NCBI GenBank assembly: GCA_951213105.1
Contig: OX578137.1
Coordinates: forward strand, 82,525,679 to 82,589,678
From: Amaurobius ferox
Taxonomy: Eukaryota > Arthropoda > Arachnida > Araneae > Amaurobiidae
Length of the DNA stretch: 64,000 nt
Direction of reading: 5' to 3'
Part shown: in pieces, positions 1-64,000 of the stretch
Layout: the number at the start of each line of letters is the position of its first letter
Position numbering within the stretch: position 1 is the first letter of the stretch
Position numbers and translations under genes: made by a program
The notes under the pieces: model-generated
Databases searched by the model: none
Seen by the model: only the letters and a program-made list of their open reading frames with translations
What the model was told of the DNA's origin: nothing

Positions 1-840
1 AAAATAACATTGTTACAATAGAATTAACTTCCAAATATTTTTTTTTAATTTTTAATAGCGCATATATTCATTTTATTTTAAATATGTTATATTCTGTTGT
101 TGAATATATATGCGTCTTCCAAAATTTCTGAAAAAACAACATTTCTATGCACTACACATTTAAACCGTGAACGGATTTTAATAAATCGGATTTTCCCAAA
201 GTTAATCCTATCTCTCAGCGATTCTCTTTTTTTATTATTTTGTTTACATTGCAAAATAATGTATCTGTTTGTTAGCTTCTTCTCCAGTGTTTTATTCTTT
301 TAAATTAAGCTGCACTGCATTCCATATTTTCCAAAGTAGAAAGGATTACTTTATAATCCGATAGGCTCAACTGACATATAGAATTCTTAAGATACAGAGA
401 GGATTTGTATTTACTTTAATAAATATATCACTTTATTTTTTAAAAATAACGTCAACTGGCAGAATATATTTCACGGGTTCAGAAACTTTAATTAACAAAA
501 TATTATTTGTTTAAAAATAAATGTCTTAAAACTTTGGATAGAGTATTAATAATATGAATTAGAAATGTAATAAAAGTGAATTAATAGGGAATCGTTTCAT
601 TTGAGAATAAAAACGCCGTGAAAGTTATATTTTTTTCAGGAAAATGTAGTAGATTAAGTTAAACAGTTTTTTTTTTCAATTTTACTGTTAAAATAATGTT
701 AATAAAGGCTTTATTTAATTATATGAGAGTCTACGTATAATATTCCCTTATGTATAACATTCCCCATTCATCACAACGTCTTCGATATTTGTCAATAAGT
801 AAAATATACTTTGTGCAAACGATAGGGAAAACTTGAGAAA
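1..840. other. AT-rich stretch with no recognised gene
   Basis: Very AT-rich DNA with poly-A and poly-T runs. The only ORF of note (97-303, 68 codons) has a low-complexity, hydrophobic composition and no motif I recognise, so I do not call it a gene. Confidence 0.6.
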
Positions 841-1112
841 CGTATATAAGCACAAATAATACAATAATGCCGCATACAGCTCTTTCGATGATACGCTCGA
901 TTCCCTTCGTCAGTACAAGATAACCAACAAACCGGAAGTCAAAAAGATTAAATAGACGTATTAATTAGGGCATATCAATTGAAATTACTTTGCCTATCTC
1001 ATTATTTTAACTTCCAGTCTGTCCGTTCTCTTGCACGGATGAAGAGGATCCAGCGTATTTTCGAAATATCTGTATGCTGCATTATTGTATTTTTTTGTGC
1101 TTATATACATTG
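841..1112. repeat. Foldback element, about 120-bp inverted arms
   Basis: The stretch from 841 (TATATAAGCACAAATAATAC onward) matches the reverse complement of the stretch ending at 1112 almost without a break, including ACAATAATGC, GCATACAG, TTTCGA and GGAAGT. The arms meet near 976. The arms differ by scattered substitutions, so the copy is old. A foldback or MITE-like DNA transposon is the simplest reading. I see no coding sequence. Confidence 0.65.
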
Positions 1113-1896
1113 TTAATTTATCTTCGATATTTAATTTAAAAATTGTGGTAAGTAATAAAGGAGAGCTTAGTATTAGAATTTCTAAAACCATGCGACCGCA
1201 ATTAATTCATTTTCTGTCTTGCCCGATGTTACCTGAAACTCAAATTAATTAATATATAAATTGATCTCTGATTAATCAAAAAATAAACATCAATTTACTC
1301 AAACTGAATTTTACAACTACTATTTATTATTCATAATATTAAAGCATTGATTAACTTTCCCATTATTATTAATATTTGCAAATTATTAGTTCTTACAACA
1401 ATTCAGATTATCTTGCTTAATTACGGCGGTGCTGATATAGTTGGCGAAATTGTTACTGACTTCTAGTCTCAAATATTTTTAATATTGTGATATAAAAAGT
1501 TTATTTTTTTCACTTGCTCACAGCATTTCATCGGACTTCCTCATAAATCTTTCAGCCATTTTTATTTGAACTCCCAAAGTACAAAAACTGTAAGTATGAA
1601 CTCCTGCCTTGAATTGCACTGCCTTCAGAAATGTTTCGAATCAGTAAAAAAATATAATTTTCATATCTCAGTATGTGTATACATACAAAGAAAAGTATCA
1701 GGTTACAGAATTTTACTTCGTTTTTAACTATTAAGCACCCATCTATATAATTAATATATTTTCGACCTTTCATATATATCTATTTGTATCTATCAGTTTA
1801 AAAAGAAAATTCTTAGTACAAAAATTTTAGTTATCTTAAGTGGGAAGTACTGAACTAAAAATGCGATTCTAATATTTAAGGATTAAAATTAGAAAA
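1113..1896. other. AT-rich stretch with no recognised gene
   Basis: No motif, repeat or credible ORF seen. A 73-codon minus-strand ORF (1552-1773) shows no family resemblance. Confidence 0.55.
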
Positions 1897-3051
1897 AACA
1901 AGAAAGATCAATCATGCATAAAGCATTGATTATGAAACAGTTTTCAACTTCAATGCAATTTTATATAAACGTGTCTAAAATGTGATACAATTCTCGGTAA
2001 TATTTTTAAAATTATCACAATACTACATTAATTTATTATATTTGAAAACTTCATCGGGGAAAAATTGAACTTTATTCAAATGACGTCATCGAAATATAAA
2101 TCGCCTGGCAGTCTCTATAAAAACAGCATTTCATTCATCAACGTTTTTCCATTCTTTTCATTCATCACAATGCTATAATAATTTATTCAACTTAAAGAAC
2201 TTAAAACCATGGAAGTACAAGTAATTTACCTCTATGCTTAAAACTTCATCGAAAAAATCGTCTGGTTCTCTGTGTAAAATCAATGAATATTCATTCATAT
2301 CAGTTATATTGCAGACTCCATGAGCTAATTAATTTTTCGTTAAAGACTTGCAGAATAATTATACAACTCATTCTACATCTTTTGGTGTTTACGTTCACCA
2401 TAAGAGAAAATTAAGCTTCGTTATAGAAATAATCAAAGTTTGATGATCATTTAAACTCTAATATATTATAATTGCGTTATTCCAGTATGTAGATACACAG
2501 AATTTAAGCAAAAATGAAGCGGTTTTAGGACAGATACAATACTAAATATGAATTAGAAATAACTTTAAATATCACGATTTTGACACGAGATGGATGCCAT
2601 ATATTATTTCGAAGTGAATCCCGTGATCTGTTCATATAAATGTCACGTGATCTCTTCATATAATGTATGTACTTATTATTTTAATTTTTATTTAAAAAAC
2701 AACTGAATATATTTTGCTGAAATTTTTTTATATATATTGTGAGATAATTTGAATATTTCCTTAAACGTTCGAAGCAATTTGTGAATTTTAAATACGCTTA
2801 AAATGTTTGAAGAATTATGTCCCATAGGGTTGAATGTATTTCATTTTTTGCACCCGGGTTTAACCCAAAACAAATGGGGTGATATTATTCATTTATATTC
2901 CCATAGGTCCCACGGACCGTCTGAACAACAGATTAAAATATCATTTTTATAGTCATTTTACGGCAATTATCGTGCTAACGGACAGACAGACAGACAGAAT
3001 GAATGAACAAAGCCATAGCCACTTTTCAACTATGTTGTAAAGTGTTAAAAA
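1897..3051 (+). mobile_element. Family C repeat, copy 1 (non-autonomous, Helentron-like ends)
   Basis: The copy starts AACAAGAAAGATCAATCATG and ends with an 11-bp hairpin (CACTTTTCAAC, 3-nt loop, GTTGTAAAGTG with one mismatch) followed by TTAAAAA. The left arm of that hairpin resembles the 5' subterminal stretch (AACACTTTCCAACTT in the better copies). Near the 3' end there is a CAGA run. The copy has a perfect TGACGTCA at 2081-2088 and TATAAAA at 2116-2122. It lacks the internal 150-bp duplication seen in copies 2 and 4. No ORF. The class is inferred from architecture only. Confidence 0.75.
2081..2122 (+). promoter_or_regulatory. CRE palindrome plus TATA box inside family C copy 1
   Basis: TGACGTCA at 2081-2088 is followed 28 bases later by TATAAAA at 2116-2122. 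The same arrangement is kept in copies 2 and 3. TGACGTCA is the known binding site of CREB/ATF bZIP factors. That it drives transcription here is inference. Confidence 0.4.
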
Positions 3052-5050
3052 TGATTGATTTTTAAATATCTGCCAAATGAGTTAAAATGTTGTCAATTTT
3101 GGTAACTTTTGAGAGTTTTGAGGAAACCAGATATCGAGCTAGAGTTTTCCCAGAAGAGTAAAAATACTCCCTTACTTGATTTGAAGGAGTATTTTGCTTT
3201 CCAAAAGAGTAATTTGTAACAAATGTATAATTACCCTCAAATTTCATTTATTAAATTTATTGTATTTTGTATAAAAACGAATACATGATCGTCGCCCAAA
3301 AGTATATAAATTTCTGAATTTTCTACGTTGAAAAAAGTAAGATTTAAAAAATGCACTATAGTCTTTATTTGTGTTAATAAATAAAATACATTGCAAACCT
3401 GATAGCCTAATTACTATACCTTAGAAACTGTATGAAATGAGTTTTAAAATATTTACTAAATTTTTTACTTTTATGATAACATTTTTTTTTTAATTTCCTA
3501 TCAATTTTTTCCCATTAGAGTAATAATCTTGCATTTTAAATTCGTCATAGTATAATGAACAATGTTTTGTTTTCTTAAAAATAACTAATCATTCATGATG
3601 AAATAGCTTAAATTTATTACATTACCATTGATTTAGATTTTCTATATGCTTGTAAATAAACAAGGGGAAAAGAAAATTAAAAACCTATTAATGAAAATAA
3701 TTTTTATCACGTATTTACTTTTAAAATTACAAACTTTCTTGATATTGGCTTTTTCATAAATGAACAGTTTTCTCAAAATCATATTAAAATATTCAGATGG
3801 TAAAATTAAACCAACGGTTAACGTCAAAAACTACAACGAATATTAAATTTAGTTTTCATTTTAAGAATGCCAAAAATATGTAAAAATGTTTTTAAAGTTA
3901 GTAATAAACAATAAAAACTAAATCCTGCCCCGATATTACGCTGTTTCATCACCAATCCATTGGCTGCAATGTATTTCCGGCGTACATCAATTTGATGTTC
4001 TGTAAACGATGTTCATAGCAGAAAATGCTCTTACCGATGTTCTGGCCATCCTGTAACTAAATGAGTACAACAATTTGATATACGTGTACCTTCCGGTAAA
4101 AAGTGACTTGTGCAGAAGGATAAAAATATACTGGTGTTACGGCGAATTTATAACGACGTACTTGATGCCGGATAAAATAAGAAATTGCTTATTTTCAAGC
4201 TAAATCTGTTTAATTTGCGATTATGAAAAATATTCTTATTTTCTTTGCTATTTACGAAATCGATGCGTAAAAATACGCATTGCGAAATTTATAAAGCGTA
4301 TTTCCTTATTCTATAGCGTGAAATACACTTGTAGAGGCGCTATCTCGTTCTCTGGAGGAAACTGATTACACATTTTTGACTTAGATAGTTTGTGATTTTC
4401 TTGATCCATAAATAATTATATCTGGAATTGTACATACACTATTTAATAAATAAAAAATTATGAATTAAATTATTATTTGAAAGAACAAATGTATGAGGAG
4501 TTATATTTATGTGGAATCTACGTTTGTTACTATCTGCCTTATCTTTGAAAAACCTTTGCAGAAAACTGACTGTAAAAAGTAAAATGTAAAAATAAGGCTT
4601 TTTTTGTTAAAAAATATGTTAATGGTTTAACAGATTTTAATTTATATATCCGTTTTAAAAGGGCATATTTAATTGCCTTTTTCTCAACTCTTAAAGGACA
4701 AGACATTTTCAGAGATTAATTTATATTAGATGTAATGCTGTAGCAAACGGTCGCTATTTTACTGCACTTACTTCTTTAAACATTTTTTAAACCAATTAGC
4801 TTCGGTTTTACATGTATTAGCCCGCTAAGCTCCTAAATATACACATGTTCCGCAGGAGCGTGTAGTTCGCTTACAACACACGTAATAACGATATCCCCCA
4901 TTCCTGTAGTAACCATACACTTGCGTACAAATCAGAAAAATAAATCGTATTTCATTATTTTGGCTTATTAATATTAATACACGGCCTGCTGCTTGATATC
5001 ATGTAACTATAGAATACAAACATAACACTAAAATTATATTTAAACCTATA
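3052..5050. other. AT-rich stretch with no recognised gene; one short hairpin
   Basis: It contains a 10-bp inverted repeat, AAAATACTCC at 3161-3170 and GGAGTATTTT at 3186-3195. Two 61-codon minus-strand ORFs (3062-3247, 3642-3827) show no motif. Nothing else is recognisable. Confidence 0.55.
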
Positions 5051-5238
5051 CCCGCTTGACGGATCTATTTAAATCGAAATCGGTCTCTTTTACAGCAAGC
5101 AGAAGCTGAAGTAAAGTAAAACTGACTTGCATGCTTTAAATTTGTTAAAAACCTTGCTGCCCCAACCGGAAATCGTGCCACAGATTTACATACTGGCTAG
5201 GTGACGCTCTACCGTTGAGATACTGAGACGAAATTATA
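5051..5238 (-). repeat. tRNA-derived SINE remnant 1
   Basis: On the minus strand the 5' part has a tRNA A-box-like stretch (CAGTATCTCAACGGTAGAGC, 5207-5227) and a decayed B-box region near 5166-5179. It is followed by GGGGCAGCAAGG and a body that ends near 5051. It shares this head layout with the copy at 5500-5655. It cannot fold as a good tRNA, so I read it as a SINE head and not as a tRNA gene. Confidence 0.55.
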
Positions 5239-5341
5239 AGCTTTTATCGTCGTAGACTCTGTATTCTCCACCAGACTGGTGAGCAACTTACAATCTAACT
5301 TACCACCACCGACTATTTTTACTTCAGTTTATCTGCTCCTA

Positions 5342-5419
5342 TTTTTATCCTACAGGTTAGCAACAGCTTTTTTTATCCTACAGGTTAGCAATAGCTTTTT
5401 TTATCCTACAGGTCGGCTT
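5342..5419. repeat. 28-bp tandem repeat, about 2.7 units
   Basis: ATCCTACAGGTTAGCAACAG starts at 5347, recurs at 5375 and again at 5403 in a partial unit, an exact 28-base period. The units differ by single bases. Confidence 0.9.
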
Positions 5420-5499
5420 CCTGCATTACCGTTTACCTCCCGATGTGAAATCGACTCTCAATATACCAAAGTCCACTAAATTCTTCCAAGTCATACTAG

Positions 5500-5655
5500 G
5501 GTCAAGTTCTAACCTCCGCGATTTTTGTCTAATCTACAGGGTTGATAAGTTCTGATGTAAACGTAAAGAGCCTTGCTGCCCTACCTGGGAATCAAACCCC
5601 GGATTTTCGTAATGGCTAGTCGACCCTACCGTTTAGCTACTGGGATGGAATCGCA
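5500..5655 (-). repeat. tRNA-derived SINE remnant 2
   Basis: On the minus strand there is an A-box-like stretch, CAGTAGCTAAACGGTAGGG (5623-5644), and a B-box-like GGGGTTTGATTCCC (5587-5600), followed by GGGCAGCAAGGC and an unrelated body. The head resembles the remnant at 5051-5238. It lacks a consistent acceptor stem, which argues against a working tRNA gene. Confidence 0.6.
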
Positions 5656-5898
5656 AGATTTTGTAGTTGATGTGAACTGTGCAAATTGCGTTGCTCAGTT
5701 CAGTAATTTGCAAATTAAAACCTTATGATGGATAAAATTTACATCTAAACGTTATCTACATTTTTGTAAAATTTGCACTTGAAAATGTGTTGCATTTTGG
5801 GAAAGTGTTATGTTTCAAATATGTTTTGGAGATTAAATGAAAACCTCTGCAAACAAGAGCACTCCCTCCCCCACACACCAGATCAATACTTTTACAAA

Positions 5899-6683
5899 AA
5901 ATCTGATGTGGGCAACACATGACTTTCCTTATATAATTTTAATGAATTTACTACTTTTACAGTAAAAAAATATGTTTTTCTTATAGTAGATACTAATATT
6001 CTTTCCAAGATATTGAATTTTCGACAATTAGTCATCATTTTCATTGATTTAGCATCATTTTTATCTATTTGGCGAGATTTTCATTAATTTGGCAACATTT
6101 CAAAAAAGTCGCCAAGTTGGCGACATTCCGCCAAATTCGTCGCCAAAATCTCGCCAAGCGTTATGCACTAAGAAAAAAGTTATTCTTACAGCAGATAAAT
6201 GACTATTGGCGTTCAAATACAAAAGTATTATTCAAAGTATATTTTTTCATGAATGGAACGAGCTAGATCCACGAGAATGATGTCACTCAATTTAGCGCAT
6301 GGTATTACATATGAAAAGTGAACATGTTTCTCAATAGGAATTTTTTTTATGTGACTTTTTCATAATTTTTTTGAAAAATGTACAATATCTCGAGAAAGGT
6401 TCATGTTAGCGTTCTAAAATTTATGCCAATCGTTTTCAAATGAAAAATTACATAAGAAATGTCTATTTGCGTAACTTTATTAGCGGTTTTGATTTTTTGA
6501 TGATTTTTTCAAAATTTCATTCGAAAATTTAGGGGGGGTTCTGAACATTCGATTACGTATAAAAACAATAGGTTTCCAGTGTTTAAGGATTGTGATTTTT
6601 GAACCAAATTTGGTTCGAATCGGTCCATTCGTTCGTCAGTTGTCGTCTTCACAGTCTCACTGACACACACACACACATACTTT

Positions 6684-6737
<54 letters not shown>

Positions 6738-6864
6738 TCACTTCAAAAATGTTTGATTCGTGATCAGGGATGCTTGAAACGTGCTCTCCCGTCGAAAACT
6801 CGAATTCGAATTTTCGACCCCGTCACAATATTTTCCTTATACATTATGTATATAAGGAAAGTAA
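5899..6864 (+). mobile_element. Family A repeat, copy 1 (Helentron/HINE-like)
   Basis: A complete copy of a family of about 950 bp found repeatedly in this window. It starts after an A run with TCTGATGTGGGCAACACATG, where ATGTG and CACAT can pair. Next come GACTTTCCTTATATAAT, a cluster of TTGGCGA/TCGCCAA motifs (6037-6160), a CA microsatellite (6661-6736), and a 3' hairpin made by CTTTCCTTATA and its complement (here with one substitution) before GTAA. The 5' subterminal ACTTTCC motif is the same sequence as the left arm of the 3' hairpin. No protein is encoded. Confidence 0.8.
6661..6736. repeat. CA microsatellite inside family A copy 1
   Basis: A long run of CA dinucleotides broken by ATACTTT and single G substitutions. 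The same position is CA-rich in every complete family A copy, so the microsatellite is part of the element. Confidence 0.9.
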
Positions 6865-6889
6865 TAACAAGTTATTAATAGTAAATAAT

Positions 6890-7370
6890 TTTATAGGGGT
6901 ATTCAGGATTTGGAATCATTTGCAGTGATTCCCATCTCTGTACGTACCTTAGAAAGGCACCTGCTTAACCAAATCCAATTCTATTACTTCTAAGATGCCA
7001 TTATGCAGAGCAGATCGCTTGCTAGATGTTATGGAAATTTCACAATTCATAACTTAAATAAGTTGAAAGTCGAGTGTCGTACAGGACAGAGCACCAGACG
7101 CGAAGCGCCTTTAATCTCCAGTTTCAATATGTGGTTCTTATCGTCAAACTGTGACATTAATTCAGTGACCCTAATTGGAGGTTCGAGGTTTTTATTTACT
7201 ACTTTTTATTATTTGTCCTAGCTCTTAGTGTGGCAGTTTGTTGCACATTCAGAGTTTAAGCAGTTAGGGGGGTGGATGCAGATCTGAGGGTTACCTAACA
7301 TTTTGGCAGCTTAGAGTTTGGAACATTAGCTGCGAGTTTTATTTGATATCAGATGTTTGAGGTTGGATAT
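6890..7370 (-). mobile_element. 3' untranslated region of the Jockey-like LINE (probable)
   Basis: This lies directly downstream of the reverse transcriptase stop codon on the minus strand and reaches the end of family A copy 1. It has better base balance than its surroundings and no ORF on the LINE strand. A 72-codon plus-strand ORF (7003-7221) is antisense and not supported. The end point is uncertain. Confidence 0.45.
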
Positions 7371-8321
7371 TTAATTCCGATTATCGATGTTTAGAACAGC
7401 GCGGGATCTCTTACACGATTTGGCCTTGCGATGATCATAGTCATGCAGATTGAATAACAGTTCATTTGGAACGGATGGCAAATTTTTGTGAAATTTAAGC
7501 GCTAGCTTTTTAATTTGGGCTCTAACAGTTTTTATTTTGAAGTCATTCCTAATTACCGAGTTTCTTAAGTACCTGGGAGCTTTCCTGATAATCCGTAGGA
7601 TTTTGTTTTGTTTTGTCTCTAGGAGGTCTATTGTAGTTTTACAGGCATATCCCCATACGGGTGCTGCATACAGCATTCCCGGGCGGATGACCGATTTATA
7701 AATTAGCAGTTTGTTTTGATGACTGAGATTTCCGTTTCCTATCATTGGATATAAGGCTCCTGTGGCCATATACGCTTTTTTGATTAAGTTCGTTGCGTGC
7801 TGTTTCCAGGTTAGTTGGGAATCAATCGTTACACCTAGGTATTTAGTAGATTTTTCCGCGCGTAAGGCATGATTGTTTATAAACAGTGGCGGCGGCGGTT
7901 TGATTTTCCTCGAGAAATAGATCCAATGACATTTGTTGGGGTTTAATTTTATTCGCCATTTTTCCAGCCATGTTTGGAGTATGTCTAAGTGTTGTTGTAG
8001 CTGTCTGTGCATTACTGAGACATATGGGTGTTTTGCTAGTATCGCACTGTCGTCTGCATAGAGTGCCAGCTCTGTGTTTGGAGTCCTGGGGATATCATTC
8101 ATGTATATGTTAAAGAGTGTCGGGCCCAGGATAGAACCTTGCGGTACACTACTTTTAATGAGTTTGGGTGTAGATAAGTTACCTCCTACTCTGACTTGAA
8201 AGTGTATGTTATTTAAGTATGAGATTAAAAGTTTGACAAGAGCGTCAGGGACTTTTAAAGTGATCAATATGTACGCTAATTCACAGTGCCATACTTTATC
8301 AAATGCTTTTTGTATGTGCAA
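7371..8321 (-). CDS. Reverse transcriptase C-terminal part of a Jockey-clade LINE, 5'-truncated
   Basis: This 316-codon open frame is the largest in the window and encodes the palm, thumb and C-terminal part of a non-LTR retrotransposon polymerase. Visible motifs are AFDKVWH (residues 6-12, end of motif A), SVPQGSILGP (about 58-67) and the catalytic YADD box (88-91), then the usual LNPNK and KYLGV stretches. In complete elements this enzyme copies the LINE RNA into DNA at a nicked target. The endonuclease domain, the N-terminal fingers and the first catalytic aspartate region are missing: similarity begins within about 10 bases of 8321, so the first Met is an accident of the truncation and not a true start. 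No internal stop or frameshift is seen, which suggests a fairly recent insertion. Assignment to the Jockey clade is from motif style and is less sure than RT itself. Confidence 0.88.
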   Translation of the reverse strand: MHIQKAFDKVWHCELAYILITLKVPDALVKLLISYLNNIHFQVRVGGNLSTPKLIKSSVPQGSILGPTLFNIYMNDIPRTPNTELALYADDSAILAKHPYVSVMHRQLQQHLDILQTWLEKWRIKLNPNKCHWIYFSRKIKPPPPLFINNHALRAEKSTKYLGVTIDSQLTWKQHATNLIKKAYMATGALYPMIGNGNLSHQNKLLIYKSVIRPGMLYAAPVWGYACKTTIDLLETKQNKILRIIRKAPRYLRNSVIRNDFKIKTVRAQIKKLALKFHKNLPSVPNELLFNLHDYDHRKAKSCKRSRAVLNIDNRN

Positions 8322-8639
8322 AATGTTTTTAATTTATAATATGTTACTTAGAATCATTTATGGTAGTTAACTATATCATTTTAAATGTCTATATTGATTT
8401 TCTGAAATCTCCATATACAAACCATCATCACCTAGTTTTGAAAATATTCGCTAGATGGCAGATAAAGCAAGCCTATTAAATTGTTTTTACATTGCATTAA
8501 AACTAATGATTGTGTTCAGCGTTCGTGATTTGAATTTCACCTTATTTGAAAAAACAATCATAAATTAGTCTTATTTATTTTATAATGAAGGTGTATTAAA
8601 CGCTCAAAATTGATTTCACTGATTCTATTTACGCACATG
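8322..8639. other. AT-rich stretch with no recognised gene
   Basis: Sequence between the truncated 5' end of the LINE and the 3' end of the 5S-headed SINE. No feature recognised. Confidence 0.5.
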
Positions 8640-9029
8640 CTTGTTGTTGTTGTTGAGACCCAGACCGTCTGACCTACCAGTAAGGTGTAAGTTAACCGTT
8701 TGGACGGCCGGTAAGTGCCACCCAATTTAGACAGGAACCCAGAGGGGGAGGCATCCACAGGGACCCTACCCTCCGCCCTTTACCACCAACCTCTCGGAAG
8801 GACTTAAGGATCCACACGTTTAACGTGATCGTACTCCGCATGAACACGGCGGCAGTTGTGGCAGCGTGCAAATCCAGCGCTCAAACCACAGGGCTACCGC
8901 GTCCGAAATGTGCCAAGAGTACGCAGTGTTCCCAGGTGGTCACTCACCCAAGTACTACCCGCCCCCGATGCTGCTTGACTTCAGTGGTCTAACGAGAACC
9001 GGTGTTTTCAGCACGGTAGGGCCGTTGGC
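8640..9029 (-). repeat. SINE with 5S rRNA-derived head, copy 1
   Basis: Read on the minus strand, 9029-8912 is a near-complete 5S rRNA-like sequence: GCCAACGGCC start, ACACCGGTTCTCGT, AAGTCAAGCAGCATCGGG (box A region) and GTGACCACCTGGGAACAC (box C region). It is followed by a tRNA-like segment (GGTAGCCCTGTGGTTTGAGC with TTTGCAC after it), a conserved body (GTCCTTCCGAGAGGTTGGTG, then AAATTGGGTGGCACTT) and a tail, GGTCTGGGTCTCAACAACAA, ending in CAA repeats. The same order occurs at 41152-41537. It is a retroposed Pol III-type element, not a ribosomal gene. ORFs across it are spurious. Confidence 0.88.
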
Positions 9030-11805
9030 TACGTGCATGCATCTGTATCAGTTCATGATTTTGAGTACATGTGTACTTATTTAGTTAGGGAGCCTTTACC
9101 TGACTCAAATGTGACTCTTCCCTCATAAAAGGTTGCATATCACTGATCTATAGAGTTCAAAAATTTAAAGAAATTTAAATTTCATCTCACTTTAAGTACC
9201 AGTAATTTTTTTTTGGAAATTATTTATGTAAAATTTTCTTTATAAATTTTGATTCCTTAGATAGGACTGTGTTTCAAATAATTTTACTAAGAAACTATCA
9301 TTTCAGGTTAAAAAACCTACGCACATTAGATACATACTTTCTTAACACAACAGAATATACTAAATTCGTAATGATTAGAAATGTAGCTTACACTAAATGT
9401 TTAAAGAAAAACCGACGAAACTATAAATAAACATTGAAGATAAGTATACCTTTGTAAAATATATGGTGAAAGATAAATGGAAATATTATTCTCAGAACAT
9501 ACACGCTATGGCATTTCACTCTTTAATTTTAATCTCATAAATATTACGCATAATTCATTTTTGAAAACCGAGATTATGATAAGGATTATGGTATTATATA
9601 TTGCGATATCTAGATAATATACAGAACTAATTATATATTCCTTACGCGAAGTATGGTATGTATAAGTAAAATACATTTACTTTGGATTTGTATTTATGTT
9701 TCATTTACATACTTGAAAATACAGTTGTTCTTTAATGTGAAGCTTTGAAATAAAGAAATGAAGCATATTCAAATATGAAACAATAAGACATATATATTTT
9801 TCACATAACGGAAACATAAACAGTTATAGTTAAATTAAGTAGAATAAATTATTATTAAACAATTTTATATAACACTGATATTTTCTTTCATTTAGAAGCA
9901 AAATCCAAGATAATTAGACAAATTTTGATTAACTATTTTTTATCTCAAATTCCACATTTTGAACAATATTCCTGGTTCAAACATATTTGTTCAGCCATTT
10001 ATTCAAAATTTTGATATATGATGGACTAGAACTTGAATTTGATCCACTAGTACTCTTAACTTTTGCTGACATTTTTGCGTTTTCATTCTGGCGCTATAAG
10101 GGTAATGGAGAAAATGGTAATGGAGAACGCTGTATAATGTATCTAGGGGCATAGTTGACCTAACCCAATTAATTTCATATCTATTTTCACAATGTTTCAT
10201 TTGACAAAACAAGTATATAAATGTGCAAGTATAATACATACACTAGTATATGCATTAGAAACTATATTTAAATATGGTAGTACTAACATGGATTAGGCAT
10301 TGTTTTGTTTACAGACATAAAATTTAGAACATGAAAAAAAAAACATTGATCATTCATCAAAGATATAAAATAATTAAAATATAAATTCAATAGAATTCTT
10401 TTATTATAAATCTAATTTTAATTTATAAATTTAGTTTTTAACAAATACCACTCAATAAGCCACAAAAAATGGTAAGGGAACCGTGCCAAATTAAGTCATG
10501 GAGCTGGCTAAAACTGCTGTTACTGATAATAATCAATCCGGTCGTTCAATCTACAAAGTTTATTGCAAAAACAACACTTAGGACGTTATGTTTAAAAGTA
10601 CAAGTTTTCAAAAAAAGCAAAATTGAAAAGTGAAACATATCATCCATACGATCTGTGTCTCAATATGCATACATGTAGGTATTATCAAAAGAAGTGGAAT
10701 AAATGTTGGAAAAGTACTTTGCAAATGCTTCTAGAATATGACATGGATTTACATTTATAATAGAGAGAAAATTAGCTTACACATTTGCAGCTATTAATCA
10801 AACGGATATGCCAGAGTCCTGGAAAAAGGATTCAATAGTAGAAAATTCTCTGTGGCTGTACCACTTTAGAATTCGGAATCCTAAAATGTTACTTTGGCAT
10901 CCGGAATCGACAACTTTTAGTCGTCAAAATATTTCTACTTTTGTGTTTGCCAAAAGCATGTCAGGATATAAATAAGCAATGGTAAAACCATTATCGCACA
11001 AAATGCAGAAATTTTAACACCTGAAAAAATACTCCTCCTTCTTTTACCTTTTCACTAGGGTGTTATAAGGAGTTTTAAGAAAAGTATTTAAACACAAATG
11101 AGATAATAATGTAGCTTGCAGATGTTTTAAGGATATGCTTAATACTCTTCGCCATTGCAAGTCATCCAATGAACCTGGAGTCAAAAAGATGAAATGGCCG
11201 CAGATAGAAGAAACAACGTCGTTGATATATCCAAGACCTAGAATAAGAGTTCTTCTGAGAGAGTCAATGAGAAAGCAGAATAAAAAACAAACAGTCCAGT
11301 CAATGCAAAACGAGAGAAGTAACACACAAGATTAGCGTGATCAGAAATACAACAGATGATCAGAAAAGATGAAAAATAAGTTAAAATGACACATAAGAGC
11401 ACCGGAGGTTAAGAAAGGGAAATAAATAAAGTAGAAAAATTTCACGGCATTTCTCCAAACTGCAGACTAAAAACGGAGAACTGGGTAAGTCATTAACTAA
11501 ATAACTAGATTTGTTTTGGATATAGAAGGCTTAAAAGAAGTCATTATCATATATCGACGTGTTTTGTTATGGTGTTTGGATGCAAGACTCATGCAAAAAT
11601 GTGTAATTAAATGCGTTGCCCAAGCTTCGTATCTTTCTGCACAGTGCTTTTTACTTAGGATGCTTTAATTATTCAGATTTGTTTATACAAATAATATTTT
11701 ATTGCGAGAACAGGGATTCTTATACATTTTAGGGGATTCAAAGACAGTATTAATTTGACTGCCAGTAGAATTTGCACATGTTAAATCACGAGCAACGAAA
11801 TGAAT
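9030..11805. other. Long anonymous AT-rich stretch
   Basis: No recognised repeat family. The overlapping ORFs near 11044-11335 (93 codons minus, 66 codons plus) lie in slightly less AT-rich DNA. Neither has a motif I know, and either could be chance. A 78-codon minus ORF at 10003-10239 is equally unsupported. Confidence 0.5.
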
Positions 11806-11812
11806 GTACGGC

Positions 11813-11990
11813 CATAAAGCCCACAAGCATAATGTTCAAAAGCTCACAAGCATAATGTTCAACAGCCTACAAGCATAATGTTCTCCATAAAGCCCACAAG
11901 CATAATGTGGGCTTTATGGAGAATAATAAAGGTAACATCTAATAAATATAAATATCTTTTACGACAATAATAAAGGTAACATCTAATGGA
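11813..11990. repeat. Tandem CACAAGCATAATG repeats with a perfect hairpin and a second direct repeat
   Basis: Four units built on CACAAGCATAATGT lie between 11813 and 11910. The last one forms a perfect 18-bp stem: TTCTCCATAAAGCCCACA (11881-11898), loop AGCATAA, complement 11906-11923. Directly after it, AATAATAAAGGTAACATCTA is present twice about 45 bases apart (from 11922 and from about 11965). Confidence 0.9.
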
Positions 11991-12841
11991 CCGACATCTA
12001 ATTCGTCTCCACACGCATGTCGTCAAGTATATTTAGACATATAGAAACGATTACCATGTTAAAGATGAATTATTAAAATGATAAATACACAAATCCCTGT
12101 GTAACATTATATAGTAAAATGCAGATGAATTATTCATTCTCGCGCAACTTTTACATACATTTGATTATTTTAGTTTAATCTCCCGAATGACTGATATAAT
12201 TCGTTCATGAAACCAGAAATTAAGCCAGAGATTATGTGATGTGTTATTTAGAGAAGACCAGGGACCTGAAACTAACCGGGGTGGTAACGTTAGTTTGAAA
12301 ATACATAAATACTTGTTTATCTGAAAGGGATCATATCGGACCCTGATGTTATATTCAAAATTTAAAAGTATATAAACATATATCCAATAATCATTATAGC
12401 CCGTTTACACATTTGCATAATTGAAACTTAAAATTGCTTAAATAAGAAATTAAAAAAGTACAGGGTTTTATAAAATTTAACTATTATTTAAGGGAATGAC
12501 ATAATTTAATAGGAATATTGCTTAGTTTTTAATGTAAATTGAATTATTTGCTATATGTTATGTTAGTACATACGTAATATTAGTAAGAAATACAATACAT
12601 AATAATTTGTATAAATATATTTTTTAATTTTCTAAAACGTATTTTATTGACTTATTTTTTAATCTAGTTAGTGAATCAGAGTTTATCGTTAATTCATACC
12701 TTCAAAACCCTCATAAAAAGCATTTTGAAGCCTTATTTATATTCTCTGTAAATTACTTGGTGATGAACAAACAATCTAATAAAGTTGCTTCATTTCTATT
12801 CACTGTTTTTTGGAATTATTAATTGAGTTAGGATTTTCAAA
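11991..12841. other. AT-rich stretch with no recognised gene
   Basis: No repeat, RNA gene or credible ORF seen. Confidence 0.5.
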
Positions 12842-12843
12842 TA

Positions 12844-13772
12844 CACAATGGAAGTTAACAATGAAAGTTGCGCACCAAGAAGGAAACATGGCACAACCGC
12901 AAAATGATGTAAATAGCTAAAGGGTGGACTGGTATGCAAATATATCCCAGTCTGGTGCGAGTGCGCATGACCGTACACCCGCGAGTGGAGTTGCAAGCAT
13001 GAGCCAGCGGCCTTTTAAACCGGCGTGTAGTAGACGACGCCCAATCAATGCGAAAAGCCGGCGCAAGCACGAGTACGGAGTGAAAAGAATGGTGGGTAGA
13101 CCCCAGAAACGTCGATATACTTAAATGACGGACCTCGAGAGATGCCTTATCATCGGATTGAAAACCGCAGGGAGGTCAGCGAGCCAGATGGCCCGTCACG
13201 TAGATCGTTCGGATTATATCGTCCGACTGTGTTGGGAGCACTGTTCACGGGACGCCACCCAGACACGGAGGACCGGCTCTGGACGGACTAGCATATCATG
13301 AGTAGAGAGGATCCAATGATCGTGTTGCAGGCATGTAGAGAGCTCACGGCGACCTAATCCGCGTTGCAGGCACGCCTAACGGCTCCTATGTGCCCACGAA
13401 CCATATCTAGACGACTGAAGGAAACGAATCAGAGATCCCAGGGTCCATTACGTGCGCTTCCGTTAACACGGGATCATCGGCGGCTCCAGTTGCAGTGGTG
13501 GAACGTCCAACAGGTGTGGACGCGTCTGCCGTAGAACAACATCAGGCGTCTGCCTGGCCCTCGCGGACCGTATTGCTGCTTGTATTGCAGCACGAGAGGG
13601 TGCGACGCACTATTAAGGATGGCCGGACTGTGTACCACAGCTCCCTCTGTACGTGTTCTGCTGCGCTGTTTTTGTGATCATGTATATAATTCATTTGTAT
13701 CCTCCCATCAATAAAATTTCATGTCCATCCTATGCTTCCTTCTTTGTGCGCAGCTTTCATTGTCCACGAGTG
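12844..13772 (+). mobile_element. Internally deleted Tc1-like transposon, copy 1
   Basis: The element is flanked by TA (12842-12843 and 13773-13774), the Tc1/mariner target. Inverted ends share ACAATGAAAG, then TGCGCAC, AAGAAGGAA and CAT. The outermost TIR bases are partly rearranged. At 929 bp it is much shorter than a usual 1.4-1.7 kb Tc1 element because the middle of the transposase is gone. It is the same family as 42199-43588. Confidence 0.8.
13125..13675 (+). pseudogene. Tc1-type transposase pseudogene, catalytic core deleted
   Basis: The reading begins ATGACGGACCTCGAG with an N-terminal helix-turn-helix region (MTDLERCLIIGLKTAGRSAS). It passes several stops and a second DNA-binding stretch (RTISRRLKETNQRS), then jumps at about 13500 to the C-terminal end (VWTRLP, then PGPRGPYCCLYC out of frame). 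The stretch that should hold the DD34E triad is missing. An intact enzyme would bind the TIRs and cut and paste the element at TA. This one cannot. The best remaining open frames are 13495-13677 and 13653-13928, neither meaningful as a protein. Confidence 0.75.
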
Positions 13773-13774
13773 TA

Positions 13775-15125
13775 TGGATTTAAGTTTAACTTTGGAAAAA
13801 AACCCTTTAATTCGACAAGTTTTATTAAATATGTGCATTCTTCATTACTACCTAAATCATCTAAGATTGCTGACAATGCTTGTTACATAATCTGCTCTCA
13901 AATAGATATGTATATTATGTACGTTTAATCTACTTTCTATTCTGTTAAGTTCTTAAGTCCTTATACTTTCTGATTATTTTAGACACAAGTTTAAGTGATT
14001 TTTTTATACTTTCCAATAATTAATAATGCTTTTCTTAAATCCCAGTCCCTGTTGCTCTAAAAAAATGGCGTAAAGTTTAAAATTCATCTTTCTTTGATTT
14101 CTATGTATCGAAATAAAATCAGAACCATCAATCTCATTCATTGAAAAATATAGAGAGCGAAAACGTGTTCCTTGACCTCAATTTCTCATTCTTTGGCGAT
14201 TTGATCCTTTGTTTGTCTCTTTCTGAAAGCTCCTTTGGATTAAGCAATTTTTCTTCTATTGCTGTGCATTGTGAAGTATATAGCACTGAATATATTTTAC
14301 ATTCCATTCGATTTTTGCATTTAGATTGTGTTATATTTTTACATCATAAATAATGAAATGAATAAATATGTGTTTAACTCACACTACTATGCAAATTAAA
14401 ATAAAATTACACGGTTAATAAAACAGCAAGGGGCATATATTATGGTGTGAACCCATTTCTCAGGCAAATCAGGCCAAAATGAGCATATTTTTGTGAGGAA
14501 AAGCAGGAAAATATCTCTCAGTGATTCATTATATTTCTTTACAAATTCGATATTTTTTGCTTTTGGTGAAAAGGCGGAGGAATGTTTTTTACGCCGCCTA
14601 TCTTTCTAATTTTATTTATTTATTTTATTTCTCCTCTGAACAGGTTGATACATCTAAATATTTATTTTTTGCAGTTTTACTTTACTAGCGATGCGCGAGT
14701 TTTTCAAGTTAGTTTATTTAAAATTGTTTATTAAAATTACTAGACTGAATTTCACGGCGTTGCCCTAATATAAGTATCCTGTTCAAATTTAGCCTTAAAT
14801 AATATAGATACAGATAGCACCAAATTTTGAAATCTCTTGTTTTGAACAGAAATCATGCCCGATCTCCATTTTTTCCTTGCGTAACCATGACAATTATAAA
14901 ACGCGGAATTTGCCCTAAATAAGTTTGATAAGCTCTAAATAAGCAGTTGGTCGATATTTTTCGGCCGAGCAATATAACGAAAATGCTGAAGCCGCAAAAG
15001 ACAAAATAGAATTTGCTTTGGCCTCGAAATAAAATTAAAAAGAAATATTGCTATCTCTGAAAATTTTAGCCAATGTGAGTCAGCTTTTAGCGCAATATCC
15101 ATAATGATAAAATAATACCAAATTA
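13775..15125. other. AT-rich stretch with no recognised gene
   Basis: Three ORFs of 69-91 codons are present, without motifs. GC content rises slightly near 14440-14600 but no family is recognised. Confidence 0.5.
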
Positions 15126-16335
15126 AACAAGAAAGATTAATCATGCATAAAGCATTGATTATGAAACACTTTCCAACTTCAATACAATTTTATTTAAACA
15201 TCTCTAAAATGCGATACATTCCTCGGTAATATTTTAAAAATTATCACAAAACTACAATAATTTATTATATTTGAAATCTTAAAACTTCATAAAAACAAAT
15301 GAACTTCATTTAAATGATTGCATTGAAATATAAATTGCCTGGTTTAAACATCTCTAAAATGCGATACATTCCTGTGTAATATTTAAAAAATTATCATAAT
15401 ACTACAATCATTTATTATGTTTGAAAACTTGCCACAAAAAGCAACTGAAAACAACTGCAATTTATCGAAAACAACTGAAATTTATTCAAATGACGTCATC
15501 GAAATATAAATCGTCTGACATCCTCTATAAAAGCAGCATTTCATTCATAAACGTATTTCCATTCCTTTCATTCATCACAATACTATAATAATTCATTTTA
15601 TTTAAAAATCTAAAACCAAGGAGGTACAAGTAATTTAACTCTATGCTTAAAACTTCACCGAAAAAATCATCTGGTTCTCTGTGTAAAATCAATGAATATT
15701 CATTCATGTCAGCTATATTGCAGACTCCATGAGCTAAATAATTTTGAATTAAAGAAATGCATAATTCTTATACAACTCATTCTGCATCTTTTGGTGTTTA
15801 CTTTCTCCATAATTGAAAATTAGGATTCGTTGTAGAAATAATCAAAGTTTGATGATTATTTAAACTCAAATATATTGTAATTGCGTTGTTTCAGTATGTA
15901 GATACATGGAATTTAAGCAAAAATGAAGCGGTTTTAGGTCGGATTCAACACTAAATATGAATTTAAAAGAACTTTAAAAATCACGATTTTGACACAAGAT
16001 GGATGCCATATTTTATTTTAAAGTAGGTCACGTGATCTCTTCATATAATGGTCAATTTGCGAATTTTAATTCCGCTTAAAAAATGTTTGAAAAATTAAGT
16101 CCCATAGGGTTTAATATATTTCATTTTTTCAACCCGGGTTCAATCCAAAACTAATTGGGTGATATTATTCATTTATATTCGCATATGTCCCACAGACCGT
16201 CTGAAAAACATACTAAAATTTTATTTTGATAAAGTCATTTTTACGGCTGTTATCGTGCTAACGGACAGACAGCCAGACAGGCAGAATGAACAAAGTCATA
16301 AACAATTTTAATCTTTGTTGTAAAGTGTTGTTAAA
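15126..16335 (+). mobile_element. Family C repeat, copy 2
   Basis: Same 5' end (AACAAGAAAGATTAATCATG) and 3' end (GTTGTAAAGTGTT, here followed by an extra GTT) as copy 1. It carries an internal direct duplication of about 150 bp: TTAAACATCTCTAAAATGCG at about 15193 recurs at about 15343. Copy 1 lacks the second unit and copy 4 has it. TGACGTCA is at 15491-15498 and TATAAAA at 15526-15532. Confidence 0.78.
15491..15532 (+). promoter_or_regulatory. CRE palindrome plus TATA box inside family C copy 2
   Basis: TGACGTCA (15491-15498) and TATAAAA (15526-15532), spaced 27 bases, followed by GCAGCATTTCATTCAT as in copies 1 and 3. Promoter function is inferred from motif conservation only. Confidence 0.4.
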
Positions 16336-17215
16336 AAATATAAAGGAATCTTTTTTATTCACGAAGTTAGAAAAACCCATAAATTATATGCACTTATTGT
16401 GCGATTTGCTGTATCTCCTCCAGACAAAACTTCTACGATTAATTAAAACAAATGATCTGAACTTCTTGTATGCTTCTGCTGTGGTGACGAAAGAATAGAT
16501 TTCATTTGGCAAAATGGCAAAAAAATATTATATTAAAACTGACTAGTAGCACAAACTTTAAATTTTAAACTGTTTCAAATTAACAAAAAATCTCGACAAG
16601 ATATGTTGTATCGTGATATTAGCTACTCTAGTACCAAATTTTGCGGCTGCCTGAAGCTTAGATTTTCAGCTACAGACGACACTAACAGACATACACACAT
16701 ATCCTTTTACAATGTCAAATAACTGTTAACAACTTGAGCAAAACCACTTAACGGATGGTATTAAAGACATAGCCATTTAACATATGATTTGGTATTTAAA
16801 ATCGAAAAAAAAAAGTCATCTTAATGTCATCATGCAAATTTGTTCAGAAATTAAATTTTTCTTGATTGGTTTATCAAAAATAAACAATTTAAATAGCTTT
16901 AAATACTCTAAATTGGTGGTTTTTCAGACATTAAATTGGTGAAACAAGCATATATTATTTTTAGTTAAATGAACCAGATTTACAAACATGTAGCGAGTTA
17001 TTTGCCATTTGTACATCATTGTTTAAATTGATATAAGCACTATAACCTCTATTTAATGAAAGCGAATATAAAGAACCTCTTTATAATCAATAGTTTCATT
17101 ACAAAGAAAGAAGTTTTTTAAATCAATGAATATAGATTATTTTGTAAACAACTTTATAAAACGGATAGAAAAACAATGCTAAATTCTCAGATCAGCAGTC
17201 CAACCACTTTGCAAT
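16336..17215. other. AT-rich stretch with no recognised gene
   Basis: A 70-codon ORF (16286-16498) overlaps the end of family C and is not credible. Nothing else recognised. Confidence 0.5.
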
Positions 17216-17535
17216 GGTTATACAGTTTGGATTTTACAGAAACCATTACATAAATTTCTTTGGAAGGCTTCTTAAGGTGCGGAATTGCATTTTCTTTAGA
17301 ACAAAGGGATTGCACTCAAACAACTCGAGTTCTATTCCCGGCTATACCCAAACTATGTTTACTCGGCGTACTAGCACGTTATATCTGAGGGTTTGAAAGT
17401 TCTTCCGAGAAGTTGGCCCCAAGGGAAGGAGTATACAGTCCTTATGGGTTTCGACGGTACTGGCTTCCGCGCTAAATTGGGTGGCACATTACTGGCCGTT
17501 ACACCTTCGGTTAGGTGAGATGGTTTGGGTTAAGA
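17216..17535 (+). repeat. SINE sharing the body of the 5S-headed SINE but with a tRNA-like head
   Basis: From about 17360 the sequence follows the 5S-SINE body: TACTCGGCGTAC, GTTCTTCCGAGAAGTTGG, CTAAATTGGGTGGCAC, then a decayed tail GATGGTTTGGGTT. Upstream, GGTGCGG, GGGATTGCAC and a B-box-like GAGTTCTATTCCCGGC align with the tRNA-like segment of the 5S copies. No 5S sequence is visible before it. This may be an older head variant or a 5'-truncated copy. Confidence 0.55.
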
Positions 17536-17560
17536 TAAAGAAAGTAAACTGATTGGAAAT

Positions 17561-17561
17561 A

Positions 17562-17617
<56 letters not shown>
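17561..17617. repeat. AT dinucleotide microsatellite, mariner target
   Basis: An almost pure TA run ends exactly at the left inverted repeat of the mariner, and TATATATA resumes right after its right end (18923 onward). The transposon therefore sits inside the microsatellite. Confidence 0.9.
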
Positions 17618-17620
<3 letters not shown>

Positions 17621-18922
17621 GGCAGTCAAATGAAAACGAGACAGACTATATAAGGGGCCTGGAGCGAAGTTGGTAACGCAGGTAGGGTTGTGTACAGAAG
17701 CGCCCTCTATTGGGTATCAGTAAGGAACAGCGCAAAACTTAAGCGCCGTGTCATTCGTCTGTTAGACGTGCTCGAAGTGAGGTCAGCGAGTCGTGTGTGC
17801 ATCCGACATCACTATGGAGACCGGGAAAGAGGAACAGCTTGCTGTAGTGCGTTTTTTGAGTGCAGAAGGGGTTTCAGGAAGTGAAATTCATGCCTGAATG
17901 TTTGCTGTGTATGGCGAATACAGTATGCCACGTGCGCGTGTGTTTGGATGAACTAAACGATATCGAGACTGTCGGATGTCATTGAAAGACAACAGGCGGC
18001 CTGGGCAGGCTCATCCTGTCATTACCCCTTCTGTCATTGCTGCGGTGGATGCTGCCCTAGAAATGACCTATAGCGGACGGTGGAAGACATTCGGCTCATG
18101 TTCGGCATTAGTCACGGTACCAGTCACACCATCTTGATAGAGCAACTGATGTTCCGGAAAATCTGTGCGCAGTGGGTTCTCCACAGCCTGACAGAGGATC
18201 AGAAGTTGAACAGAATGTCGATATCACTACAGCACCTAGAACGGTATCACGATGATGAATATCGCTTCAAGTCCCGTATTGTCGCGGGTGATGAAACATA
18301 GTGTCATCATTTTGATCCTGAGAGCAAATGTCAGAGCCAAAAATGGAAGCACATGGATTCACCCCCACCGAAAAAAGACAAAGCCGTGCACGCCAGCTCC
18401 GGGAAAGTCATGCTCACCTTTTTTTTTGACTGCATGGGCCCGCTGTTCATTGACTTTCTGGAACACGGCGCCACAATTAACGCACAGCGTTACGTGGAAA
18501 CTTTGCTCAAATTGAAGCGTGCCATTAAGTCAAAACGTCCAGGAATGTTGACGGACGGCCTCATTCTGTTGCAGGATAATGCCCGCCCACATGTTGCCAT
18601 GGTTGTTTTGACTACGCTGTAGAAGTTTCGCTGGAAAGCCCTTGCACATCCTCCATACAGTCCAGATCTCTCCCCATGCGATTTCCATATTTTGAAGCTC
18701 TGAAGAAAGACATTCGTGGCAGTCGATTTGCCTCGGACGAAGAGGGGCATGCCTGGGTACAATCATGGTTCCGTAAGCAACCAAAAACATTCTTCCATGA
18801 AGGCATTGACCATCTTGTCTCACTGTGGGACAAATGCTTTAACAGTTATGGCGATTACTTTTGAAAGAATAAAAAGATTTCGTACTTTTTTCCATCTGTC
18901 TCGTTTTCATTTGACTGTCCCT
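17618..18922 (+). mobile_element. Full-length mariner-family transposon with 28-bp inverted ends
   Basis: Left end 17618-17645 (AGGGGCAGTCAAATGAAAAC, continuing GAGACAGA) and right end 18895-18922 are inverted repeats with one mismatch. TA lies on both sides. At 1305 bp it has the typical mariner length. The single ORF inside is broken. Confidence 0.93.
17814..18864 (+). pseudogene. Mariner transposase pseudogene (SETMAR-type DD34D family)
   Basis: The frame opens at 17814 with METGKEEQLAVVRFLSAEG and stops after 29 codons (TGA near 17895). Fragments then appear in shifting frames. The core is best preserved. IVAGDET (about 18275-18298) holds the first catalytic Asp and is followed directly by a stop where Trp is expected. 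LLQDNARPH (about 18566-18592) holds the second. YSPDLSPCDFHIF (about 18655-18693) holds the third. A stop near 18622 and frameshifts in the N-terminal half make it inactive. The intact enzyme would bind the 28-bp ends and move the element into TA sites. The order of domains and the length fit the family. Confidence 0.9.
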
Positions 18923-18924
18923 TA

Positions 18925-19086
18925 TATATATGAAGTACCCTGTTTAAAGCTACGGTGAGATCAAATCGCGAACCCATTTCATTTAATGCAAAACTTATTG
19001 ACATTTACAAGACTCAATGTTTATTTTACGTTAAGTGGTAATAAATACATAAAATTGTATACACGGTCTTTGATATAGTGCCTTTA
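18925..19086. other. Short gap between mariner and family C copy 3
   Basis: Continuation of the AT microsatellite flank and ordinary sequence. No gene. Confidence 0.5.
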
Positions 19087-20377
19087 TTAACACTTCACAA
19101 CATAGTTGAAAAGTGTTTATGACTTTGTTCATTCTGTCTGTCTGTCTGTCTGCCCGTTAGCACGATAACTGCCGTAAAAATTACTTTATCAAAACGAAAT
19201 TTTCGTATGTTGTTCAAACGGTCTCTGTGGGACCTATGAGAATATAAATGAATAATATCACACTATTAGTTTTGGATTGAACCCTGGTTGAAAAAATGAA
19301 ATACATTGAACCCCATGGGACCTACTTTTTCAAACATGTTTTAAGCAAATTAAAATTCACAAATTGCTTCGAAAGTTTAAGGAAATATTCAAATTATCCC
19401 ATAAAATATTTATAAAAAAGACAGCAAAATATATTCAGTAGTTTTTTAAATAAAATTAAAATATTAATTACACCATTTATATGAAGATATCACATGCCCC
19501 ACTTCAAAATAAAATATGGCATCCATCTTGTGTCAAAATCGTGATTTTTAAAGTTCTTTTTAATTCATATTTAGTGTTGTATCCGTCATAAAACCGCTTT
19601 ATTTTTGCTTAAATTCTGTGCATCTACATAATGAAACAACGCAATTAAAATATATTTGAGTTTAAACGATCATCAAATTTTGATTATTTCTACAACGAAA
19701 CCTAATTTTCAGTTATGGAGAATGTACACATCAAAAGATGTAAAATGAGTTGTTCAAGAATTGCTGCATTTCTTTAAAGCAAAATTATATATCTCATGGG
19801 GGCTGCAATATAGCTGATATGAATGAAACATTCATTGATTTTACACAGAGAAGACGATTTTTTCTATAAAGTTTTAAGCATAGAGTTAAATTACTTGTAC
19901 CTCCATGATTTTAAGTTTTTAAATACAATAAATTAGCATAGTATTGTGACGAATGAAAGGATTGGAGAAAATTTTATGAATGAAATGCTGCTTTTATAGA
20001 GAGTGCCAGACGATTTATATTTTAATGACGTCATTTGAATAAAGTTCATTTGTTTTAGATCAAGTTTTCAAATATAATAAATTATTGTAGTATTATGATA
20101 ATGTTAAAAATATTACTGAAGGATTATTTTAGAGATTATACCCATTTTAGAGATGTTTAAACCATGCAATTTATATTTTAAAGCCGTCATTTGAATGAAG
20201 TTCATTATTTTCGATGAAGTTTTAAATTTTCAAATATAATAAATTAAACCGTATTGTGATAATTTTTAAAATATTACCGATGAATGTATCGCATTTAGAG
20301 ATGTTTATATAAAATTGCATTGAAGTTGAAAAGTATTACATAATCAATGCTTTATGCATGATTGTTCTTTCTTGTTT
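19087..20377 (-). mobile_element. Family C repeat, copy 3
   Basis: Reverse-oriented copy: the 3' hairpin (AACACTTCACAACATAGTTG, then AAAAGTGTT) lies at its left end, followed by the CTGT run and GTTAGCACGATAACTGCCGT. The 5' end, AATCAATGCTTTATGCATGA then TTCTTTCTTGTT, lies at 20341-20377. It has TGACGTCA at 20026-20033 and a minus-strand TATAAAA at 19992-19998. Confidence 0.78.
19992..20033 (-). promoter_or_regulatory. CRE palindrome plus TATA box inside family C copy 3
   Basis: The same TGACGTCA then TATAAAA spacing as in copies 1 and 2, read on the minus strand. Function inferred. Confidence 0.38.
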
Positions 20378-20698
20378 TTAATACTTATAGAAACTCTCAC
20401 AGAATAATAAAAGTAAATTGATAAGGACATCAAGTTATGAGTAAAATCTTCATATAAAATCTAATCCGTCGTTTAAAATATGCCCAAATAAGTAGTTCAA
20501 ATTGGGTTTTTATAGAAATAGTTTTATAATAAGAGCATACAGAAGAAAATATGGGTGTCAACCGGTTAAGAAGGTAAAAATCAGCCTTTCTTTTCAAGAA
20601 AAAGGCGAAGAGCGACCTCGCTCATTCAAACAAATTCGGCGTATGATGCCAAGCTTGCTTGAATAAGCAAAATTTTGCCTCGTATATGTCATAAAGTA

Positions 20699-21659
20699 AA
20701 AAGTCTGATGTGGGCAACAGATGACTTTCCTTATATAATGTAATGAATTTACTACTTTTACAGTAAAAAAATGGTTTTTTTTTATAGTAGATACTAATAT
20801 TCTTTCCAAGATATTGAATTTCCGACAATTAGTGGTCATTTTCATTGATTTAGAGTCATTTTTATCCATTTGGCGAGATTTTCGTTAATTTGGCAACATT
20901 TTAAAAAGTCGCCAAGTTGGCGACATTACACCAAAATCGTCGCCAAAATCTCGCCAAGCCTTATGGACGAAGAAATAAGTTGTTCTTACAGCAGATAAAT
21001 GACTATTGGGGTTCAAATATAAAATATTACTCAAAGTATCTTTTCCCATGAATGGAACGAGCTAGATCCACGAGAATGATATCATCTAATTTATCGCATG
21101 GTATTACATATGAAAAGGGAACATGTTTCTCAATAGGAAGTATTTTTTTTTGCATTTCATATGACTTTTTGATATTTTTTAATGTGCAATATCTCGAGAA
21201 CGGTTCATTTTAGCGTTCTAAAATTTATGTCAATCGTTTTCTAATGAAAAATTTCATAAGAAATGTCTATTTGCGTAACTTTATTAGTGGTTTTGATTTT
21301 TTGACGATTTTTTCAAAATTTTATTCGAAAATTTAGGGTGGTTCTGAACATGCGATTACGTATAAAAACAATAGGCTTCCAGTGTTTACAGATTGTGATT
21401 TTTGTACCAAATTTCGTTCGAATCGGTTCATTCGATCGTCAGTTATCGTCTCCACAGGCTCACTGACACACACACGCACACGCACGCACGCACACACATC
21501 CTTTCACACACACACACGCACATACAGACATCACCTCAAAACTGTTTGATCCGTGATCAGGGATGCTTTAAAAACGTGCTTTCCCGTCGAAAACTCGAAT
21601 TCGAATTTTCAACCCCGTCACAATACTTTCCTTATACATTATGTGTATAAGGAAAGTAA
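20699..21659 (+). mobile_element. Family A repeat, copy 2
   Basis: Complete copy, from TCTGATGTGGGCAACAGATG to the 3' hairpin ACTTTCCTTATA / TATAAGGAAAGT (one base changed in the loop). The CA microsatellite at 21467-21530 contains CACGCACG variants. Minus-strand ORFs at 20594-20869 are carried by the repeat and are not genes. Confidence 0.8.
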
Positions 21660-21713
21660 TATAGTGAGTTACATTCTATCTATCAAAAGATGTGCTATAT
21701 AAACATAAAGTAC

Positions 21714-21742
21714 AACATAAAAGCAAATAACACACACTCATA

Positions 21743-21784
<42 letters not shown>

Positions 21785-21911
21785 TCACTTCAAAAATGTT
21801 TGATTCGTGATCAGGGATGCTTGAAACGCGCTCTCCTGTCAAAAACTCGAATTCGAATTTTCGACCCCGTCACAATTCTTTCTTTATACATTATGTATAT
21901 AAGGAAAGTAA
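21714..21911 (+). mobile_element. Family A repeat, 3'-end-only copy
   Basis: It begins within the CA microsatellite (ACACACACTCATACTTTCAC) and continues to the usual 3' hairpin and GTAA. The other roughly 750 bp of the family are absent. Only 54 bases separate it from the end of copy 2. Confidence 0.8.
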
Positions 21912-23623
21912 AAAGTCGTGTTTCAAAAAAGCGCCGAACTTGCTTGAATAAGTAAGTTTGTGCGTTTTGTTGTTCCGGAAGAAAAAAGCAGTTGTATTCT
22001 CGAAACTGTTCGATAGTCTTATTTTATATTATATGCTGCAATCGAGCGAAACTTTTCTACAAAACTCGAAGGCATCATTTTTTTTTTTTCATTTCTACCA
22101 GCTTCTGGAATCCAATTACGGCATTTAACGTGCATAATTCCGGCGTGAGAAATGATCCAGGAAAACTATTCTATATGCTCTGCTATCTCGCTGTGACGAA
22201 AAGTTATAACCGTTCCAACTACTTACTATCTATAAGTTTAACTATACATTTTAGCTGATTTAATGAAGAATTCAACATTATATTTAGAAATTCTATTTCT
22301 GTTGTAGATTCCTCCGTGGAGATTATGCAAACATCTGAAGCATTTGCCAAAAATATTTCACTGGATTTCTAGAAACAATGGCTATATTTCACTGAAATTG
22401 AGATCAAAACTTTTTAATCAATTGATATCTCAGGTTTGAAAGAACAACCTCCAACTGGTAAAACACTGGCTACCTGCTAATAGACATAGGCGATGCTGTT
22501 TCTAATACAATTAAGATAAAAATTTTGAGTATACTGCAGTATATATATGAATACCAAGATACATATTAAACAGACAATATATAAAAACAATATATACAAT
22601 ATGTAAATACCAAAATACATATTAAAAAGGCAATCTATGACAGAGTCTTTATTGAAAAATGGCATGTACCCTTTATTTATTTCTAACTCGAATACAAAGT
22701 AATTTTATTCTCATTTGCAAATTTATTTTACACAGTAATATGAATTTTCGGAAAAAACCGGAAGTGTCATACACAGAACAGGAAATTAAAATCCTTAGTA
22801 AACCCAACTAATCACTTTTAAAATTTAGTGCTGAATCCATACCAGTTAGCATCTAAGCTTTAACTAGATATAGATATTTGAAGAAAATATTTTGAACTGG
22901 AAGTGAAAAAGATTTTGGAAGTGAAAATGTTTTTGAACCCTGACTTCCTCAGAAATTGAATGATGAATTGGCTTTAGTCAATTCAGTAGTCTTAACGTAA
23001 AGTTCTATCGCAACGTAAGCTCTGTTGACTTAAACTATATCGCATAAACGTAAACTCTATCTACAACCAATCTTAAGAAATAGACGTTTAAAGAAAAATA
23101 TTTACAACGACAGGGGGGAAGAGATTGAAGTGAAAATCCTTAGTAAACTCCCGACCCCTCCAGCATTTTATCTTGAACCATATCAGTCATCATCTAAGTT
23201 TTGTCTATAGCATATCCTGAGAAATAGATGTTTCAAGGCGAAAACTATCCAGTAAACAATAATATGACAAAAATTTTGCCACCAATAAATATAGTGTCTA
23301 TAATACATCAAAAATGCATTACATTAATTTGATTTTAAGATTTTTCAAACACAGATGAAGTAGGAAAGTGTATGTATGCGTTAGACCTCATTTAAAACTG
23401 AAAGGTGTACTTCTGTAAATCACAATATAAATGTGTTGCAAAAAATGGAACTTTCTAAATATTCATTCCAGGTGTAAATATTTTGGTAGAATGTTCGAAC
23501 ACAATACATTCAATCTATAAATATTTAAATCAACGCAATCGTCAAAGTATGCACGACATGCAAACAAGCTAAACAGAAAGTAATGCTACTGCTCAGACAA
23601 ATGACAGAAGATGATATTGCTCA
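21912..23623. other. Anonymous stretch with a weak direct repeat
   Basis: AAAATCCTTAGTAAAC with similar following sequence (CCATA or ACCATA, then CAGT, ATCATCTAAG) occurs at about 22790-22880 and again at about 23120-23215, suggesting an old duplication. ORFs of 62-88 codons show no motif. The stretch ends at the A (23623) before the first Helitron. Confidence 0.45.
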
Positions 23624-23645
23624 TCTATATAAATAAAATTGAAAA

Positions 23646-23695
<50 letters not shown>

Positions 23696-26040
23696 CCATC
23701 ATCACGGGAGAACGGCTGAACCGAATTTGATGAAATTTTGTGGGTAGCCTAGAAATAGCCCCACTTAACATTTAGTTTATGTTTGAAATTTCTACGACCA
23801 GTGGTTCTCGAGATATTAGTAAAAAACGAAACTTTCGTTTATCTCATCATCACGAGAGAACGGCTGAACCGAATTTAATGAAATTTTATGGGTGGCCTTG
23901 AAATAGCCCCCCATAAATGTTGCCCAAGTTTCGAGTTTCTAAGGCCAGGGGTTGTTGAGATATTAATGAAAAACGGAACTTTTTTTATAGGAGTTCTACT
24001 CTCCAACTCCGTGGTTTATCCAAACGCAAAGGATAAAAATCGTTTGTTTAAAACGTCAAAGGGAATTAAAACCTTATGTTTGAGTTTGATGCAGGATTTT
24101 TGCATTAAATAGTCACTATCTGAAAGCATGAATTGTTTGAAACATGAATTTAAATGGAAAAATCTACCTCCATGTTTTGTATTTGACAAGCTTTTACTCA
24201 ACGATTAGAAGTATAAAGGTATTAAAATGGTTATTTAATTTCGCATTTTATGAGGAAGATTCTATCTTATATCGTGTTGCTCGGCCAAGGAATGAAATTA
24301 AATATGTTTGCTAATGATTATTATTATTTTTTCGATTTGAATATTAAATAAATGGGTATTGAAATATATCTTATAAATGAACGGTTTGATTTTTTTTTAA
24401 TTATATTAATTGCGAACTGCATACACCACTTTCATTTATTTTAGCAAAGAGGTTTTAAGCTTATATATTGTGTTTAGCTAATAAACTCATATTTTGTTTA
24501 CCCAATAAATTCATTTATCCAATTGTTTAAACAGAAAATAAATGGTGTTTCGTTAGCATTTGTCTGTCAGTCCAACCGCCCTACTTAGTAACACATTTAG
24601 CGAATTTTTGAAATGTCACCAAATTGATAAAAATATTTATAAATCCATAAACATATTTTGAAATTGATAAATTGGCCTAAATAAACGAAATTGTGTTTTT
24701 TTAGGGGATAATATTTTGATGATGGTTCGTCAATTTATCGCCAAGTGGGACTGTCAGTTCTACAGTCCCACTTGGCGATAAATTTGGCGATTTTTTAAAA
24801 TGTCACCAAATTGATAAAAATATTTATAAATCCATAAAAATATTTTGAAATTGATAAATTGCCCTAAATAAACGAAATTGTGTTTTTTTAGGGGATAATA
24901 TTTTGATGATGGTCCGTCAATTTATCGCCAAGTGCGACTGTCAGTTCTACAGTCCCACTTGGCAATAAATTTGGCGATTTTTTAAAATGTCGCCAAACCT
25001 TCATTAGAGATATTCAGACGATATTTTGACCACCAATTTATTTGAAGCAAATCATAACATGTCGCTTAAAAACGGATTTAAATTTAATGTGTTTATGAGG
25101 AAGAAGGTTTTTATTAAATCTTTTCCGATTTTAATGATGAAGATATGTATATAAAATAAATTTCATTGATATCGTATTTTTGACTGGATAATATCAATTA
25201 CGATCTTCATGTTTAAACATTATTATTATTGATGCTTTCGGGGATTATTGATTCAGAGATTATTGATATGTTCAATTTCTTATGGCATTGTTTTATTGCG
25301 GCAAAAATTGTTGAAACTCATATATTGTACGTTGTACGAGTAATCTTCTACAAATGCACGGGTATATCTTCTAATCTAAAAGAATATAAGTAGTACATGT
25401 ATATTGGCATATATTGGAATCGAGCCTTCCGGTATGAAGATGGCAGGGATTATTGATATTTTTAATTTATTAAGTAATCTGTTATATATTGGTAAAAAAT
25501 TTTCAGACTACATATTATAATACGGGTAATCCTTTACTAACACTAGGACATATCTTCTAATGTATGACATTATAAGTAGTACGGGTTTATCTTCCCATAT
25601 AATTTTAGCACTTTCATTTGGGCACATATTGGAATTAATTATTGCCTACTGATTTAAAGATTACGGATTTATTGATATTTTCAATTTATATATGTAATCT
25701 ACTAATACAGGTTATATCTTCTAATATTCGCGTATATAAGTAGTACGGATCCCATACAACACGCTATTGTTCTGCATATATTGATTCAATTCCATACTTT
25801 TTATAAATTTGCTTACAAAAAGGCCAGGATATTTTATTCTTCAGATCTACCCGTGAAGATAATTTTGAATAACGAGAACAGCCATTCCTTAACTTCTTTT
25901 TAGGAGCATTATGTTAAATATTTTAACAGAATATTTTGATTAAAAATGCCATTTTGTATACTATAGGAATTTGCACATGATTGTGAATTTTAAGTTTATT
26001 TATATTATATACTCCGTACGAAGAACGGGTATGCTGCTAG
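23624..26040 (+). mobile_element. Helitron copy Hel-1 (non-autonomous)
   Basis: The element begins 5'-TCTATATAAATAAAATTG after an A, and ends with an imperfect hairpin (CCGT, loop ACGAAGA, ACGG) followed about 10 bases later by CTAG at 26037-26040. These are the textbook Helitron ends: 5'-TC, a 3' hairpin, then CTRR. Inside are a CTGT microsatellite (23646-23690), two tandem units of about 145 bp with the motif GAGAACGGCTGAACCGAATT, and a 187-bp direct duplication (24602-24788 and 24789-24975). No Rep/helicase ORF is present, so it would depend on an enzyme supplied in trans. Confidence 0.88.
24732..24784. repeat. Perfect 23-bp hairpin inside Hel-1
   Basis: AATTTATCGCCAAGTGGGAC plus TGT at 24732-24754 is exactly complementary to 24762-24784 across a 7-base loop. 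A second copy with two mismatches lies at 24919-24971, and related copies at 27881-27935 and 31704-31760. Confidence 0.95.
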
Positions 26041-26062
26041 TCTATATAAATAAAAATGAAAA

Positions 26063-26116
<54 letters not shown>

Positions 26117-26768
26117 ACACCATCACGGGAGAACGGCTGAACCGAATTTGATGAAATTTTGTGGGTAGCCCAGAAATAGCCCCACTTAAAATTATATCCG
26201 TGTTTTGAGTTTCTACGATCAGTGGTTCTCGAGATATTAGTAAAAAACAAAATTTTCGTTTGTCTCATCATCACGGAAAAACGGCTGAACCGAATTTAAT
26301 GAAATTTGGTGAATAACCTTGAAATATCCCCCCATAAATTTTGTTCAAGTTTCGAGTTTCTAAGACCTGGGGTTGTCGAGATATTAATGGAAAACGGAAC
26401 TTTTTCCTAGGAGTTCTACTCCCTAACTCCGTGGTTTATCCAAACGAAAAGCTTGAAAATCGTTTCAAAGTGAATTAAAATTTAATCTCTGAGTTTGATG
26501 GGAGATTTTTTGCGTTAATTAGTCACTTTCTGAAAACGTGAATTGTTTGAAACATGATTTAAAGGGGAAATCTATCTCCATGGTTCATGGTTTATTTAAA
26601 ACAAGCTTTTACGGAACAATGAGAAGTATAGAGAAATCAAAATCGTTATTTAATTTCGCAGTTTATGTTATAAGATATGACATATTTAACATGTTATAAG
26701 ATTGTATCTTATATCATGTTACTCAGAAACGCAATTAAATTAAATCTGTCTGGTAATTTTAATAATTA
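26041..26768 (+). mobile_element. Helitron copy Hel-2, 5' part
   Basis: It starts TCTATATAAATAAAAATG directly after the CTAG of Hel-1 with no base between. It holds the CTGT run (26064-26111) and the paired GAACGGCTGAACCGAATT units. It stops at AATAATTA (26768), where the minus-strand Hel-3 is inserted. Its sequence resumes at 30179. Confidence 0.88.
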
Positions 26769-29700
26769 CTAGCAGCATACCCGTTCTTCGTACGGAGTAT
26801 ATAATATAAAGAAACTTGAAATTCATAATCATGCCCAAATTCTTATAGTATACTAAATGACATGTTTAATCAAAATATTCTGTTAAAATATTTAATATAA
26901 TGCTCCTAAAAAGAAGTTTAAGAATCTCTGTTCTCGCTATATAAAATTATCTTCATGGACATATCTGAAGAATGAAACATCTTGGACCCCTTATGTAAGC
27001 AAATATAAAAAAAAAATATGGAATTGAATCAATATATGCAAAATAAAAGCGTTAAAATTGTATGGGACCCGTACTAATTATATACGCGAATATTAGAAAA
27101 TATAACCTGTATTAGTAGATTACATGTATAAATTGAAAATACCAATAAACCCGTAATCTTTAAATCTGAAGACAGTCATTTATTCCAATATATGTCAAAA
27201 TTAAAGTGCTAAAATTATATGGGAAGATATACACGTACTACTTATAATGTCCGATTATTAGTAGAAAATTACCCGCTTTGCAATATGAGTCTCAAATGTT
27301 TTTTGGTAAAATACAACAGACGACGTAATAAATTGAATAAATAATTAATCCCCGTAATCTTCATACCAGAAGACTGTACTTGATTCCAATATATATGCCA
27401 ATATATGTCAAAATATATGCCAATATACCTGTACTACTTATATTCTCGTAGGTTAGAAGATATACCCGTGCATTCCTAGAAGATTACTCGTACAACGTAC
27501 AATATGCGTGTGTCAGCAATTTTTGCCGCAATAAAACAATGGCGTAATAACTTAAAAATATCAATAATCACTGAATCAATAATTCCGGAAAATATCAATA
27601 ATAATAATGTTTAAACCTGAAGAGTATAATTGATATTATCCAGTCCAAAATGAAATGGCAATGAAATTTATTTTATATACATATCTTCATTATTCAAATC
27701 GGAAAGGATTTAATAAAAATCGTCTGCCGCATAAACACATTGGATTTAAATCCGTTGCTAAGCGACATGATATCATTTGCTTCAAATAAATTGGTAGAAA
27801 AAATATCGTCTAAATAGTTATATTTCTATGGAACATTTGGCGACAATTTCGTCAAATTAGCGACAATTTAAAAAATCGCCAAATTTATCGCCAAGTGGGA
27901 CTGTAGAACTGACAGTTCCACTTTGCGACAAATTGACGAAATATCATCACAATACTATCCCCTAACAAAAAACAATTAATATCATTTATGTAGCGCAATT
28001 TTATCAATTTCAAGATATTTTTATAGATTTGAAAACATTTTTATCAATTTGGTGACATTTTAAAAATTCGCTAAATGTATTACTAAGTAGGATGGTTGGT
28101 CTGACAGATAAATGCTAACCAAACATCATTTCAGTACTCTCTTCTAACAAAAAAAAAAAAATTTCATTGATATGTAGAAGACCCAAGCCACACGACCAAC
28201 CCGAAGGTTTATGGCAGCTGTTTGTGTGTCGTTTATATCAATTTGGCGACATTTCCGTCAATTTGGCAAAGTTTAAGAAAAGTTGTCAAATTAGCGATAT
28301 CCCTCCAAATTCGTAGCTTTGAATTTGCAGATCTGAATGAAACATTCTTATCCCGTTTCAATATACTAAATGAAAACACTACAATTGTATTAGAAGATAT
28401 ACCCGCTCTACTCTTTTTCTCTTTCAACAATCGGCTATATGAATTTATTGGCTAAACACAATATATGAGTTTAGTAGCTAAATACGATATAAGCTTGAAA
28501 ACTCTTTGCCAAAATAAATGAAATTGATGTACGCAGTCAGCAATTAATATAATTAAAAGAAAAATCAAACCGTCCATTCATAAGATATACTTTTATATCC
28601 ATTTATCCATTTATTTATTATTTAAATCGAAAAAAAATAATAAAAACATTAACAAACACATTTAATTTAATTGCGATGTCGAGCAACATGATATATCCTC
28701 CTAAAATGTTAAAATTTATTAACCACTAACAGCACACCCGTTATTCGTACGGAGTGTATAATTTAAAGAAACTTATAGTTCGCAATCATGTGCAAATTCT
28801 GTTAAAATATTAAATTTATTGCTCCTAAAGAGAAGTTTAAGAATATATGTTCTCACTATGCAAAATTATCTTCACGATCAGATCTGAAGAATAAAACATC
28901 CTGCCCCCTTTTGTAAGCAAATTTACAGAAGAAAAAATAGGAATTGAATGAATATATGCAACCCCGTACTAATTATATTGTCGCAGATCAGAAAATATGC
29001 CAATGTCTTAGTAGAAGATTACCCGTATTACAATATGCGTCTCAAAAATATTTGCCAAAATAAAAGAGATGACGTAATAAATTGAAAACATCAATAATAT
29101 CCGTACTCTTTATACCAGAAGGTCGTAATTGATTCCAATATATGCCAATATATATCAAAACATATGTCAATATACCTGTACTACTTATATTCTCGTAGAT
29201 TAAAAGATATACACGTGTATTTGTAGAAGATTCGTACAACATACAATATATGAGTTTAAACAATTTTTGTCATAATAAAATAATTGCATAATAACTTGAA
29301 AATATCAATAATCCTTGAATCAATAATCCCCGAAAATATAAATAATAATAATTTTTAAACCTGAAGACCGTAATTGATATTATCCAGTCAAAAATGCTAT
29401 AAGAAAAATCAAATCGTTCTTTTCTAAAATATATTTTTATATCCATTTATTTATTATTCAAATCGAAAAAATAATTATTAAAATTAACAGACAGATTTAA
29501 TTTAATTGCGTTTCTGAGTAACATGATATAAGATAGAATCTTATAACATGTTAAATATGTCATGTCTTATAACATAAACTGCGAAATTAAATAACGATTT
29601 TGATTTCTCTATACTTCTCATTGTTCCGTAAAAGCTTGTTTTAAATAAACCATGAACCATGGAGATAGATTTCCCCTTTAAATCATGTTTCAAACAATTC

Positions 29701-30122
29701 ATTTTTTCAGAAAGTGACTAATTAACGCAAAAAATCTCCCATCAAACTCAGAGATTAATTTTAATTCACTTTCAAACGATTTTCAAGCTTTTCGTTTGGA
29801 TAAACCACGGAGTTAGGGAGTAGAACTCCTAGGAAAAAGTTCCGTTTTTCATTAATATCTCGACAACCCCAGGTCTTAGAAACTCGAAACTTGGACAAAA
29901 TTTATGGGGGGATATTTCAAGGCTATTCACCAAATTTCATTAAATTCGGTTCAGCCGTTTTTCCGTGATGATGAGACAAACGAAAATTTCGTTTTTTACT
30001 AATATCTCGAGAACCACTGGTCGTAGAAACTCAAAACACAGATATAATTTTAAGTGGGGCTATTTCTGGGCTACCCACAAAATTTCATCAAATTCGGTTC
30101 AGCCGTTCTCCCGTGATGGTGT

Positions 30123-30155
<33 letters not shown>

Positions 30156-30178
30156 ATTTTCATTTTTATTTATATAGA
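26769..30178 (-). mobile_element. Helitron copy Hel-3, inserted in Hel-2
   Basis: A complete minus-strand element: the CTAG end is at 26769-26772 with its hairpin just inside, and the 5'-TC end is at 30177-30178. At 3410 bp it is longer than Hel-1 because it contains an additional unit with a decayed internal 3' end near 28729-28765. It is very similar to Hel-2 along its whole length. The plus ORFs at 28222-28455 and 29965-30177 and the minus ORF at 29042-29263 are non-coding artefacts of the repeat and recur as mirror images in Hel-2. Confidence 0.88.
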
Positions 30179-32872
30179 TTTTTTCGATTTGAATAATAAA
30201 TAAATGGATATAAAAATATATTTTAGAAAAGAACGATTTGATTTTTCTTATAGCATTTTTGACTGGATAATATCAATTACGGTCTTCAGGTTTAAAAATT
30301 ATTATTATTTATATTTTCGGGGATTATTGATTCAAGGATTATTGATATTTTCAAGTTATTATGCAATTATTTTATTATGACAAAAATTGTTTAAACTCAT
30401 ATATTGTATGTTGTACGAATCTTCTACAAATACACGTGTATATCTTTTAATCTACGAGAATATAAGTAGTACAGGTATATTGACATATGTTTTGATATGT
30501 ATTGGCATATATTGGAATCAATTACGACCTTCTGGTATAAAGAGTACGGATATTATTGATGTTTTCAATTTATTACGTCATCTCTTTTATTTTGGCAAAT
30601 ATTTTTGAGACGCATATTGTAATACGGGTAATCTTCTACTAACACATTGGCATATTTTCTAATCTGCAACAATATAATTAGTACGGGGTTGCATATATTC
30701 ATTCAATTCCTATTTTTTCTTCTGTAAATTTGCTTACAAATGGGGGCCGGATGTTTTATTCTTCAGATCTGATCGTGAAGATAATTTTGCATAGTGAGAA
30801 CATATATTCTTAAACTTCTCTTTAGGAGCAATAAATTTAATATTTTAACAGAATTTGCACATGATTGCGAACTATAAGTTTCTTTAAATTATACACTCCG
30901 TACGAATAACGGGTTCCTGTTAGTGGTTAATAAATTTTAACATTTTAGGAGGATATATCATGTTGCTCGGCATCGCAATTGAATTAAATGTGTTTGTTAA
31001 TGTTTTTATTATTTTTTTTCGATTTAAATAATAAATAAATGGATATAAAATATATCTTATGAATGGACGGTTTGATTTTTCTTTTAATTATATTAATTGC
31101 TGACTGCGTACATCAATTTCATTTATTTTGGCAAAGAGTTTTCAAGCTTATATCGTATTTAGCTACTAAACTTATATATTGTGTTTAGCCAATAAATTCA
31201 TATAGCCGATTGTTGAAACAGAAAAAGAGTAGAGCGGGTATATCTTCTAATACAATTGTAGTGTTTTCATTTAGTATATTGAAACGGGATAAGAATGTTT
31301 CATTCAGATCTGCAAATTCAAAGCTACGAATTTGGAGGGATATCGCTAATTTGACAACTTTTCTTAAACTTTGCCAAATTGACGGAAATGTCGCCAAATT
31401 GATATAAACGACACACAAACAGCTGCCATAAACCTTCGGGTTGGTCGTGTGGCTTGGGTCTTCTACATATCAATGAATTTTTTTTTTGTTTGGTTAGAAG
31501 AGAGTACTGAAATGATGTTTGGTTAGCATTTATCTGTCAGACCAACCATCCTACTTAGTAATACATTTAGCGAATTTTTAAAATGTCACCAAATTGATAA
31601 AAATGTTTTCAAATCTATAAAAATATCTTGAAATTGATAAAATTGCGCTACATAAATGATATTAATTGTTTTTTGTTAGGGGATAGTATTGTGATGATAT
31701 TTCGTCAATTTGTCGCAAAGTGGAACTGTCAGTTCTACAGTCCCACTTGGCGATAAATTTGGCGATTTTTTAAAATGTCGCTAATTTGACGAAACTGTCG
31801 CCAAATGTTTCATAGAAATATAACTATTAAGACGATATTTTTTCTACCAATTTATTTGAAGCAAATGATATCATGTCGCTTAGCAACGGATTTAAATCCA
31901 ATGTGTTTATGCGGCAGACGATTTTTATTAAATCCTTTCCGATTTGAATAATGAAGATATGTATATAAAATAAATTTCATTGCCATTTCATTTTGGACTG
32001 GATAATATCAATTATACTCTTCAGGTTTAAACATTATTATTATTGATATTTTCCGGAGTTATTGATTCAGGGATTATTGATATTTTTAAGTTATTACGCC
32101 ATTGTTTTATTGCGGCAAAAATTGCTGACACACGCATATTGTACGTTGTATGAGTAGTCTTCTAGGAATGCACGGGTATATCTTCTAACCTACGAGAATA
32201 TAAGTAGTACAGGTATATTGGCATATATTTTGACATATATTGGCATATATATTGGAATCAAGTACAGTCTTCTGGTATGAAGATTAAGGTGATTAATTAT
32301 ATATTCAATTTATTACGTCGTCTGTTGTATTTTACCAAAAAACATTTATGACTCATATTGCAAAACGGGTAATCTTCTACTAATAATCGGACATTATAAG
32401 TAGTACGTGTATATCTTCCCATATAATTTTAGTACTTTAATTTTGACATATATTGGAATAAATGACTGTCTTCAGATTTAAAGATTACGGGTTTATTGGT
32501 ATTTTCAATTTATACATGTAATCTACTAATACAGGTTATATTTTCTAATATTCGCGTATATAATTAGTACGGGTCCCATACAATTTTAACGCTTTTATTT
32601 TGCATATATTGATTCAATTCCATATTTTTCTTTTATATTTGCTTACATAAGGGGTCCAAGATGTTTTATTCTTCAGATATGTCCATGAAGATAATTTTAT
32701 ATAGCGAGAACAGATATTCTTAAACTTCTTTTTAGGAGCATTATATTAAATATTTTAACAGAATATTTTGATTAAACATGTCATTTAGTATACTATAAGA
32801 ATTTGGGCATGATTATGAATTTCAAGTTTCTTTATATTATATACTCCGTACGAAGAACGGGTATGCTGCTAG
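30179..32872 (+). mobile_element. Helitron copy Hel-2, 3' part
   Basis: Continues Hel-2 from TTTTTTCGATTTGAATAATA to the hairpin and CTAG at 32869-32872. Joining 26768 to 30179 reproduces the uninterrupted sequence seen inside Hel-3. It contains a decayed internal 3' terminus at 30889-30923 (CTCCGTACGAATAACGGG, then CTGTTAG). Confidence 0.88.
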
Positions 32873-32875
32873 TCT

Positions 32876-32897
32876 TCTATATAAATAAAATTGAAAA

Positions 32898-32943
<46 letters not shown>

Positions 32944-35151
32944 CCATCATCACGGGAGAACGGCTGAACCGAATTTGATGAAATTTTGTGGGTAGCCTAG
33001 AAATAGCCCCACTTAAAATTTAGTCTATAGTTGGAATTTCTACGACCAGTGGTTCTCGAGATATTAGTAAAAAACCAAACTTTTGTTTGTCTTATCATCA
33101 CGAGAGAACGGCTGAACCGAATTTAATCAAATTTTGTGGGTGGCCTTGAAATAGCCCCCCATAAATTTTGCCCAAGTTTCAAGTTTCTAAGACCAGGGGT
33201 TGTCGAGATATTATTGAAAAACGGAACTTTTTTTATAGGAGTTCTACTCTCCAACTCCGTGGTTTATCCAAACGGAAAGGATAAAAATCGTTTGTTTAAA
33301 GCGTCAAAGGCAATTAAAACTTTATTTTTGAGTTTGATGCAGGATTTTTGCATTAAATAGTCACTATCTGAAAGCATGAATTGTTTGAAACATGAATTTA
33401 AATGGAAAAATCTACCTCCATGTTTTTACATGTATTAACCTCCATGTATTTCACAAGCTTTTAAACAACGATTAGAAGTATAAAGAAATTAAAATGGTTA
33501 TTTAATTTCGCATTTTATGAGGAAGATTCTATCTTATATCATGCTGCTCGGCAAAGGAATGGAATTAAATGTGTTTGTTAATGATTATTATTATTTTTTC
33601 TATTTGTATAATAAATAAATGGATGTAAAAATATATTTTATAAATGAACGGTTTGATTGTTCTTTTAATTATATATATTGCGGACTGCGTACATTATTTT
33701 TATTTATTTTAGCAAAGAGGTTTCAAGCTCATATATTGTGTTTAGCTAATAAACTCATAATAAATGAACGGTTTGATTGTTCTTTTAATTATATATATTG
33801 CGAACTGCGCACATCACACTTTTATTTATTTTAGCAAAGAGGTTTCAAAGCTCATATATTGTGTTTAGCTAATAAACTCATATATTGTGTTTACTCAATA
33901 AATTCATTTAGCCGATTGTTGAAGCAGAAAAAGAGTAGAACGGATGTATGTATCTTCTAATACAATTTTAGTGTTTTCATTTAGTATATATACAGACGGG
34001 TTATGGATATTTTATTCTTCAAATCTGCAAATTTAAAGCTACGAATTTAGCGGAATATCTCTAAATAACTTGGTAACTTTTCTGAAACTTTACCAAATTA
34101 GAGGAAATATCTCCAAATTGATAAAAATGACCCAAATCAATGAAATTAAATTTGTTTTTTTAGAATAGAGTACTGAAATGATGTTTCTGTAGCATTTGTC
34201 GGTCAGTCCATCCATCCTACTTAGTAACACATTTAACTAATTTTTTTAATATCACTAAATTGATAAAAATATTTGTAAATCCATAAAAATATCACGGAGA
34301 CGAAAATGTCGCCAAACCTTCCATGGAGATCACATTATTCAAACGACATGATTTCCATCAATTTATTTGAAGCAGATGATATCATGTCGCTTAGCAACGG
34401 ATCCAATGTGTTATGTGTCATACGATTTTTATTAAATCTAATAAAAATATGTATATAAAATAAATTTCATTGACATTGCATTTTTGACTGGATAATATCA
34501 ATCACGGTCTTCAGGTTTAAACATCATTATTATTGATATTTCGGGGACAGTTGATTCAGGAATTATTGATATTTTCAAATTATTATGCTATTGTTTCATT
34601 ATGACGAAAATTGTTGAAACTCATATATAGTACGTTGTACAAGTAATCTTCTACAAATGCACGGGTATATCTTCTAATCTACGAGAATATAAGTAGTACA
34701 AGCATATTGGCAAAATTTTTATATATATTGGCATATATTGGAATCAATTACGACCTTCTGGTATTAAGATTACGGGGATTTTTGATACTTTCAATTTATT
34801 ACGTCAACCTTTTTATTTTGGTAAATATTTTTAAGACTCATATTACAATATGTTTAAGCTTCTACTAACACACTGGCATATTTTCTAATTTGCGACAATA
34901 TAAGTAGTACGTGGTTGCATATATTGATTCAATTCTTTTTTTTTGTGTGTGTGAATTTGTTTACAAAAGGGGCCAAGATATTTTATTCTTCAGATTTGCC
35001 CGTGAAGATAATTTTGCATAGTGAGAACAGATATTCTTAAACTTCTCTTTATGAGCAATAAATTTAATATTTTATCAGAATTTGCACATGATTGCGAATT
35101 ATAAGTTTTTTTATATTATATACTCCGTACGAAGGACGGGTATGCTGCTAG
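32876..35151 (+). mobile_element. Helitron copy Hel-4
   Basis: It starts TCTATATAAATAAAATTG three bases after the end of Hel-2 and ends with a variant hairpin (CCGTACGAAGGACGGG) and CTAG at 35148-35151, followed by T. It includes a CTGT run (32899-32940) and a 120-bp direct duplication (33641-33760 and 33761-33882). It lacks the 23-bp hairpin of Hel-1. No protein is encoded. ORFs at 33136-33360 and 33619-33834 follow repeat sequence. Confidence 0.88.
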
Positions 35152-35324
35152 TGTTTAATATGTTTGTTACGCAATATCTGCAAAGTTTAAATTGAAGGTG
35201 GAGATGGTTTAGGATAATTATGTGTAAAATCCATAGTGTTATTCGGGTAATACTGTAACTACTGGGAATAATTTTTATGTGATATTTTATAATGTATCAG
35301 TAGTGTATTTTTTGTAATATTTTT
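35152..35324. other. Flank of the Helitron array
   Basis: Starts with T, the expected 3' flank of a Helitron inserted between A and T. No feature seen. Confidence 0.5.
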
Positions 35325-35545
35325 TAACAATGACCAGGAACCTGATACATGACCATTCGACTATAAATCGGCCAGAATCGTGAACAAATTAACCGTCATA
35401 TGACGTTGCCTCGGTGCACCAGTGGGGGCGGAACACGCCCAATAACATAGCCTCCATGCCCGCAGGTGGGACTCGAACCCACAATCCGGCAGCAGAGCGA
35501 GAATGAGGAAACTCTTGCCGTGACCACTTAATTACCGCGTCGGTA
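35325..35545 (-). repeat. tRNA-derived SINE with intact A and B boxes
   Basis: On the minus strand, GGTAATTAAGTGGTCACGGC (about 35517-35538) resembles a tRNA A box. GTGGGTTCGAGTCCCAC (about 35466-35482) is a perfect T arm with B box. The acceptor ends do not pair, and a unique body of about 130 bp follows. It therefore looks like a SINE or tRNA pseudogene, not a working tRNA. The 67-codon ORF across it is spurious. Confidence 0.65.
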
Positions 35546-36573
35546 TTTGTGTAATGTATTTTTATAATATATTTTAATAATGTATTTTTCATAATGTGTT
35601 CACATTTTAAAGAAATAACTTCAACGAAAATTTAAAGACCAACGATGTCTAATATCTCTGAAAATCAACAGGTATTTTAGATTTTTCGATTGAAATATTC
35701 ATATTCTTTTTTTCAGATATACATCCATAAGCAAACAGAAAGATAAAGATACATAGAAAACTGAAAATAATTTAATGGGAGAGGTTTGAAATGCATAAAA
35801 CCATCAAACATAGAGAATCTGATTTTTTACTTCATCTCAATACTCTATATTTACTGCTGTGATTTGCAAAGACAGTAGTGTAGGGAAAATGTCCCGGTCT
35901 TTCCTTCATTCTACTTGAAAGCTAACGTTCAGCCATAAGACAATTTTCGATTGTATGCGAGATATGATGCATTTTATATAAAATATAATCAGCCCAATCC
36001 CCTGCTTCTTATAATACATATCGAAATCAATGTTACGATAAACATTGGAAACTAATGTTTTGAACACGCAAAGGACATTTAATATATATAGATATCAAAC
36101 TTAGTATAATCATGACTGCATACACTGCCTAATAAATACTCCCTAATGCTATTGATCACGCAAATGCCAAAGGGTCTTGTTTGAGCTTCGGCTAGAATTT
36201 TGCAAATGCTACTGAAAAAGTAAAACCTTTATTTATGGATCAAACTATACTCTCATATTTTTCACATTTTCTTGCAGCAGTCAATGCGTTCAACTGTCTG
36301 GAAGATAGGCAAAGTATTATAAACTACGTATGCGCGGATTGTTCATGATTTTGTATGAAAATTCCAGCGGTTGTTTTACTATCCGTGTAATAAACTGAAT
36401 TTATTGATTGCGTGTTTACACTTATTTACTTAAATAATCTGCAAAAAACTATTGAATTATTTGCGTTTAAGCAGAGTTCCAGACGAATAGAACGTTAAGA
36501 ATGTATTTGTAATCAGAACCGTTTAACATGTCTAAAAGTATGCAAAAATGAAATCTTGTACGTCACTGGGAGT
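35546..36573. other. AT-rich stretch with no recognised gene
   Basis: No repeat family, RNA gene or credible ORF seen. Confidence 0.5.
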
Positions 36574-36648
36574 CTTGTTTTCAGGTTCTGTACTGTAGGT
36601 TCTGTACCATCTTGTTTTCAGGTTCTGTACAGTCAGGTTCTGTACCAT
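36574..36648. repeat. Two-unit tandem repeat of about 37 bp
   Basis: CTTGTTTTCAGGTTCTGTAC occurs at about 36574 and again at 36611, each time followed by a second GGTTCTGTACCAT. The unit itself is therefore an internal near-duplicate. Confidence 0.9.
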
Positions 36649-36834
36649 AGTAGTATGAAGTCTATATAACTTTGGTTTTAATTTCACTTAGATTACGTTA
36701 TAAATTAGGATTTACTTTGAATCCATAAGTTCTCACTGGTTCATTTATGTAGGTCAATCCTGAGCCAGATAACAATTTAAGCGATAATGTAATATAACAG
36801 GATAATATTTCGGTTTGGATAAGAGAGGATGGCT

Positions 36835-37032
36835 TTAGTTTGATTTGGATTTTGGGCAAGTGCATATACGCCGGCGTAGTAGTTTGGAGTCCTCACGTTT
36901 GCCAGCTCTAAGAGGATATAACAAGAAGTATTTGTCTACACACGTACAAATATTATCAACAAGATCTACTTCACAAGAGTATCTTCTGAAGTATCCCGAC
37001 GTCCGCTGAGGAATTGGATAAGTAGCAGCCAT
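36835..37032 (-). other. Weak ORF, possible exon or chance
   Basis: A 65-codon minus-strand frame from ATGGCTGCTACTTATCC to a stop near 36835. It is richer in GC than its surroundings and encodes a basic peptide with several Cys (CTC, CTCPKSK). I recognise no family, there is no second exon I can tie to it, and the length could arise by chance. Confidence 0.2.
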
Positions 37033-38947
37033 GCATTTCTACTATTACGAGTAGCTCAACTTTCATAGATCACCAATCAAGTCCCAGATTTATATAACCA
37101 TTCGGGTTCAGTCACTATATGGGCATGTGTACTTTAAGTTCTGTTTTGTATATTGACCTCTTTAGTACCACAGTCAGTTGCTATGTTAGTTATGTATGCT
37201 AGTAATAAGCAGTTTAGATTGAAATAATTTTGTCCGAGTGGCTTCCATTGTTCATAAGACAACTTTGACTTGAGAAAAAAGTTTGAGTTGAGTTATTTCT
37301 AAGACAACCAATTTTTACGTAGCCATATACATACATTAACACTGAATAAGGGGAGTAAAAGACCAACTTCATCTCAGTTAAAGACGTATATTTTACAGCA
37401 AATACTATAAGTATGCATATATTCATTTTTTCTAGGCTGTGAGGTCATTTCTAGCAGGTATGTAAAGACAAGGACAAGTTAGATAATCACACGTTAGATC
37501 TAATTTTGTCCATATTTGTAGTTATCCCCTAATCTTAAAAATTCCAAGTACAATGCTCGATCTGACATTGTATGCTTAATCTTTTAATATTTACATATGG
37601 TTATCTACTATAATGAAAACAAAAATATGCTATCAACACATTCAGTTTTTGTGCATAGAAACAAAAAGAAATTAACCATTATATATTTAAAGTACTCTGA
37701 TGAACCTACTACAACACATCGCAAGCATTGAATACAATTCCAAAATGATTTTCTTTTGTCTAACATTAGCAAAATATATTCATATATAAAAATAATTAAA
37801 ACAGAAAAATACCGTAACGTTTTAAAAGCCAGTAATTTGAAATACTATCGTGCATATTCTTTGTTTCATTGTCTCATCATAATAGTTTAGTAACGCCCAA
37901 TTCAAAACATTGTCGTAGACAAATGAAAACAAATTCCTCTTTTTAAACTTTCTCGACCAAAGACGAAAGTTTATGCATTTCTTTTCTTAATACCCCCAAA
38001 TGTTGTATTAAGCAGACAGAAAAGAAAACATTTCTTTAATTTAAAAGAGTCTCGTCTTTAATTACAAAGATCAGAGGTATTTAGGAATATGAGTCTTTTG
38101 TTTATTTCTTGAGGCGTTGTGAAGCAAAATGCAGTGTCCCCAATGTTTGACTTTCACCACAAATTGTGGATTTCGATTTTGTGAGAGAAATTAAAAATTA
38201 TTAGAGACTTAATCTGATTCGACCCCGCTAGGAATTAAAAAGCTGCAAGTATTAGGCCGCCATAAGCGTACACTCTGGCCTTTTGATCGGTCTGACCTTG
38301 GAATGCTAAACTGGTATGTGTGGGGCTACTGCCGGTAAATAGTTTGGGATGTGGAAATTTCCACATTTCAATCGGATGGCCGTGCGTCGCTAAATGAAAC
38401 TGGCTTGTAAGGTGTAGTTTTCTAACCGATTACAGTCTACAAGGTTTCAAAAGTTACTCAATACCGTCTGAGTTTTTCACAAATACATTCAAAGATAGAT
38501 TGAATATTATGAGCCAGCAGTTCGAGCTATGTGTGTGTGGGGGGGGGGCAAACAGATACAACTACCAGACATTGGCCTTCAGTTCTAATAGAGGGCCAAA
38601 CTGTACGCCTATATGGTGAAAGTGTATGTGTACATTACTCCTGTGCGGGTTTAGCCATGTGAAATATTCACTCACAAATGCCATCCCAATAACTTATTTT
38701 TTTTAATATATTATGCTCATTGTCGCGGGTTAGTAAAATTTGAATTAAAAGTACTTGCATTATGTGATATTATCAATAATATATAATTTCGTAGGAATTT
38801 TACACTTTTAAATCAACCATGATTTTTTTTCGAGCACATTTTGAGATTTAAAATTAGGTCATTAGGTCATTCTAACTAAAATATTTTTCAAAAACCTTAC
38901 TAAAACACTTTTCATTTAATCACACATTTATTTCTAGGTCTCTGCAG
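37033..38947. other. Anonymous stretch with no recognised gene
   Basis: Nothing recognised. A less AT-rich patch at about 38220-38460 includes the palindrome GTGGAAATTTCCAC and a G run near 38543 and may be an unidentified old repeat. ORFs are short and without motifs. Confidence 0.45.
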
Positions 38948-41003
38948 GCCCGTTCACATGTAAGGCCGTATTTTCCGGCCATGAAACATTGGGGTGAAAA
39001 AGGGGGTATTTTCCGGGATCCATTCTTGACCCGTTCACATGTGCAACCCCCATTACTGCCGCTTAAAGGGCTAGGACCAATTTTTCTTAAATGCTTTTGA
39101 CATTCATTTTTGGTAAACAATATATCTTTTTCTTTTCTTTTTTTAATTGCTTTTTTAAAAAGCGTATTATTTTTAATTCATTATCCCATGTTATTATTTT
39201 ATCTATTTAATATGACAAATGGGCGGAAATAAGAAACAAAATAATCTTATATATATAAATTAAATCTAAATAATGTATATAAATTAAACTTGGATCTTTA
39301 TAAACTAAACATCAAATTAAAAATAATATGCCAAAATTAAATTTAATATATTTTTAAAACTATAAATATATGTGTATTGTAATATATATATATATATATA
39401 TAAATGTTTTATTCCATGAAACTGTTTAAAGAATTCATTCTTAAAAGTCAAAAAAGAAAGTTTTTCTCATTTAATCTTCGTTTTTAAGCTAAATTATGAC
39501 GTATAAACTTGAATTAATGGAAAAAGTGTAACACCATTTTAAGAAACTTTATTCAAGACAAATCGATATAAGAAGTTGGCATAGAGAAAAAAATATGCAT
39601 ATTTATACCGAATACATTTTAATTATTACAAAATCGGTATAACTCATTTTTTATTAAAAACACATAAGACCTTACTGCATGGCCTAGATACAAAAAATCT
39701 CATATACCACTAATACCGTAATTAAAATAATGTTTTTAATATAGCAGTATAAAAAATACTTATGATGGACATGTTTCATTGAAATGTAAAATAGGTGGTC
39801 CTCTAAGTAATCCAAAAATAAAATTAATAAAATAAAATCGTCTTCATATGTAGTTAGTATCTAAAATATATAAAAAATAATTTATGTTTCTGATACTAGC
39901 AATCATGGAGAATTCTTTTTTTTTTAAGGTGGGGGGGGGAGAGCATTTTGTAAGCTAATTTACACTGTTCAGTTTATTGCAAAATGTATGTATGTAAAGT
40001 TATTTTGAATGCCTGAAACATTTTACTTTGTTATTGATATACATAATTATAAAACGCAATTCTCTACTAATCATAATATTGGCATCATAATCACATCATC
40101 TCAAGTTATGGAACATTTCGCATTGATATGTAAAAGCTTAGAATACAAAACTAAAATAATCAAACTTGAAATATAATATATAAATAATTTATTTGCAATA
40201 ATTAACAACATATATTCATTTAAATAAAAACACATTATACTCCTTTTTAACAATATAAAATAAATGAGTATTAAGATAGATTTATCTAATATACATTCTC
40301 CTTATATAAAACTAAGAAAATCTTTGTATCATTTGTTAAAAACTACTTAGATAAATCCAGAAAATTTTTCCAAGAAACAGAAAAGTTGCAGTATATTTTA
40401 AAGTATATTTTAAAGTTGCTGCTTCAAAGGAAAATCAGCTAGCTTACGACTTTTAATTAGCACTTGATTGTATACGTTTTGTAATTAAGAAACAAACATT
40501 TCTATAAAAATTATCCTGAAATCGAGGAACAAATATTTCTAATTCATGAATCACAGTTAGCTCAAATATACAAAATGTACATACCCGCATCAGTCTTTTT
40601 CAGTAGGATTCTCCGTTCATTAAATTCTGATGTATATATAATAAGGATCAATCCGTTTAATTATTAAATAAATCCGTGTAATGAATGCAAAATAATCTAT
40701 ATAACGAGCTATAAATTCCACATTATTGTACAATCTTCAGATAGAATTTGCAAGCAAGGTCCATGCGGTATATCTCAGTATCCGCCATGTTTTTCAAGAA
40801 ATCGCAGTTGCGCGAATGGAATTGTGGGTAAAAATCCCCAATCTACCCCCTTCGTTCCCTCAAATAAGAAGGAAGGAAATCATACCTCCTTTCAACCCTC
40901 TTTCGAACCGGTATTTTCCCCGCTTGGACATGTGAACGGTGACACAGTCGAAATGCGGCTATGATACCGGCCTTAAATTGTGCATGTGAACGGGGCTTGC
41001 GTG
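38948..41003 (-). mobile_element. DNA transposon with GTTCACATG-rich inverted ends (Harbinger-like, non-autonomous)
   Basis: The left end, GGCCCGTTCACATGTAAGGC, and the right end, CATGTGAACGGGGC, are inverted. Each end has a second internal copy: CCCGTTCACATGTGCAA near 39030, and its inverted counterpart near 40925-40940. Between them lie about 1.7 kb of AT-rich filler and, at the right, a GC-richer leader with an ATG at about 40797 on the minus strand (peptide MADTEIYRMDLACKFY) that stops soon after. Ends of this style occur in PIF/Harbinger and some hAT elements. The superfamily is a guess, and the transposase is absent. Target duplication was not resolved. Confidence 0.5.
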
Positions 41004-41085
41004 TAACATCATGAATTCTGTTAACAGACTGTCGTTTTTGCCTTCGTTAACTCTCAACAATTTCACACTGCCCATTTTCCGGCCG

Positions 41086-41800
41086 TCCAAATAGTTGCTC
41101 TTAGTCCTCTGGACGAGTCGGACGGTCTGGGTCTTCAACACTGCCCATTTTGCCAACGGCCGTACCGTGCTGAAAACACCGGTTCTCGTTAGATCACCGA
41201 AGTCAAGCAGCATCGGGCGCGGTTAGTACTTGGTGGGTGACCACCTCCGAACACCGCGTGCTGTTGGCCATCTCGGGTGCGGTATCCCCGTGGTTTGCGC
41301 GCTAGATTTGCACGCTACCACAAATGCCGCCGTGTTCATGCGGAGTACGATCACGTTAAACATGTGGGTCCGTAAGTCCTTCCGAGAGGTTGGTGGTAGG
41401 GGAAGGAGGGTACGGTCCCTGTGGATGCCTCCCCCACTGGGTTCCGGTCGAAATTGGGTGGCACTTCCCGGCCTTCCATACAGTTACCTTACACCTTTCT
41501 GGTAGGTCGGACGGTCTGGGTCTCAACAACAACAACACTGCCCATTTTGCTGCTCCATGTCCTCGGACGAGTCGGTCGGCCTGGGCTTTCGACACTTATT
41601 TATCACGTAGGTCGGACGGTCTGGGTCTCAACAACACTCATTTATCGCCGGTCACTCAAACTTCCACTGTAAGCCCTAGAGCCAGTCGAGTGGTCTGGGA
41701 TTTCGACACTCGTTTATCGGCAGGTCACTCAAACAACTGCTGTCAGTCTTAGGGCCAGTCGAGTGTCTGGGTCTTCAACACTCGTTTATCGTCGTATATT
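41086..41800 (+). repeat. Minisatellite-like array of SINE-tail units
   Basis: The motif CGAGTCGGACGGTCTGGGTC plus CAACACT and a following ATTTAT or CCCATTTT recurs at about 41110, 41500, 41570, 41608, 41675 and 41752, with spacing of roughly 40-80 bp after the SINE. A unit also precedes the 5S head at 41152. The tail is the one the 5S-SINE ends with. Confidence 0.7.
41152..41537 (+). repeat. SINE with 5S rRNA-derived head, copy 2
   Basis: 41152-41268 is a 5S rRNA-like sequence (GCCAACGGCCGTACCGTGCT, CACCGGTTCTCGTTAGATCA, AAGTCAAGCAGCATCGGG, GGTGGGTGACCACCT, then GTGCTGTTGGC). It is followed by a tRNA-like segment (GGTGCGGTATCCCCGTGGTT, then TTTGCAC), the same body as the copy at 8640-9029, and the tail GGTCTGGGTCTCAACAACAA. 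The downstream sequence proves it is not a plain 5S gene. ORFs at 41230-41752 in several frames are artefacts. Confidence 0.88.
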
Positions 41801-42196
41801 CGAATTCGAAACCGTTGTGCCGATAAATCTAGCAATTTGAGAAACATTATAAAAATGCACATATTTAAAAATACTTGTGGTGGTTAGAGCAAAAATCAGA
41901 TGATCATGAAATTAAAAAAGAATGAAGAATTGATTTGAAATATAAGATACATGAAGGGAAAACACATAATAAAATATCACATTTCTTATCTTTGCATTTA
42001 TCAAATTTAGGGATGGTAAAAAGTTTCGAGTTTTGATTCTTCAGAATAGGGATTGTAATAGCGACACGAATATCTTGGCAAGCATCCCGTTGACAAAAAT
42101 TGTTAAGGTTTTTTCAAAAGAAAACCAATAATGCTGTTGAAAATTATTCCAATATATGTTATATACTTTAGTAAAAAACGTATCAAAATAATAATG
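41801..42196. other. AT-rich stretch with no recognised gene
   Basis: Nothing recognised before the left TA of the Tc1 element. Confidence 0.5.
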
Positions 42197-42198
42197 TA

Positions 42199-43588
42199 CA
42201 CTTCGTGAAATTGAAAATGAGATACCAAGATAGAGTGGACAGAAAAATATGCAAATTGCAGGGTAGACGCAGCTCAACGAGTCATGTAAATGATGCGAAA
42301 TGGGCAAATGTATCGCGCAAGCGGAGTGAGATATAAGGGAAGGAACCTGCAGAATCGGCAATAGTCGCACCGCACTGTCTGCCAGAGAAATCATTTTGCA
42401 TTTTTTTCTGAAAAGAAATAAAGGTGTAGTAGCAGAGAATGCCAGGCTCCCGATAACCGAGAAAGATCCAGCAGACATACGATTTCACGAGGGGCATGGT
42501 GATCGGACCCAGTAGGGCAGGTTGGCCCATACGTCGAATCTCAGCGGATAACCATCTACACGCATCCACGTCGCACCCGCTGTGGCGAAGATGGTTGGAA
42601 CAAGGGAATGTGAGACGTATGAGGGGTGCCGGAACGGCCAGAGCGACGGCAGCACGCGTGGACCGAAGCATCCGTCGGCAAGCATTAGTGACCCCGCAGG
42701 CCACTTCCGTCGCCCTTTTGCAGCATGTGCAGGACACCATTGATACTCCTATATCGACCAGGACCATTATCTGTCGACTGGTCTCCGGCGACCTGCAATC
42801 ATGGCACCCGTTAAGAAGACTGGTATTGAACCGACAGTACAGACGCCTCCGTTTGCAATGTTGTCGGGATAGAGCCACGTGGATGGCGGAATGGCACAGG
42901 GTCGTGTTCTCAGAGGAATCATACTTCTGTTTTATCAATAACTGTCTCCGTGTACGAGTCTGGTGCCGAAGTAGTGACAGATCCAATCGGACTGCATCTG
43001 TGAAACGTCACACCGCGCATCTGTGGAGCGCCATCACCTACTATAGCAGGTCACCTCCTGATCCATATTGAGAGCACTAAGACGGCCCAACGATACGTAG
43101 ATGATGTACTGAGGCCGGTAACACTACCCTTACTTCAGGGGTGCCCAATGCCATTTACCAGCAGGATAACTCCCGACCACACACGGAACGCATCAGCCAA
43201 CATTCCCTGTAAGGTAACCAGAAGCTTTTCTGGCCATCAGGGTCCCCTGATTTCTCACCAATCGAACACGTCTGGGACGTGATTGGACATCACTTACGTG
43301 CGCTGCCACCGCCGCGTTCAGAAGACGAACTCTGGCAAATGATTGACAGGGAATTTGCAACCATTCATCAGGACACCATCCGCATACTCATTGACTCTGT
43401 ACCTAGATGTGTTGCTGCCTGTATCGCTGCCCGCGGTGGTCCTACAATCTGCTGATCATACCGTGATATCGCTCAGTGTACCATGTTTCAATAAACATCA
43501 CTTGATTGTTGCTGTCACTCTCTGTTTGCTAATTTTCAGCAGTTTCCGCCCACTCCTTCTTTATGTCTCATTTCACTGTCATGCAGTG
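42199..43588 (+). mobile_element. Tc1-like transposon, copy 2
   Basis: Flanked by TA (42197-42198 and 43589-43590). Its inverted ends begin CAC and share GTGAAA, ATGAGA and AGAGTGG/AGGAGTGG stretches with mismatches. At 1390 bp it is nearly full length. The same family as 12844-13772 by its ends (CAC start, AAGAAGGA-like stretch). Confidence 0.8.
42468..43455 (+). pseudogene. Tc1-type DD34E transposase pseudogene
   Basis: The N-terminal helix-turn-helix (MVIGPSRAGWPIRRIS, then LWRRWLEQGN) and second DNA-binding domain read in one frame from 42496 to 43071. The true start appears lost just upstream, where FTRG precedes the Met. The first catalytic position reads FSEESYF, Glu where the family has Asp. 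After a stop at about 43069 the frame shifts: QQDNSRPHTERIS (second Asp) and SPIEHVWD (catalytic Glu) follow. It then ends in CVAACIAARGG just before a stop near 43455. With a changed catalytic residue and several breaks it is dead. The minus ORFs at 42041-42986 are antisense shadows. Confidence 0.88.
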
Positions 43589-43590
43589 TA

Positions 43591-45400
43591 TTCGGTTGCC
43601 GCTTTTTCTGATATCAACTGTGAGGAAATATGTCAGACAAAAGTAGCGTAATTTAGCTTACGTCATTTTGCCATATCAACTGTGATAAAATTTGTCAGCA
43701 AAGTAATGCTTTCCTCTTCGATCAAAATGGATAGAGTTTTGATCGATTTATTGCATTAACTTACTGTATCTGAAATCTGTGGTTAAACGATTTTGGGAAT
43801 TCCAGTTGGACATATTGTTTCAAAACTTTGTAAATTATATAGCCGAAATTCCCAGGATATGAATTTTCTAAAAGTCGTATTTAAAATTTTTGTTAAAAAG
43901 AAACGGGATGGGACATTTTCCTTTAGAGAGATAAGAAATGTTTTGGGTATAAAATTTGCTTTGGTGATTTTCGTGATGTTGGTTGTGTTTTCTGAATGTT
44001 TAAAAAAATAACACTCCAGTTTAAAGCCTTTACTTTTAACCTATTGGTACAACGAAATAAATTTCCCTCCAGTTCTTTCAGTTTAGATTTCGAAGGTTGG
44101 TAATTGTGCATGTTTAAAAGCGTCGGAACGACATTGGGTGTTGGATCCGCAGAAGTCCCGAGTTGCTTTGTAGACTCTCTAGCTTTATACTCCCTGACAC
44201 GTACATCTCCAAATGGGAGAAATTTGGATATTTAATACAACGGTCTGTACTAAATCATTCCGTTTACTTTCTCATGTGTTCAACGGCACTGTCCTTAGGT
44301 ATGGTAAAGCTCAGAGGTATATATCATCACTTTAAGCACCTTGCGACACTTCGGTTTTCTTGCAGTCACACAAAAATAAAGTATTCGATTCTGTATCAAA
44401 CGAAATAAATCCGATTTCTCTGCAATGTTTATTTCGCTAATTCTGAGTATGTGTGTAAATGTCGTTAACGTAACAAGTGACTTCATTTTTGAACAAAAAC
44501 TATATTAGATTTCCGTTATCTGCTTTGATAATTTATGTAAGACTTTAATAAAACTGTAACCTATTAAATAAATATACATTTAGACATATTAAATGATATA
44601 TCTATGTATCAGATACATTATTCTGCCATAACAACGCCAAGATGTATGGAGAATGAATACTTTTTTCAAAATTGTATTTATCCAACATACACATTGAAAA
44701 TATACCTAAAATGTAAGTATTTATATCACAATATGTTCTTATTATATTATATTACATTCTAATTCTTATTGTATTCTATTATAACCGTTATTCATTCTAT
44801 TATATTCACAATTTCATATATTTTGCATACTTACCGAAATTTACAGTCATAATTAATATTTTTAATTATGTATTAAAAGGAAAAATAAATCGTGCACAAT
44901 ATGTATGCTTTCAAATAATCTCAATAACTTATCTGTTTAATGTTAAATAAAATATATCATAATTGACAATGCAGAACCAATAACTAGCAATTGCGATGAA
45001 GTAAATATCAAGAACTTAAGACCTATTGTTTTCCTTCAATATATTATTCCCCTAAAATCACTTACGAATAAGAATATATCAATGTCAGAAACTCACAGCG
45101 CTGATTCATAGAATATTAATCGTAACAATGCAGACATAAAACATTAGAACAAAGAAATAATACGGTATCCTGTATTATTACATTGATAAGTGCTTATACA
45201 GTATTACAATTACTGTACTGTAACTCCATTTACTGCTTATATAGTTATTGATATTTGGATTAATAGATTAGGGGTTTCGTGATATTTTCTGTCTAGCTTC
45301 AAATTTATAAAGCAATTTCAGTTTTGTAGAGTTAAAAATACATCAATCATACAATTAGATTTTGTGGGTTTGATAGATTTGGACTTTACATATATAGTTT
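43591..45400. other. Anonymous stretch with no recognised gene
   Basis: ORFs of 62-81 codons without motifs. ATATCAACTGTGA occurs at about 43610 and again at about 43675, a short direct repeat. Nothing else recognised. Confidence 0.45.
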
Positions 45401-45531
45401 AATGTATTACTTACCTTACAAACACAGTATAGGCATAGTATTATAACTGTGTTGAAAATTCGAATTAGAGCTTTGTATGGAAGATCACGTTTCAAGCATC
45501 TCTGAACTGAAATCAAACGTTTTTGAGGAGC
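45401..45531 (-). mobile_element. Old diverged 3' end of family A
   Basis: On the minus strand the sequence runs CTCAAAAACGTTTGATT, GATGCTTGAAACGTG, TAATTCGAATTTTC and GTAAGTAATACATT, in the same order as the family A 3' end but with many substitutions. The hairpin is decayed. It indicates that the family has been in the genome for a long time. Confidence 0.6.
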
Positions 45532-46043
45532 TGAATTTATGTATGTTAGTATGTAGTTGTCCATGAGAATAGATTCGATATCTCATGATGGAATGGAGCG
45601 TTGCGAGTAAGGCAACGAATTGGTATTAAGAACGGTAAATACTGGAAACTTATTGATTTTAACCCTTTAAAATATGCTGTTCATTCCAATGGCCATACAT
45701 TATAAATTCTTATTTATTTAAATTCATGGAATACATAGTGTTATAACTTATGTCTACGAATATATGAATAACTGATATTTTGAGAGTTTTACGTTTTCTG
45801 GTTGGGAAACAATTAACAGCTGTTGAAATTTTTGCATTCTTTGAAATTGTCGTCATGTTCTTGTTTATATTAAGCTAAGCATTTTTTTATCAATTTATAT
45901 GAATCAATTCATCTAAATACGTCAGTGGTACTTCATGCAATCCATATAAGTTTATTATGGCATGAAGATATAAAGCTTATTAAGCATAGAAAATTGTTTT
46001 ATTTTATTTCTGGTACTAATTAAGACAAAATGAGCGCTGAATC
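45532..46043. other. AT-rich stretch with no recognised gene
   Basis: Nothing recognised. Confidence 0.5.
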
Positions 46044-46140
46044 ATGTGCCCATTACAATGGACAAATGATATGTGAAACGCCCATTACAATGGACAAAGG
46101 ATGTGTGAAATGACCGTTACAATGGACAAATGGACAAAGT
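46044..46140. repeat. Tandem repeat of about 35 bp, three units
   Basis: CCATTACAATGGACAAA (third unit CGTTACAATGGACAAA) followed by GATATGTGAAA occurs three times in a row. CCATTACAATGG is itself nearly palindromic. Confidence 0.85.
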
Positions 46141-46850
46141 GGTTTTGAATTGTTAAAACTTTGTCATTTTATTATACTGGTCCGCACGTGAAAGGATAAT
46201 TATGTGACCTCGTGGAAATTTATATTTAGGACACATAGGTCCGACGGTCTAAACAGGGATTAAAATTAAAGAAAATATTATCACACATAATAGTAAAGTC
46301 TAACCAATTAATACCTCGAAATAAAATAGTTTCAATTGGTTTACGTAATGAAATGTTTCTTAAACGTAACATTGCTGAAATCATAAAATGTAACCAGTCC
46401 AGTAAATGTCTATAATTCATTTATACGCCTACAATCCATTGCGTTTACAATTCAAGTTCTTAAAATATGTTATTGTCCCTATTCTCCATAATCACGGAAA
46501 TATGTTTGTGATGCAAATTGTTTGAGTACCAGTGTACGATACTAGAAAGAAGAAATGTAAAACGAATAAGCCGAACATATTTTTATTCACATAGGCTAAA
46601 CTATCTTCTGTAATTAAACGTAATTAAATGGAAAACATACATACATCTATTTTTTTATCTTCGAAACTTTTAAAATAATTAAAAAATCTCATGCGGCTGT
46701 TATCAAAACACTTATTTATAAACTATGTAAGGTATTTATTCCATTACAAAATGCTTAATATGATTTAAATATAATCACAATATAATATTTTATTTTATAT
46801 ATAAATGAAATCCTCTCTTACGGTACCATTTTATTTTAAAATAACGACAC
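46141..46850. other. AT-rich stretch with no recognised gene
   Basis: Nothing recognised. The 64-codon minus ORF (46226-46420) has no motif. Confidence 0.5.
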
Positions 46851-47240
46851 AAAACTTAAAAATTCAATATTCTGAAAAGTAAAACCTCTATAAAATTCTT
46901 TTAACTCTCCAAAACCTTATGTATGACTATTTGAAATGTCAAATACATCTCTAACTACATGACAAATTACTCTAGGCTTAACTATCTGCGCTTACATGAT
47001 ATATTGCCGAATACGAATACTATAATCCTTCGTAAGCGCCTTCAGGAATTACAACATCCGCCATAAGCTCGCCCGTGAAAGAAAATAAAGGTCTTGCTCA
47101 ATCGATTAAGCAAACGAATGTACACGATAAAATTATCTTGAAAATTTATATAGCAGGGGATCAGACAGGAGAAATGAAGATGGTAACATATGTTTAGTTT
47201 GTAAATGTTTCAATTTTTTGCTTAACAATCCTATAAAATA
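46851..47240. repeat. Family B repeat, copy 1 (uninterrupted)
   Basis: It contains ACATGACAAATTACT, AAGCGCCTTCAGGAATTACA, CATCCGCCATAAG, GCTCAATCGATTAAG, CACGATAAAAT, then GGTAACAT and TTGTAAATGTTT. The same order is seen at 55840-56150 and, interrupted by family A insertions, at 49330-52790. Boundaries are approximate and the class is unknown. Confidence 0.65.
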
Positions 47241-49329
47241 TTATATTAAGTAAAGTATGAGTCTTCATTTCGTGTTATGTTTCTTATCCGATTGGTGAAG
47301 CTGGTAAGTCTCAAGAAAATCTAAGTAATAAATTTCCATTTCTAGAGTTTGTTTTATTGAATTTGCCATTTTCCTTTTTGCATAGGTTAATTGGGCGACT
47401 GGTATATTTTTGAAACGCTATCTCACGAAGATGTGCATATTATATATATTAATGTTTCATTTTACATATTTAACAAAGTTATAGAAATTTATACATAGAG
47501 AATCATTTAACTTACATGGGGTTTTTACTGTCAATGGCCAACAGGTTTAAGAAATTATGATTTGTCTAGGATGTCTGTGCTTGGAATTCTGCGTGCTTGC
47601 TATTAAAGACTATTTACAGTAAAATTAGCTTCACCTTTTCCAGGTCAGGATTTGTATAGCGAAGATTCAACTTTAATTATTTTATATAAGCAGACAAGTC
47701 AAAAAAATTATATGTTTTATTTTATTAAGTACCAAAGACATATTTATATTGGTATTATTATTTCATCTTATCTAAATAATTTGCCTTCTTTCATTTTAAC
47801 TTGTCACTTTATATATATTCACTTAAGTGATAATCCCATTTATGGAAAATTCAATATCAGTATCATATTAATGGATTAACCAGGGTCAGAGATACGTATC
47901 TTAATGTGTCATTCATATATTTATATTCAGTGTCAATCATATAGACATAACATACAATTCATGTGTTATTTTTAGTATAAGACGCATATATGGAACGTCC
48001 AGTATTAGTTTCAATTAAGTTATATCCAGTTTTTGCTACATTTTAGTTGTAATTACGTGGTGTAACAAACTGAATCATCTGCCCAATAAAGGGGACACAA
48101 GAAGTTTCAGCATATTGTTCCTATCATGTTTGTTTAATTAATTTTAAATAGTACAGTGCCATTTAAATGATTTCACATTGCGCTATCCATCTGCGCGTAA
48201 AGTTTCTTACATCTATATATCATTATTGAACCTAGAAACTTCTATATTCTTAGTTCAAGATATGCAGGACACATATAAAATACTTCTTATTTTCATCAAA
48301 ATACGTCAATTTCTCAAAATCATCACTTTATAGTATCCGCTAAGTATAAAACAACTCCTTCCAAAAACGCTGTAAAATCTCAAAATCTCAAGTTTGTGCG
48401 AAGTACCTGAGGGACTGGAGATATACAAGTTTAGTGTAACTTGCTGGTACCTTGCTGGCTCCTTCAAATAGCACATAGACCTTTTAAGTCATAGTCATTT
48501 TTTATTTGGCAAGAACACAATACGCAAGGTTCCAGTCAATCAAAAACCCAGACAGCCAGGAGACAAAATGCAAAATACATTGGACAGTTTTTATGAATCC
48601 AAATATATAAATTTATTAAGGAAAATCACGTGACACTCAAGTTGCATCATGCAACTTTCTCTTCAGGCAATCAAAGGCGACAGAGACTCAGTGGAAAGAA
48701 CATATCCAACAGCAATGGACTGCTAATCACAGAAGGAAGACTGTGTGACATCGCTTACCAAAAGTTTCTTAAAAATCTAATATCGATTGTCGAAGACATT
48801 CTATGGCCAACGAACTTAGATCAAAAGTCGAGCTATACCCCACTGCATTAAAATGATACTCATGCATTCTTAGTGAAATTTTCGTCTGAGATTAACCCTT
48901 CCACATGGTATCTATAGTTTTACTCATGGACTGTAAACATTCCCATACCCTCTTGAAAGAGCGACATGTACTTTCTGGCAATGGCTTACCATTTCGTATA
49001 AAGAAACTTAATGAACTAATTAAAATTCTTAATCTACAGTATGTATTTCGGTCAATGATCTCTAATTAATAAAATTAGGCTGAATAGTTTTTAACCTGAT
49101 TAACGACATGGCTATTTTTACAAATCATAAAATTTGCAAAAGTTACTGTAGATGAATTTAAAATAATTATCTATACAGATCCAATGTGAGATTACGCCCA
49201 ATAGTTCACCAGATACAATTTTTCTCCAAGTTTTATTCTTTAAGATTTTTTACCATCAGGTCTGCCGCAGTTTAACATTACACAAAAATTTAAAATAAAC
49301 ATTTCTTAAAATTTATCTATGATATATTG
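47241..49329. other. Anonymous stretch with no recognised gene
   Basis: No repeat or conserved ORF recognised. The 73-codon ORF at 48630-48851 is the least AT-rich part but has no motif I know. Confidence 0.45.
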
Positions 49330-49528
49330 CAATACCTTCTAAATCAATACATACGACTATTAAAAATTCACTGGAAACAAAAGCCTTCAAAACAACATGA
49401 CACATTTGTCAAAGCTTAACGCTCTGGACTTACAAGAAATATCGACACCGAAAATACGAATACAGTAATTTCTTTTTAAGCGCCTCCAGGAATTACACAT
49501 TCGATATCAGACCACTCCGGAAAGAAAA
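49330..49528. repeat. Family B repeat, copy 2, left part
   Basis: Shows ACATGACACATTTGTC, TTACAAGAAATAT, AAATACGAATACAGTAAT and AAGCGCCTCCAGGAATTACA, parallel to copies 1 and 3. It is broken by a family A insertion just after GGAAAGAAA. Confidence 0.65.
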
Positions 49529-50310
49529 AAATCTGATGTGGGCAACACATGACTTTCCTTATATAATGTAATGAATTTACTACTTTTACAGTAAAAAAAT
49601 AGGTTTTTCTTATAGTAGGTACTAATATTCTTTCCAAGATATTGAATTTTCGACAATTAGTTGTCATTTTCATTGATTTAGCGTCATTTTTATCCATTTG
49701 ACGAGATTTGCGTTAATTTGGCAACATTTCAAAAAGTCGCCAAGTTGGCGACATTTCGCCAAATTCGTCGCCAAAATCTCGCCAAGAGTTATGCACTAAG
49801 AAAAAAGTTATTCTTACAGCAGATAAATGACTATTGGCGTTCAAATACAAAAGTATTATTCAAAGTATATTTTTTCATGAATGGAACGAGCTAGATCCAC
49901 GAGAATGATGTCACTCAATTTATCGCATGGTATTACATATGAAAAGTGAACATGTTTCTCAATAGGAATTTTTTTTATGTGACTTTTTCATAATTTTTTT
50001 GAAAAATGTACAATATCTCGAGAACGGTTCATGTTAGCCTTCTAAAATTTATGCCAATCGTTTTCTAATGAAAAATTACATAAGAAATGTCTATTTGCGT
50101 AACTTTATTAGCGGTTTTGATTTTTTGACGATTTTTTCAAAATTTCATTCGAAAATTTAGGGAGGTTCTGAACATTCGATTACGTATAAAAACAATAGGC
50201 TTCCAGTGTTTACGGATTGTGATTTTTGTACCAAATTTGGTTCGAATCGGTCCATTCGTTCGTCAGTTATCGTCTCCACAGACTCACTGACACACACACA
50301 TACACACATA

Positions 50311-50348
<38 letters not shown>

Positions 50349-50475
50349 TCACTCCAAAAATGTTTGATTCGTGATCAGGGATGCTTGAAACGTGCTCTCC
50401 CGTCGAAAACTCGAATTCGAATTTTCGACCCCGTCACAATACTTTCCTTATACATTATGTATATAAGGAAAGTAA
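49529..50475 (+). mobile_element. Family A repeat, copy 3, nested in family B
   Basis: Complete copy. The perfect 12-bp 3' hairpin (ACTTTCCTTATA, loop CATTATGTA, TATAAGGAAAGT) lies at 50441-50473. CA microsatellite at 50289-50344. The host repeat continues after it with TAAAG and CTATCGATTAAATAAACTAA. Confidence 0.85.
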
Positions 50476-50558
50476 TAAAGACTTAGATCTATCGATTAAA
50501 TAAACTAAAGGGCGCAATAAAATGCACTTGAAAATTTATAGAACGGTTCATAAGTAAA
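50476..50558. repeat. Family B repeat, copy 2, middle part
   Basis: ATCGATTAAATAAACTAA, then a CTTGAAAATTTATAGA stretch and TTCATAAG match the middle of the uninterrupted family B copies. It is cut by the next family A copy. Confidence 0.65.
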
Positions 50559-51473
50559 AAATCTGATGTGAGCAACACATGACTTTCCTTATATAATGCA
50601 ATGAATTTACTACTTTTACAGTTAAAAAAATGTTATTCTTATAGTAGATACTTATATTCTTTCCAATATATTGAATTTTCTTCAATTAGTCGTCATTTTC
50701 ATTGATTTAGCGTCATTTTTATCCATTTGGCGATATTTTTGTTAATTTGGCAACAAATAAAAATGTCGCCAAGTTGGCGACATTCTGCCAAATTCGTCGC
50801 CAAAATCTCGCCAAGCGTTACAGACGGAGAAATAAGTTATTCTTACAGCAGATAAATGACTATTGGCGTTTAAATACAAAAGTATTACTCAAAGTATCTT
50901 TTTTCATGAATGGAATGAGCTAGATTCACGAGAATGATGTCACCCAATTTATCGCATGGTACTACATATGAAAAGTGAACATGTTTCTCAATAGGAAATA
51001 TTTTTTTTTATTATATATAACTTTTTGATAATTTTTTGGAAAAATGTGCAATATCTTGAGAACGGTTCATGTTAGCGTTCTAAAATTTAGGTCAATCGTT
51101 TTCTAATGAAAAATTACATAAGAAATGTCTATTTGGGTAACTTTATTAGCGGTTTTGATTTTTTGACGATTTTTTCAAAATTTCTCTTGAAAATTTAGGG
51201 ATGTTCTGAACATTCGATTGCGTATAAAAACAATAGACTTCCAGCGTTTACGGATTGTGATTTTTGTACCACATTTTGTTCGAATCGGTCCAGTCGTTCG
51301 TGAGATATCGTCTCCACAGACTTACTGACAGACACACACACAGACATCACCTCAAAAATGTGTGATTCGTGATCAGGGATGCTTGAAACGTGCTCTCCCG
51401 TCGAAAACTCTAATTCGAATTTTTGACCCCGTCACAAGACTTTCCTTATACATTATGTATATAAGGAAAGTAA
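50559..51473 (+). mobile_element. Family A repeat, copy 4, nested in family B
   Basis: Near-complete copy with a much shorter CA run (about 51327-51345) than its neighbours. The 3' hairpin is intact. The left flank is family B but the right flank is not. Confidence 0.82.
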
Positions 51474-51786
51474 TAAAGCGCTTGACAAGTCTTCAACACA
51501 AGTCTTCAATACAAGTTTACCGTATGTCAAAAAATTTTGAAAACCATAACACTGATATAATCTTTAAACGTGAACTCAAATTGGAATCGCATTCAATCTT
51601 AAGAAGCGGCTTTTAATCGGCGAGGAACGTCTACATGAGAGGTACGAACGAAATACCGGGAAGGCGTGGCCTGACACAAAAATTTTTCATATTGGATCAT
51701 TGGTCAATTGTTTTGGGAAATACATAGTGATTTGGGTGTATTCAGACACACCTCCGTTCCTAAGATAGTCACATTTCATTTTAAAA
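51474..51786. other. 313-bp non-repeat segment between two family A copies
   Basis: Neither family A nor family B. It has a short duplication (AAGTCTTCAACACAAG then AAGTCTTCAATACAAG) and a GC-richer patch near 51600-51670. Because family B stops before copy 4 and resumes after copy 5, this piece appears to have arrived with them. Confidence 0.6.
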
Positions 51787-52569
51787 AAATCTGATGTGGG
51801 CAACACATGACTTTCCTTATATAATGTAATGAATTTACTACTTTTACAGTAAAAAAATAGTTTTTTCTTATAGTAGATACTAATATTCTTTCCAAGGTAT
51901 TGAATTTTCGACAATTAGTTGTCATTTTCATTGATTTAGCGTCATTTTTATCCATTTGACGAGATTTACGTTAATTTGGCAACATTTCAAAAAGTCGCCA
52001 AGTTGGCGACATTTCGCCAAATTCGTCGCCAAAATCTCGCCAAGAGTTATGTACTAAGAAAAAAGTTATTCTTACAGCAGATAAATGACTATTGGCGTTC
52101 AAATACAAAAGTATTATTCAAAGTATATTTTTTCATGAATGGAACGAGCTAGATCCACGAGAATGATGTCACTCAATTTATCGCATGGTATTACATATGA
52201 AAAGTGAACATGTTTCTCAATAGGAATTTTTTTTTATGTGACTTTTTCATAATTTTTTTGAAAAATGTACAATATCTCGAGAACGGTTCATGTTAGCCTT
52301 CTAAAATTTATGCCAATCGTTTTCTAATGAAAAATTACATAAGAAATGTCTATTTGCGTAACTTTATTAGCGGTTTTGATTTTTTGACGATTTTTTCAAA
52401 ATTTCATTCGAAAATTTAGGGAGGTTCTGAACATTCGATTACGTATAAAAACAATAGGCTTCCAGTGTTTATGGATTGTGATTTTTGTACCAAATTTGGT
52501 TCGAATCGGTCCATTCGTTCGTCAGTTATCGTCTCCACAGACTCACTGACACACACACATACACACATA

Positions 52570-52607
<38 letters not shown>

Positions 52608-52734
52608 TCACTCCAAAAATGTTTGATTCGTGATCAGGGATGCTTGAAACGTGCTCTCCCGTCGAAAACTCGAATTCGAATTTTCGACCCCGTCACAATA
52701 CTTTCCTTATACATTATGTATATAAGGAAAGTAA
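51787..52734 (+). mobile_element. Family A repeat, copy 5
   Basis: Almost identical to copy 3 over its whole length, including the layout of the CA microsatellite (52548-52603). The 3' hairpin is perfect. The right flank returns to family B. Confidence 0.85.
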
Positions 52735-52800
52735 AAATAAAGATCGTAGCATTTGTTTATGTGGTAAGTCTGTAAATGTGTGAATGTTTTAATAAGTTAT
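52735..52800. repeat. Family B repeat, copy 2, right part
   Basis: ATAAAGATCGTAGCATTTG and CTGTAAATGTGTGAATGTTT align with the end of family B copies 1 and 3 (ATGGTAACAT or ACGGTAACATTT, then TTGTAAATGTTT). Confidence 0.55.
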
Positions 52801-53696
52801 TTTCATTAATATTCTATTAGTTTAATCAAACTGTATTTTTTATATTATTTTGTACTAGAATGTGTACATGCCATTTCCCGGGGGTTTGTAGTATAGCTCG
52901 CTTACGCAGCAGTTTATGTGTTTATTTATATTTTTCTTATAAGCGAGCATATTTGTAAAGCATACTTTCTTTGATATTCGAGAATTTGTTCCGGTGAACA
53001 AAATTTAAGGCACGCTTTAATAATAAATCTGCTTATAAGAAAAACAAAGCGACAAATATCAGTATATCACCGAGGAGCATCGTCCTGGGTCTTGAAGTGC
53101 CTGTGCAATAAATTTTATCGCCTTACAGGAACTTAGGTATCCCAATGCATACTGCAAATACACACATACAGTCATCTTCTTTTAATATGTATAGCTGTAC
53201 CTGTGCAGAATATTTGTGCTCTAAGCAGCTGTGAAATTTTAAAGATAGGACTCAGTATAACAATTTTGTTGGCTATAAGTTTTACACGTTTTTTGGCTGA
53301 GACTTATTTCAATACTTTCTTAAGACGGTTGAAATTTATCAGTCTTATTTATTATTCAATCGCTTCATAAAAATTTTTATTATATACAGAAGCGAAGCTG
53401 TATATTGAATTATTTTTTTACTTACGTACAGCAATGTCATAGGTATCCGACGAAATAAAGTAAAGCTGAAAATTGGACTATTTTTCAACTTTTTTACAAA
53501 AATGTCTATTAATATCTGAAGAAATAGAAAGATTGTACACTTTAAAAATGTTTGAAAATTTAATTTAAGGAAATCTAGTTAAAATTTTGAAATAAGGCTT
53601 CAAGGTGCATTAGTTCAGCTATAGATGCTGTGATATTTTTATCAATATTGATTCTTTGAGAGTGTGTTAAAATTGCTGAGAAATAAGTACATGTAT
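52801..53696. other. Anonymous stretch; part of a weak repeat pair
   Basis: About 53060-53200 (GTCCTGGGTCTTGAAGTGCC, then CACACATACA and TTTTAATATGTAT) resembles 55280-55425 (CCTGGTCCTGAAGTGCATCT, then CACACTCATACACA and TTTATTATGTA). This is probably an old shared element of unknown class. No gene seen. Confidence 0.4.
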
Positions 53697-54069
53697 GGAT
53701 CTAGCTCGTTCCATTCATGACAAAATATACTTTAAATAAGACTTTTGTATTTGAACGCCAATAGTCATTTATCTGCTGTAAGAATAACTTATTTCTTCGT
53801 CCATAACACTTGGCGAGATTTTGGCGACGAATTTGGCGGAATGTCGTCAACTCGGCGACTTTTTTGAAATGTTGCCAAATTAACGAAAATCTCGCCAAAT
53901 GGATAAATATGACGCTAAATCAATGAAAATGACGACTAATTGTCGAAAATTCAATATCTTGGAAAGAATATTAGTATCTACTATAAGAAAAACCTATTTT
54001 TTTACTGTCAAAGTATAAAATTCATTACATTATATAAGGAAAGTCATGTGTTGCCCACATCAGATTTTT
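53697..54069 (-). mobile_element. Family A repeat, 5' part only, inserted beside a gag remnant
   Basis: Reverse-oriented: the 5' end (AAATCTGATGTGGGCAACAC on the minus strand) lies at 54069 and the copy stops at about 53697 after GAACGAGCTAGATCC. The CA microsatellite and 3' hairpin are missing. Confidence 0.8.
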
Positions 54070-54650
54070 CAGATTTAGTATACCAAATTTCAGCAGATGC
54101 GTCATATGAGTCAATGAAAACTAGGTTTATTATAGAATTTGAGACATAGCAGGCAAGAAATCAAAAGCTTTCTTACAGGCTGTAGAACTAGAGAGTAAAA
54201 ACCCTTCATCATTTCTAAGGAAAATGCCATAATTGAATGATAACCAGGTAGATGATTTATGTTGGAAAGCAGTTTGAATGATGAGATTACCCAGTAATAT
54301 GCAGGCTATTTTGTCAGTAAGCATTTAGGGATTTCCCAAATTAGATGAAATGGCGGATAAAATGTCAGATTACAGTCAAGAAATGTATTCACCTTCTGTG
54401 AAAGCTATTGATCAGGATCCCGAAGTACTCAAATTACAAAAGCAAGTTTCATACTTGGCTAAACCGGTGCAGGTATTTTCTAGAATATACGCCGATCACA
54501 AAGTTGCGAAGTACAATTTCAGTACAATTAGAACAATTCATATATTGGTCATATCTTCCGCAAATAACGAAATTTCTCTATTTCTAGTAGAACGAATTGC
54601 TCAGCATTATTTGGGCCCTACAAATACAAGTACTACTTATAAATGAAATA
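54070..54650 (+). pseudogene. Ty3/gypsy-type gag remnant
   Basis: Shifting frames give the order typical of arthropod retrotransposon Gag proteins: YESMKTRFIIEF (about 54108-54143), then NPSSFLRKMP, LPSNMQAILSVS in decayed form, and MADKMSDYSQEM, which opens a 98-codon frame at 54350. The C-terminal part, LKLQKQVSYLAKPVQV, is the coiled-coil-like stretch before the zinc knuckle, which is absent. Gag would form the particle that packages the element RNA. Several frame breaks make this non-functional. No protease, RT or integrase, and no LTR, was recognised nearby. Confidence 0.6.
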
Positions 54651-55835
54651 TGGTCCTGTTTTGAACTAAAACCATTCTCACGATTAATATAAAAACTCCA
54701 AATAACACATCAAGTTGCAGTTGATTATATATACAGCACGTCACTTACGGAAATGCGAAAGTAAAGGTTTTTCCCTTTATACGCATGCTCAAATGTAGAC
54801 GTGGCTTCAGTACTTCGATGGACTTTAATCGCAGGGTCCGGGTGTCAACGCGAAAATGGCTCGCTGATTCAAAAAGTTTAATAGCACTAAACAAATTAAT
54901 AATTCATGAACGGGTGGCTCCAACAATACATTTTAGGATCAATCTGTAATATTTAAAGTAGTTATTATTAAGTTACAAACACTGAATTGGCAGTCAATAT
55001 TTATATACTAATATAAAAAGCGTGGTCATTTTAAATGAGCGAAAATTATATACATATTAAAGAAATTAAAAGCATTGTCTTTTAATCGTATGGAATGGAT
55101 TCCGTTTAAAGTTTGTTTGAAATATAATTTTTTTTTATCTTTCCCAGGGTGTCAATATAAGACCTCCGTGATAATGTTTTCGGTCGCTATGTAATCAACC
55201 AAATTGAATATCGCCCCAAATCGCTGTAAATCGAGGTAAAACGTAAAATAACTAGAAACTAATTCGAAATTAGGAAAAATAACAACGGGGCACGCCCTTC
55301 CTGGTCCTGAAGTGCATCTGTACTAAATTTCACTCCCGTAAATAGCCCACTATAGACCGCACAATCAGAAACACACTCATACACAAACATACCATTTTCT
55401 TTATTATGTAAGATAGCCTTGCTAAAATATATAGCATAATACTTTTATTGCTACTTAATTTGGGTCCTCGATTTTTTTGCACCCCAAATATCATGTTTCG
55501 CCACTTTATGTGATTTTTTATTCAAGATAGAAATATTTTTCATGTGACCCATAGTAGGTTCTTCGGTAGATTCAAATTACGGGGCACAGTAGAAATAGAA
55601 GTTATTATTCATAATCTCCTATATGTAGGATTTGTATGCTCTTCAGTCATACGTACTTATTTCACAATTATTTTTCAATCACAAACCCCCAATCAGCTAT
55701 CAATTTCGATTGCTCAGGTTTCTACTTTGAGCTAACTCTACTGTCCATAATATATTTCCTATATGGATACTTAAAAGAGCGAAATTTCAATATTAGATAA
55801 TAAAATTGAGCTAGAATGTTATTTTACAGCCTTAA
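54651..55835. other. Anonymous stretch; second member of a weak repeat pair
   Basis: About 55280-55425 resembles 53060-53200. Otherwise nothing recognised. Confidence 0.4.
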
Positions 55836-56150
55836 GAATATCTTTTTGAAATACCAAACATACTCCTAACCACATGACAAATTACTAGCAGCTTAACCGT
55901 CTGCATTTACAAGAAATATTGGCGCAGAAAATACGAATACAATAATCCCTTTTTAAGCGCCGCTAGGAATTACAACATCCGCCATAAGTTCTTTCCTAAA
56001 AGAAAAAAAAAATGCTCAATCGATTAAGTAAACTAATGTGCACGATAAAATGTTCTTGAGATTTTATAGATATGCGAAACATAAGAAATAAGAACGGTAA
56101 CATTTATTCAGGTTGTAAATGTTTGAATTTTTTTTTACATTCCTGTTTGA
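55836..56150. repeat. Family B repeat, copy 3 (uninterrupted)
   Basis: CACATGACAAATTACT, TTTACAAGAAATATTGGCG, AAGCGCCGCTAGGAATTACA, CATCCGCCATAAG, GCTCAATCGATTAAGT, then GAACGGTAACATTTATTC and TTGTAAATGTTTGAATT follow the order of copy 1. It serves as an empty-site reference for the insertions in copy 2. Confidence 0.65.
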
Positions 56151-57720
56151 TATTCTATTTGTCAAAGTAGAATATATTTTTCTATGGAGTTATTTTTTAT
56201 CGGTTGGAAAGACAGTGTTAGGAGTGAAATAATTTTGAGCTATGAATTTAGTGTTTTGCTTTTCTTTGATATGTAATGAATTAATTCAATTTAGGTCTTA
56301 TTTCAGCAAGTTATGTTCATATGTTTATTTGGCATTTTTATATGACATTATTTTTAAAACACAGTTACAAGCTAAAAAATAATACTTTTTAAAAGTTATA
56401 AAAATACTATTAGGGCATTAAACCCCGCCTAAAGGGTCGTTTCAAAAGGATTGTGCTCCCAATGCAAATAACAACATCGGAAAGTAGGTATTAAAGGTGT
56501 GAGATCAGAAGATATTGATGTTGTTTTGAAGATTTATATTATGCGATATACGAAACAAAGCGCAGACTCACAGGATCCGATTTGCGTCAGTTCGGGCCGG
56601 AACGGTCATGACCCCAATACATTCAGTGCAAATAAACTACAGTTCTGTTTGGGTCAGATTTCTCCTTGGGGCCAAGGCGTAAATTATACAGATTCGTACA
56701 TAAGGTGGCCAACGAAGAAGTGTTGCTGCATCGCCCTGAGGATCAACTAATAAAATATATGGAGGGCTTAACTCGACCTCAGACAAAATGATGTGACAAC
56801 AAGCAGAAAAAGTTGAACATATAAACAGTCAATTAAGAATAACCGTCGTTATAAAAATATGAAAGCAATGACTGCACAGTACCAGTACCAGTAGCTGCGG
56901 CATTTGACAATTAGAGTTCAAGAAGTGAAGTATGTGTTCGTGGACACATGGTGTCTAGAATGCATAAGGGTGTGTTCAAGATTTATATCCAGAATGTTAA
57001 ACAAAAGAAAAGTATTACACTGTAAACAAAATATTACTATAAACAAAAGTTTTATAAAATTTACATTTCATGCTGATACAAGCATACCTTTTAAAATATA
57101 AATGCATATGTAATCGCCAATACACATGCTCTGGTATGGTATTTACATACAACCATTTATATATATTTTTGACATTTTTAAGTGTTTCATATGTTTATGG
57201 ATTACCTCATTGATATTTGAAATATAAAATGTGTGTGAACAACACTATGCAAATATAGTACTCAACATATATTTTCCATAAATATTCATATTGATTGCAT
57301 TACAGTATGAACATGTGTAGGAATACCAAACTGGCATTTTTTTTAAAATACATATAAATTATAACTATTTTATGTAGACAACACATGTCTTTCGCTGCGG
57401 ATTCAAATTCATTTTTTCTTTCTTTCATTCATATTTTACTAAATTAAGTTTTATCGTTCAAAATAACCCAGATAATTATTTCAAATTACACTGAATTTGC
57501 AGTTTTAATTCAAGTCTCGTTCTAATTTGGAGGCTGGATGTAGCAAATGTGACATAGCAAAATGCGAGACATCTAAACTACTTTAAGAGCGGATAGGTCT
57601 ATATTTATAGGATTGGGCTTATTTTTTCATGGGCAAAAGGTGCGCCTGAAACTATTATTTAATACATACATTTGGATATATGTAGCCTCTTACTTTAGAT
57701 TTTGACAATTCTTGTCAAAT
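56151..57720. other. Anonymous stretch with no recognised gene
   Basis: A less AT-rich patch at about 56420-56780 contains an 83-codon ORF (56499-56750) with no family I recognise. It may be an old repeat or an exon, and I cannot tell which. Confidence 0.4.
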
Positions 57721-58015
57721 TTTTGCAAAAAAGCAGGGTTTTTTTCCAATTCTACCAAATTCTAATTAGCACCAGTATCATCTACAAGCTACTTATCTAC
57801 CATATCTTGTGAAATTTGGTACATTGTTTTTTCAGCTAGAGTGAATACATACGATTTTTAAGGGACATTTTGCAAAAAAAAAAAAGAAAGGTTCTTTTTT
57901 TTCCGAATTGTACCAAAATCTAATCATCATCAAAGTAAGCTACAAGCAACTTATCTACCACATTTTGTGAAATTTTATAAACCAGTTTTTTTAGCTAGAA
58001 TGGATACATACATTT
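57721..58015. repeat. Tandem duplication of a 147-bp unit
   Basis: TTTTGCAAAAAAG, then TTCTACCAAATTCTAAT, CTACAAGC, ACTTATCTACCA, TTGTGAAATTT and AGCTAGAGTGAATACATAC occur in order twice, with TTTTGCAAAA at 57721 and again at 57868. The units have diverged noticeably. Confidence 0.8.
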
Positions 58016-58358
58016 TACAGACATTTACACAGACACTTAGAGATACGCTAAAATTGGTGTTTTGGGATTCTAGAAGGCTCCAAATGTGTAGATTCTTAGA
58101 AAACTGGAGTTGCGATTTTTAACATGATTCCAATATATTTCCGAATCATTAGCATGTATTGTAAGGACAGTAATATCTGCTGAATATACAGTGCAAAAAA
58201 TTCATCAAATTCTGAATATAAATTAACTGGAATTCAACTCAACTCGACTCAGATTCCATTTTTGGTATCTTTTATTTTCAAATTTTTAATACATTTTATT
58301 GACTCAATTTTAATATTTTATTTATACATTACCATTTATTGCATGGAAAGTAAAATAG
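58016..58358. other. AT-rich stretch with no recognised gene
   Basis: Nothing recognised between the duplication and family C copy 4. Confidence 0.5.
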
Positions 58359-59653
58359 AAACAAGAAAGATCAATCATACCTAAAGCATTGATTACGAAA
58401 CACTTTCCAAGTTCGATGCAATTTCATTTAAAAATCTCTAAAATGCGATATATTCCTCGATAATATTTAAAAAATTATCACAATACTACATTAATTTATT
58501 ATATTTGAAAACTTAAAACTTCATTGAAAAAAATAAACTTCATTCAAATGACGGCATTGAAATGTAAATTACTTGGTTTAAACATCTCAAAAATGAAATA
58601 CATTCCTCGGTTACGTTTTAAAATTATCATAATACTACAATAATTTTTTTAATTTGAAAACTTCATCGAAAACAACTGTAATTTATTCAAATGACGCCAT
58701 CGAATATAACACGCCTGGCTCTCTCAATAAAAGCAGCATTGCATGCATAAACATTTTTCCATTCATTTCATTCATCACAATACTAAAATAATTTATTTTA
58801 TTTAAAAATTAAGACCATGGAGCTACAAATAATTGAACTCTATGTGTAAAACTTCATCGAAAAAAATCGTCCTTCTCTTTGTAAAATCAATGAATATTTC
58901 ATTCATATCAGCTAAGCAGACTCCATGAACTAAATGATTTTGTGTTAAAGAAATACAGCAATTCTAATTCAAGTCATTCTACATATTTTGCTGTTTACAT
59001 TTTACATAGGTGAAAAATAGGCTTCGTTGTAGAAATAATCAAATTTGGATGAGCATTTAAACTCAAATAAATTGTAATTGCGTTGTTTCAGTATGTAGAT
59101 GCACAGAATTTAAGCAAAAATAAAGTGGTTTTAGGACGGATTCAGCTCTCAATATGAATTAAAAAGAACTTTAAAACTCACGATTTTGAGACAAGATGGA
59201 TGCCATATATCATTTTGAATTGGATCACGGGATCTTTTCATATCATGGTCACGTGATCGGTTCATATAAGAGGTGTTATTATTATTTTAATTTTTATTTA
59301 AAAAATTACTGAATATAGTTTGCTGAATTTTATTTTATATATTTTATGGGATAATTTGAATATTTCCTAAAATTTTCGTAGCAATTTGTGAATTTTAAAT
59401 TTGCTTAAAAAATGTTTGAAAAATTAGGTCCGATAGGGTTCAATGTATTTCATTTTTTCAACCCGGGTTCATTCCAAAACTAATTGGGTGATATTATTCA
59501 TTTATATTTCCATAGGTCCCACAGACCGTCTGAATAACATACTAAAATTTCATTTTAATTAAGTCATTTTTACGGCAGTTATTGTGTTAAAGGATAGACA
59601 GACAGAATAAACAAAGTCATAAACACTTTTCAACTTTGTTGTAAAGTGTTAAA
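58359..59653 (+). mobile_element. Family C repeat, copy 4
   Basis: It runs from GAAACAAGAAAGATCAATCA to the 3' hairpin (CACTTTTCAAC, GTTGTAAAGTG) and TTAAAAA. It has the internal 150-bp duplication of copy 2. The CRE position is mutated in both related places (TGACGGCA and TGACGCCA) and the TATA position reads CAATAAAA, so the promoter-like module is broken here. Confidence 0.78.
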
Positions 59654-60415
59654 AATTATTTGCGAAGAAGAAAAACTAAAATATGATAACAATCAACGAA
59701 ATTAACTAGCCTTAAGAACAAAAAATTTAACAGACAATCAAGCAACATACATTTTGTAGCATTATGCACAATAATCTGTGCGCAATTACGTCGTCTAAAA
59801 TTTTGCTCATTGAGTATGCATATTTTGATATAGGTGTTAAATAAATACATATGTATCATTTTCATTGCATATAATTAACTTTTATGCAAAACATGCATAT
59901 GTACAAACTTGTGCTTAATGTAGAAATGCAAATTTCAAATGGTGCAAAAATGTTCCTTCCAGAGAGGACTAAATTATTTCTTTTAACATTATCCCTAACG
60001 AAACCGTTTCCTAATGTTTTAAAGTCAAAATACAAATCTGAAGTATTATTTTTACATAAATTACAGAAACACACACGCATCAAAGGAATGGGAATGTAAA
60101 ATTTGCATTCTTGGTTGAGAATATATATCTCTGTAATATGAATCACGACGGTGGAAAATGCCTTACTTAAAAAAATTCGAAATATTTTAGAACAACTCAG
60201 TCACAATATTATTGGAACAAGGTAATTTTATGCACTTTGTAAAAAATGGACCCTCCTTTGCTCCTTTCGTGCATTGAAGTACCCTTTAGCAATAATGATA
60301 AGTCAATAAAATTAACCATTCTTTAAACAAATACATGGACAATTAATAAAGCAGGATATTACTTTTTAATAGAACGTTTAATTTCTTCCTTAACGATTGA
60401 TGAAACCCTATTATT
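59654..60415. other. Anonymous stretch with overlapping short ORFs
   Basis: A 94-codon minus ORF (59862-60146) overlaps a 71-codon plus ORF. Neither has a motif, and AT-rich chance frames are the likely cause. Confidence 0.45.
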
Positions 60416-60840
60416 TATCTTAATGAAACGGTGCAAGGAGCTAGAAAAAATATTCTTCTTAATACGGTGCTGGGAGATTCAAATGGCAAAATAGTTGTCT
60501 ATATAACGATGCATGTGGAATGAAGAAAACTTAGCTTTCTTCTCAATATAAAGGTGTATGAAGAATGAAGTAAGCCTAATTTTTATTTTTACAAAACTAT
60601 GCATTGCATTTAAAAAAAGCGCATTATATTACTTAACAAAATGGTGCAAGGCTATTGAAATTTTTTTAATGACAGTTTTTGTTTAATGAAACAATGCAAG
60701 AAGACTGATGAAAGTATAAATTTCCTCTTAATTAAACTGTGGAGATTGAAGAAAGAGTATATCTCTTAAAATGATGAATGAAATAAGAATTTCGATATTC
60801 TACGATTACACGTACATAAAATGTTTAATGCAATCATACT
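60416..60840. repeat. Degenerate tandem repeats
   Basis: Variants of TTAATGAAACGGTGCAAGGA (ATACGGTGCTGGGAGATT, AACAAAATGGTGCAAGGCT, TTAATGAAACAATGCAAGAA) recur irregularly, each followed by a GAAA/GAATGAAG stretch. An old minisatellite is the best reading. Confidence 0.5.
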
Positions 60841-60871
60841 TTAGAACATTTTAGCTTGTTGAGTTGTTATA

Positions 60872-62754
60872 GAGGGTGGTTTGAATTGAAATATCCCTGT
60901 TCAGAGCACTGTAGAGAAGGAAACAGTGTTCATAAGAAAGCCAAAGCTGCGTGGTATGTATTTCAGAACATGGGAACACACATAACGCAAAAAGAATATA
61001 GTTCCAAAAATAACCGATAAGGGAAGATATGGGGCTGCGAACCACCCCTAGTAAAAACATAATTCAATGAAACAACTTGATATTCGCAATGCATATTAAT
61101 TACAATTTGTAAGTGGTGTAAATGACCATCAGCTGTCATAAACCTTGAATATGTAATTTAGGCAAGCATTTTGCAAATGTGCCATACAGCATCAACAAAA
61201 GAAGACGTTGCTTTATGAAAATTCTTTAAACACAATTTGCTATAAAAACACTTCCAAAGCTTTGTGAAAACATTCGATAATCGCAATAGAACTCTCATTG
61301 TCTGACCATACTTTATTATATAAGTTGTTTTACAAAAATGGCGAAAACGCTGCTGGCTATCTTCGCGAGTACAGACGCTTGAAATCGTTGCGTACAAGTC
61401 CTCTGACTATATGTGGCATTCGGATAATGGTTTAACGCTTCGAGGAGACTGGGAGCTTGTCAGTTCGACCAGCATGAGGCAGAAAACCTGTGACAACGCT
61501 ACTGGCTGAAGAGGTTACAACGGCTATTGTTGAGAAGACCAGTTACAGTGAGGCAGGGATTAGTTCTCGAGCTGTAGCAAAACAATTAGATCTGCCCTAC
61601 GCAACAGTACATAAGTGTTTGCGGAAAGCTTTAGAAAGTTATCCGTATAATATCCTGCCTCACCAAGCTTTATAAGGTTATGATACAGATATCCGTAAAA
61701 CGTTTTCTTAGATGTCCATTGCATGTATGCAGTTAGACTTCAACTGACCCTTGAATATATTGTGGAGTGATAAGGCACATTTTTCTCTGGGTGGAACAGT
61801 TAAAATCCGAAAACAGCCGCCTCTGGGCAATGGAAAATCCCCACCAGTTTCAACATATTCCCCTACATTCTCCAAAGCTAACCGCTTGGATTGGGTTTAC
61901 AGCAACATTTCTGATTGGTCCCTAATTTTTTTTATGAAATCCAGTCACAAAGACATGTTCAGATGCTGCGCAGTGTTACTGGGACATAATGGAGAATATC
62001 GTTATTACTCATCTCCAACAACGAAGATGCCGTAAATCTATCATATTCTAACGAGGTGGAGTGCCTTCCTACATTAGCCGACCTGCTCAACAGTTTTCGC
62101 GACAGCATTTAGAAAATCGAGTAATCAGTCACGCATTCCCATCTTTATGGTCACCCTATTCACCAGATCTGAACCCTTGTGACTTTTGTCTGTGAAGTTA
62201 CCTGAAAAGCATGATTTATCGGGAAGATATTCGTAACACTGCAGAACTGAAGAACAACATCATCTTGCACACTTGTAACATCACAATAGATCAGTTACGT
62301 GCAGATGTCAAACACTGTCACAGACAGTACCAGTTGTTGCTCCTTCAACACGGTGGATGCATTAAATACTAAATACTGCCAATGACTTGTTTTTCTACAA
62401 CCTTCTTCCCTTCTGCGTTCCACGTATAACATGTTCTAGATGCATTAATTAAAGTGATATTTGGGTGCCTATGACTGTTGTCAATATCTACCAAATGTTT
62501 ATACCACTTGGAATTCGCAATTAATATGTATAACGATTGTAAAGCCATTTCATTGAATTGTATTTTTGTAAGGGACTGTTCACATCACAATTTCTTTCCC
62601 TGTCGGTCATTTTTGGAACTAACTTATATTTGCGTCATTCTTTTACCAATTTTGTAGAGAGCATACCACTCACGTAGATTTGGCGTTCTTATGGCTACTG
62701 GTTTTTTCTCTACAGTGCTGTGAACAGAGATACTTAAATTCTAACCATCCGGGA
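60872..62754 (+). mobile_element. Mariner-superfamily transposon with about 160-bp inverted repeats
   Basis: Flanked by TA (60870-60871 and 62755-62756). The left repeat 60872-61030 and the right repeat 62593-62754 are inverted and align along their length: GTGGTTTGAATTGAAATATC against the complement of the right end, then CTGTTCAGAGCACTGTAGAG and TTTTTGGAACTA inside. This is far longer than the 28-bp ends of the mariner at 17618. It contains one decayed transposase. Confidence 0.85.
61480..62375 (+). pseudogene. Tc1/mariner-superfamily (IS630-type) transposase pseudogene
   Basis: Helix-turn-helix fragment first: AGISSRAVAKQLDLPYATVH (about 61554-61614). Then, after stops, the catalytic part: LWSDKAHFSLGGTVKIR (about 61759-61810) carries the first Asp in the position typical of a widespread arthropod transposase group. 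SPYSPDLNPCDF (about 62152-62188) is the third catalytic block, followed by a stop, and the C-terminus ends in LLQHGGCIKY (about 62339-62369). Stops and frameshifts throughout. The second catalytic block (QDGAPPH-type in relatives) is not readable. An intact version would excise and reinsert the element at TA. Confidence 0.8.
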
Positions 62755-62756
62755 TA

Positions 62757-63167
62757 TCACTACAATTATTGCTGCGGTTCATATTTCGACACTAAACATA
62801 TGCTGCTTGACGGAAAGGATGTCACTTGTATTTTCTCCTGACATTTCAGCATGAATTACATGCCCATACAAGTTTGTGTGAACATTCTTGAAGATTTGGT
62901 TTTGGATTTGATAATCAAAATTCAACCCAACAAATCTCAAGCTGAGCTGCCAGCACACTCATGAATCTCCCCCCCCCCATTCCTCGTCCTCTTTATTTAG
63001 TATGTATGCTTTGCGAGGTCAGCTAAATACTCAAGTGTTTTTCTGGTCAGCTAACTAACTTGGAATCTTTATTTACATTACCAAGGAATATATTTCTGCT
63101 ATTTTTCTATTAGAATATCTCTTGAGCGTGAACTATCTCTGTATTAATAAAAACATTCATTTGAATG
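62757..63167. other. Anonymous stretch with a poly-C run
   Basis: A run of C lies near 62968. No gene or repeat family recognised. Confidence 0.5.
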
Positions 63168-63262
63168 GATTTCCCCCTCTCTCCCTCCCCTTCTCCCCTC
63201 CTTCTCTCTCCTTCTCTCACTCGCTTTCTCTCTCTCTCGATCCCTCTTTCTCTGTCTCTCCA
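63168..63262. repeat. Polypyrimidine CT-rich tract
   Basis: About 95 bases, almost all C and T on the plus strand (TCTCCCTCCCC, TCTCTCTCTC and similar). ORFs on both strands across it are low-complexity artefacts. Confidence 0.9.
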
Positions 63263-64000
63263 CTGCATTTCACTTCCACAACAGATTTTTTTTATAATGT
63301 TCTGTATATATTTAACTTTTTTCATTATGCTTTAATTTTGTGTCATCAATCAAAAATTCCTACATTATATTATGCATTTAAAGGTTATGATAGCAATGTT
63401 TCTTTTAATACCGATGGAAACTTAATATTTTTTCAGGAAATGTTCTATTTTTGTATTATTTTTCTCTGATATTCCATATAAAGGTTTTTAATAACCACAC
63501 AGTTATCCTACTATGTTTAAATAAAATAGCATAAGTAGTAAATGAATAAAAAATAAAAGTCAGGTGCATATGCTTTAAAAAACGGACAATCTTTTCCATT
63601 TCTTATTCATTCTTCAAACAAATACATTTACAAAATTCATTTATTTTAATAATGTTTCCCTTCTAAGTGTAAACATAAATCCTCACATCAAAGTAACTTA
63701 TAATCATGTTGCAAAAACATAATACACAGGCTTTCTTCGAAAAACTGTAAAATTAAATTCTTTGATGTTTAAATTCAATCTGATCCGGTTGTTCTATTGA
63801 TGTACAAAGGAAATATGACTTTTGATATAATTTTAGAGCACAAGCATCAAAGATAGCTAATGTAAGTACATGCTTCTCGTATTTGAGTCATCTTTATATT
63901 TGAAAGTTATTTAATCAGATAAAAGAACATCATTTCGGAATTTGTTTTCATAACAATATGAGAAATGACATTTCCGCTTAACTTCTATTCATGGCATTTA
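63263..64000. other. AT-rich stretch with no recognised gene
   Basis: Nothing recognised to the end of the window. Confidence 0.5.

What the first reader, a model, noticed from the sequence alone, without database searches (positions are those of the whole stretch)
26041..32872. A Helitron inserted into its own sister copy in the opposite orientation, exactly at A|T
Seen: Hel-2 stops at AATAATTA (26768) and resumes at TTTTTTCG (30179). Between them sits a complete minus-strand copy, Hel-3, with CTAG at 26769 and TC at 30178. The joined Hel-2 sequence matches the uninterrupted equivalent inside Hel-3, so the pre-insertion site is present in the insert itself. No bases are duplicated. Known: Helitrons insert between A and T without target duplication. 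The result is a 6.1-kb inverted repeat with arms of about 2.7 kb (26769-29471 and 30179-32872) and a 707-bp spacer, and the two copies look about 98% alike where I compared them. This is an unusually clean natural record of the reaction and suggests recent activity.
Basis: partly seen in the sequence, partly recalled or inferred. Interest (0 to 1): 0.75.

Follow-up and report, generated by a model that had tools for sequence, protein, structure and literature searches.

The report
Helitrons repeatedly hitting one own site
A jumping gene called a Helitron has landed backwards inside a sister copy, and relatives of it have done so at exactly the same two-letter spot more than twenty times in this genome, which makes it a natural test of how Helitrons choose their targets.

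The parts
26041..26768 (+). Hel-2 (host, type E), 5' part P: 5' TC end to the insertion site; E positions 1-728
   Evidence: TC start joined directly to Hel-1's CTAG
26768..26769 (.). left junction A | (CTAG, minus strand) of the nested insertion; E 728
   Evidence: same junction at 20 of the other 39 scored matches
26769..30178 (-). Hel-3 (insert, type E), complete 3,410-bp non-autonomous Helitron, TC at 30178, CTAG at 26769
26769..29471 (-). left arm of the inverted repeat (R part of Hel-3)
   Evidence: 98.4% to 30179-32872 inverted
29472..30178 (-). 707-bp spacer = P part of Hel-3, inverted copy of 26041-26768
29471..29472 (-). the uninterrupted equivalent (empty form) of the insertion site inside Hel-3
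30178..30179 (.). right junction (TC, minus strand) | T of the nested insertion; E 729
30179..32872 (+). Hel-2 (host), 3' part R, ends CTAG; right arm of the inverted repeat; E positions 729-3422
28726..28751 (-). decayed internal 3' end (ends TTAG) in Hel-3; Hel-2 has the equivalent near E 1473: E looks like a fusion of a 1.4-kb Helitron with a second 3' part
   Evidence: the L027 host, 1.4 kb, has an intact CTAG there
32841..32864 (+). 3' subterminal hairpin of Hel-2 (8-bp stem with one bulge, 8 bases before the end)
   Evidence: 14 of 200 shuffles fold as well
23624..26040 (+). Hel-1 (type H1), complete, upstream neighbour joined CTAG|TC to Hel-2; preceded by A
32873..32875 (+). TCT between Hel-2's CTAG and Hel-4's TC; origin not explained
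32876..35151 (+). Hel-4 (type H4), complete, downstream neighbour; followed by T. A 96.3% copy is the insert at the same site in L048

Best explanation
Hel-3 is a canonical, non-autonomous Helitron that inserted between A and T of a sister copy in inverted orientation. That dinucleotide (E 728|729, TTTTAATAATTA|TTTTTTCG) is a recurrent landing site into which relatives of several subfamilies have inserted independently. Shown: the anatomy; the recurrence; different outer flanks; different host/insert pairs; no clade of hosts; 19 inverted, 0 direct and 7,855 empty exact forms. Inferred: that the cause is the transposase's own target preference. In 13 flanks outside the family the 3' side of the inserted element shows an A/T-rich stretch with consensus TATAAAATAAAAAT. 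In inverted orientation the site offers TAATTATTAAAATTA, in direct orientation TTTTTTCGATTTG. The same preference, plus the A that an insertion leaves in front of its TC, would explain the head-to-tail neighbours as further A|TC insertions at a resident 5' end. The site is one of several and not the most used.
For: Exact junctions, no duplication. 21 of 40 scored matches are this site. Both junctions seen in 17 of 21; host TC and CTAG ends both seen in 14 of 21, and in L027. The 11 non-tandem outer 5' flanks among those 14 are all different and end in A; the base after CTAG is T in 14 of 14. Type pairs E/X, X/E, Y/E, H4/E, W/Z besides E/E; the Y and H4 inserts are only 89-90% alike. Ten E-in-E loci: 38 sites with a minor allele in two or more rows, 27 with it in both hosts and inserts, 0 fixed differences; hosts as one clade rejected, AU p 0.0007, 0.0001 on eight loci. 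Exact pattern counts: inverted 728 19, direct 728 0, empty 7,855. By my estimate (A|T at 12% of the genome, either orientation) about two million insertions would be needed to expect 19 by uniform choice. Motif from 16 + 14 flanks outside the family: A at -1 in 16 of 16, T at +1 in 14 of 14, first 12 bases on the 3' side 90% A/T; ranks of 902 in four settings: 3302 inverted 3, 37, 32, 7; 728 inverted 12, 10, 17, 81; 851 inverted 146, 95, 103, 104; 728 direct 647, 688, 575, 592; the exact counts are 89, 19, 1, 0 in the same order. Helraiser also leans to A/T on the 3' side (PMC4778049, passages).
Against: The probe could find only the inverted orientation; the 19:0 contrast rests on exact 28-base patterns, and 3 of 14 hosts have a changed R start that the direct pattern would miss. 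The motif rests on few flanks, and 9 to 16 other site-orientations in E (80 in one setting) score better, so preference alone does not single out 728. E 1792 direct, hit in two hosts, ranks only 164-306. Only four site-orientations were counted, and empty sites only for 728. The 89 matches at 3302 were not read one by one, and that stretch may exist in more copies. The E-in-E tree is close to a star (1 of 17 inner branches well supported); the type pairs force only about six events.
Confidence: 0.78

Rival explanations
1. One nested composite formed once and then moved around as a 6.8-kb Helitron, using Hel-2's outer TC and CTAG.
For: The 14 nests with both host ends preserved have canonical outer ends, as expected if the composite itself transposed. 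The E-in-E tree is star-like, so a nest formed at the start of the burst would leave few fixed differences.
Against: Hosts as one clade rejected (p 0.0007; 0.0001 on eight loci and 0.001 on P alone). 27 of 38 informative sites carry the minor allele on both sides. Cannot explain the E/X, X/E, Y/E, H4/E and W/Z pairs nor the dimer inserts in L017 and L018.
Confidence: 0.08
2. One or few insertions were spread to other copies by ectopic gene conversion or unequal exchange between the many E copies.
For: Copies are 1.4-1.6% diverged and the empty site alone has 7,855 exact copies. L024 shows a local tandem duplication of insert plus about 123 bp, so exchange happens.
Against: Inserts of five kinds (E and X of about 3.4 kb, Y 2,292 bp, H4 2,287 bp, W about 1.19 kb) cannot come from one insert. 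Host and insert of one locus are no closer to each other (1.45%) than to those of other loci (1.47%), so no homogenisation is visible.
Confidence: 0.09
3. A single chance insertion, otherwise unremarkable.
For: The window alone fits it.
Against: 20 of the other 39 scored matches, and one further place found by pattern, have the same junction.
Confidence: 0.03
4. Assembly error (false inverted duplication).
For: Inverted arms of 98% identity can mislead assemblers (general knowledge); reads were not seen.
Against: The break points are exact element ends at a canonical target; the arms differ (46 substitutions over the whole pair); the same form recurs with different partners on many contigs.
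Confidence: 0.02

Closest known systems
Canonical Helitrons (Helitron1), e.g. bat Helibat/Helraiser (PMC4778049, passages seen)
   Same: 5' TC, 3' CTAG, 3' hairpin, A|T target without duplication, A/T-rich target with the bias strongest beside the 3' end
   Different: 1,751 Helraiser insertions in human cells were mapped for general preference; the passages seen report no recurrent self-insertion site
Self-inserted or nested Helitrons in Fusarium (PMC5148889, passages) and maize (PMC3288121, passages)
   Same: Helitron inside Helitron, including a proposed opposite-orientation insertion that would explain reversed ORFs; nests as a source of composite elements with extra termini
   Different: In the passages these are single cases or inferred intermediates; here single dinucleotides are hit repeatedly by several subfamilies. 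The Fusarium elements resemble Helitron2, with other ends and targets
[quoted passage not shown]
   Same: CTAG|TC junction as at 26040|26041; [quoted passage not shown]
   Different: Here three diverged units in a row, the middle one carrying an inverted nest
Helentrons / HINE / DINE-1 (PMC4067079, passages; PMC2374699, passages)
   Same: Non-autonomous rolling-circle elements, some with a microsatellite
   Different: DINE-1 inserts at TT or T-rich sites; the elements here end in CTAG and insert at A|T. That Helentrons lack CTRR ends is recalled

Membership tests
Canonical Helitron (Helitron1) | 5' terminus TC | tested here: met
Canonical Helitron (Helitron1) | 3' terminus CTRR | tested here: met
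   CTAG
Canonical Helitron (Helitron1) | hairpin shortly before the 3' end | tested here: met
   8-bp stem with a bulge, 8 bases before the end; energy not exceptional, 14 of 200 shuffles fold as well
Canonical Helitron (Helitron1) | insertion between A and T without target duplication | tested here: met
   A at -1 in 16 of 16 and T at +1 in 14 of 14 flanks outside the family
Canonical Helitron (Helitron1) | RepHel protein in an autonomous partner | not tested
   no search for it was run; the element itself has no ORF of 150 aa, so it is non-autonomous
Canonical Helitron (Helitron1) | transposition through a single-stranded or circular intermediate | not testable with these tools
   needs bench work
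Helentron / HINE | T-T or T-rich target and no CTRR end | tested here: not met
   CTAG ends and A|T targets
Helentron / HINE | subterminal inverted repeats | not tested
   not looked for
Rolling-circle concatemer (tandem array by end bypass) | near-identical adjacent units made in one event | tested here: not met
   aligned parts of the three units in the window differ by about 8-25% or more; consecutive A|TC insertion fits better

The most novel reading that the evidence does not exclude
The transposase reads an extended, strand-asymmetric target of a dozen bases on the 3' side, far beyond A|T, so single dinucleotides become several-hundred-fold hot spots with a fixed orientation. The family carries such targets in its own body and thereby keeps building long inverted repeats (arms about 2.7 kb) that could make double-stranded RNA and help silence it.
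Probability: 0.15. Interest if true: 0.75.

Novelty: new variant of a known kind. Interest (0 to 1): 0.5.

Why it matters
How Helitrons choose targets is known mainly from one rebuilt bat element and a few plant families (from the papers seen, and recall). Here one site exists in 7,855 exact empty copies and has been hit about twenty times in one orientation and never found hit in the other, while a second site in the same element has up to 89 hits. That lets target choice and its strand asymmetry be measured from sequence alone. It also shows how nests, inverted repeats and head-to-tail rows can build up from canonical A|T insertions, and warns that identity between host and insert does not date a nest inside a high-copy burst.

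Tried and rejected
A copied composite was my first idea; the trees and the mixed subfamily pairs argue against it. Rolling-circle concatemer for the Hel-1/Hel-2/Hel-4 row: rejected because the units are diverged. A first motif was trained partly on sites inside the family; it was replaced by a set free of family sequence. One of its 14 3' flanks is a duplicate (L026/L027), so 13 were used; L028's flank was dropped because the search had selected it. Two exact motifs of the element in viral contigs: 0 matches each. The empty-site search by sequence returned nothing although the window itself must match; the tool skips common words, and the pattern search then gave 7,855. My draft treated 728 as the hot site; searches show 89 exact matches at E 3302 inverted and 1 at E 851 inverted, so it is one of several. 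Odds for the best explanation went from 0.75 to 0.78 because counts follow motif ranks; rivals fell slightly. Direct insertions at E 1792 (L026/L027 duplicates; L027 at 9089) were met in passing and were not counted. tRNA scan: none.

Full report
OBSERVATION. The window holds a complete Helitron copy (Hel-3, 26769-30178, minus strand, 3,410 bp) inside another (Hel-2, 26041-26768 and 30179-32872). The host reads AATAATTA|TTTTTTCG across the site and the insert's own copy of that site reads the same, so nothing was duplicated or lost. The pair differs at 46 of 3,400 aligned columns plus 5 gaps, the largest being 20 bp in the (TCTG)n microsatellite. Of 3,421 dinucleotides in the element 457 are AT, so A|T alone would be met by chance in about 13%; exact TC and CTAG ends together with A and T on either side would not.

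SURROUNDINGS. Hel-2 is the middle of three head-to-tail elements: Hel-1 23624-26040, Hel-2, Hel-4 32876-35151, with A before the first and T after the last. The CTAG|TC junction at 26040|26041 is what a canonical insertion at the A|T formed by a flanking A and the T of a resident TC end would give, one of two routes offered for maize (PMC2267711, passages). Hel-2 and Hel-4 are separated by TCT, which I cannot explain. The element, called E below (3,422 bp), has a decayed internal 3' end near position 1473. Its first 1.47 kb correspond to a 1.4-kb Helitron seen as the host in L027 (P 83.6%, R 91.2% identity), so E looks like a fusion by bypass of a 3' end (inference). No ORF of 150 aa lies in it; a 3' hairpin is present.

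THE SAME NEST ELSEWHERE. A probe of 91 bases (29 host, 62 insert) gave 421 candidates, of which the tool scored 40; it can find the inverted orientation only. I read all 40: the window, L009-L028 and L029-L047. Twenty-one are the same inverted insertion at E 728|729: the window, L009-L027 and L039 (fetched in full as L048). One is an inverted insertion at E 851|852 (L042, in full L049), one lies in family sequence near E 1477 (L038), and 17 have flanks without family sequence at the junction that resemble TAATTATTAAAATTA (L028 and 16 of L029-L047; L043 has an element end 86 bases on), which is how the search ranked them. Both junctions are present in 17 of 21; L012, L014, L015 and L021 are cut or rearranged on one side. 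Host TC and CTAG ends are both preserved in 14 of 21 (window, L009, L010, L011, L013, L016, L017, L018, L019, L022, L023, L024, L025, L048), and in L027. The 11 of these 14 that are not joined to another element's CTAG have 11 different 24-base 5' flanks, all ending in A; T follows CTAG in 14 of 14. L026 and L027 are duplicates of each other (about 96-99% alike).

WHO IS IN WHOM. Host/insert pairs at the site: E in E at 14 loci (L012, L014, L015 and L021 judged from the parts present); E in X at L009 and L024 (X about 91.5% to E); X in E at L019; a 2,292-bp element Y in E at L025; a 2,287-bp element 96.3% alike to the window's Hel-4 in E at L048; a 1.19-kb element in a 1.4-kb element at L026/L027. 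The inserts of L025 and L048 are 89-90% alike in three stretches. These pairs alone force about six insertions. In L017 and L018 the inserted unit is a head-to-tail dimer, and in L024 the X host has inserts at 728 and at 851 with a local tandem duplication.

ONE EVENT OR MANY WITHIN E IN E. Ten loci have a full insert and both host parts (L020's host is cut at 3302; of the dimers one unit was used). Mean distances are host-host 1.55%, insert-insert 1.39%, host-insert in the same locus 1.45%, host-insert between loci 1.47%. Of 38 sites with a minor allele in two or more rows, 27 have it in both hosts and inserts and none is fixed. The tree needs 9 label changes for 10 hosts (shuffled mean 7.0), and the hosts as one clade are rejected (AU p 0.0007; eight loci p 0.0001 and P alone p 0.001). 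A wider set that includes X copies gave p 1e-92, probably dominated by the X rows. The tree is nearly a star, so I do not claim 14 proven events in this class.

COUNTS IN THE WHOLE GENOME (exact patterns, made while checking this report). Inverted junction at 728: 19, of which 18 are among the 21 above and one, on contig 16, is new and was not read further; L019, L020 and L048 have one changed base and are missed. Direct junction at 728: 0. Empty site: 7,855. So about 0.24% of exact sites are occupied. Inverted junction at E 3302: 89, not read one by one; inverted junction at E 851: 1. E 728 is therefore one of several recurrent sites and not the most used. My estimate: with A|T at 12% of the genome and either orientation allowed, about two million insertions would be needed to expect 19 at 7,855 sites by uniform choice.

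WHY THIS SITE. Flanks outside the family (16 left, 14 right of which 13 independent) have A at -1 in 16 of 16 and T at +1 in 14 of 14; the first 12 bases on the right are 90% A/T, against 74% for the next 12 and 81% for the nearest 12 on the left. The right-hand consensus is TATAAAATAAAAAT; positions 1, 8-10 and 12 reach the 99% level of random columns, position 7 just misses it (background assumed 68% A/T). In four settings the ranks among 902 site-orientations are: 3302 inverted 3, 37, 32, 7; 728 inverted 12, 10, 17, 81; 851 inverted 146, 95, 103, 104; 728 direct 647, 688, 575, 592; the exact counts 89, 19, 1, 0 follow that order. Against it: E 1792 direct, hit in two different hosts, ranks only 306, 253, 305, 164. 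The 728 site lies in the second-longest A/T-only run of E, 21 bp, and its 16-bp 3' flank ranks 17th in low duplex stability against 434th for the direct orientation. Helraiser also leans to A/T on the 3' side (PMC4778049, passages).

LITERATURE. Searches (openly licensed PMC papers only) led to papers on nested, composite and head-to-tail Helitrons (PMC5148889, PMC3288121, PMC2267711, PMC4067079; passages seen), on DINE-1 targets (PMC2374699, passages) and on general A|T preference (PMC4778049, PMC13286980; passages). In those listings and passages I saw no report of one Helitron dinucleotide hit repeatedly in one orientation by its relatives. Subscription papers and preprints were not covered.

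VERDICT. The sequence claim is right. Its meaning is broader than stated: recurrent, oriented self-insertion in a canonical Helitron family of many thousand copies.

Noticed in passing
E 3302|3303 (window equivalent near 32752); L016 at 9144, L020 at 1571: A second inverted self-insertion site, with 89 exact pattern matches in the genome; two different inserts seen in L016 and L020.
   Followed up: partly
L049 (whole); L024+L050 at 5285-12273: Inverted self-insertion at E 851|852: complete E in complete E in L049 (the only exact match in the genome), and E in X in L024, where insert plus about 123 bp of host is also duplicated in tandem.
   Followed up: yes
L026 4250-5741; L027 4246-5752 and 9089: Direct-orientation insertions at E 1792|1793 in two different hosts, so orientation differs by site.
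   Followed up: partly
window 32873-32875: TCT between Hel-2's CTAG and Hel-4's TC; L025 has TAA at a comparable junction. Origin unexplained.
   Followed up: no
L017 (556-4156) and L018 (3894-7574): E copies that share an insertion of about 267 bp near E 1900-1976.
   Followed up: no
window 41152-41537 (+) and 8642-9029 (-): Two copies of a repeat headed by 5S rRNA (Rfam RF00001) with a tail ending in CAACAACAACAA: looks like a 5S-derived SINE.
   Followed up: partly
window 839-1111: Stretch of about 270 bp that matches its own reverse complement at 75%; a sub-threshold Rfam match to MIR841 (41 bits against a gathering score of 200) is best read as this hairpin.
   Followed up: no
window 5890-6866, 20693-21915, 49521-50500, 50548-51347, 51779-52737, 53696-54069 (-): Family of about 0.97 kb starting TCTGATGTGGGCAACACATGACTTTCCTTATATAA and ending TATATAAGGAAAGTAA, with subterminal inverted repeats; two copies are 99.2% alike.
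   Followed up: no
window 1894-3056, 15125-16335, 19083-20380 (-), 58356-59660: Another dispersed family of about 1.1-1.3 kb (AACAAGAAAGATCAATCATGCATAAAGCATTGATTATG ... GTTGTAAAGTGTTAA).
   Followed up: no
window 7371-8321 (-) and 42496-43071 (+): Reverse transcriptase ORF (PF00078) and a Tc3-like transposase fragment (PF01498).
   Followed up: no
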